Shown: positions 1-61,221 of the stretch, piece after piece
Layout of the letters: each line of letters opens with the position of its first letter
How positions within the stretch are numbered: the first letter of the stretch is position 1
Source of the DNA: a virus
Length of the DNA stretch: 61,221 bases
Virus record (IMG/VR): IMGVR_UViG_3300033143_005346
Span: 1 to 61,221 of that record
Direction: 5' to 3' (one strand)
Made by a program: the position numbers and the translations under genes
Notes under the pieces: model-generated
Databases searched by the model: none
What the model was told of the DNA's origin: nothing
Seen by the model: only the letters and a program-made list of their open reading frames with translations

Positions 1-528
1 TTTTGGAGCTTTGTTGTTTTTTTGACGAGCAATTTCCCATTCTGCAAATTTTTCTACTGGAAACCCTTTTGGAAAATCAATTTCCCCATACTTATTACTT
101 ATTACTTCTTCTATAATAGATAACGTACCAGTTTCCTTACCAGTTTCGCTACCAGTTTCGCTACCAGTTTCGGAAAAACCTCTTGCTTGATATTGCTCAT
201 AATTTAGGATAGTTACTATAACCCCCCTTACCAGTTTCGCTACCCGTATCATCGCCCGTTTCCTTAACAGTTTCGAGATTGTGTCTAAATGGTGGGGTTT
301 ATAACCGTGGGGGCGGTTCCCAACCTTATATTTAAGCATCTCTAATAATTCAGAATAAGATGTCAAGCATTGCCCCCGTTTTAACTTATAGCCCTTTTTA
401 GTACAATCTTTCCACTCTGCATTAAGCAACAAATAAACCCAAACCTTAAGATAGTGCGGTGGCTTATCCATTAGTTCTGAATCTAAAATGGCCCGATGTA
501 ATAATATATATCCAGTCTTTTTTACCAT
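1..528 (-). CDS. Replication initiator, N-terminal part (cut by window edge)
   Basis: Reads leftward from an ATG at 526-528 and stays open to base 1, giving 176 residues with no stop, so the C-terminus is missing. The N-terminus (MVKKTGYILLHRAILDSEL, then a tryptophan-containing segment and RGQCLTSYSELLEML) and the later TISKLLRKRAMI and RGVIVTILNYEQYQ segments match the winged-helix N-terminal domain of phage replisome organisers / DnaD-like initiators. These bind the phage origin and recruit the helicase loader. After the winged helix comes a Ser-Glu-Thr-Gly/Lys-Glu-Thr-Gly repeat linker (about residues 119-135), as is common between the two domains of this family. It starts 2 bp after the stop of the preceding gene, so it is probably in the same leftward operon. 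The DNA repeats under it are listed separately. Family assignment is from pattern recognition; the missing C-terminus should hold the DnaD-type or DnaC-interacting domain. Confidence 0.75.
   Translation of the reverse strand, partial: MVKKTGYILLHRAILDSELMDKPPHYLKVWVYLLLNAEWKDCTKKGYKLKRGQCLTSYSELLEMLKYKVGNRPHGYKPHHLDTISKLLRKRAMIRVAKLVRGVIVTILNYEQYQARGFSETGSETGSETGKETGTLSIIEEVISNKYGEIDFPKGFPVEKFAEWEIARQKNNKAPK
126..276. repeat. Two blocks of four 12-bp iteron-like repeats (candidate origin)
   Basis: Block A (126-173) is four head-to-tail 12-mers close to TACCAGTTTCGC. Block B (229-276) is four more, the first identical to the consensus and the other three more degenerate. The blocks are offset by 103 bp, which is not a multiple of three, so the same DNA word is read in two different frames of the initiator gene (SETG repeats in block A, the RKRAMIRVAKL segment in block B). 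An AT-rich stretch (about 77-125) lies beside block A. Known parallel: lambda-type origins place initiator iterons inside the initiator gene next to an AT-rich unwinding element. That these are the binding sites of the encoded protein is inference. Confidence 0.6.
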
Positions 529-530
529 TT

Positions 531-914
531 TTACGGATGAAACCTTGGTACGTTCTGTCCCTTATATTCCATCCGCATCCAGGTCAGGAACGACCGATAG
601 GTGCCGATGATTTCCTTCATCGCGTGTAGTGCTTCCCTGCAAGCCAGATAAGTTGATTCTGAGTCGTCCACTTTAAATTTTAACATTGAGATTTCAACAT
701 GGCCCAAAGTTTGGGCCTTAAGGATACTTATAGCCATCCCTTTGTTTTTAAGCATTAGCTGCCGTTTGGCAAATTCAATATTGAAAACTCTTGTTTTTTC
801 AGCCTTGGCCCTTCCCAGGGTTTTATATTCGTCGTTTTTGTCTTCGATTTTTTTAATTAAATCTTGAAGTTGCTGGATTATTTCGTTGGGATCCAGATCA
901 TAATTTTCATCCAT
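531..914 (-). CDS. Conserved phage protein of unknown function, early leftward operon
   Basis: 127 aa, mostly helical and charged, with a central segment rich in Lys, Arg and Glu (AKAEKTRVFNIEFAKRQL), consistent with a coiled-coil bundle. The ATG at 912-914 is preceded by GAGGG at a good distance. It lies between a small zinc-ribbon gene and the replication initiator, which starts 2 bp after this stop. Proteins with this heptad-like pattern are common beside phage replication and recombination genes, but I do not know a function. The position suggests an accessory role in replication or recombination; this is inference only. Confidence 0.7.
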   Translation of the reverse strand: MDENYDLDPNEIIQQLQDLIKKIEDKNDEYKTLGRAKAEKTRVFNIEFAKRQLMLKNKGMAISILKAQTLGHVEISMLKFKVDDSESTYLACREALHAMKEIIGTYRSFLTWMRMEYKGQNVPRFHP

Positions 915-917
915 AAT

Positions 918-1097
918 TCAACCCTCGCTATCTCTGTCGTTATAGCCAACATCATATCCACTGTCATAGCCTTCACCCCCCGCTGCTTCCATACACTTTT
1001 CACACGGCTCAACGACTATGCCACCCCGCGTGTCTGTGCACTGGCCGCAAAGGCCATTACCGCACGAACACCAAACCTCAAACTCTATCGCTGGCAC
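918..1097 (-). CDS. Small zinc-ribbon-like protein
   Basis: 59 aa starting with GTG at 1095-1097, 7 nt after an AAAGGA ribosome-binding site, and ending 3 bp before the next ATG. The sequence shows C-x-C, C-x2-C and C-x2-C pairs (WCSCGNGLCGQC and PCEKC), then a Gly/Tyr/Asp-rich tail with YDSGYDVGYNDRDSEG. The cysteine spacing suggests a zinc-binding knuckle. It fits exactly into the gap between its neighbours with translational spacing typical of the operon, which is the main reason for calling it. No function is recognised. Confidence 0.6.
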   Translation of the reverse strand: MPAIEFEVWCSCGNGLCGQCTDTRGGIVVEPCEKCMEAAGGEGYDSGYDVGYNDRDSEG

Positions 1098-1100
1098 TAT

Positions 1101-1292
1101 TTAATCCTTTCCACAATATGGGCAGGTGTCTAAATAACTATCTTCCCCCCACCTTCTTAAGCCCTCAGAATTATAAACATAATCGCCACGGTAAAGCGCA
1201 AGTTTAATTTGCTCACAACAAAAAACCGCAACCGTCGTTTCGTATTTAATCATGCCTTCCACTCTTAATGTTTTTTCTTTAAACTGTACCAC
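1101..1292 (-). CDS. Small protein with C-terminal CPYCGKD zinc knuckle
   Basis: 63 aa from a GTG start (1290-1292) with GAGAGG upstream. It carries a central Cys-Cys pair and a C-terminal CPYCGKD, a typical half of a zinc ribbon. Its 5' end overlaps the HNH gene by 14 bp and its stop is 3 bp from the next start, so all are translated from one message. It was probably retained as a nucleic-acid or protein-binding accessory; function unknown. Confidence 0.55.
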   Translation of the reverse strand: MVQFKEKTLRVEGMIKYETTVAVFCCEQIKLALYRGDYVYNSEGLRRWGEDSYLDTCPYCGKD

Positions 1293-1593
1293 CGGAACCT
1301 CTCCTCTGAATATAAATCGTTAGACATTTAATTATTGCCATTTTCCTATCAAATCCCTTCCAGAAGGTTTCGGCCCCACGATGTTCCTTGTCGTGACAGT
1401 AAACACAAAGAGGCAAGGCCAGGTTGTCGTTATTTTTCGTGGCCATCCCAGGATTGAGACCAAAACTCTGGTGCGCCGGTACGATATCCAGGTACTCGGA
1501 TTTAATCCGACTGCAGCGAGTGCACGGAAGCGTGGTAAGAAACTCCAGATATTGCGGCAGTCGTAGAGGTTTTGGCTTTGGATATCCTACCAA
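1279..1593 (-). CDS. HNH-type nuclease-like protein (DUF968/Ref-like pattern)
   Basis: 104 aa. The order LPCTRC, then IVPAHQSFG, then LPLCVYCHDKEHRG and ETFWKGFD follows the treble-clef HNH fold found in lambdoid DUF968/Ref-like proteins: a zinc-binding C-x2-C, an Ala-His in the first strand, a second C-x2-CH, and a conserved Phe-Trp. Such proteins are linked to phage recombination and replication. The start is a TTG at 1591-1593 that overlaps the stop of the HTH gene; the weak start and overlap suggest coupled translation. The exact catalytic histidine arrangement should be checked before calling it an active nuclease. Confidence 0.65.
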   Translation of the reverse strand: MVGYPKPKPLRLPQYLEFLTTLPCTRCSRIKSEYLDIVPAHQSFGLNPGMATKNNDNLALPLCVYCHDKEHRGAETFWKGFDRKMAIIKCLTIYIQRRGSGGTV

Positions 1594-1874
1594 TGGACTC
1601 TTATTTTACGTTTGGTTAGGTGGTCGCTGGTCCACTCTCTAACCAGCTCCCTTTTGTGTTTGCGAAAGGGTTTATATGTACGGCCAAGTCGGATAATGCG
1701 GCAGTAAATCCGCATCAGTATTAGGGTCTGAACGGAACCGCCCTTGGTCTGCTCTCCGGTACGCAGTCTTAGATAGTGCCGCACCGTCAAACCCAAAGCT
1801 CTGGCGACGTGGCTGTGCGACCCAAGATCTTCTCGTAAAATTTCAATCATTTCCTCAAATGTGTGAATCGGCAT
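1587..1874 (-). CDS. Small HTH regulator, first gene of the leftward operon
   Basis: 95 aa starting at the ATG 1872-1874, directly after the strong ribosome-binding site AAGGAG; the reading frame extends further upstream but those residues are hydrophobic read-through. Residues 8-45 (EEMIEILREDLGSHSHVARAL, then TVRHYLRLRTGE) read as a Cro/C1-like helix-turn-helix. The C-terminus is very basic (RKHKRELVREW and HLTKRKIRVHW). It is the first gene downstream of the minus-strand promoter of the divergent region, the usual position of a Cro-like or early-switch protein. Its likely operator is the CTTGACAAG palindrome over both early promoters; this is inference. Confidence 0.65.
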   Translation of the reverse strand: MPIHTFEEMIEILREDLGSHSHVARALGLTVRHYLRLRTGEQTKGGSVQTLILMRIYCRIIRLGRTYKPFRKHKRELVREWTSDHLTKRKIRVHW

Positions 1875-1938
1875 GTAACGCTCCTTTATTGTTATAAAAA
1901 TTAATAAAAGATAAATAAAACAAATAATTTCAGGAATC

Positions 1939-1967
1939 ATAATAGGTCATTACAGCACACTTGTCAA
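1939..1967 (-). promoter_or_regulatory. Leftward early promoter
   Basis: A perfect -35 TTGACA (1962-1967, minus strand), a 17-bp spacer and -10 TATTAT (1939-1944) form a strong sigma70-type promoter firing left. The expected start is near 1932, giving a leader of about 58 nt to the HTH gene. The -35 lies inside the palindrome CTTGACAAG. Confidence 0.75.
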
Positions 1968-2074
1968 GCAGCAGGTTGTTGCGAAAATCTGCAAAAATCA
2001 AAGAAAATAATAGGTTTAGTGTTAAAAATTTAAACAGATCGTACCTCAGCGTCTTTAATCCACCAAAACCAAAC

Positions 2075-2103
2075 TTGACAAGTGGGCTGTCACGTCCTAT
2101 AGT
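2075..2103 (+). promoter_or_regulatory. Rightward early promoter
   Basis: -35 TTGACA (2075-2080), 17-bp spacer and -10 TATAGT (2098-2103). The expected start near 2110 gives a short leader before the AAGGAG ribosome-binding site at 2131-2136. It is the mirror partner of the leftward promoter and should drive the 2142-10874 operon. Confidence 0.75.
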
Positions 2104-2141
2104 GCTCATAACAAAAAAAACAATATTGGAAAGGAGTGCCA

Positions 2142-2366
2142 ATGGAGACCGGACAACCACTATTTGATTTGAATAAAACAGCCAAAGATCTGATCGAGTC
2201 TAATAATCATGTGGACTGGTCAGCTTTTAGCTTGTCTGATCGGTGCGTGCCAATAAACGCCGTCCAGGGGCCTGGTCTCCAGGGGGATAGGTGGCTGGTG
2301 CCAGCACACCCAGGAGAGCGTGTTGGTACCAGCCTTACAATTAAACCAGTAAGACAAAACAAATAA
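2142..2366 (+). CDS. First gene of the rightward operon, unknown function
   Basis: 74 aa. The ATG at 2142 was chosen because AAGGAG ends 5 nt upstream; an in-frame GTG at 2136 would overlap that ribosome-binding site. The protein has a short N-terminal charged part (DLNKTAKDLIESNNHVDWSAF) and a Gly/Pro-rich C-terminus without recognisable motif. As the first product of the early promoter it could be an early host-takeover or regulatory peptide, but nothing in the sequence proves this. Confidence 0.55.
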   Translation: METGQPLFDLNKTAKDLIESNNHVDWSAFSLSDRCVPINAVQGPGLQGDRWLVPAHPGERVGTSLTIKPVRQNK

Positions 2367-2376
2367 GGGGGAACAA

Positions 2377-2601
2377 ATGGGAACAATGAGATATCTATCA
2401 AACAAAGGGGATGCCAAGGTTATGTGGGATCCAACCAACGCCGATGAAGTAGATGCCGCCAAGGCACAGTTCGACACTCTTAAGAAAAAAGGCTTTACGG
2501 CTTTTTTGGTCGGGAAAGACGGATCTAAGGGTAAAAAAATGTCAAAGTTTTCCAAAACAGCTGGCAGAATCATTATGGTTCCTAAACTTGTGGGGGGATA
2601 A
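2377..2601 (+). CDS. Small conserved phage protein, unknown function
   Basis: 74 aa, starting at an ATG after AAGGGGG. The pattern VMWDPTNADEVDAAKAQFD, then KKKGFTAFLVGKDG and a C-terminal IIMVPKLVGG, is one I recognise from many phages: a small alpha/beta protein that usually sits just before the gene that follows here. No biochemical role is known to me. Its stop overlaps the next start (TAATG), so the two are translationally coupled. Confidence 0.7.
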   Translation: MGTMRYLSNKGDAKVMWDPTNADEVDAAKAQFDTLKKKGFTAFLVGKDGSKGKKMSKFSKTAGRIIMVPKLVGG

Positions 2602-3356
2602 TGGCAACAGTAGCAGGGTATAGCTGTACCTCATACGACAGTAACGACTGGGACAGCGGCACCAGCGCCACGTCTGACAATATCTGGTGTCAGTGGACTT
2701 CGGGCACCAGCAGCACGACCGGTGATTCGAGTGTCCTGGGTGGTCTATATGGTGGGTTGGGCGGTGCCCTTAGCGGTGGAACCGCCCAGGCACCAGGCCG
2801 TGCCCAACAACAAATGAGACAAGCTGCCATGGCGCGTCACGCCGACAGACAGATGGCCCAAATGATACAGCGGTCCCAAGAGCAGTGTACCTACAACAAC
2901 CGTCAGCTGTATAACGGCTGGATTAAAGACAGCCTAACAGATAAGATCTTGCTGTTATATGAGAGAAACCAGGCGAAGATCAACCAGATCTGGCAGCAGA
3001 TTATAGCTGATGAATTGCGAGAAGAAAAAGAAAAAGCAGAACGCACAGCCAGGTCTATGCTGCTGGACATCATCGGTGAGGATCAATATAAAATATACGA
3101 AGAAACCGGCAACCTGTTGGTTAAGGGCCGCAGGAACGACTATCTGATAAGCAACAGGGGTAATGTTAAGCGGGTTACGAAAGACAAGATTATAGACCTG
3201 TGCGTGCACCTGCAAGAGCGCTACAAGTATCCAGAAACCGATAATATTATCACCCTGGCAATGAACTTTAAGCACAACGAGTGGCGCACCGACAGGGCTG
3301 CCAATGATTACCATAGTGTTCCAAAAGGGCAACTGCCAAAAGCAGCTAATTTTTAA
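2601..3356 (+). CDS. Conserved phage protein with low-complexity N-terminus
   Basis: 251 aa. Residues 1-70 are Ser/Thr/Gly/Asp-rich and probably disordered (for example GGLYGGLGGALSGG). Residues about 75-165 are a charged helical region. The C-terminal 90 residues contain IGEDQYKIYEETGNLLVKG, then a strand pattern ending in RGNVKRV and DLCVHLQ, then YPETDNIITLAM. I recognise this last domain in other phages only as an uncharacterised module that follows the small protein encoded upstream. The start overlaps the previous stop by one base. Confidence 0.65.
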   Translation: MATVAGYSCTSYDSNDWDSGTSATSDNIWCQWTSGTSSTTGDSSVLGGLYGGLGGALSGGTAQAPGRAQQQMRQAAMARHADRQMAQMIQRSQEQCTYNNRQLYNGWIKDSLTDKILLLYERNQAKINQIWQQIIADELREEKEKAERTARSMLLDIIGEDQYKIYEETGNLLVKGRRNDYLISNRGNVKRVTKDKIIDLCVHLQERYKYPETDNIITLAMNFKHNEWRTDRAANDYHSVPKGQLPKAANF

Positions 3357-3372
3357 GCAGGAAGGAAACCAG

Positions 3373-3567
3373 ATGACAAAAGAAACCAACAAATTTACAT
3401 TAACCTTCACCGGAGAACAGTTACAGGTATTGTCCGACATAGCTCATTCGGTTTCGGTAAACAAGGTTGTCTTGTGGGACGACCTAATAACAGAACAAAA
3501 ATTAGATCTGGTTGAAGTTGGAAACCTGATTCAAAAACAACTGGACTTCCCAAACTTAAAATTTTAA
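3373..3567 (+). CDS. Small acidic protein, unknown function
   Basis: 64 aa. The start at ATG 3373 follows GGAAGGAAAC; the longer frame beginning inside the preceding gene has no ribosome-binding site. It alternates strands and helices (KFTLTFTGEQLQVLSDIA, then LDLVEVGNLIQKQL) with no motif I recognise. It lies between two small genes of the early operon. Confidence 0.55.
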   Translation: MTKETNKFTLTFTGEQLQVLSDIAHSVSVNKVVLWDDLITEQKLDLVEVGNLIQKQLDFPNLKF

Positions 3568-3590
3568 GACATCTACCAAAAGGATAAACC

Positions 3591-3758
3591 ATGAATGGCA
3601 GAAAGGCGAAAAAAACAAGAAGGCTTGTATATGGCGATTATTCTCACCAATTAAGAGAATACAGGAAGGATAAAAACGGAACAGTCTACTGCGTGGGATT
3701 ACGTCGCGCCTATCAAGAAGCAAAAAAACTCAATAAAAGGAGACAGCTATGCCATTAA
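3591..3758 (+). CDS. Small basic protein, unknown function
   Basis: 55 aa, very basic (MNGRKAKKTRRLVYGDYSH, later KKLNKRRQLCH), from ATG 3591 preceded by AAAGGA. Its 3' end overlaps the nuclease gene start by 10 bp, and the ribosome-binding site AAAAGGAG of the nuclease lies inside it, so the two are coupled. The charge suggests nucleic-acid binding; no family is recognised. Confidence 0.55.
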   Translation: MNGRKAKKTRRLVYGDYSHQLREYRKDKNGTVYCVGLRRAYQEAKKLNKRRQLCH

Positions 3759-4687
3759 CACATTTTATCTGTCCAGACACTAAAAGAATATCGGTAAAAC
3801 AATGCTTAACAACCAAGGGCTGCCGCATGAACGAACGCTGTTGTCCATTACCGTTCTTAAGAAAGGTCAGTTATGACCGAAAATACGGTGGCGTAACCCC
3901 GTCTGCTGCCGGTAATGGCCCCAGGCTGATCTGGGGAAAAGCTAATTTTGATTATGCAACCGATCCAGATGGCCGCGTATTTGCAGTTCTGGGGTCTACA
4001 ATCCATGGCCGACTGGCCGAAAGGGGTATTTCGTATAACGTGCTTAGCGAAGAACCGTTGCGCGATGAAGACGCCAAGGGGATTGCCGACCTACTGGAAC
4101 CCGACGAATGGATCCCTGATCAGTATATTCTCACAGATCATAAAACGTCCGGATCTTATGCTGTGGCCAAATGGATGGGCATCCAGATTGAGAAAAAAGA
4201 TGTACCGATCCTGGACAGTAAAGGAAACCAGGTTTATTTAAAATCTGGAAAAAATAAAGGCCAGGCTAAAACAAAAAGGGAGTCCAGGGTTATCCAGGTG
4301 GATCCAAAAAAAGATCTTTTCGGCGTAGCCCTTCAAGTTAATCGCTACCGTATTTTTTATGAGTCATATGGCTTTAAGGTTAGCAGAATGAGGATCTTTG
4401 CCATACCCAGAGATGGTGGTACGTTTATTGCTAAAAATCGTGGCATCACCAGCAACAAATACCTGATCGAACTGCCAAAAATACAGGACTCTGAAGTGTT
4501 GAGCTTCTATGCTAAACTCCAGGCCGAAGTCAACCAGGCTTTTGATGATGAATGGGCCAGGGTGTGCTTGCCATGGGAGTGTTGGGATGGTAATCGTTGC
4601 GCCAACTATTGTGAGATTAAGGAAGACTGTAAAGATTTATGCAGGGAGTTTAATGAAAAATGGCCAGGACAGGGGAAAGAAAGATAG
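3749..4687 (+). CDS. Cas4/RecB-like PD-(D/E)XK nuclease
   Basis: 312 aa. The RecB-family motif order is visible: TIHGRL (H86), GIADLL (D114) and YILTDHKTS (D130, K132), i.e. H...D...DxK. The C-terminus has a cysteine cluster (VCLPWECW, then RCANYCEIKEDCKDLC), and the N-terminus has several cysteines (C8, C19, C25, C31, C32). An N-terminal plus C-terminal cysteine arrangement is typical of Cas4/AddB-type nucleases that hold an iron-sulfur cluster. The family processes DNA ends as an exonuclease. Two genes downstream is an SSB-like protein, so the pair probably forms the phage recombination or replication-repair module. No CRISPR array or cas1/cas2 is nearby, so a CRISPR adaptation role is not supported. 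The metal and cluster ligands are read by eye. Confidence 0.75.
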   Translation: MPLTHFICPDTKRISVKQCLTTKGCRMNERCCPLPFLRKVSYDRKYGGVTPSAAGNGPRLIWGKANFDYATDPDGRVFAVLGSTIHGRLAERGISYNVLSEEPLRDEDAKGIADLLEPDEWIPDQYILTDHKTSGSYAVAKWMGIQIEKKDVPILDSKGNQVYLKSGKNKGQAKTKRESRVIQVDPKKDLFGVALQVNRYRIFYESYGFKVSRMRIFAIPRDGGTFIAKNRGITSNKYLIELPKIQDSEVLSFYAKLQAEVNQAFDDEWARVCLPWECWDGNRCANYCEIKEDCKDLCREFNEKWPGQGKER

Positions 4688-5025
4688 CTAAAATAGCCAT
4701 GGAGCTTTTTGGCAGCTTCGTTAGGAAGGTTCGTATCATAAAAGACGACAAGGGGCATCCGGTCATGCGGTTGGTTTACAATCATGGCTACAAGGTTCAT
4801 ATTTTACAAACCTTTCCAACGGAACGAGCTATAGCTGGAAAATTTATATCGCAAACATATTTCATTAATATTTTAGACCCATCAGGGAATATAATTGTTC
4901 AAAAAGAATTTTTAACGGCCAAAATGGTAAAGTTGGCCATACTTAAAACCAAAGCACTCGACATATTGAAAGGAGCAAGTTATGGGCTTAACAGCAAAAG
5001 ATCCAGGTGGTTCAGACAATTTTGA
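4660..5025 (+). CDS. Small unknown protein between nuclease and SSB genes
   Basis: 121 aa from ATG 4660, overlapping the nuclease gene by 28 bp and the SSB-like gene by 44 bp. An internal ATG at 4699 is an alternative start. The middle resembles a small beta-sheet domain (GHPVMRLVYNHGYKVHILQ, then FINILDPSGNIIVQKE), followed by a basic C-terminus. No family is recognised; the tight packing suggests it works with its neighbours in DNA metabolism. Confidence 0.55.
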   Translation: MARTGERKIAKIAMELFGSFVRKVRIIKDDKGHPVMRLVYNHGYKVHILQTFPTERAIAGKFISQTYFINILDPSGNIIVQKEFLTAKMVKLAILKTKALDILKGASYGLNSKRSRWFRQF

Positions 5026-5653
5026 ACCAGTCCCATCGGGAGCCTGGCAAGCGGTATGTATAGCGGTTGTAGACCTTGGTACCCAATTAAACCCACTGTA
5101 TAATAAGGAAATTTATAAAGTCCTTGTTATGTGGGAATTTCCGGAGCACCAAGTTGATGTCTCAAGAGAGGGAGAACCGGAAAAAAGTATGCCAATGGTT
5201 ATTTCTAAGATGTACCGGCTTTCGTTACACCAAAAAGCCAATCTCAGGCAAGACCTTGAGGCATGGCGGCAGAAACCGTTTTCAGAAGAAGAACTGCAAG
5301 GCTTTAATCTTTCCAAATTAATAGGTGTTAATGCCAACCTCCAGATTGTGCATGTAAAGAAACAAACCAGTTCCGGTGAAAAAACCTATGCCAACATTAA
5401 TGCGATTATGGGACTGATGAAAGGCCAAGTAAAAATAGATCCGGAACACAACACGATCATGTATGAGATCGACAGCGGGGATCCAGTCCCTGATGATCTT
5501 CCAGACTGGATTGCCAACATGGTCCGCATGTCACCGGAATATCAACAGCTTCATCCAGACCAGAGCCAATATCAAGGATCACAACAGCCACCCAGTGAAG
5601 CACCCAGCGCAGAAAGTGGAGATCCTGGGTACGATGATGATATTCCGTTTTAA
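4982..5653 (+). CDS. Phage single-stranded DNA-binding-like protein
   Basis: 223 aa from an ATG preceded by AAAGGAG. The N-terminal half has an OB-fold-like pattern with GAWQAVCIAVVDLG, then KVLVMWEFPE and YANINAIMGL. The C-terminus is Gln/Ser/Pro-rich and ends in GYDDDIPF, the acidic tail with terminal aromatic typical of SSB proteins, which is used to recruit replication partners. This matches a phage SSB family common in tailed phages. It is near the RecB-like nuclease, supporting a replication/recombination module. Confidence 0.75.
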   Translation: MGLTAKDPGGSDNFEPVPSGAWQAVCIAVVDLGTQLNPLYNKEIYKVLVMWEFPEHQVDVSREGEPEKSMPMVISKMYRLSLHQKANLRQDLEAWRQKPFSEEELQGFNLSKLIGVNANLQIVHVKKQTSSGEKTYANINAIMGLMKGQVKIDPEHNTIMYEIDSGDPVPDDLPDWIANMVRMSPEYQQLHPDQSQYQGSQQPPSEAPSAESGDPGYDDDIPF

Positions 5654-5708
5654 AAGAAATACGTCGTGACGCATAATCTTATATTAGCTGTCAGAGAGGC
5701 AATGAACA

Positions 5709-5888
5709 ATGAAAACCGGAAAAGAGATACTTGAATATTATGGCAAGTGTTGCGTAAGCGAATCTTCTTTTGAGAAAAATATGGCCTACCCTGCTGGAGA
5801 AAAGGGAGAAACCCTTGCTCGAATGGATGCTTTTAAAATTGAAAATATTAGAGGACAAAAAAAAGCTATTGAATTTATTTTTGAATAA
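5709..5888 (+). CDS. Small protein, unknown function
   Basis: 59 aa from ATG 5709 with AGAGG 9 nt upstream. It has Lys/Glu-rich helices (MKTGKEILEYYGKCC, later GQKKAIEFIFE) and no recognisable domain. It fills the gap between the SSB-like gene and the next small gene, in the same direction. Called on spacing, ribosome-binding site and lack of competing frames. Confidence 0.5.
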   Translation: MKTGKEILEYYGKCCVSESSFEKNMAYPAGEKGETLARMDAFKIENIRGQKKAIEFIFE

Positions 5889-5912
5889 ACAGCCCCACAG
5901 GACAGGGTAAGC

Positions 5913-6086
5913 ATGAGCACATGGCTCACAATAAGAGATCAGGAAGATGTTGAATTGTCTGAAGACGGCGAAACAATAGACGTTCTGTTCCAAACCGATC
6001 GTTTCGGAAACAATTATATTGAAATACCTATAAAATTTATTAAACACTGCTTACACAATAAATCAATGCAGAACCAGAAAGAATGA
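5913..6086 (+). CDS. Small protein, unknown function
   Basis: 57 aa from ATG 5913, ending 14 bp before the outer-membrane protein start. The pattern TWLTIRDQEDVELSEDGE, then DRFGNNYIEIPIKFI suggests a small beta-rich fold. The upstream signal is weak (GACAGGGTAAGC). No family is recognised. Confidence 0.5.
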   Translation: MSTWLTIRDQEDVELSEDGETIDVLFQTDRFGNNYIEIPIKFIKHCLHNKSMQNQKE

Positions 6087-6100
6087 CAAGGGGGGAGCAA

Positions 6101-6853
6101 ATGAAAAAACTATTTATTATTCTGGCAATCACCATTTCCTTGGCAATAACTATTCCCGCAATCGCTGGCAGCCCCTATGTGTCGTTGAAGGGCTTACTGG
6201 GAACAACCAATACGGGCGATATCAAAATCTCACACATACCCGAAGGTCTCATAAATGCTACCAATACTGGCAGCTCCGACACAGCCGAAAGCGCTGGTTT
6301 CGCTATTGGTTATGACACTGGCGACGTGAGGTTTGAGTTTGAGTATGTAAACCGCCTGAAGGTTGAACATGATACAAGCCTTGCCATCCTTAATGGAGGG
6401 ATAACAATCGATGGCACTTATATACCATTTAACGACCCAAGTTTTTATGGAGCTATTGACTGGATTAACGGAGGGCTTGCAGACCATTTCAATATTAATG
6501 CAAACATCGAAACCGAAACATTCTTTATGAATATTTATGCTGATTTTCCGGTAGCCAAAAAAATTGAACTTTATGCCGGTGCCGGTATCGGGATGGCCAA
6601 ACATGCCAGCAAAGTAACCTATTTGGTCCACAGTATTTTCGGCGACCACTGGGCAAGCATGGAGGATGCCGATTCTAATACCTGTGTTGCATACAATATT
6701 CAACTGGGCGTTGCCCTTTTAATCACAAACAGCCTTACTTTTGACGCGGGTCTTCGCTATACCGATCTTGGCGAAGCAGAGCTTGGGAGTTTCCTGGAGT
6801 CTGATTCAATAATTGCCAAAGAGGCGGTTTTGGCTCTAAGATATACATTCTAA
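6101..6853 (+). CDS. Outer-membrane beta-barrel protein with signal peptide
   Basis: 250 aa starting at ATG 6101 after AAGGGGGGAG. Residues 1-22 form a Sec signal peptide (MKKLFIILAITISLAIT, then PAIAG) with likely cleavage after Ala-Ile-Ala-Gly. The mature part alternates short beta-strands (YVSLKG, VRFEFEYVNRL, FFMNIYADF, IELYAGAGIGMAKH, YNIQLGVALLI, FDAGLRYTDLG) and ends in AVLALRYTF. The terminal phenylalanine is the standard signal for insertion by the BAM machinery. This fits an 8-10-stranded OmpW/opacity-like barrel. Phage-encoded outer-membrane proteins such as lambda Lom can alter the host surface or block superinfection. Here it sits in the early operon rather than beside tail genes, and implies a diderm host. 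The role in exclusion or conversion is inference. Confidence 0.75.
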   Translation: MKKLFIILAITISLAITIPAIAGSPYVSLKGLLGTTNTGDIKISHIPEGLINATNTGSSDTAESAGFAIGYDTGDVRFEFEYVNRLKVEHDTSLAILNGGITIDGTYIPFNDPSFYGAIDWINGGLADHFNINANIETETFFMNIYADFPVAKKIELYAGAGIGMAKHASKVTYLVHSIFGDHWASMEDADSNTCVAYNIQLGVALLITNSLTFDAGLRYTDLGEAELGSFLESDSIIAKEAVLALRYTF

Positions 6854-6880
6854 AAACAACCAACCCTGAAAGGATTGGGC

Positions 6881-7153
6881 ATGAAGGTAATCTATAAATA
6901 TGACATATGGATACTAAAGATTGAAATTATAATCCAGATGCCTAAAGGAGCAAAAATCCTGTCCGTCAAGGTGCAGAACAATAAGCCAAGAATGTGGGTG
7001 CTGGCAGATCCGGACAAGCCAATGGTCCAGCGTCAATTCCTACTGTTGGAAACGGGCCAAAAGTTTGCACCTTATGTTGATCTAAACCATGTCGGAACTT
7101 TTCAGCTTCGCGATGGAGACTTTGTGGGCCATCTTTTTGAGGTAATGGGATAA
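6881..7153 (+). CDS. DUF7352-like small phage protein
   Basis: 90 aa, starting at ATG 6881 after AAAGGATT. The order KVIYKYDIWI, then IQMPKGAKILSVKVQNNKPRM, then LLETGQKF and a C-terminal VGHLFEVMG corresponds to a small beta-sandwich family common in phages and some bacteria (DUF7352-type), with no assigned function. It is in the run of small early proteins. I am fairly sure of the family resemblance and cannot give a role. Confidence 0.65.
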   Translation: MKVIYKYDIWILKIEIIIQMPKGAKILSVKVQNNKPRMWVLADPDKPMVQRQFLLLETGQKFAPYVDLNHVGTFQLRDGDFVGHLFEVMG

Positions 7154-7154
7154 A

Positions 7155-7382
7155 ATGAGCGAAACACCATCAAACAGAAGGAGAAAGGGCAGGAACGCCT
7201 TTGAACCTGGAGTTGATCCTATGGATTTACAGCCATATGCGGCAAGATCTTGGGGATATGATTATTATCTGCAGGACTGGCTGGACGGTTGGGAAGAAGC
7301 CAAAAAAGACCACGAAAACATGGTTTGTGAATTTTGTGGGGAAAAAGACTGCGAAGATGCTGAGTGTGAAGATGACTATTAA
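7155..7382 (+). CDS. Small acidic protein with C-terminal zinc knuckle
   Basis: 75 aa. A basic N-terminus (SNRRRKGRNAFEPG) is followed by a Tyr/Trp-rich segment (GYDYYLQDWLDGWEEA) and an acidic end with CEFCGEKDCEDAEC, a likely zinc-binding site. It begins one base after the previous stop. The WGYDYYLQDW-type segment recurs in small phage proteins, without known function. Confidence 0.55.
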   Translation: MSETPSNRRRKGRNAFEPGVDPMDLQPYAARSWGYDYYLQDWLDGWEEAKKDHENMVCEFCGEKDCEDAECEDDY

Positions 7383-7385
7383 AAC

Positions 7386-7427
7386 GGTAAACGCCTTTTT
7401 GTATTTTTGGACCATTTTCCGTTTACC
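7386..7427. repeat. Inverted repeat in a 93-bp intergenic gap
   Basis: GGTAAACG (7386-7393) and CGTTTACC (7420-7427) form a perfect 8-bp inverted pair separated by a T-rich 26-nt loop. It lies in one of the few real gaps in the rightward operon. It could be a weak hairpin in the message or an operator; there is no terminal U-tract after the second arm, so an intrinsic terminator is not supported. Confidence 0.35.
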
Positions 7428-7475
7428 CAAAACGAGTCTGGCCAGAAACCAGGCATATAGGAGCGCCGAAAACCA

Positions 7476-7736
7476 ATGGATAAAGAATATAAATTCCAAA
7501 CAGATCTTGAGTCAGGGGCTGTGATTTTAGAACCGACACAGCGGATTAATTTGGCATCGGGCAATATAGTGCGTGTGTGGTTTACACCCAAGGGCCAGAT
7601 AATGGCTATCCCAAAGTCATCGTTAAGCAACGGGGACGTGAAGCTATTAAAGGAAGACACTGTGTATGGGCTTGGCAATATACCAGGGTTACATAGCGAA
7701 GACGGAGACACAGAGAATGAAACAGAGCAAGGATGA
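7476..7736 (+). CDS. Small unknown protein
   Basis: 86 aa from ATG 7476 after AGGAGCG. It has a beta-rich middle (VRVWFTPKGQIMAIPKSSL) and an acidic end (HSEDGDTENETEQG). No family is recognised. Its 3' end overlaps the next gene by 20 bp. Confidence 0.55.
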   Translation: MDKEYKFQTDLESGAVILEPTQRINLASGNIVRVWFTPKGQIMAIPKSSLSNGDVKLLKEDTVYGLGNIPGLHSEDGDTENETEQG

Positions 7737-8064
7737 AACCATCATTCACATTAATAACAACTGGGCTTTCCAGGGCGACCAGCTGTCGATAACCCTGTTC
7801 GAAAAGAAGATCAACAAGAAGGGTAAGTTGGATTTTTATACCAGGGGCCACTTTAATAACATGCAGCAGATGTATAATCGATTGATCGACATGGAAATTA
7901 ATGCAGCAAAGACCCTTGAGTTGATAGTAGACCGAATCGACAGTCTCAAACAGGACATATTTACCTCATTAGACTCTCTCAGATCAAAATCTGACGACGA
8001 TCAGGCCGCAAGGGACCTGTTGGATAGGCCAGGGATTAAACTTCCAAAAAAGGACGGTATTTGA
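7717..8064 (+). CDS. Small helical protein, unknown function
   Basis: 115 aa from ATG 7717, inside the end of the previous gene; the longer upstream frame is that gene's shadow. A beta-hairpin-like N-terminus (IIHINNNWAFQGDQLSITL) is followed by amphipathic helices (NNMQQMYNRLIDMEI, ELIVDRIDSLKQDIF). Its stop TGA overlaps the next ATG (TGATG). Function unknown. Confidence 0.55.
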   Translation: MKQSKDETIIHINNNWAFQGDQLSITLFEKKINKKGKLDFYTRGHFNNMQQMYNRLIDMEINAAKTLELIVDRIDSLKQDIFTSLDSLRSKSDDDQAARDLLDRPGIKLPKKDGI

Positions 8065-8279
8065 TGGACGATTTACCCGAAAGGCTGAAGGGTATCCGTG
8101 ACTGCGCGAAGAAAGTAAACCCAAACTGCCATGTGGTCGATACTCTGGGACAGGCTATAGAAGAAATCATATTTCACAGAGACATGGCAGAAAGATTCTT
8201 TAATTTAACAAGGCGAATCGTGGAGGATAGATCGGCGCAACAATATAAAAAGGTATTTGATGGACGATTTACCCGAAAG
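8056..8279 (+). repeat. Exact 28-bp direct repeat at gene boundaries
   Basis: The 28 bases at 8056-8083 recur identically at 8252-8279, 196 bp later (both begin GGTATTTGATGGACG). The first copy contains the stop/start junction of two genes. The second copy codes, in a different frame, for the C-terminus of the gene at 8064-8294. This is the footprint of a recent local duplication. Confidence 0.85.
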
Positions 8280-8294
8280 AAGGACGGTGTGTGA
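8064..8294 (+). CDS. Small helical protein, member of a tandem pair
   Basis: 76 aa from ATG 8064, overlapping the previous stop (TGATG). The segment AIEEIIFHRDMAERF resembles EAIFEIINLRGKMAR of the next gene, so the two are probably diverged copies of one helical module. The C-terminal 12 or so residues come from the duplicated 28-bp segment read out of its original frame. No known function. Confidence 0.55.
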   Translation: MDDLPERLKGIRDCAKKVNPNCHVVDTLGQAIEEIIFHRDMAERFFNLTRRIVEDRSAQQYKKVFDGRFTRKKDGV

Positions 8295-8674
8295 TGAATT
8301 TATTAAAGAAGATGAAGGACCTGTTAGGGCAGGCAGAAATCGAAAAAAGTCATTATTATACTGCCAGCATTTTAAAAGAAGCGATCTTTGAGATTATAAA
8401 CCTTCGGGGAAAGATGGCCCGCCCAACGGCAATGATAATTTGTAAACGAATTGACTGTGCGTACATTGAAGCGAGGCCAGACAAGCACTACCAGTGCAAT
8501 CTCACCCCGATTGAAATTGGGCAAGACAAGAAATGTGACAGCTATGTGGCAATGCCGGACGAGCTGGGGCCTGATCAGTGTTATCATTGTGGGTCCGTAG
8601 ATGGAGACAAAGATTGCCCAGTGTGTGGGGAGAGGTGCTTTAAAGATGAAGCGGTCAAAGAAAAAGAAACTTAA
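8294..8674 (+). CDS. Tandem-pair partner with C-terminal zinc ribbon
   Basis: 126 aa from ATG 8294 (TGATG overlap with the previous stop). Residues 1-45 are the helical module shared with the preceding protein. The middle has cysteines (ICKRIDCAYIEARP, YQCNLTP), and the C-terminus contains CYHCGSVDGDKDCPVCGERC, a clear four-cysteine zinc ribbon. It is likely a protein- or nucleic-acid-binding adaptor; the exact role is unknown. Confidence 0.6.
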   Translation: MNLLKKMKDLLGQAEIEKSHYYTASILKEAIFEIINLRGKMARPTAMIICKRIDCAYIEARPDKHYQCNLTPIEIGQDKKCDSYVAMPDELGPDQCYHCGSVDGDKDCPVCGERCFKDEAVKEKET

Positions 8675-8816
8675 GACAAAAGACAAACCGCCGCCAGGTA
8701 AATGTCCCAACTGTGGCGAAACAGGACCGCACTTTGTCCCACCCTCTTTTGGGATGAAAGGGTTTTTTTATTGTGAGCAAAGTGTAGGCAAAAAAAAGGG
8801 AAGGAGTTTATTTTGA
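8646..8816 (+). CDS. Small zinc-ribbon protein (conserved phage type)
   Basis: 56 aa from ATG 8646, overlapping the previous gene by 29 bp. After a very basic start (MKRSKKKKLKTKDK) comes GKCPNCGETGPHFVPPSFG and a later FFYCE. This segment is strongly conserved in many small phage proteins that I recognise but which have no assigned function. It ends with its TGA overlapping the TTG start of the next gene. Confidence 0.65.
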   Translation: MKRSKKKKLKTKDKPPPGKCPNCGETGPHFVPPSFGMKGFFYCEQSVGKKKGRSLF

Positions 8817-9121
8817 GCGAACAGAGCAAATGTAAAGGGTGCGGACAACCCATCATCTGGGTTAAAACATCCAAGGGAAAGAACATGCCGGTAGATCCGG
8901 AAGAAGTAACGATCATTACCATGGGTGGTGTAACATATAAGGGCCGAGTCGTCCACTGGGCTACCTGTCCTGAGTCAGAACAGTTTAAGAAAGGAACCGA
9001 GTCAACCCCTGGTATTGGTCTTATGCAGTGGCAGTGTCCAGAGTGTAGCCGTTATAACCTGAAGGGCCACCTGTGCAATTGTGGTGCCAGCGAAGACGGC
9101 ACCGGTGCATCTAAAATGTAA
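8813..9121 (+). CDS. Zinc-ribbon protein
   Basis: 102 aa with a TTG start at 8813 preceded by GGGAAGGAG; no ATG fits better. The N-terminal CKGCGQPIIWVKTSKGKNMP, then HWATCPESEQF, is a widespread small phage/bacterial zinc-ribbon pattern. The C-terminus has a second set (QCPECSRYNLKGHLCNCG). It probably binds nucleic acid or protein; no function is known. Confidence 0.65.
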   Translation: MSEQSKCKGCGQPIIWVKTSKGKNMPVDPEEVTIITMGGVTYKGRVVHWATCPESEQFKKGTESTPGIGLMQWQCPECSRYNLKGHLCNCGASEDGTGASKM

Positions 9122-9148
9122 CCGTTAAAACTTTAACAGGGAGGAAAA

Positions 9149-9424
9149 ATGGAAATTACAGCAACAACCAAAGATGGTTTTTTGATAAAGGCAACGGCCC
9201 GTGAAGTTAAAGAAATCTTGACTTCGGTAAATGGAAAAGCCCCAGAAAAAATAGGGATAGGGCAAAAAATTCCAGCGATTGATTACGCAACAACGATAAC
9301 AAAAATAAAGGGGCTAAAGGACACTTATGAATTTAAACAGCTCTGCTCTTATGTTGACCAGGTTTTCAACGCTGTGAAAGATTTAGAAGTCGCAGTTGTA
9401 GAAGCCAACAATATTGAATCGTAA
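9149..9424 (+). CDS. Small unknown protein
   Basis: 91 aa from ATG 9149 with AGGGAGG upstream. It has a mixed alpha/beta pattern (GFLIKATAREVKEILTSVNG, later CSYVDQVFNAVKDLEVAV). No family is recognised. It keeps the direction and spacing of the operon. Confidence 0.55.
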   Translation: MEITATTKDGFLIKATAREVKEILTSVNGKAPEKIGIGQKIPAIDYATTITKIKGLKDTYEFKQLCSYVDQVFNAVKDLEVAVVEANNIES

Positions 9425-9438
9425 TAAAGGAGACCTTG

Positions 9439-9744
9439 ATGCCAAAACACGAAAGAATAATTATGGGTCGTCCATATTATATTCCAAGCCGTATGGGTGG
9501 TGGTATCGACCGTTATGTCAACGAAGGAGTTATCCCTGGTGGATTTCTCCAGGCTATTATCTGTAATGATCTGAAGGAGGCTTTCGGTAAAGCCGACGAT
9601 GAAAACTTCCACAACATTGCAGCTTATGTAGATTATTTTTATAACAATTGTCCCGCAGTATGCTGGGGGTCCAGAAAAAAGATGCAAGCCTGGGCTAAAA
9701 CACACCAAGAAAGGAGAAAGAAAGATGCTAAACAGCCTACTTAA
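9439..9744 (+). CDS. Conserved small phage protein
   Basis: 101 aa from ATG 9439 after AAAGGAGACC. The order GGGIDRYVNEGVIPGGFLQAI, then NDLKEAFGKADDENFHNI, then CWGSRKKMQAW is a conserved pattern I know from many phages: a compact helical protein encoded near replication genes, uncharacterised. Its 3' end overlaps the next gene by 20 bp. Confidence 0.65.
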   Translation: MPKHERIIMGRPYYIPSRMGGGIDRYVNEGVIPGGFLQAIICNDLKEAFGKADDENFHNIAAYVDYFYNNCPAVCWGSRKKMQAWAKTHQERRKKDAKQPT

Positions 9745-10051
9745 CACATTGTCCTTTGGTTCAACTATCCAACAGGACGGAAAACCGTACACTGTTATCA
9801 TGCGCCTGACCGACCGAATGTTTGTGGTTATGGAACAAAACGCAAAACTTCCAACCCAACTTATGCTGGCTCAGGCAGACATTCAAATGACCCAGCCACA
9901 ACCTGGTGGTGCAGGTCCAGCTCCAAAAGTATTGGTACCGCCTGCATCGGGTGGACCGGCCAAAGCTAAAGGAACAAAGGAAAACCCGCCAGCGCAGGAT
10001 GTTGCACCAACTGGTTCAAACAAACCAGAGAAAGATGGCACAGTACATTAA
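9725..10051 (+). CDS. Small protein with Pro/Ala-rich tail
   Basis: 108 aa from ATG 9725 after AAGGAGAAAGAAAG. Residues 1-55 look like a small beta domain (IQQDGKPYTVIMRLTDRMFV). Residues 60-108 are Pro/Gly/Ala/Lys-rich and probably disordered. Function unknown. Confidence 0.55.
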   Translation: MLNSLLNTLSFGSTIQQDGKPYTVIMRLTDRMFVVMEQNAKLPTQLMLAQADIQMTQPQPGGAGPAPKVLVPPASGGPAKAKGTKENPPAQDVAPTGSNKPEKDGTVH

Positions 10052-10063
10052 GGAGCTATTCTA

Positions 10064-10294
10064 ATGGCCGGAAAAAGATGCACAATGCCAGGCTGCTTCA
10101 ACGAGCAGTCTTATATATCACTTGGGGTGTGCCGGTTGTGTTATCACCGCATTTACTGGGCCGCTAAAAACTACAAGAAGACCTTAGAAGAAGCAAAGGC
10201 CGCGCTTGCTGACATGGATAGTGTTGCCATCAAGCACGGCCTTGTTACTGAAGAAGATGGACCCTATTCGCACCGCAAGAGCTTTACTTCTTGA
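10064..10294 (+). CDS. Small zinc-finger protein
   Basis: 76 aa from ATG 10064 after AAGGAGC. The N-terminus has KRCTMPGCFNEQSYISLGVC followed by RLCYHRIYWA, a C-x4-C...C-x2-C zinc finger, then a helical tail. Similar one-finger proteins occur in many phages without known role. It precedes the regulator gene. Confidence 0.6.
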   Translation: MAGKRCTMPGCFNEQSYISLGVCRLCYHRIYWAAKNYKKTLEEAKAALADMDSVAIKHGLVTEEDGPYSHRKSFTS

Positions 10295-10310
10295 TTAGTG
10301 AGGATTTAAA

Positions 10311-10874
10311 ATGAAAGACTATCGAGTTGAAATTACAATTAGAAATAACCGCATCATTGAATATATGAGACAGTTGGGATTCAATTCTGTTTCTGCCTTG
10401 TGTAGGGAGCACGGCATGAGCCAACCAACCGTTGGGCAGCTAATAAATTTCAGAACCCCAGCGATTATGAAAGCCGGTGGATGGAAACCCACAGCATTGA
10501 GGTTAGCCGAAGCGCTGTGTTGCGAACCCGACGATTTGTGGACAAACGCACAGCGAACAGCCGCGATAAAAAGAAACCGGATGGCTGTGACGGTTGCCGA
10601 AAGGGACCTTATTGGATTAACGGAACCGCCAAACCCTTTAAGGTTAATAGAACATAAGGAAACCAAGGGGCGTATCGATCGAGTATTAAAAACGATAGCC
10701 CCAAGGGATGAAGATGTTTTACGACTAAGATATGGGTTTAAGCCATATTATCGCAACCACACCTTTAAGGAAATTGCGGACAAGTATGGTGTTACAGTAG
10801 AAAGAATCCGCCAAATAAAAATAAGGGCAATTGGACGACTACGGCAACCAGTCCGCAAGGGTTTTATTTCTTAA
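10311..10874 (+). CDS. XRE + sigma-region-4 regulator (candidate late activator)
   Basis: 187 aa. Residues about 10-78 form an XRE/Cro-type helix-turn-helix (FNSVSALCREHGMSQPTVGQ and TALRLAEALCCEPDDLW). Residues about 125-181 match sigma70 region 4: APRDEDVLRLRYGF, then HTFKEIADKYGVTVERIRQI and KIRAIGRLRQ, where VTVERIRQIK is the -35-recognition helix pattern. Sigma region 4 binds -35 DNA and the RNA polymerase flap; linked to an HTH but without region 2, it suggests a transcription activator or co-factor rather than a full sigma factor. It is the last gene of the early operon and converges on the late operon, the usual place for a late-gene switch. Its 3' end overlaps the holin gene by 11 bp. 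The target promoter is inferred, not shown. Confidence 0.75.
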   Translation: MKDYRVEITIRNNRIIEYMRQLGFNSVSALCREHGMSQPTVGQLINFRTPAIMKAGGWKPTALRLAEALCCEPDDLWTNAQRTAAIKRNRMAVTVAERDLIGLTEPPNPLRLIEHKETKGRIDRVLKTIAPRDEDVLRLRYGFKPYYRNHTFKEIADKYGVTVERIRQIKIRAIGRLRQPVRKGFIS

Positions 10875-11451
10875 TGGCCTGAATCATCTGACCAACCAAA
10901 CCATACCCCTGGCTACCACCATTGGCAGCTGCGGCCTCAACATTCTTCTGACGGTTGCGGCCCATGGTGGCCACGCCCAAGATTGAAGCCCATAAAATCC
11001 ATATCCATTGAGGCATATTTGGGATATCTATCTTAAGGATCGGCAACCCAAAGTAGACTGCAACTACGGCCAGCGGAAACATGAAGCCATTAAAAGGTCT
11101 CCATAACCACTGCGGCCAGTGCTCAGACTGTGCTTCAGAACGCATAGTGGCGTTGACTTCTGAAATCTGATTAATTCTTTCCTGTGATTCCACTTGAGCC
11201 TTAGCCAGAACCAGCTCCTGCAGCCTGGCCTGCTGTTCCATTTGAAATTGAATTATTTTTGCAGCTGCTTGAGGGTCTGCCTTAATGGCAGCCATAACTG
11301 CCTCTGGACTTTCAGCATCTTCTGCTCCCAAAAGATTACCCACCACAGCACCAATAGCACCACCGGCTGGTCCGCCCAAAGCCGTACCCAGTAGTGGCGC
11401 ACCGATCTTTGCCACAGCCCTACCCAATGAACCCCAATCAAATTTACTCAT
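10864..11451 (-). CDS. Holin of the 3-TM gene-transfer-agent type
   Basis: 195 aa, the last gene of the late operon. A Gly/Ala-rich hydrophobic segment (about 15-42) is followed by a charged coiled-coil middle, then two strong membrane segments (about 117-138 and 147-163) around WPQWLWRPFNGFMFPLAVV. This arrangement and the conserved WRP-F motif match the GTA_holin_3TM family, which makes the inner-membrane lesion at lysis. No classical endolysin was seen next to it. The stop overlaps the convergent regulator gene, leaving no room for a terminator. Confidence 0.8.
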   Translation of the reverse strand: MSKFDWGSLGRAVAKIGAPLLGTALGGPAGGAIGAVVGNLLGAEDAESPEAVMAAIKADPQAAAKIIQFQMEQQARLQELVLAKAQVESQERINQISEVNATMRSEAQSEHWPQWLWRPFNGFMFPLAVVAVYFGLPILKIDIPNMPQWIWILWASILGVATMGRNRQKNVEAAAANGGSQGYGLVGQMIQAIKK

Positions 11452-11461
11452 AACGCCCCCC

Positions 11462-11872
11462 TTATCCGTAATGTTCTACGATGGTCAACTTAAATTGCTT
11501 GTAATTTCCCATCAGTTTCATAAACGAGTTAAAAGTTTTACCGCTATTCAACACAGCACGATTTCCTCTTAGCTTGCCAAAATGTTGAGCTGTAATGATA
11601 CAACCCATGGTGTCCGCAATGTCGTTACCGGCATGGAATAGAACGTAGTTCCTCCCTGGAACATCCATCACCTGGAAAGTGTCCGGATATTTTGGAGAGC
11701 TGTAGCGCTCACATAGATATTGCTGCGCCGGTATCGATGATACATTCTTAAGATTTAACAGGTCAGGTGGTTCCAGGGTCACACAAAAAACTTCCTTTTG
11801 CACCGACAGGATCCCAAAGGAGCCGAACTTTGCACTTTCCTCACGCCTTAATATATCAACCACAGGTAACAT
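11462..11872 (-). CDS. DUF5675-family protein beside the holin
   Basis: 136 aa. The order GSFGILSVQKEVFCVTLEPP, then SSIPAQQYLCERY, then DVPGRNYVLFHAGNDIADT with MGCI is the DUF5675 signature (a conserved His and Cys in a small beta fold). The family is often found in phage lysis or structural regions and has been suspected of acting on the envelope, but its reaction is not established. It sits between the giant virion protein (TAATG overlap) and the holin, so a role in lysis is plausible. I could not identify a separate lysozyme, amidase or transglycosylase in the window. Confidence 0.7.
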   Translation of the reverse strand: MLPVVDILRREESAKFGSFGILSVQKEVFCVTLEPPDLLNLKNVSSIPAQQYLCERYSSPKYPDTFQVMDVPGRNYVLFHAGNDIADTMGCIITAQHFGKLRGNRAVLNSGKTFNSFMKLMGNYKQFKLTIVEHYG

Positions 11873-14800
11873 TAGTCTGTCCTCCTTAAGCGTTCACGTT
11901 TAGATGGTCTGAAGGCACGCCTCAGATTATTCTTGATCGATTTGTGCGTGATAACCGGAAAAGGTTTTCCGGATCTCTGGACCAAGGTGTTGTAAGTTCG
12001 AATTTCCTCTAAGATATCCAGGTAGCGAACCTTTGAGCGTTTAACTTTAGGCTGATTATAAAAAGCCTTGATCCTGGCATAAATATCATGCCGCAATCCA
12101 GCCATGTTTTGTTCAACCTTACGCTCCTTCCACTGACGTTCACGAATCTTAGCTATCCTGGCAGGATTAAAAGAAAGACCCCTGAACATAGTTTCCGTCC
12201 AGTCCAGCTTGACGACTTCGCGTCCATAAAACAACGGAGCGTTGGAATTGGTAGTCACACCCTGGGTAGATTCACGATAAGCCTTGATCCCAGAGCCAAT
12301 AAAGTTAGGAGACATACGTTCAATCCCTTTTGCCCAGTCTCCGCGCAGGATCGACTTGCCACCGACCACCACATCAGATACCAGCGATCCTGGTGCACCA
12401 GCAAGATCTTTTAAGCTGGTAGGTATGTCGGTGATCCCAATCTCCAGAGATCCTTTCAACGATACTCCATGGCCACCCAGGCCAAAAGCACCCAGCCGGA
12501 CAATCTGTTCCATTGTTTCACCCCAGTTAGCCTCCAGCCAGTTATACATGGCTTCTTCCGGTTCGTCCGGAGCCCCTGGGAGTAAACCAAAGGCTTCCAT
12601 CATAACTTTAATCAACGGAGATGCCGCAGCACCACCAAGTATTGCTGGTGAAAGAGCCATGTAAAGTAGAGCTGTCCGATCTTTTGTTTTAAAGCCCAGG
12701 TCGTACATGGTCTGGAGATAATTATGACTGAACGTTTTGAACACATAAAACATCTGGGCCAGCCTGGCCATTGGATTGGCACCCCTGGCATAATGTGGTC
12801 GGTTTGCTTTAGAATAGACACCATGAGCCTTGTCGGAAGACTCCTTGGCTGTTTCCAACCACTGCTTATGTAAGACTTTCCTTTCGTCCGCACCGGCAGC
12901 GTCCCACGTTTTCTGATTGGCTTCACGCTGTCCAATGTAGGCTCCAGCAATCGTTGCGACACGATTTATCTGCTCAGTGACGCCGAAACCCATCATTAAG
13001 GTTTCAAGCATGGTGTCATAATTGTTGCCGATCTTAGACTTAAGCACCGACAGAGCCTCTTTATTGTACTGAGCCGTGTGCCATCCGTTATCCTCAATTT
13101 CTTCAAACAGATCATTCATCCACCCAGGCATGTTTGGATCCCTGCCAGATCTTCCGGCACGCCAGTACTCCAGGTATCCCTTCATGGATCTGGACAATAA
13201 GCCAGGAACTTTGTGCATAGGAATCTTAGCGAAGCCTCGCATGGCAGCTGGTACCGATGTGGCTAAAGCTGTAAGGTTGACCAGAGGGGCTGACACTCGA
13301 CCACCCAGATACTTCAAGACAGCAAGACCCTTAACCATTCCGATCATTCTGTCCACAGCCTCGTCGTTCCGGCCCATATCTTCCATGTAGGTTAAAGCAT
13401 CGTGAAAGGCGTTGCGCTGTTTGATTGGATCGATACGCCGATTTTTAACAAATTCCAGATAGTCTTTATAGGTAGCTTCCAGCCCGGCCCTGGTATGTTC
13501 GGCTCGATATTCCTGCCAGGAAATGTCGGTGCCAGTCATGTGCCGCAGCATGTCCAGCATCATTTTCTTCTTGGCTTCACCAGCAGCTACGCCCCTCACA
13601 TACTTAGCCATGCGCTGCACCGAATCTTCTTCATAGCCCTTCCACACCCCAGTGCCGGTAGCGTCGTTTCGCATAATCATATGTGCTCTGACACCACGAC
13701 CCTTGAAGATGTTGGCCACGCCTTCAGCCAGCTGCTGACCCATTTTCAACTGAGCCTTCTCCAGCTCTGCCATAACATCGGCAGCCACACCCTTTTTCAT
13801 CTCACCGGAAACCTGCTCCAGAGCTTTATTCATCATCTCCTGGAAAGCCACCACCTGTCCGGCTATTTTAAACACGTCCTCCGGCATCTTGTTGATCTTC
13901 TCAATGTCAACAATGTAGTTTTCGTACACTTTTCTGCTTGCTTCGGCGGCAGCAAAGCTCTTTGTCTCAAAATGTTTAAGAATCGGGTGGAACTTGTCTT
14001 CATAACCCTTCTTGGGCCTGGCATACATGCTGAATCTTCCAGGCTTGCGAATCCGTGGCATATAGTACCCACGCATTTGCCCCATCTTGGCCAGAGCCAC
14101 CTTCAGGTCTACCTCCACCCGTGCACCGTCTACCCAGGTAGCAACGCTGGGAAGGTCCAGACCTTTGGCGTTGTATCGTTTAATCAGATCGTTGAGCGCT
14201 CCACGCATGATGTTGAAGACATTGTGAGACATCTCCCGTGTACCCTGGACCCAATCCTGAGCCAGCTCGGAGTATCCCTGCTCGGCCAACTTAGCTACTT
14301 CCAGACGTGTCGCTTCTGCCCAACCATCATCATAACTATTGGCGGTACCAACAACCTTGCCCTCTGGGTCTTTTATCTCAAAGGTCTTGCCCGACGACTC
14401 CTCGATACCCTCTTTCATTTTTACCGTATAGCCATACTTATTCATATCGTTATCATCCAGATACTTATTGATGGCTCGGTATTCTTTCTTGTTTGTCTTT
14501 TGCAGCTTGCGACCGATCCGGATCCTGGACTTACCGTTCTGATCTTTCTCTATGAAGTTAAGACCCTTGTAATAATTGTCTGATCGCTGGGTGGCGTCTT
14601 CAACCATGGCACCAGCAGCCGGAACCTTGCTGAAATAATGGATGGGTGTAAACAATAGACGTTCCCATGCGGTGGTATCTTCAAACTCACCGATACCAAC
14701 TTCCTTCATTCGGGACATCCATCGGCCTATCTTGCCCCAGCCTGTCATGGCATGGTCACGCAGGGATCTACTCACATTCTCAGCAGCTGCACTGTTGCCG

Positions 14801-17800
14801 TGCTCACGCATAAATTCCTGGTCCTGGGGTGTGGCCGTGGTGTACTGTTCCACCGCTTCGATATCAACAGCGTTTTCGTCGAAGACTGTATAGTTAAAGT
14901 GGGGGGAGTCCTCAACGCCAGATAGTGTTCCGGATGGGAACTTAACCCCATCAATACCAGCCCTCAATAAAAAAAGTGAGGCTTTCTTGTTGGCCTTTTC
15001 GTATTGATCGAAACTCTGCCGGAAGGGGCCAGGTTCATCTTGCATAAGCAGTGTGTCTCCAATAAGGCCATAAGACTCTTGACCGGTAGATGGCTCATAG
15101 CCTTCGGCAAACCCCAAGGTTTCTTCAAGATCGACCAAATCATCAACCAACCAGTTTTCATCTATGGCCTGGTCAACAATTTTCTTAGCTTGGGCCTCTG
15201 CCACACTATCCCCCCACGGCAACCAATCATATTCGTTGGGGTCTTTACCCTTGTGTAGCATGACTTTGTATAGCGCCCTGGTTTTTTCTCGCTCCATTGT
15301 CATCTGACTGATAGAGTCCGGACGAATAGTTTTAAGATAATTGAGAGCATCTTGTTGGCCTTGAATCTGTCTGGTCATAAGCCCAGCTCCCTTGTCTTTA
15401 CCAGCAGCTTTCATTCTTTTATGCTCAGTTTTGTTCACCCCTATATCAATTTCATAACCTGCAATAAGGTTATCAACAATATCCTGAATGGCTGCCACCA
15501 CGCCAGCTTCACCGGTATTAAGGTAGGCTGCATGGATAGCATGGTCTTCAATATATATGTCTTCAGTTAGTGTAGCTTTAACAACAGCCATGGAGTCAGC
15601 ATGTCTTTCATCGCGGGCCTTACCCCTCATTTCCGACATAAATTGATCAGGACCATAACTGATCGATTGACCATTTTTCCAAAGCACAACTGTTCCAGTA
15701 GGTGTCTTCCAGGAAAGATTAGCCCAAGAATCACTACCCAGCCGATCAGCATATTCTTTAGCTATACTCTTTTTGTCAGAAAAATATAAACCCCACCCAA
15801 AGGCTTGCGCTCCCTCTCCAGATCCAATGAACCTGGTACGAAAACGCTTAAAGAAAGAAGGGGATCCATGATAAGCAGTAGTCTGATACTGTGGACCCAA
15901 AAACTTTCTGGCAAACGATTTTCGTTTTGGACCCTGATAGACCTTGCCGGTCTCAATATCCCTGACGATACTCTGGGGAGTGAGCTTGAACATACCGACA
16001 AACCCATCAATCAGGTCCTTGATCTTCTGGATGATCCGGTCGATAAGACCCTTTTGCTTGGCCCGATTGTTAATGGACCAGGCAACGTAGTCAGCTCTAT
16101 CTTCAGCACCACCCACATCTTTAATGTTTTTTGGTTCCCACCTGTTGTTGGCGTGCAGTTCCTGGATATGGTCTCGCAGGACATCAGACTCTTTAGACGT
16201 AATAAAGCCCACATCTTCCAACCAGTGGTACGACTCATGGGTCAAGGCCCAGTTGTCAGCCAGGTCTTTATGCAGCTCAATTTTGCCTTCAGCATATTTC
16301 CCTATGGCAGTCTCACCTTTCACCGGCACCCGCCCCATGTTCACATAGAAATTGGCATTGTCAACATCCACCGAATCCACCGACCTAATTATTAACTGTT
16401 GTCCGTTGGGCGTAGTTACGGCTACAGATCCGTCAGCATTTTTAATTACGTCGGTACCCTTAAATAAACGTTTAATGTCGTCCAAGGTAATACCCTGGTT
16501 ACGCATATAACGCTTGGCGTAGGCTTCTTTGGCCTGACGTGTAGCCATGTACTGTTCAATCGGTCCGGAGATCCGCACCGGTGTTTCACCATAGAACACC
16601 TGTCGGATGATCGATTCGTTCTTAATCGGAGCTGTCCTGTCTCGGTACTGGTCAGCCAGCTTGCTCATGCTGTTTTTCTCACCGGAGAAAGCAGCTATAA
16701 AATCTCCGGCAGAAGACAGGACAGCCTCAACTTCCAGAAGCGACAGTTGTGTGTCGGTATCTGCCTCAGCAGCTGCCTGTGCTTGTCTCAGTTTGAGCTT
16801 ATCAGAGGCTTTTTTCAGGGCTTTTTTGATTGAGGGATACTCTGCCCCTAAGACCCCAAGCTGTGTACTCAGATCGCGCCTCCGTGCCCTCTCAGCGACG
16901 CTCTGTATGGCGTCAATGAGACTCGGCGAATCAATCTTAACCACCAGGTCTGCCACATTCACGGTGGAGACACCCTTCTTGCCGATCTGTCCATAATGCA
17001 CACCGTCAATCACGATTAAAGAATCACGTTGAGCCTTCGACAGGGCTTCATGGTTATAGACTTTATAAAGTATAAAGTCTTGTCGCAACCTATCCTTAAC
17101 CATCCGGTCAAAGCGGAGCTTGGTTATCTTTGGCTCTATTTCTTTTAGGGCATCGAATAGTTCATCGGTATGGATGATGACACCGCGCTCAAAGTTTGGA
17201 TTAAGGGACGCTGCAATTTCTGGCAGCTTAACCGTCAGTGCATCACCCCAAGCCTTATGGAACAAGTCCTGTGCTTCAAGCCACATTTCACTAACATCTT
17301 CTGGAATCTCCTTTTTAATGTCTTCAAAAAACTGCACAAAACCTTTAATAGAGTGGTAGCGGTTCTGTAAATGTTTGCGCCATACCCTGTCAGCTACTTC
17401 CAGTTTTTTACCTATCGGATTAATACCAAGGACACCAGCAAAAAGTTGAAGGTCTGCCAAGTTGTATTTTTTATCCATTTCCAGAACCGGTTGATCGGTA
17501 AGCGTAAACGGCTCCAAGCTGTCCATTACGTCCAGATTGTTTACCACTCGTTCAAGCAGCTCGGCTTTGGTGCCAGTCTCATACGTTCCCACCAGCCTGG
17601 CCAAGCCGCGAAGTTCGTTGGCTGTAAATTGTTCCGGCTTCATTGTAGCAATATCCAGATCACCCGAAAGCACCTTGTCTGGCGTGGATCCCTTTGGGAT
17701 ACCCCAGTATTCATATTCGATACCCTTAGTGAGTGTCCGAAGTGCTTCTGTACGAGCTTTTTTAGCTACTGCGGCTTCGGCCCTTGTAAAATCTGCACGG

Positions 17801-20358
17801 TCAAATGAGCCGTCTCTTTTGCCAGTTTCGACAATCTCTTGTGGACTGGGGAGTTGATCGCTGCCCCCATCTCTCGCACGTTCTGTCGGACCAACTCGTC
17901 CAGGGCTGCGTCCAACCACTCGTTGATTGAATAACCTAAGCTGCCTTGGGAGTCCTTTAGCGCGGCTGGGGTAATAGAGTTTGATGTCATTGGGAGTATC
18001 TCCTGTAGGTTCGTTGATTAATGTTTGGGCGTCGAACAATTTGCCCTGCCTCATTGGTAATGGCTTATACTCAGTGAGGATCGTTTCAACAGGGACCATG
18101 ATCTCTTTCACGATCTCTTTTATTTTTTCCTTTTCGACTACACTTTCGCGGGTTAATTCTTTGTCTGGCATCTGCAAGGCAGCCTCTGCAATCTTTAAGG
18201 TCTGGGGAAACAGGTGGGCAGTTTTTTTGTGCATCGTTTCACGGGCGCTGGAAAACTTCTCGTCGTGTGCGCCTTGGAAAGCATGGGTAAATTCATGATC
18301 GATCAAACCCTTAAGATATGTGGCATAGTGTAGTGGAGACTTGGCAGCATCTTTGTCTAAAGACAGCGGATTCATACCCATTTCTCCCGAACCTGAAGCG
18401 TACTCACCTTCAACAACCCCACCATCCACCACCAAAGACAACATCGGATAGAATGTTTCAAGTTTGCCACCAGCTGCTCCGGCATACATCCTGGCAACTG
18501 CCTCAAAAGCCAGCAGATGCTTGGCATGGAACATCGAACCACCCTTGTAACCCTTAACTCCAACGTCAACCTTTAGGTTCAACTGCTCAATGGGTGTGTA
18601 GGGAATGGTTTGGTTCAGATATGGTCGGCGCAACTGCTCCTCAATGGTGAGCTTTTCAATTGGCTTCTGTGCTTCGTTCCAGATATCGGTAACGGTTTTC
18701 ACCAGATCGTTGTACCCCTTGTCCGTCTTGGTTTTTTTAACCGTGTTCTTCCACTCGCTCCGGTTTGCCAGGCTGTGCCACTTGTGATCCACAGTAGTCC
18801 GTGCAGCCGACAGTGGATCCACAGCATATTTAGCAATAATCTTTTCAGCCAGCTGCTTGCCATCCCACTTCATCTCCATGCGTGAATCGGTCAACGGATA
18901 ATAGTTTCCTCCAGGAGTTTGGCTGGTAGTAACATCGATAATCAGCACACCAGGGAAGCCATCGTTATAAATATTATTAATACCCTGGGTGAGCTTGGCT
19001 CCGGTCTGCTTGTCCACCAGGCGAATTATCATCTTGCGGTTGTACCCCTTTGGAGCTTTGGCATAATATTTCATCGACAGATCAGATTCGTCTTTGCCCT
19101 TGTTTACAACATCTTTAAACTCTTTAAATTTTTTATTAGCAAATGGATTTTTGACCTTTTTGTTGTTATAAGAAACGGAGACATTTTTGGGCAGCACGGT
19201 GGTCTCCACATAGCGCTGGGCATCATCGTCAATAATATATTTGGCAGCCTCCACACGGATAGCCGTACCCTGTCTTGGCTCCGGCAGTGTACCAACCTGG
19301 TCAGCTTCTTGCGCTCTGGCTCCATCGTGCCGGTTATCTCTTGTTTCAAGTGACCATGTAGATGATTCGTGCGGTCCCAGGATAACAGCCTTAGCAATAC
19401 CAAACCCACCAAATCGTCCAATCGTGTCCTTGCCGGTACCATGTAAAGCCAAAAATTTATCCCTGATATCGGTGTCCGACATACCAACCCCGTTATCCAC
19501 AACCTCAAAGGATGTTCTCATGGTGCCAGGGGTTTCAGCCAGTTTGGCATCATCTATCTTTCGACCCCGCACCGGATACTCCTCGTCGGTAGACTCATGG
19601 TCATCGCTTACATAGGTTTTAATATTAATTACACCCTTTTTAATCTCACCCTTTTCCAGACTTTCCAGCACAGCATCCATTGAGTTCTGTAGACCTTCAC
19701 GCACACTGACATTTCCCAAATAGGATGTGTAAGGGTACTTGCTTTTAGCCTCATTATTCCAGGCTCTGGCTACATTAACACCATAACCGGCAGACACCTT
19801 CTCAACACTATACCGGACACCAAACTGACCAGCTGGATCCGGATTGCCCATCAGAACCATGCGGGTATGGTTGGCCCCGATTAGGTTTTCCTGGATTCCT
19901 TTGATCGCACTCTCTACCTTGCTTTTATACTCTGGATCCTTGGTATACTTTTTGGTCCGACGCGCTGCAATAATGCCACCATCGACCGGAATGGGATAGG
20001 AACCATCGTAAACATCGCTCTTGGCAAAGGCTTTAGAGTCCCAAAACATTTTCTGTAGCTCGGTGATCCTGGCTTTTAGCTTGGGTAAATTGTTCCGGAC
20101 AAATTCAAAGTTAAACCACCGGCCAGGTGTGGTATCGATCTTTAGGATCTGACCTTTCATCTGGGTGTGCAACTGATCTATAACACTGTCATATTCCTTG
20201 TCCAACATGTCCAACACGTCCTGGACTGCCTGGATTTCAGCCTCGCCTTTGGCCATATCCATATCTCTATAGTCAGAAGTCAGATCTCTCAAACGCTTTG
20301 CCGTTCCAGAATCAAAGCGTTTGCCCATTTTTTTAAGACAATATGCAAGTGTCGCCAT
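11872..20358 (-). CDS. 2828-aa polyvalent virion protein: GHKL ATPase, two zincins, SAP, ART
   Basis: The largest gene in the window. Motifs in order: a coiled-coil start; a GHKL/HSP90-type ATPase at about 185-370 with N-box EGLQNSMDAV (E221, N225, D228), G1 box VVDNGVGM (D288), G2 box FGGFGIAKA (316-324) and GT at 364; a zincin HEFTH at 688-692; two SAP-like helix-extended-loop-helix segments at 911-939 and 965-993; a second zincin HESYH at 1374-1378 with AEDRADYVA (1418-1426) as a possible third-ligand helix; and an ADP-ribosyltransferase domain at about 1490-1835 with AYHGSP (H1497), GWGLYF (Y1525) and the closing NYTVFDENAVDI. The last 950 residues are helical with hydrophobic patches. 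Such mosaics are known as polyvalent proteins, thought to enter the host with phage or plasmid DNA. No catalytic residue in these motifs is obviously lost. Ejection from the particle is inferred. Confidence 0.85.
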   Translation of the reverse strand: MATLAYCLKKMGKRFDSGTAKRLRDLTSDYRDMDMAKGEAEIQAVQDVLDMLDKEYDSVIDQLHTQMKGQILKIDTTPGRWFNFEFVRNNLPKLKARITELQKMFWDSKAFAKSDVYDGSYPIPVDGGIIAARRTKKYTKDPEYKSKVESAIKGIQENLIGANHTRMVLMGNPDPAGQFGVRYSVEKVSAGYGVNVARAWNNEAKSKYPYTSYLGNVSVREGLQNSMDAVLESLEKGEIKKGVINIKTYVSDDHESTDEEYPVRGRKIDDAKLAETPGTMRTSFEVVDNGVGMSDTDIRDKFLALHGTGKDTIGRFGGFGIAKAVILGPHESSTWSLETRDNRHDGARAQEADQVGTLPEPRQGTAIRVEAAKYIIDDDAQRYVETTVLPKNVSVSYNNKKVKNPFANKKFKEFKDVVNKGKDESDLSMKYYAKAPKGYNRKMIIRLVDKQTGAKLTQGINNIYNDGFPGVLIIDVTTSQTPGGNYYPLTDSRMEMKWDGKQLAEKIIAKYAVDPLSAARTTVDHKWHSLANRSEWKNTVKKTKTDKGYNDLVKTVTDIWNEAQKPIEKLTIEEQLRRPYLNQTIPYTPIEQLNLKVDVGVKGYKGGSMFHAKHLLAFEAVARMYAGAAGGKLETFYPMLSLVVDGGVVEGEYASGSGEMGMNPLSLDKDAAKSPLHYATYLKGLIDHEFTHAFQGAHDEKFSSARETMHKKTAHLFPQTLKIAEAALQMPDKELTRESVVEKEKIKEIVKEIMVPVETILTEYKPLPMRQGKLFDAQTLINEPTGDTPNDIKLYYPSRAKGLPRQLRLFNQRVVGRSPGRVGPTERARDGGSDQLPSPQEIVETGKRDGSFDRADFTRAEAAVAKKARTEALRTLTKGIEYEYWGIPKGSTPDKVLSGDLDIATMKPEQFTANELRGLARLVGTYETGTKAELLERVVNNLDVMDSLEPFTLTDQPVLEMDKKYNLADLQLFAGVLGINPIGKKLEVADRVWRKHLQNRYHSIKGFVQFFEDIKKEIPEDVSEMWLEAQDLFHKAWGDALTVKLPEIAASLNPNFERGVIIHTDELFDALKEIEPKITKLRFDRMVKDRLRQDFILYKVYNHEALSKAQRDSLIVIDGVHYGQIGKKGVSTVNVADLVVKIDSPSLIDAIQSVAERARRRDLSTQLGVLGAEYPSIKKALKKASDKLKLRQAQAAAEADTDTQLSLLEVEAVLSSAGDFIAAFSGEKNSMSKLADQYRDRTAPIKNESIIRQVFYGETPVRISGPIEQYMATRQAKEAYAKRYMRNQGITLDDIKRLFKGTDVIKNADGSVAVTTPNGQQLIIRSVDSVDVDNANFYVNMGRVPVKGETAIGKYAEGKIELHKDLADNWALTHESYHWLEDVGFITSKESDVLRDHIQELHANNRWEPKNIKDVGGAEDRADYVAWSINNRAKQKGLIDRIIQKIKDLIDGFVGMFKLTPQSIVRDIETGKVYQGPKRKSFARKFLGPQYQTTAYHGSPSFFKRFRTRFIGSGEGAQAFGWGLYFSDKKSIAKEYADRLGSDSWANLSWKTPTGTVVLWKNGQSISYGPDQFMSEMRGKARDERHADSMAVVKATLTEDIYIEDHAIHAAYLNTGEAGVVAAIQDIVDNLIAGYEIDIGVNKTEHKRMKAAGKDKGAGLMTRQIQGQQDALNYLKTIRPDSISQMTMEREKTRALYKVMLHKGKDPNEYDWLPWGDSVAEAQAKKIVDQAIDENWLVDDLVDLEETLGFAEGYEPSTGQESYGLIGDTLLMQDEPGPFRQSFDQYEKANKKASLFLLRAGIDGVKFPSGTLSGVEDSPHFNYTVFDENAVDIEAVEQYTTATPQDQEFMREHGNSAAAENVSRSLRDHAMTGWGKIGRWMSRMKEVGIGEFEDTTAWERLLFTPIHYFSKVPAAGAMVEDATQRSDNYYKGLNFIEKDQNGKSRIRIGRKLQKTNKKEYRAINKYLDDNDMNKYGYTVKMKEGIEESSGKTFEIKDPEGKVVGTANSYDDGWAEATRLEVAKLAEQGYSELAQDWVQGTREMSHNVFNIMRGALNDLIKRYNAKGLDLPSVATWVDGARVEVDLKVALAKMGQMRGYYMPRIRKPGRFSMYARPKKGYEDKFHPILKHFETKSFAAAEASRKVYENYIVDIEKINKMPEDVFKIAGQVVAFQEMMNKALEQVSGEMKKGVAADVMAELEKAQLKMGQQLAEGVANIFKGRGVRAHMIMRNDATGTGVWKGYEEDSVQRMAKYVRGVAAGEAKKKMMLDMLRHMTGTDISWQEYRAEHTRAGLEATYKDYLEFVKNRRIDPIKQRNAFHDALTYMEDMGRNDEAVDRMIGMVKGLAVLKYLGGRVSAPLVNLTALATSVPAAMRGFAKIPMHKVPGLLSRSMKGYLEYWRAGRSGRDPNMPGWMNDLFEEIEDNGWHTAQYNKEALSVLKSKIGNNYDTMLETLMMGFGVTEQINRVATIAGAYIGQREANQKTWDAAGADERKVLHKQWLETAKESSDKAHGVYSKANRPHYARGANPMARLAQMFYVFKTFSHNYLQTMYDLGFKTKDRTALLYMALSPAILGGAAASPLIKVMMEAFGLLPGAPDEPEEAMYNWLEANWGETMEQIVRLGAFGLGGHGVSLKGSLEIGITDIPTSLKDLAGAPGSLVSDVVVGGKSILRGDWAKGIERMSPNFIGSGIKAYRESTQGVTTNSNAPLFYGREVVKLDWTETMFRGLSFNPARIAKIRERQWKERKVEQNMAGLRHDIYARIKAFYNQPKVKRSKVRYLDILEEIRTYNTLVQRSGKPFPVITHKSIKNNLRRAFRPSKRERLRRTD

Positions 20359-20576
20359 TAGTCAAATATTCCTGCTTCAGCCATAATGATTAATAATTCT
20401 AAGAAATCTTTATCATCCCTAATCGCTACTTCCAAGTCCATGTCTTCATAAACAATCCGATATTTTTGTCTGGCAGCCGATGACGGACCGGTAACAACAA
20501 TCGTAATAATCGTCCCAAACCCCAAGGTGGCGATCAGTCCCGCTTTCTTCCCATATCCTTTTGTGATTATACTCAT
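20358..20576 (-). CDS. Small protein with one membrane segment
   Basis: 72 aa. The N-terminal MSIITKGYGKKAGLIATLGFG then TIITIVVTG forms a single hydrophobic stretch. The ITKGYG/LGFG start is a pattern seen in small proteins of phage tail regions. The C-terminus is acidic. Its stop overlaps the start of the giant gene (TAATG). It could be a minor tail or membrane component; function unknown. Confidence 0.55.
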   Translation of the reverse strand: MSIITKGYGKKAGLIATLGFGTIITIVVTGPSSAARQKYRIVYEDMDLEVAIRDDKDFLELLIIMAEAGIFD

Positions 20577-20581
20577 TTCGT

Positions 20582-21754
20582 TTATACACGGGTTCTTTCT
20601 GCAACCTCAGTGTCAGCTTCTGTGGCTGGGCTTCCGTCAAATTTCTTAAGATCGAAACGTGCTATTTCAGTTACATTATCTTCTTTATAAAAAATCATCT
20701 GTGTGCCATCGCGCTTCCACCTTCCACCAGTCATATCATTTACAAAAATACCATCGTTATGCAACCAAACTGCGTCCGCTATATCTTCAGCGGTTGTTAC
20801 ATCTATGCTTGTGACTTCAGCGAAGTCCAGAAACATGTGGTGGGCTGCATTATATGTTGTTACGTTGTGAATTAGCCTGACTTTTACCTCGTTACTATTT
20901 GTTCTATCAATATTTCTTTCATAGTATTCTTGCTCATATTCAGAATCAGAAGTGATGCCTCCTGGCAAAAATTCCTCTATTGCTTTCTCCCACGCAGACG
21001 CTTCATAGTTATACACCCACAATTCAATATAATGCGTTAAGCCTGGCGTTCCCTCATACCTTCCAAAGACACGAAAAACCCCCGCCCTGTTGTCATCCGG
21101 AACATTAAATACCAGCTCAGCCGTTAAACCATCAGCAGCATCTTCTTCAATTTCCCAATAAGTATTATCCTTAACGTTGGTTGAAAGATATGTCCCAGAG
21201 TCTTGTGTTCCATAAATTACCGAACCGGCACCAGCAGCATCGCTGTCAGTAGATGATGCTGCAGCAATGTCGGCTTTAGTTGCCAACTCTGCACCGTATG
21301 AACCGTCTTCCTTATGATCTGCTCCTTGTTCATCCCAGACACCATCGACAATATCTGCTTTATCCTGTTCGGTTACTCCAGATCCGCTAACAATAGTTTG
21401 CCTACCCACAGAGTTATTTCCCAAGATGCTAATCCCGTTTGACGGTATGTAAACATCGACCAAATTATTGTCGTAGTCCGTTAGGATCACATTGTAATTG
21501 CTGCCAGTAAAATCAAACGTATATCCATTTGTGATTTCCACAGACGGCGTTTTAGGTATACCCGACAACGTTACAGTTTCATACCAGTTAGCTATCCGTG
21601 GAGCCCATAGTCCATCAGCAAATGCCCACTCCAAACGTCTAAGTTCTTCGTGGACATCTACCAGGCTAAGCGAATAGTTATTACCACTCAAAAAGGAAAG
21701 ATCACCCTGGGGAATGGTGAATATTTTAGCTACCCAATCAACTGAGTAGGACAT
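20582..21754 (-). CDS. Tail fibre/spike-like structural protein
   Basis: 390 aa. The N-terminal 120 residues (SVDWVAKIFTIPQGDLSFL, then VDVHEELRRLEWAFADGLW and VDVYIPSNGISILGNN) form a beta-rich module I recognise from other phage tail regions. The middle is Asp/Ala/Ser-rich. Residues about 205-330 look like a carbohydrate-binding-type jelly roll (VFRVFGRYEGTPGLTHYIEL). The C-terminus (DDIFVNDMTGGRWK-like strands) resembles a fibre tip. It lies among other tail genes. Exact role unknown. Confidence 0.55.
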   Translation of the reverse strand: MSYSVDWVAKIFTIPQGDLSFLSGNNYSLSLVDVHEELRRLEWAFADGLWAPRIANWYETVTLSGIPKTPSVEITNGYTFDFTGSNYNVILTDYDNNLVDVYIPSNGISILGNNSVGRQTIVSGSGVTEQDKADIVDGVWDEQGADHKEDGSYGAELATKADIAAASSTDSDAAGAGSVIYGTQDSGTYLSTNVKDNTYWEIEEDAADGLTAELVFNVPDDNRAGVFRVFGRYEGTPGLTHYIELWVYNYEASAWEKAIEEFLPGGITSDSEYEQEYYERNIDRTNSNEVKVRLIHNVTTYNAAHHMFLDFAEVTSIDVTTAEDIADAVWLHNDGIFVNDMTGGRWKRDGTQMIFYKEDNVTEIARFDLKKFDGSPATEADTEVAERTRV

Positions 21755-21756
21755 GT

Positions 21757-23496
21757 TTAAACCTCGGCTTCCATCGTCCCTGAGAAACTAAATCCAGCCG
21801 AACCGATCGTCCCAGATATTGGAATGATCTTATCGATACCGGAAGAATCACCATGCCTGACCCAACCACGCACAGGAATGGGTGTGTCGTCATAGATCAA
21901 TGTGTTGCTGAACGTCTTGGTTGTGCCACCACCTACCATTGAGTCATACATAATGGCATGGAAACCTGGATCGCTTGCGACAATTGGATCGTCCTGCACA
22001 GTTCCTACCAACTGGAAAGTACTTGTAGCCCATGAATCATACTCATAAAACTTATAGGTCGAAGTACCATCTTTCAGCACACCAAACCAACCGGTCTGTG
22101 GAGTATCTGCTGCAATTGCTTCATTGACCTCAATCTCCGTCGAAGTAACGATCTCGCCGACACAGGTATATACCGTGTAGTCAGGAGCTTCAAGCCCTGA
22201 GTCCTTCGGGGCAAGGAACACATGCAGATCGTCGCCAGAGTCAAGAGCTAAAATTGAACCAGAAACGCTGACAAAGTTTGGCGGTGAAATAATATTACCA
22301 TCCAAATCGATAAATGAATCGGCTGATCCGATTTCACCTGAATCAAAACCGATACCGAAAGCACCAATCCAGGCACCAGTAAACTGAGCAAGGTGATGTG
22401 GGTTGGTTGTCAGCTTGTCCACTGTGCCGGTAACTGTGGCTGTACCTGTACCGTTGCCTGTAATAACATCGGTTGCGACAGGTGGTATGCCAGTGCCCAG
22501 ATGCAAGATATAGCGCGTCATTGATGTGCCGTCGAAGTTATCGACACCAATCAGATTGCCGCTACCTGTAACCCAATCGCACGTTTCATTCTGCACATGA
22601 GTACCCGTACCCGAAGTAATCGGACAATCAAACAGGCGACCAGTCCACAAATTTCCGTCAATACCATAAAGAGTTTCAGCAGACCCATCGACAAGTAAAG
22701 ACTTAACTCTCTCGTAAAGCTCTTTCTTCGTCGTTTCGGGAGAGTACGACCATTCGCCAAGATATGGCTTGCTGCCGTTACCGTCAAGATCCAAGGACTT
22801 GTAACCAAGAATCGTGTTACTGGTAACATCCATGGTATAGGCTTGCACCGTGACAAGCGCAACAGTATTCTGCGGATCATCAGCGGTTGTGATAGATGCT
22901 ACCGACTCACCAAGGGCCAGAGTGGTTTCCCAAATCGCATAGGTTTCAAACCATGTGCTTGCCTTAACGACAATCCGCAGACCATCAATATCAGCACCTG
23001 TATCACGGCCCTTAACCATGACACGCAACAACGTATTGCCATCCGTCTGGTTCTTGCCATTGCCCCAGTGCGACGTTAGCTCAACTTCGTCCTGAATGAT
23101 CTTCACCGGCAAAGGCGTGGAGGTCACACCCAACACAATCAAACCATAGTAAATATCAGCACCGCCATTCTGCGATACTGAGCCACCAAAGTGTTGCTCC
23201 ATTACCGTATCGGTCACAGTATAATTAACAGCATAATCAGTCGTGTGATCGTTCAACGTGACAATCTTGCCCAGCGCTTCTTCCTTTGACGGGTTAGGAA
23301 AAGACAAGTTGATTTCATCATCACCAGAAATTATAAAATCCCACGCCAATTTTTGGAGCGCTCGGTTAATCCACTTAACGTGAAAAGTGTGAGTACCTGT
23401 CACAAAAGTAATAGCACCGGAAGCCGCTACTTTGTATTGTGCAAGCCAAGCTGCAATCGCTGTTGCACTGTCAGCGTCAGTATCATAAATAGCCAT
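21757..23496 (-). CDS. Beta-rich tail structural protein
   Basis: 579 aa, rich in Gly, Thr, Asp and Ser with many predicted strands and very few Lys/Arg, typical of fibre or spike proteins. It begins at ATG 23494-23496 with AAGGAG upstream. The segment GNGTGTATVTGTVDK and paired strand patterns suggest repeated small beta domains. No enzymatic motif is visible. It is flanked by two other tail-like genes; probable receptor-binding or side-fibre component. Confidence 0.55.
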   Translation of the reverse strand: MAIYDTDADSATAIAAWLAQYKVAASGAITFVTGTHTFHVKWINRALQKLAWDFIISGDDEINLSFPNPSKEEALGKIVTLNDHTTDYAVNYTVTDTVMEQHFGGSVSQNGGADIYYGLIVLGVTSTPLPVKIIQDEVELTSHWGNGKNQTDGNTLLRVMVKGRDTGADIDGLRIVVKASTWFETYAIWETTLALGESVASITTADDPQNTVALVTVQAYTMDVTSNTILGYKSLDLDGNGSKPYLGEWSYSPETTKKELYERVKSLLVDGSAETLYGIDGNLWTGRLFDCPITSGTGTHVQNETCDWVTGSGNLIGVDNFDGTSMTRYILHLGTGIPPVATDVITGNGTGTATVTGTVDKLTTNPHHLAQFTGAWIGAFGIGFDSGEIGSADSFIDLDGNIISPPNFVSVSGSILALDSGDDLHVFLAPKDSGLEAPDYTVYTCVGEIVTSTEIEVNEAIAADTPQTGWFGVLKDGTSTYKFYEYDSWATSTFQLVGTVQDDPIVASDPGFHAIMYDSMVGGGTTKTFSNTLIYDDTPIPVRGWVRHGDSSGIDKIIPISGTIGSAGFSFSGTMEAEV

Positions 23497-23508
23497 TTCA
23501 ATCTCCTT

Positions 23509-25152
23509 TTAAATAGGTTCTAAACTTATTGTTGTAGCAAATCCGTCTGCCGTTATTATACCTGTAAAATCTTGTTGCACAAAATCGGGAGCCGATATAT
23601 TAAATTCTCTCGCCCACCCAACTATATCAACAGGCGTTGAGCCTGTATATCCCGTTGACGCTACACCACCTGCGTTACAGGCTGCTTCTAATATTTCGCT
23701 TTTGTCTGATTCTAACATCACGCGCACCCTGCATGTCGTGCCAATAGGCAGCTTTGTGGCAGCATTAAGCACCGTTACGCTTACGGGCACAGAGCTTGAA
23801 ATATTTACAGTATCGCCAAGTCGTTCTTTGTAATAGCTGACCGTCCCGCTTGTCCCACTATGCGATACTGTCCACGTTACATCACCTCCGGTATCTTGAA
23901 AATAAAGAACTGAAGTAGCTTGTTGGTCTGACGCACTAAAACCTTCAAATGTCATGTTCGTGAGATTTATTGTTTGAGGCGCAGATGTTCCAAACTCAAT
24001 TGCATGATGGGAACCAGCACCCTTTGAAAAGACCATATCGTTTAAGTATGTGTTGGGGTCTGCTGCCACATCCCACAGTAAAGCTGCCCCACCATCTGCA
24101 CCCCCACCCGTAGCAGAAGATTCAAGAACATTGCTGAAAGACAAATCCGCCTGTTGCGGGTCAATCTGATCACAACGCAGCCAGGTGCAAGATAGTGCTA
24201 TGGTATTAGAATCAAAATCAAAAGTGCCCATATCCTGAAACGAGCAGTTCGTTAAAATTACGGTTGCATCGTTTGTTGTTATCCATCTTCCCCTTGAAAC
24301 TGTTGTCGTGTCCAGTTGGATAAATTGAAAATTGGTCATTTCAATATTAGAGCCGGCATTTTCAATTTCAATAGTATTAAAATTTGATGTTACTTTTGGA
24401 CACCACTTAATAAAAATAGTTACATCTGAATCTCTAAAATCAACAGCGGTACCAGCTGTGCCAAGATGTATGCGCCCCTGCCACAGATAACCACCAGCAG
24501 CTTCTTGTATTAATCCCCACCTATTACTTTGATTATCATTCTGTACTGCAAATCCAGCAATAGTTGCATAATTGGCAGCTTCTCCATCTTCAAAAATAGC
24601 AGAGCACCTACCAAATCGCATGACATCAACTTGATGTACTTCACCTTTAGAAGGATACGCAGTTAGAGCTACCTGAGCACCAGCATATCGATCTATTGTT
24701 TTAGTTCCAGCCCCAGCTGCGTCTCTTGTGACTGTGGTATTTACAGCATGACACTGCCAACCCCCATAGGGCATCGGTGTTTTATCGTTGCCACCAACAT
24801 ACCACACATCAAAGTTGTTTACGTCATTACCAATAAGAACCGCAAGTCCTGCTGTACCTGAGATTGACCCTGCATAATCATCTATTGCAAATGGAGATGA
24901 AAATGCTTGCCAAACAAGAAACGCACCATCTGTCGGCAACGAAATAGTGGAGCCATAATCATATCCTAAATTTCCAAGTGTCTTACTTTTGCTGCATGTT
25001 TGAGTTACAGCATATGACCCTTGAATATAGGGATAATCAGCATCAGTATATGATGGCGTACCTTGTGTGTTGGTAGAAAAGTTCACCCACCCTGACGCTT
25101 CATCACCAGTAGCTATGTCTGTTAAATCTTCTGTATAATTTGGGACGGCCAT
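23509..25152 (-). CDS. Parallel beta-helix tail protein (spike-like)
   Basis: 547 aa. Residues 250-430 have stacked short strands with regular Asn/Thr/Phe positions (NTIEIENAGSNIEMTNFQFI, VILTNCSFQDMG, TINLTNMTFEGFSA), the pattern of a parallel beta-helix like those in tailspikes. The N-terminal 230 residues look like a lectin-type jelly roll (WQAFSSPFAIDDYAG). A C-terminal beta domain follows. No pectate-lyase or sialidase active site is evident, so enzymatic activity is not claimed. It overlaps the cysteine-cluster gene by 31 bp. Confidence 0.6.
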   Translation of the reverse strand: MAVPNYTEDLTDIATGDEASGWVNFSTNTQGTPSYTDADYPYIQGSYAVTQTCSKSKTLGNLGYDYGSTISLPTDGAFLVWQAFSSPFAIDDYAGSISGTAGLAVLIGNDVNNFDVWYVGGNDKTPMPYGGWQCHAVNTTVTRDAAGAGTKTIDRYAGAQVALTAYPSKGEVHQVDVMRFGRCSAIFEDGEAANYATIAGFAVQNDNQSNRWGLIQEAAGGYLWQGRIHLGTAGTAVDFRDSDVTIFIKWCPKVTSNFNTIEIENAGSNIEMTNFQFIQLDTTTVSRGRWITTNDATVILTNCSFQDMGTFDFDSNTIALSCTWLRCDQIDPQQADLSFSNVLESSATGGGADGGAALLWDVAADPNTYLNDMVFSKGAGSHHAIEFGTSAPQTINLTNMTFEGFSASDQQATSVLYFQDTGGDVTWTVSHSGTSGTVSYYKERLGDTVNISSSVPVSVTVLNAATKLPIGTTCRVRVMLESDKSEILEAACNAGGVASTGYTGSTPVDIVGWAREFNISAPDFVQQDFTGIITADGFATTISLEPI

Positions 25153-25556
25153 CTGTTTATTATCTCTCCCTCAACATACTCGATAGTGTGTTTATCTGCC
25201 AAATAAAACGTTCTCGACTTTTGATTTTGATTAACCAATACAACCGATATACCCTCCGCTTGAAAGTACGAAACTTGTCGTAATACCAAATCAGATGGTA
25301 GATTTTCTAACGATCCCACAATTACATTGTCTGTCCATTTCTCAAACAAAACATCACATTTATCTGGTCTTAAATCAATATGTGCTTCACCCATCTGTTT
25401 CCAACAACACTCAAAGGCTTTGCAACATTCAGGTCGATTATCATAAATTTTACATCCAACCTTCTCGTCACAATGTTTACATAACTCGCCTTCTTTGCTG
25501 TTAGTATCAGGTATATTCAAATGTAAACAACACAATGTGCACCCACCGCACTCCAT
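25122..25556 (-). CDS. YkgJ-like cysteine-cluster protein
   Basis: 144 aa. The first 55 residues contain ECGGCTLCCLHLNI, LCKHCDEKVGCKIYDNRPECC and FECCW: about a dozen cysteines in the spacing of the YkgJ/UPF0153 family, thought to bind zinc or an iron-sulfur cluster. The C-terminal 90 residues are a separate small alpha/beta domain. Such proteins accompany phage tail genes in several genomes, sometimes next to predicted protein-modification genes. The substrate is unknown. It overlaps the beta-helix spike gene, suggesting linked production. Confidence 0.7.
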   Translation of the reverse strand: MECGGCTLCCLHLNIPDTNSKEGELCKHCDEKVGCKIYDNRPECCKAFECCWKQMGEAHIDLRPDKCDVLFEKWTDNVIVGSLENLPSDLVLRQVSYFQAEGISVVLVNQNQKSRTFYLADKHTIEYVEGEIINRWPSQIIQKI

Positions 25557-25563
25557 TTTATTA

Positions 25564-26028
25564 TTAGCCTTTCCTGGTTTGTTTTACGATCATTTCTGCA
25601 AGCATTTTCAATTCCTCTGTTCGGTCCTTTCGTATCATGCCCTTAACCCTCTCCATCGTTATGACTAAATCCTTTGATTCCTGCACTCTGGCATCGGCCA
25701 TTTCTTTTAGCTGATCCTTTATTCCACCAACCTCTACCTTTACCTCGTCAATCTTTTTACAGTAAGTTCCCTGGAACCTTATGCAGTCACCCGCATGTTG
25801 ATAACGGGCCGAACCGTCCGCACTGTATATTTCGTGCTTTTTAACGGTGTTAGCCATATCTATTGCCGTAACCTGTTGTGTGTGAGCAATCATCTCAACC
25901 TTGTCTACCCTTCCAGCCAGCGCTGGTATTTTATATCTTACAGTTACAATTATAGCTATAACAAAAGCTCCAGTTATTAAAAACATTGGGACCCAAATAG
26001 ACGCTGTTTTTATAATTGTTTCTAACAT
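25564..26028 (-). CDS. Membrane-anchored coiled-coil protein (spanin- or accessory-lysis-like)
   Basis: 154 aa. One N-terminal membrane segment (about 10-32, WVPMFLITGAFVIAIIVTV) is followed by a long charged helical domain with two cysteines (GDCIRFQGTYCKK) and heptad-like stretches (VEVGGIKDQLKEMADARV). This resembles i-spanin-type or small phage membrane proteins, but no o-spanin lipobox was found nearby. Start ATG 26026-26028 overlaps the previous stop (TAATG). Confidence 0.55.
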   Translation of the reverse strand: MLETIIKTASIWVPMFLITGAFVIAIIVTVRYKIPALAGRVDKVEMIAHTQQVTAIDMANTVKKHEIYSADGSARYQHAGDCIRFQGTYCKKIDEVKVEVGGIKDQLKEMADARVQESKDLVITMERVKGMIRKDRTEELKMLAEMIVKQTRKG

Positions 26029-26363
26029 TATTTAATCCTCTCAAGGTCTACTTCCTGGATAAAACCCTTATTGTCACGCTGTGTAACCCTCACTCTCCAC
26101 CGCCTTGGCGGATCCATTTCTGGATATGGTGGTATGGTAATCACGGGTGCATCCATCTTGATAACCGGCGTCGGAAGGTCACGGGACAGATGTAACACAA
26201 CATTATCCAGGAGCTCCACAGCCTTTGCGTTGTTCGTGGACATCTGGCTTATAGCATCCCGTACCGTCAAAATCAACCGGTCCGATGTAACCGCAGAAAT
26301 CTTTTTGGATTTCTTGGCAACCTTACTGGAATTTTTCCCATTATCTTTTAAAAAGACTTTCAT
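26028..26363 (-). CDS. Small unknown protein after the GGDEF virion gene
   Basis: 111 aa. I chose ATG 26361-26363, which overlaps the preceding stop as ATGA and follows GGAG, over an upstream GTG. It has a Lys/Ser-rich N-terminus (KNSSKVAKKSKKISAV), a helix (LILTVRDAISQMSTNNAKAV), and a proline-rich segment leading to PRRWRVRVTQRD. It has no known domain and may be a minor virion or lysis-associated protein. Confidence 0.5.
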   Translation of the reverse strand: MKVFLKDNGKNSSKVAKKSKKISAVTSDRLILTVRDAISQMSTNNAKAVELLDNVVLHLSRDLPTPVIKMDAPVITIPPYPEMDPPRRWRVRVTQRDNKGFIQEVDLERIK

Positions 26364-29300
26364 GTCTTCAGACACTCCATTAGCTGGTAAAATTCGTTTA
26401 CATTTTCTTCCATATCAGAGAAAGCCTCGCGTGCTGGCTCCTCTGTTTCAGTCAGCTCCCCAGTCTCCGGATCTATGTATCGTACCGTAGCTGTCTCACT
26501 CATGGGCATGAAATCCATATTCTCACGAATGAATTTGGCCTTGCGCGATTTAACCGTAGGAGCTTCTTCTGGGGACGGAAGGGTCTCAGCCAGGACAACC
26601 TCTGGGGCAACAAGTTTGGGCGGTGGTGCTGGCAACTGAGGCTGCATGAGGGGCATTTCAATAACGGTTGACTTCTTTATTTTATCAACAGAATCCCTAA
26701 TCCAAATTTTTGCCTGTGCGTCAGCCTGACGATCAGTCAGGGTGGTATATTCCGGTGTGGAAATGTCGGTAGACAGCAAACCGTCAACACGTTTCTTCTG
26801 GACAGCTACCTGTTCTGGTGTTGACGCACGGCCTTTCCATGTCAATCGTTTTGTCAGGTTGTTAAGACGAGTCATAGACCCTGTGATCTGAGCGCCCAAA
26901 GATTTGAGGTTTCTTGCCCAGGGTGGCCCGCTGGGTTTTTTGCCAAAGTTTCCAAGCTGGCTGTAAATTTGGCTGAGTTTGTTTTTGGCCTTATCTTTAA
27001 GGTTCCCATCCACCAGCTCCAGGTCGTCAATCATTTCGGTTACTTCTTCCGGTGCAACCTCAATGGTCGCCGGTATAGCAACCATCGGAGTTGCGATTGC
27101 AGGTACTGGTGCAGCTCCAGCCTCAGCCATTTGCACCACCCCCAATTGCTCATTGGTCAGGTACTCCTGGGCTTGCTGGAGCGCACCAGAACTAACGGCA
27201 AAAGCCAGCGTGCTGGGTGGCATACCGATATCTTCGGCCTCGTAGGCCAATTCTTCTAAAATGAAATTCCAGGCGTTTGCTTCAGGTAGGGCTGGGCTTT
27301 TGGCCAGGCGACTGACGTGACCCGTGGTCCAGGCAATGGCATCTTCAACGGTATCTTCAGGTGTCCACTGGGCGTTGTGACCGGTAAACTCAACTCCAAC
27401 AATCTGTTCATCTATAAGTTTGCCTTGGCCAAGGTCCCTTCCCACTTTTTCATTCGCCCTGGTTTGGGAAGCCAGAAGGCCCTCGCTTTTTTGGCTCCAC
27501 CCGACTGGGAGATAATTGACTTCAACTCTTGTCCCAGGGATCCTTGCTCTGGTGGGTTTCTCTTTACCTTCCTCAGTGATGGTTGCGTATTCCGCTGGGA
27601 GTCCATCTTTGATTTTTTCGGCAGCTGATATCGCATTAGATATTGTACCTCCCGTGGCTGACGTAAAGGCCAGTCCGTTAAGCTGATAATGTATGTTATC
27701 GTCTTTTCCTAAAAAGTCGAGAACTATTTGAGATGCCGAATCTTTAATGGCAAGTCGTAAAGTTTCAAGTTCGTCCCTGCTGACAGAATCCCTGTCGATC
27801 CCACTGACTCCATATTCGTCACCACCCATACGATACAGTTTGATCCTGTTGATAATTCCGGTGGTTTCGGCTGCTTCAGTCATGGCTTGACCCATCAGCG
27901 CCAAAGCCTGGTCGCCCATAGCGTGTCCGCCAATAACCCTTTCGCCGGTCGGCAGCGTACCTTCTTTGGTCATATCGTTATAGTATTTGAGTCCGTCCAC
28001 ATCGATAGACACGAAAGGAACATCCGCACCAAATTCTTCCTTGTGTAGCTCCAGAGCATTTCTGTTTAATAAGCCGGTAAGAACATCCTCAACGGCAAAC
28101 TTTCTTGTAAACTCCAGAGCTTCGGTTCTCTCAGCCGGTGTCATTTTATCAATATCGGATGTCATTTGCCAGTTTTCACGGCGCTCTATGCCACTACGCT
28201 TGTCATCTTCAACCGGTGTTTCAGTCTGACGACGATCACCCACATCAGGCTCTCTAATCCCTTCCGGATTCTCAAAGAATTCTGCCAAGTCCGGTAGATT
28301 TTGTGCAAAATCTTCCTCCATTTGTGCAATGGAATAAACATTCGTAAGCTGATGTAATGGTTCAATATCTTCAATACCTGGTAGCGTCCTGGGTGCGTCG
28401 GAGATCCCCTGAGCACCACCGATATCATACATGGTTTTCCAATAATCGTTACGCTTAACACCTATAACATCAATTTCGTCTGACGGTGGGATCTGGATCC
28501 GGTCGGTCAGTGAGTCCAGAACCATGTTGCCAGCTCCGTCATCTTCAGACACCACGGTATATTGATCCCAGCTGTAGCCATCACCCTCAATCACCGCTTG
28601 ATCGCCCAGCTCTAAGGAATCCACATTAATGGAGGTGCCAATGATCTCATAACCGTCTGATTCAAGTTGTGCAATCTCACCGCCCAGAAATAGCTCAGGG
28701 TCAGATGCTTTCATAGCCTGGGCAATTCCCATAATGTGATCAGATATAGCTGACTGGCGTGCTGTCAGTAGCTTGCCGGTATCCAGCTTTTCGATCAGAT
28801 CAAAGAAGTCTTTTCGATTAAGACCATACTTAAATTCTTCTTTCTTTTCCTGGATCTCACGCACGGGAACCTTCTTGTCCGATTCCATGACCGTCTTACC
28901 GGCCTTATCTTTTTTAATTCGTGAGTCTCGATACCTGATAGTAAACGGTTCTTTAAACCACCCAGGATAACTGGATCCATATCCATGGGCCATACCTTCT
29001 GCAAGGTTTGGGTTTCCAGCTTCATCTATAAAGGTTACACCCTTCGGCTCGGAAACTCCAACTTGTTCGACCATCATGTCGTAAGCAGCCCGTAGATCCG
29101 GTGGGATCTGACTACGGTCAACAAAATAGGAATCAGACAGCGTGCCCAGTAAATTGACGCGCCGGTTATATTCTTCCTGTGTTAAACCGATAGGCTCTGG
29201 GCCACCAAAAGCCGGACGGTCTGGGATGCCATTGCCCCTGATGATACCAATCTGCTCCATTGCTCCTTCATTTTGATCCTGAGTTTGGACCAAGCCCAGA

Positions 29301-30694
29301 TCCTGGAGTATACGTTCTTTCTGGATGTTATCCAAATTGGGCTGGCGCGTAAAAACATCGTCACCCACTATGCGAAGCGTCCGTGCAAATTCGTCAGCAG
29401 CTTCCAGAGCTCGTTCTTTCCGGTTCTCAATTTCAACAGGATTGCCTGGTATATTTTCGGCAAGTTCAACAAACCGCTGATGGAAACTGAAATTTCTAAA
29501 GGCTTGCTGTTGTTCTGGAGTCATCATATCCAGGTGGGCCTGGGTGACAGAGGACGCCTTTCTGTTCGGCGCACGCCTGGAGATAATATCTTCGTCAGAG
29601 TAAGGCACAAAATCACCTTCATCCGCTGCGTCTACAGCCGGACCTTTGCCGCGCCTTTCTTCTTCCATCCGAAGTTGATGGTAATTTTCGTCCTCTTTCC
29701 TTTTTTTTCTGGAAGCAACCGCACCGAATGGAGCGAAAAGCAATGCCCATGGAGCTGTCAGGGTACCTTCGTACATGCCCTGTTTGGTAGTTTCCCCTAT
29801 CTCGTCCCAAAACAGTTCAGCTCGTTGGAATAATTCTTTATCCGGATTGGTAGCAAAGATATTTATAAAAGAATCAGGGTAAGCCTGTGCCCATTCTGTA
29901 AAAAACTCTGTGGACACTATCCCTCCAAGAGCTTTCATCTTCTGAAGCAACGGCATCCTTGGCTTAAACATTTTCATAGCCAAATGAAACGGTGCCATCT
30001 CAAGGGCACCCTGGATAATAGCATTACCTAAAGACCAATAATACGCTTCATCCGGTGGTGTGCCTTCCTGGATCAAATTGTCATACGTTCCACCCAGGAT
30101 CTGCATGCCCATCATTCCAAAACCAGCCCACGGCCCACCGGCTACAGATGCCAATATCATAGATCCAATCTGAGGACCTACTGATACCACGCCTTCAAAC
30201 CAGTTGTGGTTCTCAAGCCCCCTGGGATCTGCTTTAAGAAATTCGGACTCAGCCAGCATGGACAAGGCCAGCTCTTGATTTTCATCCATGGCCATAATGC
30301 CAGGGCCAAAATTAGAGATCGTGTCTGCCAAGGCTTTAACCGCTGTACTTTCCTCATAGTAAGGAACGTACTTTTTCTTCATCCGATTAAGCCATTCGGA
30401 TGTAGATAGCGCTGCAATAGCCGACGTTTGACCAACTTCTTGGGTCCCAGCCTTAAGTTTTTCTCCCAGCCGTCCATATTGCTCTTGCGTCCATGGACCA
30501 ACATTTAAGAGCTTTAACGGGTCCAGCTCAACGGGGGGATGTTTTTCAGGCCGGTCTTCATCAAAAGAATCAAAGCTCTTGTAAAAATCCTCTACTGGTC
30601 GCGGGACCTCTCCAGACGACAAGCGCGAAAACATCGGGTCGTCTTCATAAAGCCCCCTACCGGCGTATTCTAAAATATCTTCATTAATTCCCAT
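26360..30694 (-). CDS. 1444-aa virion/ejection-type protein with GGDEF domain
   Basis: Residues about 110-330 contain hydrophobic helices (GPQIGSMILASVAGGPWAGF, GNAIIQGALEMAPFHLAM), a pattern seen in large phage internal virion proteins. Residues about 865-1090 are a GGDEF domain: DVLTGLLNRNAL (870-881), the metal-binding SIDVDGLKYYND (896-907) and the signature RMGGDEYG with GGDEY at 957-961. GGDEF proteins convert two GTP to cyclic di-GMP. The essential Gly-Gly-Asp-Glu is intact, while the usual RxxD inhibitory site before it is not visible. The C-terminal 350 residues are Pro/Ala-rich linkers and helices. It follows two ejection-type genes in the same direction, so entry into the host cell is likely but inferred. 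The other regions are not recognised. Confidence 0.8.
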   Translation of the reverse strand: MGINEDILEYAGRGLYEDDPMFSRLSSGEVPRPVEDFYKSFDSFDEDRPEKHPPVELDPLKLLNVGPWTQEQYGRLGEKLKAGTQEVGQTSAIAALSTSEWLNRMKKKYVPYYEESTAVKALADTISNFGPGIMAMDENQELALSMLAESEFLKADPRGLENHNWFEGVVSVGPQIGSMILASVAGGPWAGFGMMGMQILGGTYDNLIQEGTPPDEAYYWSLGNAIIQGALEMAPFHLAMKMFKPRMPLLQKMKALGGIVSTEFFTEWAQAYPDSFINIFATNPDKELFQRAELFWDEIGETTKQGMYEGTLTAPWALLFAPFGAVASRKKRKEDENYHQLRMEEERRGKGPAVDAADEGDFVPYSDEDIISRRAPNRKASSVTQAHLDMMTPEQQQAFRNFSFHQRFVELAENIPGNPVEIENRKERALEAADEFARTLRIVGDDVFTRQPNLDNIQKERILQDLGLVQTQDQNEGAMEQIGIIRGNGIPDRPAFGGPEPIGLTQEEYNRRVNLLGTLSDSYFVDRSQIPPDLRAAYDMMVEQVGVSEPKGVTFIDEAGNPNLAEGMAHGYGSSYPGWFKEPFTIRYRDSRIKKDKAGKTVMESDKKVPVREIQEKKEEFKYGLNRKDFFDLIEKLDTGKLLTARQSAISDHIMGIAQAMKASDPELFLGGEIAQLESDGYEIIGTSINVDSLELGDQAVIEGDGYSWDQYTVVSEDDGAGNMVLDSLTDRIQIPPSDEIDVIGVKRNDYWKTMYDIGGAQGISDAPRTLPGIEDIEPLHQLTNVYSIAQMEEDFAQNLPDLAEFFENPEGIREPDVGDRRQTETPVEDDKRSGIERRENWQMTSDIDKMTPAERTEALEFTRKFAVEDVLTGLLNRNALELHKEEFGADVPFVSIDVDGLKYYNDMTKEGTLPTGERVIGGHAMGDQALALMGQAMTEAAETTGIINRIKLYRMGGDEYGVSGIDRDSVSRDELETLRLAIKDSASQIVLDFLGKDDNIHYQLNGLAFTSATGGTISNAISAAEKIKDGLPAEYATITEEGKEKPTRARIPGTRVEVNYLPVGWSQKSEGLLASQTRANEKVGRDLGQGKLIDEQIVGVEFTGHNAQWTPEDTVEDAIAWTTGHVSRLAKSPALPEANAWNFILEELAYEAEDIGMPPSTLAFAVSSGALQQAQEYLTNEQLGVVQMAEAGAAPVPAIATPMVAIPATIEVAPEEVTEMIDDLELVDGNLKDKAKNKLSQIYSQLGNFGKKPSGPPWARNLKSLGAQITGSMTRLNNLTKRLTWKGRASTPEQVAVQKKRVDGLLSTDISTPEYTTLTDRQADAQAKIWIRDSVDKIKKSTVIEMPLMQPQLPAPPPKLVAPEVVLAETLPSPEEAPTVKSRKAKFIRENMDFMPMSETATVRYIDPETGELTETEEPAREAFSDMEENVNEFYQLMECLKT

Positions 30695-30727
30695 GCTATT
30701 GTCCCGTTACATATTTAGATGTTTTTA

Positions 30728-32500
30728 CTACATTTGTAACCCAAGGTGAGACTGGCCTGTTGGTTTGGCTTGAGGCCCCAGGTTTGATATATCTTGTTTC
30801 GGCTGAAGCCCCTGCGGTCGGCCACCATCTGCCCAACGTTTCATTTTACCAGGTTCCTCTTTAAGCGCATCGGCTATGGCCGACCCAGCTCTTAGAACCT
30901 CTTTGCCAATCGGCTTAAGGAGATCTGCAAGACTAAACGGTGTCATACGTTCAGCTTCAAGCAACTGTATAATTTCTTGTGCTTTTTCGTCGCCATCCCT
31001 TGCCATAGTTTGAAGAATGTTAAAATAAGCCTTTGTTTCCGATTTGTCTGCTGACGCCCAGGAGTCTTTCGTTCTATTGTATATTCTAAGCTGCTTCATA
31101 TCCTTGTCTATAGCAAAGCCAGTTCCGCCTTTTCCGATATCCTTATGGTAGTAAGTGACAACATTTTCTGAACCCTTGCCAAGATCCGGAGTTATCTTTG
31201 GGCTTCCGTCGCCATTATATTCCAACTCTACAGGAGTCAGTTCTGCCTTAAATTCTTTGGCCATATGGTAGGCAAAAGCGGGGCCATATTCCTTTAAACC
31301 ACTCTGCATTATCATCCGGAGATCAGGTTTCTTCCCAGCTTGGTCATTAAACATTTCCCTGACCCTGCCAGCAGCGACCTGGGCTGCCTGTGGAGTTAAG
31401 AAGTTTTTACCTGTTAACCCATACTGATTTGCAAGTTTTTTCGACCCTCCGACACCACCGACCATTTTTTGTAAAACTCCCATACCCTTAAGAAAATCTC
31501 TCTGGTGTTGTTGAGCAGATTTGGGCTTCGGGTTTATCGAATCATGTTCTTCGCCCTCTGCAAGCTCAACTGGGATCCCTTCGGCATATTTTAGAGCAGC
31601 TTCCATGGCTGATTTTCCTGCTGAAATATTGTTTTTCATAATCACAGACTGATCTTTAGTTGATATCTTTTCTCCGGTCGCAGTTCCGCCAGCGCCACCA
31701 CCAACAGGCTGCATCATTTTTTGGTTAACCGACATAAGTATCTGGCGTAATCGAGAAGATCCTACTGGCACCGGCGCACTGTCTCCAAACTGAACAGAAA
31801 CCACACCACCATCAGTCCGATGTTTAGGATAGCCCATCTGTTTGGCCTGTTGCTGTTCTTCGGAGATTGGATTGCCTTCAGCATCATACTGTTGTTTCAT
31901 TTCTCCCAAGACCGGATTGCCCTGCTCGTCTAATATAGGATTACCCTGTTCATCTTTCATCGGCTGCTTTTGTCGCGTAACACTCGTCCTGCTGGTTTCA
32001 CCCATACCTGGATAGATCCCCTTGAAATGACGATCCGCAGCCGTAGCATCTCCACGGTAAATCGCATCAGAATAAGCCCGATAGTGGCGCATCTGTTCTT
32101 GGTATGCTTCCGCATCTTCCGCAGCCTTGTTGCGGATTCGGCTGGGAACAACATCTTCAGCCGCAGCTTTAGCCCGATCTTCAGCCTTGTAGGCAGCCGT
32201 TGTTTCTCTTTCGGATAAAGCCTGGCCTAAAATATCGGATTCCAACTCGCCGCGCTCCATGTCTCGATTATGAGCCTCCTCCGTCCTTCTCTCTTTGCTG
32301 GCCTTTCTGGCTTCCGCTGCCTGACGGGCCTCTTGGTCTTCAAAACTTTCCATTGCAGAGCCACCACCACCTCCACCCATCCGAATAGCAGGCCCCCTTG
32401 TCATCGGTCGCCTGATAAGAGCGTTTAATAAGCCCAGCTTTTGATTTTGAGCCTGGGTCGCTACTTGCTGACCCCTTAGAAAAGCATCTGATATTCCCAT
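30728..32500 (-). CDS. Internal virion / DNA-ejection-type protein
   Basis: 590 aa. It starts with MGISDAFLRGQQVATQAQNQ, then a Gly run and a long charged coiled coil (about 50-160, Glu/Arg/Ala-rich), like other podovirus ejection proteins. A small repeat DEQGNPI/DEQGNPV occurs at about 185-205. The remainder is mixed alpha/beta without known motif. It is encoded between a 348-aa ejection-type protein and the 1444-aa GGDEF protein, matching the usual order of three increasingly large internal virion proteins that form the trans-envelope conduit. Function is inferred by context. Confidence 0.65.
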   Translation of the reverse strand: MGISDAFLRGQQVATQAQNQKLGLLNALIRRPMTRGPAIRMGGGGGGSAMESFEDQEARQAAEARKASKERRTEEAHNRDMERGELESDILGQALSERETTAAYKAEDRAKAAAEDVVPSRIRNKAAEDAEAYQEQMRHYRAYSDAIYRGDATAADRHFKGIYPGMGETSRTSVTRQKQPMKDEQGNPILDEQGNPVLGEMKQQYDAEGNPISEEQQQAKQMGYPKHRTDGGVVSVQFGDSAPVPVGSSRLRQILMSVNQKMMQPVGGGAGGTATGEKISTKDQSVIMKNNISAGKSAMEAALKYAEGIPVELAEGEEHDSINPKPKSAQQHQRDFLKGMGVLQKMVGGVGGSKKLANQYGLTGKNFLTPQAAQVAAGRVREMFNDQAGKKPDLRMIMQSGLKEYGPAFAYHMAKEFKAELTPVELEYNGDGSPKITPDLGKGSENVVTYYHKDIGKGGTGFAIDKDMKQLRIYNRTKDSWASADKSETKAYFNILQTMARDGDEKAQEIIQLLEAERMTPFSLADLLKPIGKEVLRAGSAIADALKEEPGKMKRWADGGRPQGLQPKQDISNLGPQAKPTGQSHLGLQM

Positions 32501-32513
32501 GATTTACCCCCTA

Positions 32514-32708
32514 TTAATAAAGCACTGGCCGTCCAATATTTTGTCCACCACCAGGAATTTTCTGGATTAGCCCAGCTTCTGACGCTTGCTGCGGTGGTTT
32601 TGCTATAGGCTGTTCAATACTTTGCATTATTGATGGATCCATATCGTTCACAGCTGTAAGCCCTGACAATTCAGTTTGGGGTTTAGCCTCTTGCGACGGG
32701 CCAAACAC
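32514..32708 (-). CDS. Small Pro/Gln-rich protein in the ejection cluster
   Basis: 64 aa, low complexity (SIEQPIAKPPQQASEAG), starting exactly at the previous stop (32708). It is probably disordered and has no family match. Called because the gap between two large ejection genes is filled by this frame alone with good spacing. Confidence 0.5.
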   Translation of the reverse strand: MFGPSQEAKPQTELSGLTAVNDMDPSIMQSIEQPIAKPPQQASEAGLIQKIPGGGQNIGRPVLY

Positions 32709-33754
32709 TAAACCCCCAGTCGAAAAGGGGAAGATGCCGGTTGCCCAAGAGAAGATATGTTCCCCAAAACATTTTGAGCATTTTGCTGTGCGCCATACTG
32801 TAAGCCCATCTGTAATCCTCCAATATCACCGTACTGACCAGCGATATTTGTAGCCATGCTGCCAGCAATATCTGCCTGACCACGGGCAATGCCTGCCTGT
32901 TGACTGGCAAGGCCGGACAGTGCCTGGGTTTCCTGACCCCTAAGCTGTGCAGCCATACCCATCATTTGGGAACCAGCCCCACGGATACCCATGGCAGTTT
33001 CTGCCATCCTTGTCGGATCCAGAAGTTGCATGGCCATAGCTGTTACTCCGGTCACACGCTCTTTCTCCCCACGCCTGGCCTGGGTAGCCGCCATTGCTTT
33101 TCCGGTAGCTTCCTGTCCGGAAATCCGCTGCATGGTTGCCCGTCCCTGCGTGGTAGTTGGATCCATACCCAACCTTTGGAGCCGCCTGGCCTCTGATTGC
33201 CTGGCAATATTGCCCTGGGCACTAACATCTGCCATGGCTCGACCGGAAACGCCTTCATAATCAGCCTGTGTCATATCCATCAGCTGATCTCTGGCCACCC
33301 CTCTGGCTGACAATTCTTCCTGGGCTGCAAGACGGAAGTCCTGTTCTGTGCCAGCAAAATCTTCACGAAAACTTCGGTATTCATCCTCCATTTCTCCCGC
33401 CAGACCACCCAAACGATCGGCGGACTCTTTGGCGTCCGTCATCCACTCATAGGTGCCCTCAAAAGACTGTAGGGCCTTGTTGTAAACACCCTTGGACTCT
33501 TGAAGCGTCTGGTTCCACTGTTCCAACCACTGGTTCATTCCCATGTCGCCACCGCTACCAGTGTTGGCACCTATGCCCAGGGCTTGCTGTGCTGCCAGGT
33601 ACTGCATTTCACGCATATTGATTTCGTGCGCCCTGTCCTGGTTGGCAGCCTTCCCCCTTGCTGCCATATACTGATCCATCGTACTGTACATTCCAGATCC
33701 TGGCCTGGTAGTATAGGCACCTCCAGTCCCGATTGCGTTTGTATAGGCTCCCAT
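32708..33754 (-). CDS. Ejection-type internal virion protein (small member)
   Basis: 348 aa, Ala/Gln/Gly/Met-rich and helical. The segment SAQGNIARQSEARRLQRLGMD followed by PTTTQGRAT is a pattern I recognise in podovirus ejection proteins (the gp14/gp7-like class). The C-terminus is glycine/glutamine-rich (ADIAGSMATNIAGQYGDI), a typical membrane-active sequence. It directly follows the nozzle-associated gene. Confidence 0.7.
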   Translation of the reverse strand: MGAYTNAIGTGGAYTTRPGSGMYSTMDQYMAARGKAANQDRAHEINMREMQYLAAQQALGIGANTGSGGDMGMNQWLEQWNQTLQESKGVYNKALQSFEGTYEWMTDAKESADRLGGLAGEMEDEYRSFREDFAGTEQDFRLAAQEELSARGVARDQLMDMTQADYEGVSGRAMADVSAQGNIARQSEARRLQRLGMDPTTTQGRATMQRISGQEATGKAMAATQARRGEKERVTGVTAMAMQLLDPTRMAETAMGIRGAGSQMMGMAAQLRGQETQALSGLASQQAGIARGQADIAGSMATNIAGQYGDIGGLQMGLQYGAQQNAQNVLGNISSLGQPASSPFRLGV

Positions 33755-34282
33755 TTATCTACCTCCCTGCTGTAATTGCGTAAGCTCCTTTATTGATGGC
33801 GCAAACTCTATGCGCTTAACATTCTCCACGTTACCCTCCAGCTCAAACTCCCACCTGTTGGATCTAAGCTGTGCATCCAATCTAAAGGGGAATTGATTAA
33901 ATATTTGCGTAGTTGATATCAGAGTTTCGTCAACATATATCTTAAGAGACAACACCTTTGCCCCTACATAGGTTGGCAACGCTCCAGAATCTCGGATCAC
34001 AGACCCAGCCAGTGGCAACCCGCCTACCGGCCAGCCCTGATGCGGTTCGTTCACATACATTACATATCCACCCGACAAATACCCAAGGTTCTGATTAACC
34101 AAAAGATTATAGGCATCCAAAGCTGCATTGTAGGCATCGAAGTCGCCTTCATCAAAATAGATACGGCCATAACCAAAGCGCATCCGATCGATCATATTAT
34201 ACAACTTCGTTTTCCAGTTGAAAGTTCCGAAGGGCTGCGTTTCGTCACCCTCCCACTCATATATTTCTGTTATGTAGGCCAT
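33755..34282 (-). CDS. Nozzle-associated tail protein
   Basis: 175 aa. The C-terminal part (PFRLDAQLRSNRWEFELEG, then NVENVKRIEFAPSIKEL) matches the end domain that in many podoviruses is fused to, or encoded beside, the nozzle protein (P22 gp10 / T7 gp12 class). The first half has YNMIDRMRFGYGRIYFDEG. It overlaps the fibre-like gene stop (TAATG). Likely a ring component at the distal tail. Confidence 0.6.
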   Translation of the reverse strand: MAYITEIYEWEGDETQPFGTFNWKTKLYNMIDRMRFGYGRIYFDEGDFDAYNAALDAYNLLVNQNLGYLSGGYVMYVNEPHQGWPVGGLPLAGSVIRDSGALPTYVGAKVLSLKIYVDETLISTTQIFNQFPFRLDAQLRSNRWEFELEGNVENVKRIEFAPSIKELTQLQQGGR

Positions 34283-35196
34283 TAACTAAACTCCAGAGTC
34301 ACGGTTAATCCATTCGGTGCCGTACCTGAATGAATACCGCTAATGTTGACATTTATTATATCGCCGGTTTCTACATCATCATTCGAAGTATTAATAACGC
34401 CATCTTGTGCATACCACTCGTCACCAATAGTAACTTCCGTGGACAACATAGCGACCTCTGAGCCACCACGGCTTCGGTAAACACCCACATCCGTAGAAAG
34501 AGTTATCCCTTTATCCCAAACACCGCAAACCACATTGGTCAATTCCAACCCATTCAGGTGTGGCGGAATGACAATAATACCCTTTTCCCCAGTGGTAACG
34601 GGTACCGCTGCATCAAAAACAGGAATCGTTACCGACAGAGTAAGCGTCCCGCCACCAGCTGCGTTGGAATGGTCGTGACCGGCGCTGGTGAAATCACCAA
34701 TCGTGGGTGTTGTCAGCGTTTTATTGGTCAGTGTCTGGCTATCATCCGTAGTTAAAATGTCTCCGGAAGTGTTGCCACCAACAGACACATCGTCCAGCTG
34801 ATTAAGCTCAGTCGCCGTAGCCACCAAAGCCACAGCCTCGTTAAGCAATGGGCTTGTTAGTTGTCCACCATTAGCAGCATCAGCGTGGGTATGTCCAAAA
34901 TTGGTAAAATCACCACCGGAAAGGGCAGCAATCGCATTGAGCTGAGTAGCCGTTGCTGTCAGGTCAACAGCTTCATTAAGATGAACGGTACCCACAGAAA
35001 GATCAAGTGTGGCAGCAGTATTTAGAACGATGTCGCCCTGATAGCCACTATCAAGGTATTGAAACAGGTTCTCTACCTCGATATGTTTATTCTGGTCCTC
35101 AAGCACTACCTCAGAAACATCTCCAAGGTAAAGAACATCGTCTGCCGCTGGAGCTACCAGCAGCTGGGTCATTTGGGTAATATCTAAGTCAGCCAT
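34282..35196 (-). CDS. Short tail-fibre-like protein
   Basis: 304 aa, Thr/Asp/Gly/Ala-rich. It contains repeats of the form LNEAVDLTATATQLNAI and LNEAVALVATATELNQL, plus SQTLTNKTLTTPTIGDF, all typical of trimeric phage fibre shafts. The C-terminal 120 residues look like a small beta-sandwich tip. It lies between the nozzle gene and a nozzle-associated gene. Probably a side fibre or collar fibre. Confidence 0.6.
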   Translation of the reverse strand: MADLDITQMTQLLVAPAADDVLYLGDVSEVVLEDQNKHIEVENLFQYLDSGYQGDIVLNTAATLDLSVGTVHLNEAVDLTATATQLNAIAALSGGDFTNFGHTHADAANGGQLTSPLLNEAVALVATATELNQLDDVSVGGNTSGDILTTDDSQTLTNKTLTTPTIGDFTSAGHDHSNAAGGGTLTLSVTIPVFDAAVPVTTGEKGIIVIPPHLNGLELTNVVCGVWDKGITLSTDVGVYRSRGGSEVAMLSTEVTIGDEWYAQDGVINTSNDDVETGDIINVNISGIHSGTAPNGLTVTLEFS

Positions 35197-35205
35197 GTCA
35201 ATCTC

Positions 35206-36804
35206 CTATAAGTCTGCGATTAAAAATATATTGTCTCCGGATCCGATCTGCACAATCTGGTCGGCCCGATTGGGATAACTGGCCCCATCGATCTGTAATA
35301 GAACTTCGGCAGTCTGCTTCACATAGTAAAGCGTATCGGTGCGCGGATCTACATACACAGCCGGTGCATAATTTGTGTTTAGCGCACTCCCCAGAAGCAG
35401 CGTGGTGATTTTCTTCTGGTCAAAATCAATAACCAGAACGTTGCCTTCAAAATCTCCCTGATCGTAAAAACCATAATAACGACCATCCTGATAGGCCCCT
35501 TCAAAAGTGTCCGGCTCGTAACCTTCCCACTCCTTTTTGGTAAAAAATCCTGCGGTAGCATTAATAGATCGGCCCTCTGAAACCAAAACAAGGCCATCGC
35601 TGGTAGCGTAAAGGACGCCAAGCTCATATTCAGCAAGAGACCTTTTGGATATGCACGGCTGAGATTCAGGCATCTTGTTAGGTGTCATTGATGACGGGTG
35701 AGTACCAGTAATAATATATGGGTTTTGATCTGTGGCAACCACCAGGTTGTTTTCCATCACGCCCAGAGCCACAATCGAAAATTCCAGAGTAAGTATATAT
35801 TCCTCCGGATAAGCGTGTGGCTGATATGGTTCAGAAAAATAAAGATCCTTCCCCCTGAACCCAACCATTATCCCATTGGGCATAGCAACAAGGCCAAGAA
35901 GATCATCCGGTGGCGGTACCCATCGCGGGGCTGTCAGGCCGGTCTGCAAAACTTCACCCAGTTCGGTATCCAGTTTAGAATCAGAATAGATCGTTGTTAC
36001 AGCTGCAACTTGATCTACATATTGATACTGGGCTACCGTATCGCCCTGGTTAAGCCGGTAGATGAACTTGGAAACCATTGTGTCTTCATAGGCTCTCCAG
36101 ATCACCGTATTGTCGGTCGTATCTCCATCTACGACAGTTCCCCAAGTAGGCTCTGGGCCACCTGTAGTGCCAGCCTGGACGCACTTGTAAACATATCCAT
36201 TAGGAGTGCTGGGTATTACAAACTCAGTCGTCTCATAGCCCTGTCCGCTGAGCCAGGTCATGTCCATATTGGTAATATCGATCTGATCTCCAGGCAAAGC
36301 GCCCACTTCAACATCCGATACAGGTGCAGGAGCCGATTCTTCACCCCAGGATGTAATTACGGTCCATGTATAAACCAGGTCTCTGGCATCTCCACTACCC
36401 CCACCCGCATTGTTGAGTGACGGTTGCCTCCATGGTTGCGGACTGGCCATAGAATAAAAGTTGATCGGCAGAGCACCGGAACCAGTTGTGGCTTCAGTTT
36501 CATTCGATTTTTTAGGAATCCCGTCGCCGGTATAATAAAACTTAAAATCGGTATCTCCGGACACTGGACCCAACGCTACATCCACATCAGCCGACCATTC
36601 CAGCCAAAATTGAGATCGATACAGATAAATCGTTCTGACCAAAACACCCAGCTCGGCATCAGCATTTTTAAACTCGTTATCCCATGGACGTATCTCTCCC
36701 GAAACCAGTTTGACATTGCTGGCTACCTGGGCTTCATTAGCTTCAAGTAGCTGCCTGGCCCTGACCGGTCTGATACCGCTGAATAAAGGGATGTCTATTT
36801 TCAT
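35206..36804 (-). CDS. Nozzle / tail-hub beta-propeller protein
   Basis: 532 aa. It starts MKIDIPLFSGIRPVRARQLL with NEAQVASNVKLVSGEIRPW, a start shared by many podovirus nozzle proteins (P22 gp10 / T7 gp12 class). The rest has repeated blades with Trp/Tyr-rich strands (YRLNQGDTVAQYQYVDQV, VLYATSDGLVLVSEG, GFYDQGDFEGNVLVIDF), consistent with a six-bladed propeller. It closes the tail channel and holds the DNA. Position next to an adaptor-like protein supports this. Confidence 0.7.
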   Translation of the reverse strand: MKIDIPLFSGIRPVRARQLLEANEAQVASNVKLVSGEIRPWDNEFKNADAELGVLVRTIYLYRSQFWLEWSADVDVALGPVSGDTDFKFYYTGDGIPKKSNETEATTGSGALPINFYSMASPQPWRQPSLNNAGGGSGDARDLVYTWTVITSWGEESAPAPVSDVEVGALPGDQIDITNMDMTWLSGQGYETTEFVIPSTPNGYVYKCVQAGTTGGPEPTWGTVVDGDTTDNTVIWRAYEDTMVSKFIYRLNQGDTVAQYQYVDQVAAVTTIYSDSKLDTELGEVLQTGLTAPRWVPPPDDLLGLVAMPNGIMVGFRGKDLYFSEPYQPHAYPEEYILTLEFSIVALGVMENNLVVATDQNPYIITGTHPSSMTPNKMPESQPCISKRSLAEYELGVLYATSDGLVLVSEGRSINATAGFFTKKEWEGYEPDTFEGAYQDGRYYGFYDQGDFEGNVLVIDFDQKKITTLLLGSALNTNYAPAVYVDPRTDTLYYVKQTAEVLLQIDGASYPNRADQIVQIGSGDNIFLIADL

Positions 36805-36807
36805 GGT

Positions 36808-36936
36808 CTATCCTTTGTTGGAGATACGCCCAATCGCAGGCATTGCAAAGACCCCCTCCCGAACCGTCTCCACAGTTGTTATAAAAGTCTTTTGTCGCCT
36901 TACGATTGAGCGCATCATAATAATTCCCACAAACAT
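36808..36936 (-). CDS. Possible small basic protein in a 139-bp gap
   Basis: 42 aa (MFVGIIMMRSIVRRQKTFI, then TTVETVREGVFAMPAIG). It fills most of the gap between the nozzle gene and the propeller-like protein upstream. The ribosome-binding signal is weak at the first ATG and better before an internal methionine, so both its reality and its start are uncertain. Confidence 0.35.
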   Translation of the reverse strand: MFVGIIMMRSIVRRQKTFITTVETVREGVFAMPAIGRISNKG

Positions 36937-36943
36937 AATATAT

Positions 36944-38539
36944 TTATACCAGAGGCCAATAATAAGTTCCTGCATTATTCACAGTAGAGATTATATAGCC
37001 ATCAAATTCTTCAAAATTTAAATGATACCGAAAATTACCAGAAATATCATCAGATGCCGCTATCCACTGATTGCCAGAACCAGGCCATCGATACATGGTT
37101 AAGTCCGCAGAGTCATTAGACGCATAGAATAGATGGCCGCTACGTTCGACTAAATCAGCCGCATCAACCGCCCCCAATGGTTGGTTTGTAGTAACCTGGG
37201 AATAATCCGAACCATCGTGCTTGTAAAGGTAGCCGTTGTTTTGGACCATATAGTATACATCACCATCAATAGAAAACGCTTCCACCGCCCGATAATTTCC
37301 ACTGGCTGGTATCGGAGTGCCTGGAGCTACCGCCCAGTCCCCAGAAACTTGCCATCGATAAAATCCGCCAGGTCCGTTAAATCCAGCCAAAATATAAGTG
37401 CCATCTGAAACCAAAATTTGAGGGGTGAACCCCAGCGGTGTAGTTGTCATTTGCGACCATGTAGTCCCGGAATCCCATCGCCACAGATGACCAGTGCTTA
37501 CAACTGCGTATAAGTTACCACCGTGAGTAATAATTTGGGGACCTACACCACCTGGCGCACCAGCTGAAACCCATGTAGGCGTTATGGTGTCGTAATAATA
37601 GACTATTGAAATACCGCCAAACGACGAAAACAAATTGCTGCCATGAGACACCATGTTTACGATATTCGCACCTAAACCGTTCATGCCGACATCCGACCAA
37701 GAACCTGTCGGATCAGCCCTGCCATACAAATAGCTATTACCGTTACTTCCGTAAAGTATACCGGAGTGCTCTGTCATATCATAATAGAAACCGCCATCGC
37801 TAAACGTCCAAAGAGAAATTTCTGTAAGCGTATATTCCCCAGAAGCAACATTTACGCTTGGCTGCTCCCAGCGATTCCCACCAAAAGCACGGGCTTTATA
37901 AGTTGTGACAGCACTATTAATCATTTCGAACGGACCACTATAGAGCGTATCGGTCTCGTCCGGAGTGCTCCCGTCATCGGTATAATAAATGCTAACACCC
38001 GCAGTAACGCAAGACATGGTTAAATCTGCCCCGTTGGTATAAGCACCGGGGGGCGGAGAAAAAGTTACATCCGCCACAAAAACTTCACCGGCAATCAACC
38101 TCCACGCTGTTGAAGCGGCAGCAACCGCTTTCCACCACAAATGCAAATCTGTTTGGTAGACTTTCTCGCCAATATAATCAGAAACCAGCACACCGTCTGG
38201 AATAAAAGCCACTGTCCTCGGCAACGCTTTCTGAACAATCAACTCCACAGATGCCTCTGATAAAACCTGCCAGATTATTGTGCCTCCACCCCAGTTTTGG
38301 GCAGCGGTCGACTCTAATCCACGGGTGACAGACAGGCCCTGGGCTGCATTGGAGTTTCCAACATCCACCAACACAATTTCTTTATCACCAGCAGCATTGA
38401 TCATCTGGGCATAGAAACTGTCACCACTCCCACCCTTGCTCAGCATGGTGTCATAGCTGGTCAGTGGTATCCTGGTGTCGGAATCGCTAATGCTTTCAGC
38501 CAGTCTTGCCTGGGATCCCATATTAAAAACCAGTGCCAT
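36944..38539 (-). CDS. Tail protein with chitobiase-like C-domain and propeller repeats
   Basis: 531 aa from ATG 38537-38539, chosen because it overlaps the previous stop (TGATG) and follows AAGGAG. Residues about 1-125 resemble the module in the next-upstream protein (a short beta domain on the tail). Residues about 180-245 match the Fn3-like CHB_HEX_C fold (FSPPPGAYTNGADLTMSC, then VSIYYTDDGSTPDETDT). The remainder has about six Trp/Tyr blades (LYGSNGNSYLYGRADPTGSW, LWRWDSGTTWSQM), a beta-propeller. Likely a receptor-binding or tail-attached protein. Confidence 0.6.
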   Translation of the reverse strand: MALVFNMGSQARLAESISDSDTRIPLTSYDTMLSKGGSGDSFYAQMINAAGDKEIVLVDVGNSNAAQGLSVTRGLESTAAQNWGGGTIIWQVLSEASVELIVQKALPRTVAFIPDGVLVSDYIGEKVYQTDLHLWWKAVAAASTAWRLIAGEVFVADVTFSPPPGAYTNGADLTMSCVTAGVSIYYTDDGSTPDETDTLYSGPFEMINSAVTTYKARAFGGNRWEQPSVNVASGEYTLTEISLWTFSDGGFYYDMTEHSGILYGSNGNSYLYGRADPTGSWSDVGMNGLGANIVNMVSHGSNLFSSFGGISIVYYYDTITPTWVSAGAPGGVGPQIITHGGNLYAVVSTGHLWRWDSGTTWSQMTTTPLGFTPQILVSDGTYILAGFNGPGGFYRWQVSGDWAVAPGTPIPASGNYRAVEAFSIDGDVYYMVQNNGYLYKHDGSDYSQVTTNQPLGAVDAADLVERSGHLFYASNDSADLTMYRWPGSGNQWIAASDDISGNFRYHLNFEEFDGYIISTVNNAGTYYWPLV

Positions 38540-38976
38540 CAGATATTCATCTCCTTCCATTCGGTGCTGGTAGTGTGTTTCCACCATACACCGGTAACGC
38601 TCTGGTAGACTTCTTCTCCAGCATAAAGTGCTGCCAGAGATCCATCCGGATCAGTTACCACTGTGCGCTCCACCCCTTTCTGCAAAAAATTTTCAAGGGC
38701 TATGTCGTCCATTCGATGTTCAACGGACGCACCAATATTAAAAGATAGTGGCGATGGGCTGCGTGTGACCGTAAGTGAATCACCAGACACACCGGTACAG
38801 GTCATCCATTCGAAAACAGCAGCACCCTCATAGACAATAATCCTGAAGGCTTCACCGGCCCCGGGAGACGGGAATAAAGCTCCCTGTCCAGACTCAAGTA
38901 CCAGCAAGGTGTCACCAGTACCAATAGCTGTGTTTAGTGCGCCAATGGCGTTATTGGCAAATAGGTATTCTGTCAT
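38539..38976 (-). CDS. Small tail module protein
   Basis: 145 aa. The order NNAIGALNTAIGTGDTLLVLESG, then GEAFRIIVYEG and DSLTVTRSPSPLSF, is a conserved beta module found in phage tail or baseplate-associated proteins; the N-terminus of the next gene carries a related copy (SISDSDTRIPLTSYD). The start overlaps the previous stop as ATGA. It probably attaches a larger receptor-binding protein. Confidence 0.6.
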   Translation of the reverse strand: MTEYLFANNAIGALNTAIGTGDTLLVLESGQGALFPSPGAGEAFRIIVYEGAAVFEWMTCTGVSGDSLTVTRSPSPLSFNIGASVEHRMDDIALENFLQKGVERTVVTDPDGSLAALYAGEEVYQSVTGVWWKHTTSTEWKEMNI

Positions 38977-39641
38977 TGTGGCTGACCTCCTGATTGCTGC
39001 TGTAAGCCCAGAGACATCAGAAATCGCTGGTAATAAAGCTGTGACCTGGGAGTGTTGCCTGGGATATCAGTATCATCATCATACGCCTGAAACAAGATCC
39101 CATTGATATATCCATCCAAATAATAATCACTGGTAGGAATTGACAGAGATCTCCAGGCTCCTGGCGCGTCATAGACAATATCCGGTGGAGCCTCGGCTTG
39201 TTCAATTTCTACATAACCGGTACCATCAGATTTAGGATGAACATAAAATTGCTCAGGATACTCCGGAAGCGGCCACCAGTCCCAGATGCTGGCATCGGAA
39301 TTAACCGGATCTGTAGAAAATGCAGGCACATAACGTGTGACATAGCTCCTGTCGGTCTGACGAACAGCACGGCCTGGGGTCAATCCATCCGTACCCATAT
39401 TGCGGATCACGTCAACAATCTCTAACCCAACAGGCGGTGTGGCCGACAAGACCTGTTTGTTTCCGGCTTGCAGTTTCAGGTTTCGCACCCTGGTATAAAC
39501 CCGTGGCTGCAATGTTACCATCCTGCGGCTGGTCAAATTAAAAAGATTCAACATCTCTGGATCATCAAAATCGATACTGGCTTCATCCAGTATTCGTTTT
39601 CTGCAGGTATCGATTACCGATCCGACTGTGTAGGTAGACAT
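38973..39641 (-). CDS. DUF6682-like head-tail adaptor
   Basis: 222 aa, mainly helical at both ends with a beta middle. IDTCRKRILDEASIDFDDPE, then LFNLTSRRMVTLQPRVYT, and WDWWPLPEYPEQFYVHPKSD follow the DUF6682 phage adaptor pattern (a helical ring under the portal). Most DUF6682 proteins sit just upstream of the nozzle gene, as here. It ends overlapping the next gene (ATGA). Confidence 0.65.
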   Translation of the reverse strand: MSTYTVGSVIDTCRKRILDEASIDFDDPEMLNLFNLTSRRMVTLQPRVYTRVRNLKLQAGNKQVLSATPPVGLEIVDVIRNMGTDGLTPGRAVRQTDRSYVTRYVPAFSTDPVNSDASIWDWWPLPEYPEQFYVHPKSDGTGYVEIEQAEAPPDIVYDAPGAWRSLSIPTSDYYLDGYINGILFQAYDDDTDIPGNTPRSQLYYQRFLMSLGLQQQSGGQPQ

Positions 39642-39677
39642 TTCTTCAGCTCCTCAATTTGTGATTTAACTTTATAT

Positions 39678-40457
39678 TCATATAGCATTAATCGACTGTA
39701 TGTTTGCCGCAAGAACACTATTTACCGCTGCTGGGCTTGTTACTCCGTTTATTTTGCCGGTCCAGCCTCCGGCTATTGCTGATTCATAAGAAATACCCAT
39801 CGGTGGTGCAGGATAAAGAGCGCCATAATCGTGTACGAAATCTGTTGGTGTTCCTGTTTCTGTAAACGCCACACCAGACATTTTATCAACGGGTGTCCCT
39901 CTTATTATGGGGGCATATATCTGTAAATTTTGTGGTCTGATAAATTCTGCTGAATATCCTTGTGCTAAAGCTGCGATTTCCTCAGCAGACAATGCCACAT
40001 TCCAAAATCCAGCATCAGCCACAATCCCTTCAAGAAGGGTAAAAAATCCACCCCCCGTTCTCAAACAACCTATAGTTGCGTTATCAATACCACTTGTAAG
40101 ACCCAGAGTGTTTGTATTTGCCGTACCAGGAGATCCATCTAAATAGCAAATACGATAGGAATCATTTGCAAAAACTGCTGCAATATGATACCAAATATCA
40201 CCAATAATGGAAAGTGGACTATCTGCAATTTCATAATTGACATCTCCACCATCATTGCTAACCAGTGCTGACACATAATCGGTGTCTCTCTGAACTAAAA
40301 TCATCAGATCTGCATAGTCTGCAGATTCAGATACTCCTAAGACAGTCTGATCACCAGGTGCAAGAGCATAAAACCAACAAGCCAAAGTACAAGGAACATC
40401 TATAATGCGTGTTTGACTTAATATGTTTGTTTGTGTCGCATCATACTCTCTTGCCAT
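39678..40457 (-). CDS. LamG/concanavalin-like tail protein
   Basis: 259 aa. Residues about 20-165 form a LamG-type jelly roll (PCTLACWFYALAPGDQTVL, GDIWYHIAAVFANDSYRICY, LDGSPGTAN, EGIVADAGFWNVALSAEEI). This fold often binds glycans. The C-terminal 90 residues (YAPIIRGTPVDKMSG, PAPPMGISYESAIAGG) are like a fibre tip. It sits among tail genes; probable surface-glycan-binding role. Confidence 0.65.
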   Translation of the reverse strand: MAREYDATQTNILSQTRIIDVPCTLACWFYALAPGDQTVLGVSESADYADLMILVQRDTDYVSALVSNDGGDVNYEIADSPLSIIGDIWYHIAAVFANDSYRICYLDGSPGTANTNTLGLTSGIDNATIGCLRTGGGFFTLLEGIVADAGFWNVALSAEEIAALAQGYSAEFIRPQNLQIYAPIIRGTPVDKMSGVAFTETGTPTDFVHDYGALYPAPPMGISYESAIAGGWTGKINGVTSPAAVNSVLAANIQSINAI

Positions 40458-40459
40458 TT

Positions 40460-40954
40460 TTAAGTTGTTTCCTTAATTTCAACCTTTAAAAGTTCTGCAT
40501 CACCAGAAGCGGTATCGCTCACAGCATCCCTTGTTATTTTTAATCGAAAAGCCTCTCCAACTGCAATACTATCCATCTGAGCACCATTTGTAAACGCAAT
40601 ACTCACAATATCAACATCACCAGAATTTCCAGGAACAGTGATGTCGTCAACACTTTGGACGGGTTCAAAACCATCTGAATCAATGTCCTGTTGCTGGTCC
40701 CCAATCCTTTCAAAAGCTGCATCCCAGTCGATATTGCCAGATTCAGCGGTTGACATTGCATAATGAATATAAACCGTTACGCCACTACCATCATAATTTC
40801 TCGGCATGATGGCAGAAAATACCGCACTCCAGTTTTCTGCATCATCAAAATCAAGAACAGGGTGTTGATTGCGCCTATCCGGCACAGCCATAACGGTAGC
40901 CGTTGGCTCATTATGTAAAGGAGTAAAAATAAGTAATGTATCACCGGAAGCCAT
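40460..40954 (-). CDS. Conserved tail/tip protein
   Basis: 164 aa. MASGDTLLIFTPLHNEPTAT, then NQHPVLDFDDAENWSAVFSA with IMPRNYDGSGVTVYIHYAM and WDAAFERIG is a pattern I recognise in many phages as a small jelly-roll structural protein. It starts at a TAATG overlap with the previous stop. It is likely a fibre-tip or decoration component. Confidence 0.65.
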   Translation of the reverse strand: MASGDTLLIFTPLHNEPTATVMAVPDRRNQHPVLDFDDAENWSAVFSAIMPRNYDGSGVTVYIHYAMSTAESGNIDWDAAFERIGDQQQDIDSDGFEPVQSVDDITVPGNSGDVDIVSIAFTNGAQMDSIAVGEAFRLKITRDAVSDTASGDAELLKVEIKETT

Positions 40955-41208
40955 TATATCACCTCGTATCGTTTGTTTGCTACAAAAAAGAAAATTAATG
41001 CCTTATCTGCCGAATCAAGTTCAGTTCTTGCTGGAAGTGGGATGGCCAGGTTGTAAGAAGCTGCATTGTCTTCAATCCACTGGTCTGCTGCATCGACAAC
41101 CTCCTTCCATTCATCCTTGTCTAATGGAATACCTTTCCTTAAGCGGGAAAAGTGCTTTCCCAGTGAGTGCCGAACCTCTTGCCTATCTTGTTCTGATAAA
41201 ACAGCCAT
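40954..41208 (-). CDS. Small conserved protein downstream of the long fibre
   Basis: 84 aa, helical. SEQDRQEVRHSLGKHFSRL, then DKDEWKEVVDAADQWIEDN and ALIFFFVANKRYE are conserved in small phage proteins that follow tail fibre genes. The function is unknown; a fibre assembly or attachment role is possible from position. Confidence 0.6.
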   Translation of the reverse strand: MAVLSEQDRQEVRHSLGKHFSRLRKGIPLDKDEWKEVVDAADQWIEDNAASYNLAIPLPARTELDSADKALIFFFVANKRYEVI

Positions 41209-41227
41209 TATACCCCCTCATGTGTCG

Positions 41228-44200
41228 TTATGCTATTTCTACTATTGTTGAATCCGGCCTAAAGTATATAGTGTCAGCGCTTAAGGCCCAACCAATTTTT
41301 TGGAGTTGATCCCCAGCAACTGCCGGAGCTGATTGTGTAAGCGCTCCGGTTGTTGCTGAAACATAAATAGGTCCATTCACCCACGTCCAGGACGTATCGC
41401 ATATTTGACCCTCTAATAAAACCACTTTTGTACCGGTACCACTCGACAAAGCCAAGGCCCTGCAAGGCATGGTTCCCGCTGCGCTGGCGTCGCATCTTTC
41501 ATAATGAAAGTCAGCAGCACAATAAAGAGCGTTGCCGAAGACAGCCGAAGCATCATCAGTCACTACAGTTAAGGTTCTCCCGCGGTAAGTAGAAGTGACT
41601 GTGAGAATGGCCTCTCCGGTATTTATGGGTTCCCAGGTTCCGCCGGTGTCCTTACTCTCCATAACCCCAGAATTATCTCTGACCCCGTATCCGGTCGATC
41701 CTAACGTAGTGTTAAAATTAAGATATCCACCGGTTCCGTAAATTGCCAGAATATGATTGTCCATCTCACCGCGTAAAAATTCATAGGATGAATTCCCAAT
41801 AACAAATTGATCGTCTGCAGTATTTGACGCAAACTCACGATCACCAAGGACAATATTCCGCGAACCGGTAGAAAGAGACCTTCCTCCGGTATATCCCAGG
41901 CAGAGATTTTCCGTGCCTGTACTGACAGTGTACCCAGCCTCATATCCGACCGCAATGTTTGATCCGCCCGTTGTTACATTATAAAGAGTTTTCGCTCCAA
42001 TTGCTACACAAACACCAGCTGTTGCTTCAGTAAAAACTCCGCGCATTGCCTGGAACCCAAAGGCACTGTTGTTGTTGCCAGTTGGGAAGGAACATGCCAA
42101 GGTCCCGAAGGCAGAATTACCGTTGCCAGAGGACAATTCCTGAAAGGCGAGAGTCCCAACGGCTGTATTTTGATAGCCATCCGTTACTAATTTGCCTACA
42201 CTGCGGCCAATCAGCACGTTGCTGTCTCCGGTTGTCATTCCATAGCCAGCTTCATTCCCAATCAGCGTATTCCAATAATAAGTAGAGGTTGTGTCTACCC
42301 CCCTGCCAGCATCATATCCTATTATAACATTTTCGCCACCAGAAGAAGCCCCAAGGAATAAAGCTGCATAATTTCCGATAATAATATTTTTGTCGGCCGA
42401 AGCACCAGTAAGGTCGTTTCCGGCACTTACACCAGCTATAAAGTTGTCTGTAGAGGTAGAAATTAAAGAAGCCCCAGCACCCGTGCCACCAACAATATTG
42501 TCGTAGGCATCTTCTGAAAAAAGACCGCTACCACCAGTAGTAAAACCAGTCCACGACCCTGAACTGTCTTTAAATTCCATGGTGCCGGTATTATCCCTGA
42601 TTCCATATCCGCCCGATCCTAACGTGGTGTTAAAATTCAAGTATCCATCAGCTCCATAAATGCTTAACTGATGATTGGCCATATCTCCACGCAAAAATGG
42701 ATAAGTAGCCGTTCCTATTCCGAATTGATTGTCGGCGGTGGCTGATAATGGCTCAAGGTCGTAGCCAAGCAGAATATTGTTGGATCCGGATGTAAGCCCA
42801 GACTCCGCCACCTTATAGCCAAGAAGCAAATTGTTTGATCCAGTCGTAAGTTGCTCCCCACATTCAGCACCCATGGCGGTATTATTATGTTTGGTATTTG
42901 AACTCGTACCCAGCAGACACCTATATCCAACAGCCACATTATTGTCACCATCTTCAACTCTACTGTTGGCCGATGCACCTATGCCGACATTGTTTACACC
43001 GGTAAATACATTTTGACCACAAGAAAATCCCACAAAGGTATTGTTGCCATTTACCTGGCCTGTTGCGCCCTGTCCAGCCACATATCCAATACATGTATTT
43101 GCAGTGCTATCTCCATATCGACCGGCCCATATACCTCCATAAAAATTGTTAGTTCCGGATGATGTTTCTCCCCCAGCAAGGGTGCCACCCATGATATTGC
43201 TGCCAGTCTCTGTAAAAATGCCGCCACCATTGGTGTCAACATAAAGTTTAACCGCCTTTTCCGTAGGAACAGCGTCGTCTGAATCGTCTCCCAAAGTCCC
43301 ATCTGTTGAAAATTCGTTTATTGAGGTTCCGTTTAATAGTGTAACTGCACTATTTGTATCAATAAGAAAAGAATTAGCACTGGCACCTGCTTCAATTTTC
43401 ATTACTATAGCGGTATTAGTATTATCATAAAATGTAAGGCTGTCATCTGTATTGCATGCAATATCCCAATATCCAACATCATTTTTTAAAGTAATGCTGG
43501 CGGTATTATTTGTTCCACCTTCGACTAAAATTGTAGCATATCCGGAGGTGTCTGATACATGTAAAAGTTCAGATGGGGTATCTGTCCCTACACCTACTTG
43601 ACCTCCGTCTTCTACAAACAGGCCAAGAGTTCCACTATCATCTTTTAAAGATAATCCACCTGAATCACGGGCACGGATTTCGTCTGTTGCAAAATATAAA
43701 CCATCGGCTTGGGTTATGTTGCCATCAGCCGCGATAGTAACCCTTTCAAGGCTGGTTGTTAAAAATACTAATGCTGCTACGTCTTGAGTAAGTATTTTAA
43801 ATTCGCCTGTTCCTCTATGGACTATATGGGATTCAGCATTTTCCCCAGTATTGTTTCTTAGTATTCTAAATCCAAAATCGCTATAAGTATCATCACCAAT
43901 TAAATCAACATGAGAATATCTATTACCACTACCAAGAGAATTGACTTTTATTGACACTCCATTTGTAGATATCATACCATCCGCATCAACACTCAAAGCA
44001 GGATCAGGACTTCCATCACTCGCCACCAACTCAGAGTGCCTATGAAGTGCATCGGCAATAGAATTATCCGTCAAAGTATCTAACTCAGGACCGGTCGCGG
44101 ATGTATCCGAATGACTTGCTATGGTATGAGAACCACCGGCATGGACGTGGAGTAAATCCGCATTGCTGCCATCTGTTAGCGTTTCAAGATCTGCCTCGGT

Positions 44201-47128
44201 GATATTTGTTGTTTGTCTGAGGGCTTCGCCATTAGCAGCTGGGGCTTGAAGGTTTATAATTTGGTACAAATCGTTCATGTCGATATCAGCAGTCATGGTT
44301 CCAAGCGCTGTGTCTGTACCCTGGGTATGACGAGCAGATGAATTTTCTGAGATCCCAGCATGGTCATGCAGAGTTGTGTCACCCCCACCAGTTAATGTGT
44401 TAAGATTGGTTTCGGTAACATTTGCTGTCTGTCTGATTGCCTCACCTAAAGCAGCAGGAGCCGCAAGGCTTGTAAGCTGATACAGGGTATTCATGTCAAT
44501 GTCTTCAGCCATGGCCCCAAGGGCTGTATCGGTACCCTGGGTGTGCCTTGCGGAACTATTCTCTGAAATTCCATCGTGGTCATGCAGGGAGGTATCGCTT
44601 CCATCAGTTAGTTGCTCAAGGTCTGCCTCGGTGATATTCGCTGTTTGTCTGAGAGCATCACCTGCAGTATCAGGAGCCTGCAAGTTGACCACCTGAAAAG
44701 AACCATCCATGTCAATATCAGCTGTCATGGTGCCAAGAGTTGTGTCGGTTCCTTGAGTATGCCTTGCAGAGGTATTCTCTGAAATGCCGTCGTGATCGTG
44801 TAGAGCTGTGTCGCTTCCGTCTGTTAGTTGCTCAAGATCTGCCTCAGTAATATTCGTGGTTTGTCTAAGGGCTTCACCATTAGCGGAAGGCGCTTGCAGA
44901 TTAACCACCTGGAAAGAATTGTTCATGTCAATATCGGCGGTCATCGTTCCAAGCGTCGTATCGGTACCCTGAGTATGTCTGGCTGAGATGTTTTCTGAAA
45001 TCCCGTCATGGTCGTGAAGTGTGGTGTCGCCGCCACCCGTTAATTCTTCAAGTTGTGCTCCGGTTGCGTCAACAACATCGCTGTGGGAGGTTATTGTATG
45101 TGAACCGACAGAAGGAGCTGCCCATGTCTGGTCCCCCCTTAAGAAAACCGTGTTATCAGCAGATCCGGTCCCCAGTTCAGCGGTTGGCACAAGGGTCGTA
45201 GCCCCTAAAGACGCATACCCGTTGGCGGCACTTTTTTCTGATTCCAGCTGATATTGAGTGTGTGGATCCCCAGTGGCAAGATTTAATAAATTAGTATGAT
45301 CAATCTTAGCTTCATCGATCTGGATTTGAACATCCTCGTCACCACCATCATTTAATGTTGACAATTCAAGGATATTTGTTGTGTTTGAACCGTCGGACAC
45401 CACGATTTTATCTTCCAGGAATCCAGCAGTCGTGTCGTTGGAAGATCCCTTAACCAGCTCGTCTGAACCAGCAGCAATCGTTTGCCAGGTCTGGTCGCCA
45501 CGAAGGTAGGTGGAAGAAGTCGCAGATCCAGTGCCCAACTCAGCAGTCGGCACCAGGATTGAAGCATCCAGAGAGGCGTAGCCGTTGGCAGCGCTCTTTT
45601 CTGACTCCAGTTGGTAGCCGGTATGAGGATCAGCCGCACCCGCATGGGTGGAAATCTCAGCGCCTACTTCATTGTAAACCGAAAGAGCTGTCGGTAATTC
45701 GGTGTTCAGGCTGCCCGAAGAAATAGCAGTAACGATAGCGCTGACTGCCTGGCCGGAATCAAAATTAAATTCGCCGGTAATGTTCTGGTCCCCAGTGACC
45801 GTAAAAACACCATCGGGCCAAACAGAAAAGAAAAACTGGTCCCCAATCACACCACCCGTGGTTCCGCTGAAGGTAGCCTCCACTCCATTGGCAAGCGCCT
45901 GAGAAGAACCCGTAATCGAAGTGCCTGTAAACTCAGGGGTTTCTCCATCATTATTAAGATATAACGTAAAAGTGTTTGGAGAGCCGGTTCCGTCGATCTC
46001 TAAGATATAGTGTATGGGATCTGTCCCTGTGTTGCCAGATATGTCAACAGCACTAAGGTTTAATGACCCCGTTCCTACAAAACTGGTAAGGTCCTTAACA
46101 CCGTTACTGGAATAATATTTTGCCGTTTGAAGATTAAAGCTGCCATTAAGATTAAAATCGTCGGCCATCATTGTAATGTCATAATTCTCAAAGACTAAAG
46201 GCTTCCAGTTGGCACCTGGGCCTCGATAGCTCTGTATAAACCATTCAAACACATCTCCTATGGAGCCAGGATTGTCTGACATAAAAAACTGAAATTTTGT
46301 TGTGTCAGAAACTGTTTCTGTAACGACAATTCGTGCAAAATCGTTAGTCTTTTCAAATTCAATGGTTGACGAATTGCCAATCCCAGGATTCATCAACCGA
46401 AGCTCGTTTGTTGAACCTGCTGGCCCTATATCCACTCTGGACGCAATGGCGCTAAGGACGACAGCGGTATCAACGGTTATGTCCACCTGTCCGGTACCTG
46501 TGTCAACAACCTCTACGCTGCTATCACCTTCGCTGATTATGTCGTGACTGTGGCTAAGAACAGAATAGGTAGCAGAAAGATCTGGGATCCGGTCTATGTG
46601 GACATCTTCGCCGCCAGTCACAGACCAGTCAATATGTTCGTCAGCTTCAAAGTTCGCAAGCTGATTGTGATCAATAGAGCCCTCATGTTGAGTAACGGCG
46701 GTCGCCGTAATTCGATCTACATGAATATCCTCTCCACCGGTTACGGCCCAATCGATATGTTCGTCAGCCTCAAAGTTCAGTAATTGGTCGTGATCAACCT
46801 TGGCCTCGTCGAACTGCAGTTGTCGATCTTCATCGGCACCATCATTTAGGGTAGACAATTCAAGCGGATCAGAGGTGTTGGTCCCGTGTGCGACAATAAG
46901 TTTGTCTTCAAGGTATCCACCCGTGGTGTCATTAGAAGAAACCTTAAACGTATCAGCGGAAGCAGTTGGATCCACATAATATGATAACAATGTCCAGGCG
47001 GTAGTTCCATCACCCATCTTGGATTTTCCGGTATCAGTTTCATAGCCCATCTCACCGTTGGCAAGCGTAGGATCTACCGATGTCCAGTTTGCTGCTGTAT
47101 CTCGTCTAAATTGAATAATATCAGCCAC
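41228..47128 (-). CDS. 1966-aa long tail fibre with YadA-like head repeats
   Basis: GTG start at 47126-47128 overlaps the previous stop (TAGTG). Residues 1-60 are the common fibre N-terminal module (IIQFRRDTAANWTSVDPTLANG, KSKMGDGTTAW). Two copies of NFEADEHIDW with TGGED follow, then a globular middle, two copies of QYQLESEKSAANGYASL, and four tandem 72-residue repeats around HDHDGISEN (about 700-990). From about 1300 there are YadA-like head repeats (NNTFVGFSCGQNVFTGVNNV, NNTAMGAECGEQLTTGSNNL). A hinge module (LRGDMANHQLSIYG and GYLNFNTTLGSGGYG) is present twice, about 309 residues apart. It ends in a small beta tip. Trimeric, surface-exposed receptor-binding fibre. Confidence 0.8.
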   Translation of the reverse strand: MADIIQFRRDTAANWTSVDPTLANGEMGYETDTGKSKMGDGTTAWTLLSYYVDPTASADTFKVSSNDTTGGYLEDKLIVAHGTNTSDPLELSTLNDGADEDRQLQFDEAKVDHDQLLNFEADEHIDWAVTGGEDIHVDRITATAVTQHEGSIDHNQLANFEADEHIDWSVTGGEDVHIDRIPDLSATYSVLSHSHDIISEGDSSVEVVDTGTGQVDITVDTAVVLSAIASRVDIGPAGSTNELRLMNPGIGNSSTIEFEKTNDFARIVVTETVSDTTKFQFFMSDNPGSIGDVFEWFIQSYRGPGANWKPLVFENYDITMMADDFNLNGSFNLQTAKYYSSNGVKDLTSFVGTGSLNLSAVDISGNTGTDPIHYILEIDGTGSPNTFTLYLNNDGETPEFTGTSITGSSQALANGVEATFSGTTGGVIGDQFFFSVWPDGVFTVTGDQNITGEFNFDSGQAVSAIVTAISSGSLNTELPTALSVYNEVGAEISTHAGAADPHTGYQLESEKSAANGYASLDASILVPTAELGTGSATSSTYLRGDQTWQTIAAGSDELVKGSSNDTTAGFLEDKIVVSDGSNTTNILELSTLNDGGDEDVQIQIDEAKIDHTNLLNLATGDPHTQYQLESEKSAANGYASLGATTLVPTAELGTGSADNTVFLRGDQTWAAPSVGSHTITSHSDVVDATGAQLEELTGGGDTTLHDHDGISENISARHTQGTDTTLGTMTADIDMNNSFQVVNLQAPSANGEALRQTTNITEADLEQLTDGSDTALHDHDGISENTSARHTQGTDTTLGTMTADIDMDGSFQVVNLQAPDTAGDALRQTANITEADLEQLTDGSDTSLHDHDGISENSSARHTQGTDTALGAMAEDIDMNTLYQLTSLAAPAALGEAIRQTANVTETNLNTLTGGGDTTLHDHAGISENSSARHTQGTDTALGTMTADIDMNDLYQIINLQAPAANGEALRQTTNITEADLETLTDGSNADLLHVHAGGSHTIASHSDTSATGPELDTLTDNSIADALHRHSELVASDGSPDPALSVDADGMISTNGVSIKVNSLGSGNRYSHVDLIGDDTYSDFGFRILRNNTGENAESHIVHRGTGEFKILTQDVAALVFLTTSLERVTIAADGNITQADGLYFATDEIRARDSGGLSLKDDSGTLGLFVEDGGQVGVGTDTPSELLHVSDTSGYATILVEGGTNNTASITLKNDVGYWDIACNTDDSLTFYDNTNTAIVMKIEAGASANSFLIDTNSAVTLLNGTSINEFSTDGTLGDDSDDAVPTEKAVKLYVDTNGGGIFTETGSNIMGGTLAGGETSSGTNNFYGGIWAGRYGDSTANTCIGYVAGQGATGQVNGNNTFVGFSCGQNVFTGVNNVGIGASANSRVEDGDNNVAVGYRCLLGTSSNTKHNNTAMGAECGEQLTTGSNNLLLGYKVAESGLTSGSNNILLGYDLEPLSATADNQFGIGTATYPFLRGDMANHQLSIYGADGYLNFNTTLGSGGYGIRDNTGTMEFKDSSGSWTGFTTGGSGLFSEDAYDNIVGGTGAGASLISTSTDNFIAGVSAGNDLTGASADKNIIIGNYAALFLGASSGGENVIIGYDAGRGVDTTSTYYWNTLIGNEAGYGMTTGDSNVLIGRSVGKLVTDGYQNTAVGTLAFQELSSGNGNSAFGTLACSFPTGNNNSAFGFQAMRGVFTEATAGVCVAIGAKTLYNVTTGGSNIAVGYEAGYTVSTGTENLCLGYTGGRSLSTGSRNIVLGDREFASNTADDQFVIGNSSYEFLRGEMDNHILAIYGTGGYLNFNTTLGSTGYGVRDNSGVMESKDTGGTWEPINTGEAILTVTSTYRGRTLTVVTDDASAVFGNALYCAADFHYERCDASAAGTMPCRALALSSGTGTKVVLLEGQICDTSWTWVNGPIYVSATTGALTQSAPAVAGDQLQKIGWALSADTIYFRPDSTIVEIA
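41635..42745 (-). repeat. Duplicated hinge module in the long fibre gene
   Basis: The block ending in YLNFNTTLGS and RDN(T/S)G occurs at about 42563-42745 and again at about 41635-41815, offset by about 928 bp (about 309 residues). Between them lies a second set of YadA-like repeats, so the whole stalk-plus-hinge unit was duplicated. Confidence 0.75.
44150..45060 (-). repeat. Four tandem 216-bp (72-aa) repeats in the long fibre gene
   Basis: The codons for HDHDG/HDHAG recur at 44361, 44577, 44793 and 45009 (same base of the motif), exactly 216 bp apart. Each unit includes SARHTQGTDT, then LGTM-type and ADIDMN-type residues and QLTDGSDT. A partial, diverged fifth unit lies on the low-coordinate side. 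The repeats are similar enough to allow unequal recombination and length change. Confidence 0.85.
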
Positions 47129-47562
47129 TATGCAGGACCTCCATCTATGTTTTGCTCTGGTGTATAAATAGAATCGGCACGCCCACCGTCAACATTTTGA
47201 TCTCCGCTAACGCCAAGCGATCCAATGGTAACACGCTTTTTAGCATTAGACGCCGCAGAATCTTCTATCAATATCAAATCAGCGGATATTGGAATAGATT
47301 TAAGAGCTACCGCTGAGATCTCGGCAGCCACATTGTCGTGAATGGCGTCAGAATCAGTACCGCTGCCCCCTCCACCAGAACCAAGAATGTTTACGGTAAT
47401 GGCCTCGTCTAACAGATCCTCAATTGTCACATGCCGACATAATGGGTTCCCAATCCGACCAGCCCAAATATCAAGAGTCTCTTTAACTGGAGACAATATA
47501 CGCTGAAGATTCTGTTCAATACCTGAAGGAAACGGTATCTCTGGTATTTTACAATCTGCCAT
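47128..47562 (-). CDS. Fibre-linked structural protein
   Basis: 144 aa. An N-terminal segment (IPFPSGIEQNLQRILSPVKE, then DIWAGRIGN) is followed by a Gly/Ser linker and by ISADLILIEDSAASNAKKRV, which is a common phage fibre-linker motif. Its tail, GGRADSIYTPEQNIDGGPA, also occurs in structural proteins of other phages. Probably connects the adaptor or nozzle with the long fibre encoded next. Confidence 0.6.
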   Translation of the reverse strand: MADCKIPEIPFPSGIEQNLQRILSPVKETLDIWAGRIGNPLCRHVTIEDLLDEAITVNILGSGGGGSGTDSDAIHDNVAAEISAVALKSIPISADLILIEDSAASNAKKRVTIGSLGVSGDQNVDGGRADSIYTPEQNIDGGPA

Positions 47563-48266
47563 TAAGAGCCACTCCCCGCACTACGAAAATCTGGTTGAAA
47601 ATAATATGATGCCTGGTGATCGGTATAGCCGGATGTCTTTTTATCCGTGGCATCTTCCATATACATTTCCCACTTGCCCCAGTAAAACAAAGCCCCCTTA
47701 AGATCGTTCCAGGGCACCCCTGGCATCTCAAGCATGAAAGCCATTGTACAATTTTCAATTGCCAGTCGATAATCGTCATAGATAAACTGCTCAATCAGAT
47801 CAGAAGATCTCAACGGCATTAATGTCAACCACATATCCAAACCATCAACAATGGCCTGGGTGGGTTTATAAACTAACTGCAATTGTCTCCTGGGATCCAT
47901 TATAAAGCGCCTGGGCCTCGACTCTACCCTCTGCCTCCATCCACGCTCGTTCTCGTCTAAATATCGCTCTGAGGTGGTTTCAAGGTCAATTTGAGACAAC
48001 TCTATGTGTTCCAGCGTAACAACGTCAGCTATGGTATTGATCTGGGTGCTGGTGCCTTCCAAAACGATAGCATCATCGGTCAGATCGTAAAGGGCCTGAT
48101 CGGCCACCACAGAAACCGGATCGATCTGTTCGCGCCACAGCAAACTTTCCCAGCAGAATTTGCGGCACGCTTCTATGATCCAGGATCGGATAATTGCAGT
48201 CGGTGCAAGATTAAAAGCTGGGGCGATGTTTGGCATGAACTCCAGCGGATCGATAGTAAGTGCCAT
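47562..48266 (-). CDS. Head-tail adaptor-like protein
   Basis: 234 aa. NLAPTAIIRSWIIEACRKFC with WESLLWREQ, then RRFIMDPRRQLQLVYKPTQA and YDDYRLAIENCTMAFMLEM follow the pattern of podovirus adaptor or tail-tube subunits (helical ends, beta middle). Two candidate adaptors occur in this window: this one and the DUF6682-like gene at 38973-39641. Which one sits on the portal cannot be decided here. Start/stop overlap with the next gene is TAATG. Confidence 0.55.
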   Translation of the reverse strand: MALTIDPLEFMPNIAPAFNLAPTAIIRSWIIEACRKFCWESLLWREQIDPVSVVADQALYDLTDDAIVLEGTSTQINTIADVVTLEHIELSQIDLETTSERYLDENERGWRQRVESRPRRFIMDPRRQLQLVYKPTQAIVDGLDMWLTLMPLRSSDLIEQFIYDDYRLAIENCTMAFMLEMPGVPWNDLKGALFYWGKWEMYMEDATDKKTSGYTDHQASYYFQPDFRSAGSGS

Positions 48267-48276
48267 AATTACTCCT

Positions 48277-49116
48277 TTAAACCAAAGTGATACTTCTGAC
48301 CTGCATATTGGTCACGGTTGCGTTGGCCTGAAGCTCGTCCACGCCCAGGCTGAAAAAACCTGGAGAAAACAAATAATCGTAATAACGATAGCCCCACGAC
48401 CAGTCAGCCGTAGACTGCTGCAGGACAGTTGTGTAAGTTCCGTCTGTATAAAGGGTTAGCGTGAATTGACTGTTGTCAAAGGTCAGCTCGATAAAAAGAT
48501 CCGTACCAATAGCCAGACCGGTGATCTGGCTCTGGATCGTTCCTCCAGCGTAAAGGCTTAAGTCAATATCGGGGGTATCGTTGATGCTGGCCTGAAGATA
48601 AATGGCCGGTGCAGATTGGTTTGCCACTTCATCGGTCAACCGAAAGAGCTCCATTAAACCAGAAAGGGCTCCTCCGGCATGGGTGGCATTTAGAGTGCTC
48701 CGGAAACCAAAGCGGTCGGTAAAAAAGTCTTTTCCAAAATTTTTAAAAACTCTGGCATCAGCGTTTTGATTTAGGGCAAGATCTACCTGGTTGGCAGCTA
48801 CTGTCAGGCGACCGTTTGGATCAGTCTCAACGTAGGTGGTCCAGTCCTGAACAGTCCAGACCTCGTTGGACAACGTGTCAAAATCATCTATTGGCCGTGG
48901 GCGACCATCGTCTACCCACTGACGGTCCAGACGGTATGGTGGTGTAATATCCTGTGGATGACGCGGCTCCCAGCAGTCAGATGTTCCAGGACCGCTGCAA
49001 GTCAACCATCCCTGCCATTCCTTAAAGCATTGAGACCGATAATACTTGAATCCGCATCGGTCGCAGATAACCAAATGGTCGCCAGGATAATACGCCTTTT
49101 GCGTATGTCGGGTCAC
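48277..49116 (-). CDS. Zinc-ribbon plus lectin-like structural protein
   Basis: 279 aa. Residues 15-55 have VICDRCGFKYYRSQCFKEW, then LTCSGPGTSDCWEPRHPQDI, a zinc-ribbon pattern common in podovirus structural genes. Residues about 80-279 form a jelly roll (FGKDFFTDRFGFRSTLNAT, LFIELTFDNSQFTLTLYTDG), like concanavalin-type domains. It is encoded between capsid and adaptor genes; probably a head- or collar-attached glycan-binding protein. Confidence 0.6.
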   Translation of the reverse strand: MTRHTQKAYYPGDHLVICDRCGFKYYRSQCFKEWQGWLTCSGPGTSDCWEPRHPQDITPPYRLDRQWVDDGRPRPIDDFDTLSNEVWTVQDWTTYVETDPNGRLTVAANQVDLALNQNADARVFKNFGKDFFTDRFGFRSTLNATHAGGALSGLMELFRLTDEVANQSAPAIYLQASINDTPDIDLSLYAGGTIQSQITGLAIGTDLFIELTFDNSQFTLTLYTDGTYTTVLQQSTADWSWGYRYYDYLFSPGFFSLGVDELQANATVTNMQVRSITLV

Positions 49117-49132
49117 GGCTTACCCCCATTGG

Positions 49133-49738
49133 TTATGCGGCCTTTTGGTCGCTATGCGAAAATATCGGCGCACCACTGGTAAAGGCGGTTACGTCATACT
49201 TAAACGCTGTAATACCACCATCATAGTACAGTCCGGTTACACCGGTCTTGTCTGTCTGGTCGGCCTCGGCCACCCAAACTGGTGTTTCCCCAGCCAGGAT
49301 CTTCTGGTTTGACCAGAATACTGTATAGGTGGCAGCAAAAGTACCACTGACCATTATCCGATTACCGTGGCAGTATGGGTCTACAGGATATATAAAACTC
49401 GCTATACCGTTAATGCCAGCCTCAACGCTGTTTGCACCCGTACCTGCGTCTCCGTAGATAGATGTAACCGAAGCGTAATACAGCGTGGACACTTCAGTGC
49501 TACCACTTACACCCGTGATATCCTCTGTCTGAACCTCACCGTTCTGGCCCAAGCCAACAATGGTGAATACAATCGTTGCAATATTGGCAGCGGATGTAAG
49601 CGTAACCTTTTGCGGCGTGAATTTTCCATCTGCCACAGACTCCAGCGTAAGATAACCAGCAGCTGCCAGCTGTTGTGACAATGCTATATAATTAGTATCA
49701 TCGGCAAGCGTGTCGAAGTTTATTTGTTTCGGACGCAT
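49133..49738 (-). CDS. Beta-rich structural protein downstream of capsid gene
   Basis: 201 aa, Thr/Ala/Gly-rich, mostly strands (VTLTSAANIATIVFTIVGLG, NSVEAGINGIASFIYPVD, GTFAATYTVFWSN). Such proteins often follow the capsid gene and may be head-decoration or collar components. It is separated from the capsid gene by 123 bp containing hairpins. No specific family is recognised. Confidence 0.5.
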   Translation of the reverse strand: MRPKQINFDTLADDTNYIALSQQLAAAGYLTLESVADGKFTPQKVTLTSAANIATIVFTIVGLGQNGEVQTEDITGVSGSTEVSTLYYASVTSIYGDAGTGANSVEAGINGIASFIYPVDPYCHGNRIMVSGTFAATYTVFWSNQKILAGETPVWVAEADQTDKTGVTGLYYDGGITAFKYDVTAFTSGAPIFSHSDQKAA

Positions 49739-49749
49739 GAGTGTTCTCC

Positions 49750-49840
49750 GTTTTTAAAAACAGTTATGGTGTGATCGCCCAGGACGGGCAAGGAGCGCCT
49801 TAAACCTATCCTGGGCAAGGGGCCAACGTAAGCCAGCCCC
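49750..49840 (-). terminator. Hairpins after the capsid gene (attenuator-like)
   Basis: The 123-bp gap after the capsid gene holds three inverted repeats. On the message they come in the order: GGGGC/GCCCC (49819-49840), then GCCCAGGA/TCCTGGGC (49777-49816, perfect 8-bp stem), and the 12-bp palindrome GTTTTTAAAAAC (49750-49761), which puts a U5-A5 run just before the next gene. This arrangement could reduce transcription after the most-needed late product or protect message ends, as T7 and other phages do after their capsid gene. Partial termination is inferred. Confidence 0.5.
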
Positions 49841-49861
49841 TATTTCAGTCACAGGCGGTTT

Positions 49862-50770
49862 TTAAGCGCCAGCAGATCCGTAAATACCACGTTTGTCGGA
49901 AGCGCCCCAGGAAGCCCTGAATGTAGATTTAAAACGGGCGTTCTCGGTGTCAAAATCATTGTCAGTATCAAATTCGTCGCCACGACGGTTAAAATATTTC
50001 AGTCCGTCTGGGCAATCTGTCTTGATATACCAGCTGTCCTGGTCAGTCAGATAATGATTAATAACAACCTCTGGGATCATCCCCAACGCGCGAATCGCGT
50101 TAAGGTCATTGTTTGCCGTTCCTACGCGCAGTTCGGATTTCAGGATCCTGGTGGACTCAAAAGTATTGTCCACAGCCACAATCAGCTTCATTGGCCGTAC
50201 AGCAATCCTGAGACCGCGATCATTGGTAAAATTGGCAATATCAATGCACGCTTGCTCAAGCGCAGCTTCGGATAAATCAGACGGTGTTGCCAGCTCGTTC
50301 GACCAGACACCTCCCGTTACATTGGGATGTGCGGTGGAAAGCATCTCTACACCATCACCGAAAACATAATCAGAGTCAAAGGCACGATTGAGGATATTCG
50401 CACCCAGTATTTCCTTGGTTTGGCGGATTGAAAACGCCAAAGCTCTGGCTCTTTTCAATGCCACGGTCCCTGCGATCCCATCTTCCCACATCTCCCGCGT
50501 GATGATGAAACCTAAACTGTAGGTCCCATGAATGTATCTATCGATAAAGCCCTGACGAGCATCGTCGTAAGTGATGCCGCGCCCTTCAGGCTTCTCTTGA
50601 GCCAGGCCAAAAGACGAGATTCCTACGTCTTCCTCAAAGGCCAATTGAGATTGCTCCTCGTCGAATATCTCGGTAAATTCCATTGGATATTCAGCGTAAG
50701 CAAGCCCGTACCATTTGTTAACGCCAGGCCATAGGTCCTTGGCGAATGATCCAGTTGTAATAACAGGCAT
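49862..50770 (-). CDS. Major capsid protein (HK97-fold, gpT-like type)
   Basis: 302 aa. The order TGSFAKDLWPGVNKWYGLAY, then FTEIFDEEQSQLAFEEDVG, then GFIDRYIHGTYSLGFIITRE and NRAFDSDYVFGDGVEMLSTA with HPNVTGG matches a known class of phage major capsid proteins related to Mu gpT. It lies between a 197-aa head protein and the adaptor/fibre genes, with a good ribosome-binding site (AAGGAGG). It forms the icosahedral shell. Confidence 0.8.
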   Translation of the reverse strand: MPVITTGSFAKDLWPGVNKWYGLAYAEYPMEFTEIFDEEQSQLAFEEDVGISSFGLAQEKPEGRGITYDDARQGFIDRYIHGTYSLGFIITREMWEDGIAGTVALKRARALAFSIRQTKEILGANILNRAFDSDYVFGDGVEMLSTAHPNVTGGVWSNELATPSDLSEAALEQACIDIANFTNDRGLRIAVRPMKLIVAVDNTFESTRILKSELRVGTANNDLNAIRALGMIPEVVINHYLTDQDSWYIKTDCPDGLKYFNRRGDEFDTDNDFDTENARFKSTFRASWGASDKRGIYGSAGA

Positions 50771-50798
50771 TTTGTGCCTCCTTTATCAGTTCGCCAGG

Positions 50799-51392
50799 TT
50801 AAACCCCAAGCTCCTGGTTAAATGCGTGCTCGTTAATCATTACCCACCACTTGGCATGTTCGCCCAGCGCATTATCAATACCTGGAGCCAGGCGTAAGAT
50901 TCTGAGCTGCTCAGTGGCGGCTGTCTCTCCGGTGTTTTCCAACTCTACACCGGAAAGTCCCGTGTCAGTATTACCGCTACCAACTGCAATCGGAACATTG
51001 TTTCCGACTTCATCAGCGGTAAGTGCCGTTCCTCCGGAGACTTCCTGGATCTCAAAAATCAGATCCATATCATCCGCCACGAAAACATACATGTCTTCAT
51101 TGGCAAGACGGTAGCGTTTTTCAAGGTTGTCAACGATGGCTGCGATCTCAGGTGTGAGACCAAAGCCCATGACAACGCCAACGATCAGGTTGGTTGTACC
51201 GGTCACTGCTTGTTCTACAGTGGGGTACTTACCTGACACATCAGCTGATCCTGCAAGAGTCACAGGATCACCAATAAACATTGCTACTGAATCGGTCGAT
51301 GGCACAAAGTAAGCGTTTATTTCGCCATTATAGGGATTTCCGTTCATATGCTTGACCGGACGTAGCCCTCTTGGACGATCAACATTAGCCAT
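50799..51392 (-). CDS. Head decoration / minor capsid protein
   Basis: 197 aa. The start MANVDRPRGLRPVKHMNG with PYNGEINAYF, then GDPVTLAGSAD and TTNLIVGVVMG are conserved in a family encoded just before capsid genes of many podoviruses and siphoviruses. It is beta-rich with an acidic end. Probably a capsid-stabilising decoration protein; the direct role is inferred from position. Confidence 0.6.
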   Translation of the reverse strand: MANVDRPRGLRPVKHMNGNPYNGEINAYFVPSTDSVAMFIGDPVTLAGSADVSGKYPTVEQAVTGTTNLIVGVVMGFGLTPEIAAIVDNLEKRYRLANEDMYVFVADDMDLIFEIQEVSGGTALTADEVGNNVPIAVGSGNTDTGLSGVELENTGETAATEQLRILRLAPGIDNALGEHAKWWVMINEHAFNQELGV

Positions 51393-51440
51393 AATTTTTA
51401 CCTCCTACTTAACGACCAGCCACAGCAGCATCAAACTTCT

Positions 51441-52082
51441 TCAAAAATGTCCCTGATCCATGTCTACATCCGCCACATCTTGCGGCGGTGGGGTCATAGC
51501 TGATTCGGCTTTAACACTCCCGTAGAGGCCGTCTTTTTTAGGTCTACGTTTAATTTGCGCTTCCATTTCGTCCAGGCGACGTGCTTTTCTCGCCTGATCT
51601 TCATTGAACCAGTCTTCCCGTATCTCCATTAAAACAGCCTGTTGACCACCGCCAACTTCCTCCACAACCGCAGACCCAAGGGGTGTCGGTCCCGCCGTTC
51701 GGTTTCCAGTCTTCACCACCCCAGGATTATCGGGGTCGTAAGTTTGGTCCGTAACCAGCTGATATCCGGCATCCTCAAACATCTGGATCCTGCCTGGCTG
51801 CATGTTCACAAACCTGCGTTTATAGCCTGGCCGTCTCGGCGCTGTTAGCCGATTCCTTTGTCCTACAGGGATTCTTTCTTTCCGGCGCGCTCCAGAGTCA
51901 ATACGCTCAAGGGCATAGCCCTCAACCGGCTTTCCGTCGTCCTGCACCGTCCAGGGAATCCTCTGATAATCTTTACCTTGCTTGGCCATGGCAGCAACCC
52001 GCAGGTCCGCTGCTCTTGCTGTGGCAAATGGTAAGCCATTTGTACGAAGCACTATTTTATGTTCTTGGTTTTCTTGGTCCAC
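51441..52082 (-). CDS. Conserved head-region protein
   Basis: 213 aa. Residues about 78-110 (RNRLTAPRRPGYKRRFVNM with QPGRIQMFEDAGYQLV) are a pattern shared by head-cluster proteins of many phages, usually located between scaffold and capsid genes as here. Flanking parts are charged and probably disordered. The exact function is unknown; possibly a minor head component or scaffold partner. Confidence 0.6.
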   Translation of the reverse strand: MDQENQEHKIVLRTNGLPFATARAADLRVAAMAKQGKDYQRIPWTVQDDGKPVEGYALERIDSGARRKERIPVGQRNRLTAPRRPGYKRRFVNMQPGRIQMFEDAGYQLVTDQTYDPDNPGVVKTGNRTAGPTPLGSAVVEEVGGGQQAVLMEIREDWFNEDQARKARRLDEMEAQIKRRPKKDGLYGSVKAESAMTPPPQDVADVDMDQGHF

Positions 52083-52112
52083 AATTCCTCCTTGCCGTCT
52101 TTACGGCTGCCT

Positions 52113-53021
52113 TTATCCTTTAAGATTGCCTATTTTAACCTGTTCGTCTACATACTCCTGCGCGCTCATTACCTTTTGTTTTTCGTAGAACTTGGCCCAT
52201 TTTTGCTGATCGGGCGACAGGTCGTTAATGGTAAATTTTTGTTTGGCTCCAGGGCCAGTCTGCCGTGTCTGTCCACCCACCACAGCCTGCTGCTGGGCAA
52301 CAGTCTGCTTTTGCCCTGGTAAAACTTGCCCCTTAAATGCTTCAGGATACATCGTCATGGCCGCTTCAGACAGTTTTTCAAAATAAACATCGTCCGGCAA
52401 GCCCCTGAAGCGTTCACTCTGGGTATCTATAAAATTTGTCATTTCCACGTTTTTGCCATACCATGCGTTTTCAGTCATCCATTGTGAGGATTTTGCCTTA
52501 AAATCTTCTGTACCTACCTGTTGCTGAGCTTGCTGCTGGACAACCGGCTCGTCCATGTCTTTTTTAGAATTTTGCAAATTTTCAATTTGGCCATCGACTT
52601 CTTTGACTTTCCCCTTGTCAGAGTTTTCGATATGCACGTCTCGTTTTTCTTTAAGATTTGCAATTTCATTGTCGATTCTGGTTTTTTCTACTTTAGCAAC
52701 TTTGGTATAGGTGGTTTTTAAATTCTGCATACCAGCTACCAATTCCTCATTGGTAGCCTTCAGCGAGTTAAGCGTCTTTACAGTGGTATCTTGAATCTGT
52801 TTTGAATCTATGATATACTGATCAGCGCTTTTAAACGGTCTGCCGGAGTTTTCGTCATGCTCCGGATTCCAGCCCATCTTCATAGCCAGAACCTCGACCT
52901 CTCCATATTGTTTCTCGCCATCCCCTGCCTCTTTTTGCACTCCAGTACCGGCTCCGACCGGTACCCTGTTGCCGGTAGTAACTTTAACCTCCGGCACTGC
53001 TTCTCCTTGTAATCCATCCAT
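52113..53021 (-). CDS. Scaffold-like protein
   Basis: 302 aa. It has a disordered N-terminus, then a long Lys/Glu/Asn-rich coiled coil (about 85-160, including KVEKTRIDNEIANLKEKRD), then a helical C-terminus with NDLSPDQQKWAKFYE. Size, composition and position just before capsid-region genes fit a podovirus capsid scaffold. No sequence signature proves it. Confidence 0.6.
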   Translation of the reverse strand: MDGLQGEAVPEVKVTTGNRVPVGAGTGVQKEAGDGEKQYGEVEVLAMKMGWNPEHDENSGRPFKSADQYIIDSKQIQDTTVKTLNSLKATNEELVAGMQNLKTTYTKVAKVEKTRIDNEIANLKEKRDVHIENSDKGKVKEVDGQIENLQNSKKDMDEPVVQQQAQQQVGTEDFKAKSSQWMTENAWYGKNVEMTNFIDTQSERFRGLPDDVYFEKLSEAAMTMYPEAFKGQVLPGQKQTVAQQQAVVGGQTRQTGPGAKQKFTINDLSPDQQKWAKFYEKQKVMSAQEYVDEQVKIGNLKG

Positions 53022-53033
53022 AATTCCTCTCCT

Positions 53034-53384
53034 TTATTGTTTAAAGACAAGATCAACGGCTGGCGGTTCTTCCAGCATTTTGCCCACTACATCTTGGTCC
53101 TGGAGAAGTTGAAAAGTCTTCTTCCCCCACTTAAACTGGGTGCCGCCGTACCTGGCGTAAATAACCCTGTCGCCTACCTGTGCCGGTGTCTCTTTACCGT
53201 CTCCGTTATTCCAGCAAATTTCAGCTCTGGGGCCAATGGCCGCCAATGTACCCTGGGTGACAGCGTTCTGTTCCTGCTGTCGTGTACCTGGTGGCACGAT
53301 AATAATCCCACCAGCCGTCTTTTCGTCGATCTTGTCGGGTACAATCACAATTTTGGTTCCTTCCGGATCAATCGGACAATCCAT
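53034..53384 (-). CDS. GroES-like co-chaperonin (Cpn10 family)
   Basis: 116 aa from ATG 53382-53384 after GGAGGG; earlier methionines lack a better site. IVIVPDKIDEKTAGGIIIVP (the Cpn10 beta-barrel start with Thr-Ala-Gly-Gly), then GTLAAIGP, VGDRVIYARYGGTQF and LLQDQDVVGKM are all Cpn10 features. The mobile-loop region is KIDEKTAGG plus PPGTRQQEQNAV. Phage GroES homologues (T4 gp31) replace host GroES to fold capsid protein; its place between portal and scaffold genes fits that. No GroEL is encoded here, so it would use host GroEL. Confidence 0.85.
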   Translation of the reverse strand: MDCPIDPEGTKIVIVPDKIDEKTAGGIIIVPPGTRQQEQNAVTQGTLAAIGPRAEICWNNGDGKETPAQVGDRVIYARYGGTQFKWGKKTFQLLQDQDVVGKMLEEPPAVDLVFKQ

Positions 53385-53634
53385 AAGTCGTCCCTCCTTC
53401 ATCCTCATATTCAACATTTAACACTAAATCGATCCCCTTAATCATGCCGACTATTTCGGCTGTCTTTTCAGTCGTGGCTCCAGCGTCACCCAAAAGAGAT
53501 TTGCCGGTACTAAGCGCTGTTTGCAACACGCGCTTTTCTTCCCGAAGTCCTTTAAGAATCGCTCTTGTGATCGGCAGCGTTTTCCACAAACCGAAACTTT
53601 CCTTAGATACTTCCTCCTGGTTGGACTGCTGCAC
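53368..53634 (-). CDS. Small unknown protein between portal and GroES genes
   Basis: 88 aa from GTG 53632-53634, chosen because AAGGAGGAG lies just upstream inside the portal gene; the longer frame has no such site. It overlaps the portal gene by 32 bp and the GroES start by 17 bp. Helical, with KGLREEKRVLQTALSTGKSL and a C-terminal acidic end. Possibly a minor head-assembly protein. No family is recognised. Confidence 0.5.
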   Translation of the reverse strand: MQQSNQEEVSKESFGLWKTLPITRAILKGLREEKRVLQTALSTGKSLLGDAGATTEKTAEIVGMIKGIDLVLNVEYEDEGGTTYGLSD

Positions 53635-55777
53635 CTGCTCCTCCTTGTGGCGGCATAGCTCCTGGTGGTTGCCCTTCTCCTGCACCTGGCTGCTCACCAC
53701 CGCCCTGTTGCGCTTCTCTGCGCTGTTGATCCTCGTACTGTCTTTGCTTCAGATCTGCTTCCAGATCTACCCTTTTAGCATTAATCACAGCGGTCAAATG
53801 ACCGACCTGTGTTTTATATTCCTCTATCTGTGGCCCAATCTCTGCCGCTTCGGCCAGGGCCATAGCTTTAACTGCATCCGCCTGGAGCTTGACCATTTTA
53901 TAAAAGGTCTCGGCGTCTTTTATCATTACTTCGCGTTCTTCTAAGTCCAGCTTTCTTTCAGCCTGCTGGATCTTGGCCATCTCGAGAGACATGGTTTGCT
54001 GGTGTATAATCAACGGGATATTAGGTGGCGGGGTTTCCGGCACCAGCTCTTTCCAGTTGTCGATTTGTATGGCATCCAGATATCTCTCAAGGATTTTCTG
54101 ATCATCAAGCCCCTTCCCAACTACCTGCATCAGGGCTTCCGCTTTTATAATTTTTTGGGTATCGGAAACATCGGCTGTAGAACTTACCGGCCCGATATCC
54201 AGATCGGATGGATCATAATCAATCCTGGGATCAAACTCCCCTTCATCGTACATATCCAGAATCCGATTATATTCTTCGGGTGTGGTATAGAGCATGTTTA
54301 AGCGCTGGATTTTAATAAATTCACTCTTAAGCGCTCGATGAATCCTTTTATAAATTGAAGAAAAAACCTTAAGTCCCTGCTCGATTAATGCCAGAGTAGT
54401 GGTGGCTGGCACATTCGGCTGACGCTGCTCTCCCGACAAAACCTCTGCTTGCGATGCCAGATCCTTGGCGGCCTCTAACATCAGTCCTAATAGTTGAAAC
54501 AGCGTAGCCGATGGCTCTTTGGTGGGCAGGGGGAAAATGCTTTTTCGCAGGTCGTCTCCTGCGGATTTAATAAATTTCCATTCACCGGCTTTAAATTTAA
54601 CCGATCCGGATCCACCAGCTTTCGTCAGACGGATTCCGCGATTAATAAAACCAGATTGGCGGTTCTGCAGCGTACCAGAGTCCAGTAGCTGATTTATAAT
54701 TGAATTGACAGTTTCGTTGACCGGAGAAAGCAGAATCCCAAACCCGAGACCATAAAAATTAGCGTCAAAGTCCGGAAAGAAAAGATAACGGGTAAAATAC
54801 TGATCCGGCAAAATTTTAATGATTTCGTTGTTGGGGTTGCGAATAACAGATGTCGCCCTGAAGCGCGGAACAATCCGCATCACTTCTCTGGACGCCTTGT
54901 GGATTGTCACAATATAGGGCTCTTTATAGCCGTCACCGTCCAGGTCCAACCAGCGGTGCTGCTCTAAAAATACATAGGTAGCCTCAGTGTCTCTAACGTC
55001 GTCATTTTTGTTTTTCTTTTCTTCTTCAGAGGTGTCCGGCTGTTTATTCTCAATTCCGGCATCGCGCCATAAACCGGATCGGGTATGCTCCAAATAACTG
55101 TTTTTGGTCATCTCAATGACATGCGTGGCTCTTGCAGCCGTTTCCATGGACTTGGCCCAGTAATTAACCACCAGCTGCTCAGGATCTACATATTCTGACA
55201 CGGAAGTGTTGTCGATAAAGTTTCGATAGGTTTTTTTAAAGGCACAACCTAAAAGCGGCATGGCAATCAACAACTGATCCATCTCGTCTTCCCATCCGGT
55301 AGTTGCGGCTGACAGCTGCGCGTTCATGTGGGTCCTTACGCGTTCAGCCCGTTTTTTCTTTTCTCCGCTTTCGTCGGCACCATACACGTTAACCTTAACG
55401 TAATCTTCGCCCTTGACAATATTTCCATAGGCCCTGGACGAAAACTGGATACAAGCTGTGGATATTAACGGATATTTGATATTGGCACTTACTTCTCCAC
55501 CCCAGGTTTTCGCTGATCTCAGCTGACGCGCCAGCTTAAGAGCCTCTGTCATCCGCTTTTCCCAGTCTGATCTGGATTCTTTATCGATCTGATATTCATC
55601 TTTTACCGTGCGGCCAATTTCTAAAAGTTGGCTTTGGGTCAGCTCCTCGGCAACATTCTCCGCCATGAGCATCATATCCAGGATATCAACGCCTTCGTGT
55701 GAAGGCAGTTCGGCATCCTCTACCGGCACATCATCTGATGGAAGCTGGCTTGTGTCCGTTGGATTTCTACTTTGCAT
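53603..55777 (-). CDS. Portal protein with long C-terminal region
   Basis: 724 aa. Patterns include EDYVKVNVYGADESGEKKKR, then FKKTYRNFIDNTSVSEYVDP, YGLGFGILLSPVNETVNSII with NQLLDSGTLQNR, and EVLSGEQRQPNVPATTTLAL, typical of phage portal proteins. Residues about 600-690 form a long helical region with KLDLEEREVMIKD, resembling the barrel of P22-type portals, and the end is Gly/Gln/Pro-rich. It starts one base after the TerL stop. It forms the DNA-entry ring at one vertex. Confidence 0.85.
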   Translation of the reverse strand: MQSRNPTDTSQLPSDDVPVEDAELPSHEGVDILDMMLMAENVAEELTQSQLLEIGRTVKDEYQIDKESRSDWEKRMTEALKLARQLRSAKTWGGEVSANIKYPLISTACIQFSSRAYGNIVKGEDYVKVNVYGADESGEKKKRAERVRTHMNAQLSAATTGWEDEMDQLLIAMPLLGCAFKKTYRNFIDNTSVSEYVDPEQLVVNYWAKSMETAARATHVIEMTKNSYLEHTRSGLWRDAGIENKQPDTSEEEKKNKNDDVRDTEATYVFLEQHRWLDLDGDGYKEPYIVTIHKASREVMRIVPRFRATSVIRNPNNEIIKILPDQYFTRYLFFPDFDANFYGLGFGILLSPVNETVNSIINQLLDSGTLQNRQSGFINRGIRLTKAGGSGSVKFKAGEWKFIKSAGDDLRKSIFPLPTKEPSATLFQLLGLMLEAAKDLASQAEVLSGEQRQPNVPATTTLALIEQGLKVFSSIYKRIHRALKSEFIKIQRLNMLYTTPEEYNRILDMYDEGEFDPRIDYDPSDLDIGPVSSTADVSDTQKIIKAEALMQVVGKGLDDQKILERYLDAIQIDNWKELVPETPPPNIPLIIHQQTMSLEMAKIQQAERKLDLEEREVMIKDAETFYKMVKLQADAVKAMALAEAAEIGPQIEEYKTQVGHLTAVINAKRVDLEADLKQRQYEDQQRREAQQGGGEQPGAGEGQPPGAMPPQGGAGAAVQPGGSI

Positions 55778-55778
55778 A

Positions 55779-57257
55779 TTAATACCCCGTCGTTGGATTT
55801 ACCATATCGTTGTCCACTTCTTCTTCATCAACTTCATCTTCTGGCGGGACATATTCCGTGTCCAGGAGAAGTAGCCGGTATAGGTTTTCCATAAAATCGT
55901 CATCTTCTTTAACCGGCTTTCCGTCATCACCGTACATCCAGCCCTCAATTTCGTCAATCGTGCGAAGCATTGAGTTGAATATAAACAGGCTGGGCATTTT
56001 GTTTGGACCCAGCAGGTGGTCGTTCAGCTCGATAATCCCAGAATCTTTATCCTTTGTAGCAGTTTCCAGGATAATATCATAGGGAAAAAGTTTTGCTGCA
56101 ATTTTATCAAAGGTCGTATTCTCGTTATTTGCATCTCCCTTAGCCAGCGGATCACATATAATTCGATTAATCCGCAACACGCGCCTTTTCATAATTCGAA
56201 CAATCCAGTCTCCAATGTCGTGCCCACTGCCTGGATCCCAGATCTCATGGAATAAATACCTGAAATTTCTTTCATCGGTAGCCATAAATAAAAGAGCCTG
56301 GGGTTTGCGTGGGTGTGTATCGATTCCTATATCCACCAGCCAGTTGGTCGGAATCTTAAACGGCTCAACCACATTGCGCTGGCGACTATAGTTTTTGGCA
56401 ATCAAACCAGACATATAGCTTGGTATGCCTTTTAGCCGCGCTTCTTTTTCTTCCGCATTGAGTTTTGACTCATAGTCCGCAACACCCTGGGAAGTTAGCC
56501 CAAAACCCACATTGTCGTATATTTCGCCGTGGACATTAAAAACCGTTGGGTCAGGCCGCCCATCGTCCAGCTTTTTCTTAATAACCTCTTTGTCGATCCA
56601 TGCTTCCTTAAGCAACGTGGCACAAAATAGTTCACGCCCCTGGCGATCGATCAATCCACGGGCATTAGCCACTCGGATATTACGCTTGGGCGGTTCATCA
56701 TAGCAAAGGAGATCGCCTTCCCAGCCTTCGTGAAGTTCTACATCCTGCTTATTGCTCATTAATTCAAGGGTAGACCCGCTATCCAAATCCTCCCAGTAAG
56801 CCTCAATCCCGTGCTGGTTCTTTCTGATCTTGACGGGGATCCGATTGGGCCACCACTTCTTTAATGCCGGTACAACAACGCTTCGAATATGTTTTTCCCA
56901 GTCCTGACCTACATATCTGATCTTCCTGGGTAAATTGTGCATAAAAGGAAGTTTTAAATTATTCCAAGGCCAACGGCCCCTCATTGTCGCTATGATAATA
57001 ATTGCACCAATTGTCGTTTTTCCGATTCGATTCCCACCGGTAAACGTAAAAACCTTAAAGCGTGGATGACTCCAAGCCTCCAGCAGTTCTTCCTGGCGCG
57101 GGTTTGGCCTGGTGAAAAATTCGATCTCATTTTCTTTGCGATACCGAATCTGTCCCTGGAGCGCTAAAGCCTGGCGTGTCTTAGCTTTAGCAATCTTTTG
57201 CTCAATCCGCAGCTTTTTACGCTTTGACGGATCTATTTTTAAAGCAGGTTCACCCAT
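55779..57257 (-). CDS. Terminase large subunit
   Basis: 492 aa. Walker A is GGNRIGKTT (74-82) and Walker B is DLLCYDEPP (182-190, D187/E188). The nuclease domain starts at VDIGIDTHP (D309, D313) with IICDPLAKGD (D369) as a further acidic residue. It packages DNA by ATP-driven translocation and cuts concatemers. It lies directly before the portal gene. The small subunit is separated by about ten accessory genes, which is unusual. Confidence 0.9.
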   Translation of the reverse strand: MGEPALKIDPSKRKKLRIEQKIAKAKTRQALALQGQIRYRKENEIEFFTRPNPRQEELLEAWSHPRFKVFTFTGGNRIGKTTIGAIIIIATMRGRWPWNNLKLPFMHNLPRKIRYVGQDWEKHIRSVVVPALKKWWPNRIPVKIRKNQHGIEAYWEDLDSGSTLELMSNKQDVELHEGWEGDLLCYDEPPKRNIRVANARGLIDRQGRELFCATLLKEAWIDKEVIKKKLDDGRPDPTVFNVHGEIYDNVGFGLTSQGVADYESKLNAEEKEARLKGIPSYMSGLIAKNYSRQRNVVEPFKIPTNWLVDIGIDTHPRKPQALLFMATDERNFRYLFHEIWDPGSGHDIGDWIVRIMKRRVLRINRIICDPLAKGDANNENTTFDKIAAKLFPYDIILETATKDKDSGIIELNDHLLGPNKMPSLFIFNSMLRTIDEIEGWMYGDDGKPVKEDDDFMENLYRLLLLDTEYVPPEDEVDEEEVDNDMVNPTTGY

Positions 57258-57445
57258 TATCCATAAACCTTTTCCATCGTTTTTTTATAATCTTCCCACT
57301 CGTCGTCCAGGCCGTAATGATCGTAATAAGCCTTGGCCTGTTTCATATATGCTTCGTGGTCCGGCCAATCACAATCCAGTTCCTCCGGATGAAGCGGTGC
57401 TCCCTCGCCCTTTAGGCGGGCTAAACCAAATCCACTATTTTCCAT
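57257..57445 (-). CDS. Small acidic protein before TerL
   Basis: 62 aa, Asp/Glu/Tyr-rich (ELDCDWPDHEAYMKQAKAY and LDDEWEDYKKTMEKVYG). Its stop touches the TerL start. No known domain. It is in the operon of packaging genes and might regulate the terminase, but this is only position. Confidence 0.5.
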   Translation of the reverse strand: MENSGFGLARLKGEGAPLHPEELDCDWPDHEAYMKQAKAYYDHYGLDDEWEDYKKTMEKVYG

Positions 57446-57455
57446 GATACGCTCC

Positions 57456-57725
57456 CTATTCTTCGTCTATACTGTCAAAATCAATAGATTCGCTTTCTTC
57501 AGTCGGAAACCTATCTTCAATAACGTCCCTTTTAAAAACTTCATTCAAGACCAGCATTTCCGCCGGATCACCGTTCCAGTAAGTTCGGATACTGCCGTCC
57601 CTGCGCCGGTACATAATGGATATAGACTCAATATTGTCCGTGTCAAACTCCTTAACAACTTCGGCAACATTCTTCCTAAATCCAGTTTTATCAAAGATAT
57701 CAATATGTTCGATTTTACCCATCAT
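57456..57725 (-). CDS. Small unknown protein
   Basis: 89 aa (begins with two Met codons at 57725 and 57722). Beta/alpha pattern KIEHIDIFDKTGF, then ESISIMYRRRDGSIRTYWNG; acidic end. Starts in a TAATG overlap with the previous gene. No family is recognised. Confidence 0.5.
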   Translation of the reverse strand: MMGKIEHIDIFDKTGFRKNVAEVVKEFDTDNIESISIMYRRRDGSIRTYWNGDPAEMLVLNEVFKRDVIEDRFPTEESESIDFDSIDEE

Positions 57726-58120
57726 TAATGCCTATCGTCTCGCCTGTGAGGTTTTGGATCCCAGGCTTTTTTATACTGCTGACTGAAAGCCAGGGCCTCG
57801 TCGGCTTTATTAAACTCAATAAAATTGTCAGTTTCAAGGGCCTGCTTAACAGCATCTCCAGGTGCAAGCTCTTTAAGATTACCGTCCGGCTGCAGAACAA
57901 CCGTAGGGTACACAATATGCTTTCCATCAACACCTGCAGTAGCCATTATGTGTGTAGACGTTTCTCCAGGTACGCCACGATCCAGGATGGGAGAAGATTC
58001 AGGGTTTAAAATCCGTTGCACAAAAGGCTTTTCAGCGTTTTCCTGTAGAATATCCACCACACGGTTACGGGTAAATGTAGTTTGACGCTGGCGTTTGTAC
58101 TTTTTCAGATCAAAACCCAT
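57725..58120 (-). CDS. Conserved phage protein of unknown function
   Basis: 131 aa. VQRILNPESSPILDRG, then STHIMATAGVDGKHIVYPTV and FNKADEALAFSQQYKKAWD are patterns that recur in phage genomes as a small domain without assigned function, often linked to virion genes. The N-terminal helix is basic. It is followed by a TAATG overlap. Confidence 0.6.
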   Translation of the reverse strand: MGFDLKKYKRQRQTTFTRNRVVDILQENAEKPFVQRILNPESSPILDRGVPGETSTHIMATAGVDGKHIVYPTVVLQPDGNLKELAPGDAVKQALETDNFIEFNKADEALAFSQQYKKAWDPKPHRRDDRH

Positions 58121-58123
58121 AAA

Positions 58124-58351
58124 CTAATCCCCTTCTTCATCCATTTCACGATCTTCAGAGTAGGTGTCGTAGTCCTGATCGCTGTCGCCCCTGCGCGGTG
58201 CTATAGGACTAATATCGCCAGCCTCGTCCAGTTTTTTTGTTACACTGGCTTTAGGCTTTATATAATTGGAAACACCAGGCTGCAAGTCCTTACCCGCTTC
58301 ACCGCTGCCAAAGATTTTCTTCGATAGCCAGGCTTTTACGTCATAACCCAT
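58124..58351 (-). CDS. Small charged protein
   Basis: 75 aa with a basic N-terminus (MGYDVKAWLSKKIFG) and a strongly acidic end (SDQDYDTYSEDREMDEEGD). Low-complexity composition and no domain. The start resembles that of its downstream neighbour (MGFDLKKYKRQ), suggesting a common N-terminal helix or docking motif. Confidence 0.5.
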   Translation of the reverse strand: MGYDVKAWLSKKIFGSGEAGKDLQPGVSNYIKPKASVTKKLDEAGDISPIAPRRGDSDQDYDTYSEDREMDEEGD

Positions 58352-58364
58352 GAGTCAGTCTCCC

Positions 58365-58703
58365 TTACTTCTTGATTTTATTGCGAATATCCCGCAACGC
58401 AGCCCGTTCGTCGTCCAGGTCCCGTTTCAGCTTTTCATAAATAATCTGAACTTCCGGATCTCGATACGGCGGTTTCCCGTATTTTCTATAGTGCTCCTTA
58501 AGATCCTGCTCCAGCCATTTAATCTGCTGCTGGGTGCTGACCTGCTGTTGAAACAACGAAACTCCGGCAATTTCAATCTGTTGGGCCTTGTGATCCAAAA
58601 GGTGGCGCTCTTTTGTCGTAAATTGAGAATAAGCGCCCACCACCACGGTCCCCAAAAGAACCAGGGATCCCAAAACTGCCAGTATAGCTCCGTATCGCTT
58701 CAT
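58365..58703 (-). CDS. Membrane-anchored coiled-coil protein
   Basis: 112 aa. One N-terminal membrane helix (about 6-25, AILAVLGSLVLLGTVVVGAY), then a coiled coil (QQQIKWLEQDLKEHYRKYG, IYEKLKRDLDDERAALRDI). Similar one-pass proteins appear near packaging genes in other phages. It could be a spanin-like or envelope-interaction protein; no lipobox is seen. Confidence 0.55.
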   Translation of the reverse strand: MKRYGAILAVLGSLVLLGTVVVGAYSQFTTKERHLLDHKAQQIEIAGVSLFQQQVSTQQQIKWLEQDLKEHYRKYGKPPYRDPEVQIIYEKLKRDLDDERAALRDIRNKIKK

Positions 58704-58704
58704 T

Positions 58705-59067
58705 TTAGCTAAATGTCAGCGTCTGAGGATTAGCCACAATCAGCAACTTGGTCGCAGAAACTGCAAATAGTACCAGAATGTCGTTCGCAGCCACGAAAGT
58801 TACCACATCATTCGTCCCGTCCAGCGTCACGCCGGAAGAAGCCGTTAATGTCGTTACCTCTGAGGAATCCAAACAGACAAAAACATACAACTTGCCTGGT
58901 GTCGGTGTAAATTCACTAAGCGCTACAGTCGCGTCTGTTCCATCCAACTCGATTAAGTCGGTCGGAAAATCCTTATCGCCCAGCGCTTTGTCGGCCACAT
59001 AATTTGATGCTTCCCGTCTCACACCCAGGGTTACAGCAAGTGGTCCTGATAGATTAGTTTCAGCCAT
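58705..59067 (-). CDS. Small beta-rich protein, possible decoration
   Basis: 120 aa, strand-rich (KLYVFVCLDSSEVTTLTASS, NDVVTFVAANDILVLFAV). The composition (Thr/Ser/Val/Ala, little Lys) fits a structural protein such as a small decoration or tail component. It has no known signature. It has a clean ribosome-binding site (GGAGGG). Confidence 0.5.
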   Translation of the reverse strand: MAETNLSGPLAVTLGVRREASNYVADKALGDKDFPTDLIELDGTDATVALSEFTPTPGKLYVFVCLDSSEVTTLTASSGVTLDGTNDVVTFVAANDILVLFAVSATKLLIVANPQTLTFS

Positions 59068-59127
59068 GATAAGCCCTCCAGTTAAAAATCGTTATTAAAA
59101 ATAGAAAAAGCCCCATAAAAACAGAGC

Positions 59128-59451
59128 TTACTTCGTCATTGCCTTGCCGTAGCCACAATTCGGGCCACTCCCGCTGTGTCCCTTAATTTGAGACCGGCCA
59201 TCAGAAACCGTGTGGTTTCCGATTTTAGGATCCGCACCCTGGGCTTGCGGTACGCCCTTTAAAACAGGATCAGGGTTTCCGGTCCCTGGAAAATTTGTAA
59301 ATCTGGCCTCGGCACCAGTGGCACCGTGCATCCCAGTTATTTTCGTATCAACCGGTCCGCGATCCAACGGTCGAATAATGCCAGGCAGGTTGGAATTTCT
59401 GGCTCCCTCGCGCTGAGACAGCCGTTTTCGCATTACACCATTCATAGCCAT
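59128..59451 (-). CDS. Small Gly/Pro-rich protein
   Basis: 107 aa from ATG 59449-59451 after AGGAGG. Basic N-terminus (GVMRKRLSQREGARN), then low-complexity Gly/Pro/Asn stretches. No domain. Possibly a minor virion protein. Confidence 0.5.
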   Translation of the reverse strand: MAMNGVMRKRLSQREGARNSNLPGIIRPLDRGPVDTKITGMHGATGAEARFTNFPGTGNPDPVLKGVPQAQGADPKIGNHTVSDGRSQIKGHSGSGPNCGYGKAMTK

Positions 59452-59460
59452 AACATCCTC

Positions 59461-59619
59461 CTAAAGTTTTTCGCGGAGCTTGTCCAGGATCTCTTTCCAC
59501 TTGGCGCTTGGGTCCATATTTAAAGCATCCGTAAAACGCTTCTTGTTGTTTCGGGCGACTAAAAAGCACCCAGCCATTCCTATCACTCCCCCTACCAAAA
59601 AACCAATTGCGATATCCAT
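59461..59619 (-). CDS. Small single-pass membrane protein
   Basis: 52 aa from ATG 59617-59619, directly after GGAGGAACGG. The membrane helix is MDIAIGFLVGGVIGMAGCFL, followed by a basic then amphipathic tail (ARNNKKRFTDALNMDPSAKW). The stop is 10 bp before the next gene's start region. The excellent ribosome-binding site and neat spacing support it. The fold would suit a small phage membrane accessory such as a holin modulator; function not shown. Confidence 0.6.
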   Translation of the reverse strand: MDIAIGFLVGGVIGMAGCFLVARNNKKRFTDALNMDPSAKWKEILDKLREKL

Positions 59620-59642
59620 AATCCGTTCCTCCAGTTAAGAAT

Positions 59643-60113
59643 TTAAGTTTTAGAACCTTTTGGTTCCACTTGCTTATAGTCGGCGCTCTGGACAACCTTT
59701 AAATTCGAAATCCTAAAGCGCGAATATACAGTCCAGCGCTGGTAAACACCCTCTGCCGGTTCAAAAAACCGCATTTCCGGCACTTTTCGCCAGTAAACCG
59801 TTAATTCTCCGTCCAAACCGGCAATTATCCGCTGTATCGTCCGATTCCATGCTATCAGTGCGCCCTGCTCGGACTGAAATAGATGCGCCTTTGACCCTTC
59901 CTCCTTAATCCCGGCACTCACCACGGTCAAATAAGACTCCGCAGTAGGACAATACGCGAAATTACCAACCTCTGGATAAAAAGCAACCCCACCCTGCTTG
60001 AAAATATCCAAAAGATCATCACGCTTTGGATCAATTACCGTAGATTTATTCTTTTTAATCATAACTAATCCGTCCTTGTGTCCGTTTGGCCCGTTACCCA
60101 CCGGTGATAACAT
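59643..60113 (-). CDS. Unknown protein downstream of the structured gap
   Basis: 156 aa from ATG 60111-60113 after AAAAAGGAA. An internal start (MIKKNKST) is possible. Residues 30-150 have strands and helices (GGVAFYPEVGNFAYCP, LIAWNRTIQRIIAGLDG, YQRWTVYSRFRISNLKVV) that look like one compact domain. No family is recognised. Confidence 0.5.
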   Translation of the reverse strand: MLSPVGNGPNGHKDGLVMIKKNKSTVIDPKRDDLLDIFKQGGVAFYPEVGNFAYCPTAESYLTVVSAGIKEEGSKAHLFQSEQGALIAWNRTIQRIIAGLDGELTVYWRKVPEMRFFEPAEGVYQRWTVYSRFRISNLKVVQSADYKQVEPKGSKT

Positions 60114-60551
60114 GGCATTTCCTTTTTAAAATCTGAAATAAATACAGCCCCTTACCTTTTCTTCCCAAATAAACCATAGCATATAAGACGCCATGTCCAT
60201 GTGTTTTGTGGGTTTTGGGATCGGAAGGGGTAGGAGATATAACTTCGTTCCGCTGGTTTTGGGGGGTCGACCTTTCCAGGCCGCGGGCTGGCGGGTTTCC
60301 CCACCGGCTGGCAAATGATCCCCACCAGGAGGCAGACCGACCGGAAGCCCCGCGCAGCCAGGCCACCAATCAAACGGCCACAACATGCAAGGCCGTGTCT
60401 TATAAGATGTATTATGTAAACTCTTGATGTCATTATGATTTAGTTATGTCCATTTATATTAGAGAATCAGAGTAAACAAGAGGACACCGGCCCACTGATA
60501 ACATGATCCAGACCCCTGACCCTGGTCAAGCTAATCACCTGTAACCGGATG
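60114..60551. other. 438-bp noncoding region with GC-rich structure beside TerS
   Basis: The largest gap in the window. Open frames crossing it have poor protein character and no ribosome-binding sites. On the minus (transcribed) strand, 60263-60323 folds by hand into nested stems: GGGG/CCCC, TC/GA, TTT/AAA, CCAG/CTGG, and a terminal GGTGGG-GAAA-CCCGCC hairpin with a GNRA loop (60290-60305). A second hairpin, ACGGCC/GGCCGT, lies at 60374-60396. The flanks are AT-rich. It could be a packaging (pac/cos) site, a structured RNA or a leader. Nothing decides between these here. Confidence 0.5.
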
Positions 60552-60986
60552 TCAGCCACCCAGTTCGGCAAGCTCAAGCTCTAACTGTTCGATTTCATTA
60601 TTAACTTCATCCAATTCACCTTGGAAGTCAGAATATTGGACGTAGGCCCCAGGTTGTCCACGTTCTATCCGTTCTTTATCGTACAACTGACACATGGCCA
60701 GCACCCTGGAACCACCGGGCATCTTTTTTATGTCCTTGTGGCTCAAAGAATAGAGCATCTTTTGTTGAAGCACTGCAAGAATATCGGCCCTCTTATCCTT
60801 GAACACCGCCAGGCCCTTGAAGTCCGCCTTGACGGCCCGCAACCGCGCGGACACATTGGAAGCAGAGCAATTGCACATGTCCCCAATTTCCTGGTGGGAA
60901 AGGCCAGCATCCCTTAACTGGATAAGCCTGGAAATTAGAACCTTTGGCTTGCGGCCCAACTTATTCTTGCCTGTATTTGTTGGCAT
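60552..60986 (-). CDS. Terminase small subunit-like HTH protein
   Basis: 144 aa. Residues about 10-60 are a basic helix-turn-helix (RKPKVLISRLIQLRDAGLSH with QEIGDMCNCSASNVSARL). Residues about 75-120 (DILAVLQQKMLYSLSHKDIK, then SRVLAMCQLYDKERIERGQ) form a helical oligomerisation segment seen in a class of small terminase proteins. The end is a Glu/Leu coiled coil. It is the first gene of the late operon. It should bind the packaging site, perhaps in the adjoining noncoding region. It could alternatively be a regulator. Confidence 0.65.
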   Translation of the reverse strand: MPTNTGKNKLGRKPKVLISRLIQLRDAGLSHQEIGDMCNCSASNVSARLRAVKADFKGLAVFKDKRADILAVLQQKMLYSLSHKDIKKMPGGSRVLAMCQLYDKERIERGQPGAYVQYSDFQGELDEVNNEIEQLELELAELGG

Positions 60987-61049
60987 AGTTGCAACTGATG
61001 GTTAACTGAGGAGACGGGAAAAACTAAATTGATGTAAAGAGACGGAAGG

Positions 61050-61079
61050 CTTATAGTCTATATTGTAAGAGAGTGTCAA
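61050..61079 (-). promoter_or_regulatory. Late operon promoter
   Basis: On the minus strand TTGACA (61074-61079), an 18-bp spacer and TATAAG (61050-61055) lie about 65 bp before the TerS start. It shares CTTGACA with the early promoters but not the full palindrome. It is the only clear promoter-like sequence found by eye upstream of the 50-kb late operon. Confidence 0.6.
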
Positions 61080-61221
61080 GACTTTATTTGATTAACCCTT
61101 TTCTTTTCCTCGTTTCAGCTTAACTTTATCGTGTTATTACAGCGCCTTGCAGGCTAAGGCATGGCGGCCAAGCTATGGCACCATTATATAATGATATTAA
61201 GATGAAATAAAAGTAAAATAG
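61080..61221. other. Right-end noncoding stretch
   Basis: AT-rich with one short hairpin (GCCTT/AAGGC around 61143-61159). No convincing gene is seen in either direction. The sequence stops at base 61221 without obvious end repeats matching base 1. Confidence 0.4.

Follow-up and report, generated by a model that had tools for sequence, protein, structure and literature searches.

The 61,221-base IMG/VR virus contig analysed here (the window) most likely carries an iteron-based replication origin within the coding sequence of its own initiator, together with a second site embedded in the codons for the wing of the initiator's DNA-binding domain. Our analysis directly establishes the repeats, their layout in two reading frames, their conservation at the DNA level and the genome-by-genome co-variation of the two blocks in which they occur.

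Results

The initiator gene and its genomic context

The end of the window truncates the initiator gene. Two further contigs, L002 and L003, match the 528 bp present in the window exactly, and with them the complete initiator frame amounts to 260 amino acids (Table 1). The profile phrog_2514, 'DnaD-like helicase loader', matches initiator residues 4-121 (E 9.7e-20), in agreement with the DnaD-like initiator proposed in the original prediction, and a PHROG 2514 profile match was also obtained for all 20 aligned relatives. Helicase loading of the PHROG 2514 type is a candidate function of this initiator, whose gene adjoins that of a DnaB-type helicase.

Several other features of the window were recorded. 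A small HNH/DUF968 protein is encoded just upstream of the initiator on the same strand (window 1279-1593), and in 80alpha a DUF968 gene likewise lies near the initiator gene. A match to a portal protein (PHROG 1216; SU10_portal weak in Pfam) and a weak match to a terminase large subunit, both within window 53603-57257, suggest a tailed, podovirus-like phage. An ORF of 2828 aa at 11872-20358, with a weak ART-PolyVal match below the Pfam cut-off, possibly encodes a giant polyvalent protein. Finally, a tandem repeat with a 216-bp unit present in 2.5 copies (44492-45030) is contained in a 1966-aa ORF on the minus strand (41228-47128).

Table 1. Features of the initiator gene, its repeats and the adjoining helicase gene. 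Positions are those of the window unless a contig is named.
Feature	Position	Strand	Description
DnaD-like initiator (replisome organizer), 5' 176 codons	1..528	-	ORF; PHROG profile; overlap with L002 and L003
AT-rich tract, candidate unwinding element	79..128	-	73-77% AT; downstream of the linker array; contains AAGTAATAAGTAATAAGTA
Block A, four 12-bp iterons	126..173	-	Gene nt 356-403; codes for the disordered SETG linker
55-bp spacer between blocks	174..228	-	Encodes the turn of the wing, its second strand and NYEQYQ
Wing of the initiator's winged helix, as predicted (strands 94-99 and 102-107)	208..249	-	AlphaFold2 model, pLDDT about 96
Wing iteron GCGAAACTGGTA	229..240	-	At register -54, counted from where the NYxxYQ motif ends; register conserved in relatives
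Block B, four 12-bp units	229..276	-	Gene nt 253-300; end of recognition helix and first wing strand
Full 260-aa initiator gene	L003:485-1267		ORF
DnaB-type replicative helicase, 441 aa	L003:1270-2595		Starts two bases after the initiator gene

Two blocks of a 12-bp word in two reading frames

The 12-bp word, which on the coding strand reads GCGAAACTGGTA, occurs in two blocks of the minus-strand initiator gene. Block A is composed of CCGAAACTGGTA GCGAAACTGGTA GCGAAACTGGTA AGGAAACTGGTA, all four of them good copies, and block B of TCGAAACTGTTA AGGAAACGGGCG ATGATACGGGTA GCGAAACTGGTA. The original prediction had described eight 12-bp units in two blocks of four. Both blocks are indeed present, but within block B only the outer units are strong (10/12 and 12/12) and the inner two are weak (7/12 and 8/12). 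The starts of the blocks lie 103 bp apart, exactly as predicted; this distance is 1 mod 3 and 7 mod 12, so that blocks A and B are read in different frames. The wing iteron precedes the first linker iteron by 67 bp.

Block B agrees with the block A consensus at 37 of 48 positions. Among 3,000 synonymous-codon shuffles of the gene the best agreement was 34 (mean 27.4), and among 3,000 codon permutations it was 29; apart from slid versions of blocks A and B, no other 48-mer on either strand of the 61-kb window scored above 29. As had been claimed, the repeats are therefore not dictated by the protein: block B is out of frame and exceeds every one of the synonymous shuffles. A second origin with the same iteron was not found in the 61-kb window; the genome is incomplete, and further origins may lie elsewhere in it. 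Interpretation of block B as the product of a frameshift or an alternative frame (ETVKETGDDTGSETGKG) was also considered and was rejected, given that the annotated frame yields a wing that aligns with those of relatives (IRVAKLVRGVIVTILNYEQYQ).

Protein regions encoded by the two blocks

Block A encodes residues 119-135 (SETGSETGSETGKETGT) and block B residues 85-100 (SKLLRKRAMIRVAKLV). The AlphaFold2 model consists of a winged helix with its wing, followed by a flexible linker. Its domain is modelled with a pLDDT of about 96 (recognition helix 78-90; wing strands 94-99 and 102-107) and linker residues 117-133, with a pLDDT below 50, are predicted to be disordered. Translation and model together bear out the earlier assignment of block A to SETG-type repeats and of block B to part of the winged helix. 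A Foldseek search with the model gave no match at E<=0.001, and a search of solved structures by sequence returned nothing useful. VIA-align returned winged-helix look-alikes only, including, among many others, the initiator structures 4pql (Z 8.2), 4pt7 (Z 7.7) and 5kbj (Z 7.5), which we take to be RepA of the pSK41 type and whose scores do not stand apart from those of other winged helices.

The wing word tracks the linker word in relatives

The collection of relatives drew on phage records, on viral and genome contigs, and on two samples that each comprised about 400 genomes. A broad alignment offered no stretch conserved enough for scanning, and a narrower alignment used the motif YQDPKNY; the set of relatives found with this motif is biased towards DPKNYE members. 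Among 61 non-redundant relatives, 26 had a best wing-linker match that surpassed synonymous shuffles at p<0.01, and at p<0.05 this number was 36. Frequent wing-linker offsets in these relatives were 67, 79, 91, 103 and 115 (that is, 67+12k); also among the commonest was an offset of 132, which falls outside this series and which a single group of relatives shares.

For 34 non-redundant relatives that share this wing type, the register was anchored at the end of the NYxxYQ motif. In this set each genome has the word that is found in its wing again in its linker, at a fixed shift of 67 bp, plus 12 for each unit, which is 1 mod 3, and the word itself varies from genome to genome. Among relatives, L098 and L019, for instance, have the different words ACGAAGGTCACT and ACGAAGGGCACT, respectively. 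The wing scored 16.18 of 24 against the linker of its own genome and 13.40 against the linkers of other genomes (n=34), the maximum among 20,000 permutations being 14.65. The gain of own over cross comparisons was 2.8 at offset 67 and ranged from -0.62 to +0.62 at 15 other offsets between 60 and 75. Under a synonymous null, in which the shuffles preserve all protein-level co-variation, the own score had a mean of 12.76 and a maximum of 13.41, and the own-cross difference was at most 1.69. The gain is retained by the 11 members at <=50% identity (own 15.0 versus cross 12.0) and hence is not the echo of a single clade. When the variable eight bases alone were compared, the own linker was best or tied best in 16 of the 34 genomes, with 2.5 expected. 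The 67-bp distance is also set by the length of the protein from the wing to the end of the domain, and the evidence therefore resides in the matching word and not in the distance.

In L021, L007, L093, L094, L096, L100 and L151, an insertion of several residues just upstream of the wing is made of iteron units (ATMKATMNATMITTTKATHG in L021), as if the DNA-binding domain were growing by whole 12-bp units.

Constraint on the third codon base

In 33 of 34 genomes, G is the last base of the codon that precedes the conserved lysine or arginine at register -54, and this codon stands for T, M, A, K, L or V. Fourfold sites at this wing register carry G in 25 of 26 cases, where the codon usage of the individual genes predicts 5.7, and not one of 200,000 simulations produced a count above 15. 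The amino acid at the wing register is free to change, but the third base is not. In the common DPKNYE members, the word ACTACGAAGGNA is translated as T-T-K-A where it lies in the wing and as N-Y-E-G where it lies in the linker, which makes one DNA word of two apparent protein motifs; what is conserved in 'protein motifs' such as TTKATRG and DPKNYEG may in part be a DNA site. Together, the 67+12k offset, the wing-linker co-variation and the third-base conservation in relatives uphold the earlier view that a single DNA word is kept in two frames.

The AT-rich tract

The tract downstream of the linker array, which includes a 7-bp repeat at 89-107, is real as an AT-rich element beside block A (73-77% AT versus 61% in the whole gene), but the enrichment is modest and the gene contains an AT-richer stretch elsewhere. 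Across relatives, the AT fraction increases by about 0.10 downstream of the array, at a similar distance (family mean). In most relatives, an N/K/D/E-rich tract (NKNDKNEKN) follows the array and is encoded by A-rich DNA, with 9-bp periodicity in several genes. Its conservation may reflect a role in DNA unwinding and not one in the protein.

Remoter relatives and exceptions

Among more distant DnaD-like initiators, a lag of 11 or 22 was significant in 23 of 47 (p<=0.01, maximum over lags, synonymous null), and the wing-linker gain was found at offsets 67, 66, 78, 89 and 100, covering all three frames. A period of 11 bp rotates through all frames and cannot be a protein repeat. Judging from these sequences, in-gene arrays with a period near the DNA-helix pitch are common in this initiator family, of which the window is the 12-bp case.

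The wing copy is not universal, because three of the 34 subfamily members (L031, L114 and L117) have the linker array without a convincing wing copy and in L010 (phiERICV) no repeats were found at all; homologues of these kinds, which by the original prediction's own standard count against it, form a minority. L114, L116, L117 and L118 have the wing KSFRG and the linker DPKNYS, with a 12-bp array of the TTEG type farther downstream and no wing copy. This initiator type also occurs on two circular extrachromosomal records of 41-45 kb, L160 (NZ_CP121492) and L161 (NZ_CP034119), whose hosts are Staphylococcus epidermidis (phage-like DNA) and Staphylospora marina (with a DnaB-like helicase adjoining the initiator), respectively. 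Oceanobacillus sojae (L096) and Neobacillus piezotolerans (L098) are further hosts of relatives.

Discussion

Comparison with known in-gene origins

The Rep protein of pSK41 binds four boxes inside its own gene, and the origin encodes the Rep linker (PMC5703833). The window initiator resembles the RepA_N initiators (pSK41 Rep and the chimeric pPR9 Rep), which have an N-terminal winged helix with a DnaD-like fold, in its predicted N-terminal winged helix, possibly of like fold, in its putative origin boxes within the gene and in a linker that the putative origin would encode, but adds a second iteron in the wing codons that is absent from the description in that review (PMC5703833). It also differs from these plasmids in belonging to a phage system with its own helicase, and a RepA_N domain was not detected in the window initiator, for which Pfam gave no family match up to an E value of 1. 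The linker repeats of pPR9 rep and of 80alpha gene 20 are spaced at 15 bp, not 12.

Among phages, SPP1 gp38 binds direct repeats of oriL inside gene 38, next to which lies an AT-rich unwinding element (PMC6316719), and 80alpha ORF20 shows no complementation in trans, ORF20 and ORF21 together sufficing for autonomous replication (PMC5499656). The 80alpha record annotates a putative origin within initiator gene 20, in which the linker repeats are followed by an AT-rich run; no wing copy was seen in this initiator gene. We take 80alpha ORF20 to represent a different wHTH family, of the PF13730 type. Common to SPP1 gp38, 80alpha ORF20 and the window initiator is an organizer gene with direct repeats, adjoined by a helicase or loader gene (for SPP1 by description). 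An AT-rich region follows the repeats in SPP1 and 80alpha, to which the modest tract of the window is a candidate counterpart. A Staphylococcus phage StB20-like initiator (PHROG 2514) belongs to the same family as that of the window and has 12-bp iterons in both wing and linker, but the iteron words and the flanking motif differ (DPKNYE there, the SETG linker here).

In phage lambda, the iterons lie within the initiator gene O, between the regions for the DNA-binding and helicase-recruiting domains and by an AT-rich tract; they number four, are about 19 bp long and are known from the linker region only. The position of the lambda origin inside the initiator gene has been described (PMC5499656). 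The term lambda-like, used in the original prediction, is apt for the logic of iterons in an initiator gene, but a Pfam search up to E 1 found no lambda O family match for the window initiator, and initiators of Gram-positive phages and plasmids are nearer. As in the latter, the direct repeats inside the window gene are under DNA-level constraint. A full-text literature search, which covered mainly papers outside subscription journals, returned no account of iterons in wing codons, and the descriptions that it covered place iterons in the linker; an iteron embedded in the wing is therefore a variant that seems not to have been described.

Proposed mechanism

By the same logic as the in-gene origins of SPP1 gp38, 80alpha ORF20 and pSK41 Rep, the window array is most likely a replication origin. 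The mechanism that we infer comprises binding, cooperative bridging, melting and helicase loading. Through its N-terminal winged helix the initiator would recognise and bind the 12-bp direct repeats, and it would assemble both on the linker array (block A) and on the second site 67 bp away, out of frame, in the wing-coding DNA (block B). Once assembled on both, it would place the downstream AT-rich tract under strain and open it, and its C-terminal domain would bring in the DnaB-type helicase, the product of the adjacent gene.

Alternative explanations

Block A lies in frame, the linker that it encodes is disordered and of low complexity, and its period, 12, is a multiple of 3, all of which would suit a SETG-type protein repeat grown by slippage, with block B resembling it by chance. 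We regard this as very unlikely, in view of a block B that is out of frame and beyond the synonymous shuffles, of the own-versus-cross and third-base tests over 34 genomes, and of the 11- and 22-bp periods in 23 of 47 remoter relatives. The sites might otherwise be operators or silencing sites for transcription of the initiator gene itself or of the early region; a protein that binds DNA and finds sites within its own gene could autoregulate, and the sequence data fit either role. Such a function is nonetheless quite improbable for sites that lie deep within the coding region and not at a promoter, in a gene that adjoins a replicative helicase, and the literature treats the in-gene sites of SPP1 gp38, 80alpha ORF20 and pSK41 Rep as origins (PMC6316719, PMC5499656, PMC5703833).

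A further alternative concerns the wing copy alone: the linker array by itself would be the functional origin, and the copy in the wing a by-product of a shared local duplication or a secondary, low-affinity site. L114, L117 and L031, with a linker array and no wing copy, are consistent with this explanation, as is the drop in match strength upstream of register -54. We nevertheless find it rather doubtful, since the wing and the linker of a genome agree in their word although this word takes many forms, and since the third base stays G despite amino-acid change, which is not expected of a passive by-product. Our preferred reading remains an in-gene origin in which the wing-embedded iteron takes part as a second site.

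Implications for initiator and origin specificity

The codons for the wing residues that follow the conserved lysine lie in the iteron's variable half, so that a change in the wing iteron can automatically change the wing; from this lysine onwards the residues are K-L-V in the window and K-A-T, K-V-T or K-G-T elsewhere. It is conceivable, and we propose it tentatively, that the binding site and the codons of the wing that reads it are one and the same: the variable iteron half would set the wing residues, and site and reader would be a single sequence. If this is true, a wing iteron and an array that change together would alter the wing and give rise to new origin specificities that stay matched to the initiator. 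The wing copy may have such a role in specificity, or it may simply be a second site in a permissive loop.

Origins located in initiator genes are already known; what seems new here is a conserved iteron in the codons of the DNA-binding wing, in a second frame, in dozens of divergent phages. The resulting sequence rule (the register, the 67+12k shift and the third-base G) can be used for locating candidate origins in many uncharacterised phages and prophages, and the joint change of initiator and origin specificity becomes testable.

Follow-up and report, generated by a model that had tools for sequence, protein, structure and literature searches.

Polyvalent proteins, as described in the main text of Iyer 2017 (PMC5512222), are very large, predicted to be injected, and combine zincins, ADP-ribosyltransferases (ARTs) and DNA-binding segments of the SAP/HEH type with a virion-type C-terminus; the zincin clades treated there are said to lack any specific relationship with known clades elsewhere, and an H-Y-D triad is described for the polyvalent ARTs. 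A similar C-terminus is found in the PLxRFG proteins of F116-like podophages, exemplified by gp60 of Pseudomonas phage H66, whose annotation records both a methyltransferase-like domain and a structural role confirmed by mass spectrometry, and which is encoded by the last gene before the holin and endolysin. Three further systems are close in part: the DNA-protein crosslink proteases of the Wss1/WLM and SPRTN types, with an HExxHx5H(D/N)E motif and a DNA-binding segment nearby; the T4 rIIA-type phage GHKL proteins, for which a counter-defence role is predicted; and the pre-ejectosome of cyanophage A4 (9k3a chain B).

The 2828-aa protein studied here is encoded in a 61,221-nt IMG/VR virus record (the window, which denotes the whole stretch of DNA analysed) and belongs to a known class: it is a tailed-phage polyvalent protein of the virion type. 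A GHKL ATPase, two zincins, a SAP-like segment, an ART and a tail-700-like C-terminus lie in one phage open reading frame (ORF), and the hub domains of the class, the zincin and the polyvalent-type ART, are among them. The initial annotation had chosen this class correctly and had called the combination very rich; richness itself is usual, as polyvalent proteins carry 2 to 15 domains according to the same main text (PMC5512222), and what is unusual is the pairing of GHKL with a WLM-like zincin. GHKL, HSP90 and HATPase are absent from that main text, and zincin 1 is WLM-like, unlike the clades described there. With H66 gp60 the protein shares a homologous C-terminus and a gene position just upstream of the lysis genes, but its cargo is GHKL-WLM plus ART, it scores 1.5 bits under the PLxRFG family cut-off and its name motif is degenerate (PMARLA). 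With Wss1/WLM and SPRTN it shares the protease motif and the nearby DNA-binding segment, and its putative clamp-binding peptides recall the PCNA-binding motif of SPRTN; it differs from them in that the zincin is fused to GHKL and falls under the Pfam WLM cut-off. Its matches to the rIIA-type proteins, which are not known to contain a zincin, are at fold level, with no sequence-level relation apparent, and its match to the A4 pre-ejectosome is that of the ART region. No description of a GHKL-zincin or of a phage WLM protein was found in the open papers searched, an incomplete set; the pairing of GHKL with zincin 1 is therefore regarded as undescribed only provisionally.

The 2828-aa reading frame and its domains

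The coordinates and length of the ORF were as first annotated (11872-20358, 2828 aa), with its strand corrected to minus. A full-length relative is encoded on a contig in a Deltaproteobacteria MAG (L004), and the same relative is also encoded on a virus contig (L002). The relative is 82% identical to the 2828-aa protein, with dN of 0.11 against dS of 1.07 (dN/dS about 0.10), from which it follows that the frame in its entirety encodes a genuine protein held under purifying selection. The features of the locus are as follows.

11872-20358, minus: whole ORF, 2828 aa, 1 Cys; dN/dS 0.10 against the L004 relative
18679-19800, minus: GHKL ATPase and transducer region (aa 187-560), with E221..N225, DNGVGM 288-293 and GRFGGFG 314-320
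18124-18636, minus: zincin 1 (aa 575-745), WLM/Wss1-like, HEFTHx5HDE at 688-700
17929-18048, minus: linker after zincin 1, two QxxLF-type motifs, QGKLF 771-775 and QLRLF 806-810
17533-17631, minus: SAP-like segment (aa 910-942), Pfam SAP E 0.037
15937-16566, minus: zincin 2 (aa 1265-1474), HESYH 1374-1378, candidate third ligand E1419
14839-15891, minus: ADP-ribosyltransferase domain (aa 1490-1840), triad H1497-Y1525-D1827
11917-13845, minus: C-terminal PLxRFG/tail-700-like region (aa 2172-2814), NF032893 E 3.4e-28
11462-11872, minus: downstream small gene, between the 2828-aa ORF and the holin-like gene
10864-11451, minus: downstream holin-like gene, GTA_holin_3TM E 9e-9

The motifs quoted in the initial annotation were all recovered (EGLQN at 221-225, DNGVGM and GRFGGFG as listed, HEFTH from 688 and HESYH from 1374) and are kept in alignments of homologues. 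Shuffled versions of the protein contained a mean of 0.06 HExxH motifs, and at least two, as in the real protein, in 0.1% of cases. The GHKL domain and the ART were further borne out by fold searches. Most of the initial domain list holds, with one SAP-like segment rather than several; it had missed the C-terminal region of about 640 aa. A PHROG "transcriptional regulator" match at aa 132-220 was weak. The single cysteine in 2828 residues has a parallel in several of the other proteins that carry the same GHKL-zincin module (1-2 cysteines in L015, L016 and L020).

GHKL ATPase and WLM-like zincin

Alignments show conservation of the Bergerat-fold N, D (DxGxG) and G boxes, placing the ATPase domain in the GHKL superfamily. 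An AF2 (AlphaFold) model was of moderate confidence (mean pLDDT 62, core 70-90); its best Foldseek matches were HSP90/TRAP1 (E 2e-9), and VIA-align over model residues 115-434 (aa 194-513) returned TopoVI-B (Z 13.6, rmsd 4.5, 266 aligned) and HSP90 (Z 13.5), with TopoVI-B, HSP90 and MORC all matching the GHKL region (aa 194-517, Z 12-13.6). As modeled, the domain has a GHKL superfamily fold with a transducer. The earlier label "HSP90-type" is accordingly apt for the superfamily fold but not for the chaperone: membership of the HSP90 chaperone family was rejected, as the 2828-aa protein gave no HSP90-family match and the related carriers scored about 30 against 455 bits.

Zincin 1 follows, and its HE[FL]THx5H[DN]E motif, that of WLM proteases, is invariant in the six giant proteins (6/6) and the same or nearly the same in the megaplasmid proteins described below. 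The Pfam WLM model (PF08325) was matched by all six members under its cut-off (best E 0.0012; 18.7 bits and E 0.0019 against a gathering threshold of 26), and in the PDB the zincin 1 profile had WLM/Wss1 proteases as its top three sequence matches (E 0.07, 0.42 and 0.48). These lines of evidence are weak singly, but together they are persuasive for a WLM (Wss1)-like assignment.

Recurrence of the GHKL-zincin 1 module

The module formed by GHKL and zincin 1 spans aa ~187-745. A degenerate DNA search with FGGFGIAK led to five further virus contigs, and four distinct proteins (L015-L018) carry the region of aa ~86-745 or ~187-745 at 42-51% identity. These four giant proteins differ in architecture. 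They are listed with a stand-alone form.

L015: 4547 aa; polyvalent kinase, GHKL, LPD23, SAP, ART
L016: 3211 aa; GHKL, ART
L017, 9200-15889: 2230 aa; MuF, GHKL, zincin, then CCA-adding nucleotidyltransferase with HD domain
L018: 4248 aa; GHKL, zincin 2, LPD38
L171, 6843-8321: 492 aa; GHKL-WLM alone, on a virus contig, ending after the zincin

In L017 the module is fused to MuF (minor capsid, SPP1 gp7-like); the L017 protein also holds a further zincin besides MuF, GHKL-WLM and the nucleotidyltransferase-HD part. A more distant carrier, L159 (3102 aa), matched over the whole module (profile E 9e-101), and in a divergent one, L020 (2504 aa), a divergent GHKL is followed by HEINH.

Stand-alone pairs were also found on plasmids by tblastn. 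The Pseudomonas silesiensis megaplasmid encodes a 561-aa GHKL protein that ends in the zincin HELTHIRVKDHSESF, and further pairs are present on megaplasmids of Pseudomonas sp. FeN3W, Rhizobium, Bosea and Methylorubrum; in all five proteins an HExxH zincin with a following H lies near the C-terminal end. As a control, 12 of 13 ordinary GHKL matches in bacterial genomes lacked HExxH, and in the thirteenth the sole HExxH was unrelated and preceded the GHKL motif. A zincin-motif scan of virus contigs yielded one new stand-alone pair (L171) and one cut fragment; the other new matches all belonged to a single, unrelated family of acidic proteins. When phage and megaplasmid proteins are aligned, the N-box, DxGxG and GGFG boxes keep their core residues, and HExTHx5HxExF is likewise retained. 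Neither the module nor its megaplasmid version had a tblastn match in 50,697 phage records, and profile searches of 297 and 85 bacterial genomes from the phylum and class of the relative returned, the known contig excepted, only ordinary GHKL proteins lacking a downstream zincin. That GHKL and zincin stay fused across such contexts argues that the two domains most likely work together.

On two Pseudomonas megaplasmids (L160, 4581-6733; L165, 7659-10287), the genes downstream of GHKL-WLM are related, with 22% and 28% identity, which suggests a conserved GHKL-WLM neighbourhood.

Linker motifs and SAP-like segment

The two QxxLF-type motifs of the linker have counterparts in the same place in L018 (QMELF and QLRLF) and L016 (QGRLF). 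Known beta-clamp-binding motifs include QL[S/D]LF, QLNLF (UmuC) and QLGLF (Pol II) (PMC3716654). With the strict pattern Q[LMG]x[LM]F, all five matches in 20,166 aa fell in linkers (shuffle mean 0.017, the pattern having been picked post hoc), against a background of 9 in 363,367 aa, or 0.025 per 1000 aa; only three of the six giant proteins contain strict motifs. The resemblance to beta-clamp-binding peptides was noticed after the fact, no linker is present in the carriers set aside as an independent sample, and we treat these putative peptides as a lead. Another clamp-like motif ends an 86-aa gene near the stand-alone pair of L171 (3036-3296, SQLELMGH). The linker is also unusually conserved relative to L004 at the nucleotide level (aa 761-840, 17839-18078, minus; identity 0.93-0.94), with 0 of 19 fourfold sites changed over aa 801-840, perhaps reflecting recent exchange at a module boundary.

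Beyond the linker, the SAP match at aa 910-942 improves to E 8e-4 in the relative P0002 and lies above the cut-off in the carrier L015; it was the only SAP-like segment of the 2828-aa protein to score, and a second was not confirmed.

ART domain and zincin 2

The ART matched ART-PolyVal (PF18760) with E 3e-6, at 28.4 bits against a gathering threshold of 31.2, a shortfall that is probably due to a long insert interrupting the domain. Viral homologues can be aligned over its full length (down to E 3e-29), the type being present in many viral contigs, and the alignment identifies H1497, Y1525 and D1827 as the H-Y-D triad. The ART model aligned best with the cyanophage A4 pre-ejectosome chain 9k3a_B (VIA-align Z 12.0); diphtheria toxin and tankyrase/PARP came next (Z 6-7). 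Matches of the A4 profile to HIV gp41 constructs were dismissed as noise of the coiled-coil type. The insert between the ART halves (aa 1551-1800, 14959-15708, minus) is the fastest-changing part of the protein relative to L004, with 28-64% identity compared with about 85-90% on either side.

Zincin 2 aligns with L018 at 34% identity over 216 aa, including HESxHWLED and GG.EDRA. Fold comparisons gave matches for GHKL and ART, whereas for zincin 2 the lists searched held no structure that matched with confidence; its assignment is supported by the motif and the L018 homologue.

Virion-type C-terminus and genome neighbourhood

The C-terminal ~640 aa are homologous to the PLxRFG/tail-700 family (NF032893), although we do not file the protein as a member, its 98.5 bits standing against a curated cut-off of 100; the relative scores 93.4 bits. 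The C-terminus matches F116-like Pseudomonas phages by tblastn, H66 gp60 included. Ahead of the ORF, minus-strand genes encode terminase-like, portal-like (SU10_portal score just under the cut-off), internal-virion-like (phrog_511) and tail-fibre proteins, and the ORF is at the end of the late operon as the last structural gene before lysis, the position held by the gp60 gene in H66. Packaging is inferred from this gene position and the gp60 homology, and by that analogy the 2828-aa protein probably resides in the head and is ejected along with the DNA. The case for entry with the DNA, which the initial annotation had also proposed, is one of analogy throughout: to the gp60 C-terminus, to the pre-lysis gene position and to the pre-ejectosome protein matched by the ART.

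Two other genes of the window bear mention. A tail-fibre-like protein (1966 aa, 41228-47128, minus) combines tail-spike PHROG matches with an Mtd N-terminal domain (Pfam E 3e-14), and a 1444-aa protein (26360-30694, minus) has a weak GGDEF match at aa 868-963 (E 0.005); a GGDEF-like stretch also occurs inside the polyvalent protein of the carrier L159.

Proposed mode of action and alternatives

In the model that we favor, the PLxRFG-like region would be the virion part of the protein, and its distinctive cargo would be a single functional unit, in which a Wss1/WLM-like metalloprotease is joined to GHKL and its transducer. By binding ATP and dimerising, GHKL would gate or position the protease, the linker and SAP-like segment would recruit it to DNA and perhaps to the sliding clamp, and the DNA-tethered protease could then cleave DNA-bound or replisome-associated host or defence proteins after entry; the separate ART domain would modify host proteins. 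The WLM-like character of zincin 1, the SAP-like segment that follows and the clamp-like linker motifs lend indirect support to an attack on DNA-bound complexes, as had been suggested at the outset. Taken whole, as a packaged polyvalent protein with a GHKL-gated WLM-like protease for DNA-bound proteins plus an ART, the model is tentative, and we place it somewhat short of an even chance. A bolder proposal, which we consider doubtful, is that GHKL-WLM proteins form an undescribed family of ATP-gated metalloproteases of megaplasmids and phages acting on DNA-bound proteins, clamp-tethered via QLxLF in the phage virion proteins, and thus a prokaryotic counterpart of clamp-tethered SPRTN that is delivered with the phage genome.

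The zincins could instead be maturation proteases that free parts of the protein in the head or after entry, with GHKL timing the cut, for example on cellular ATP. Self-processing is proposed for polyvalent zincins in the main text of Iyer 2017 (PMC5512222), with processed P1 DdrB as the example, and the two zincins here flank linker regions; the precedent is at least as good as that for an attack on DNA-bound complexes. The GHKL-zincin pair also exists without any cargo, in the five megaplasmid proteins and L171, so the protease cannot exist solely for processing a polyvalent protein, and WLM-type proteases otherwise target DNA-bound proteins (Wss1/SPRTN literature). We regard self-processing as unlikely on balance, though it is the main rival. 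It is less probable again that GHKL is an rIIA-like counter-defence ATPase directed at a host exclusion system, with the protease destroying the bound system. A jumbo-phage survey counts rIIA-type GHKL proteins as counter-defence factors, annotated rIIA is matched by sequence in the divergent carrier L020, and the model's strongest viral structural matches include rIIA proteins (E 2e-5 and 8e-5), but the match is one of superfamily fold, at about 11-13% identity, and HSP90, topoisomerase and MORC do equally well or better. Moreover, rIIA is made early in infection and is not known to be packaged.

Two further readings bear on the ATPase and on the fate of the protein. The HSP90/TRAP1 Foldseek matches and the HSP90-family model matches in carriers would suit a chaperone that helps so long a chain to unfold or refold as it is ejected, but the family scores noted above are far below the threshold and the pair is present in short stand-alone proteins, leaving this the least probable of the readings. 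Scarcely better placed is the reading in which the protein is made late, stays in the cytoplasm and is kept out of virions: the C-terminal homology and gene position as for H66 gp60, the MuF-module fusion of L017 and the ART match to a pre-ejectosome protein all point the other way.

Implications

With the GHKL-zincin 1 module, the repertoire of injected phage proteins gains an ATPase-protease pair, and the module also points to a small, testable family of stand-alone proteins on megaplasmids and a phage contig that is seemingly undescribed. If the pair is indeed an ATP-gated protease for DNA-bound proteins, its stand-alone versions of 490-560 aa would suit a direct biochemical test, and phages may bring with them their own protease for removing roadblocks or defences.
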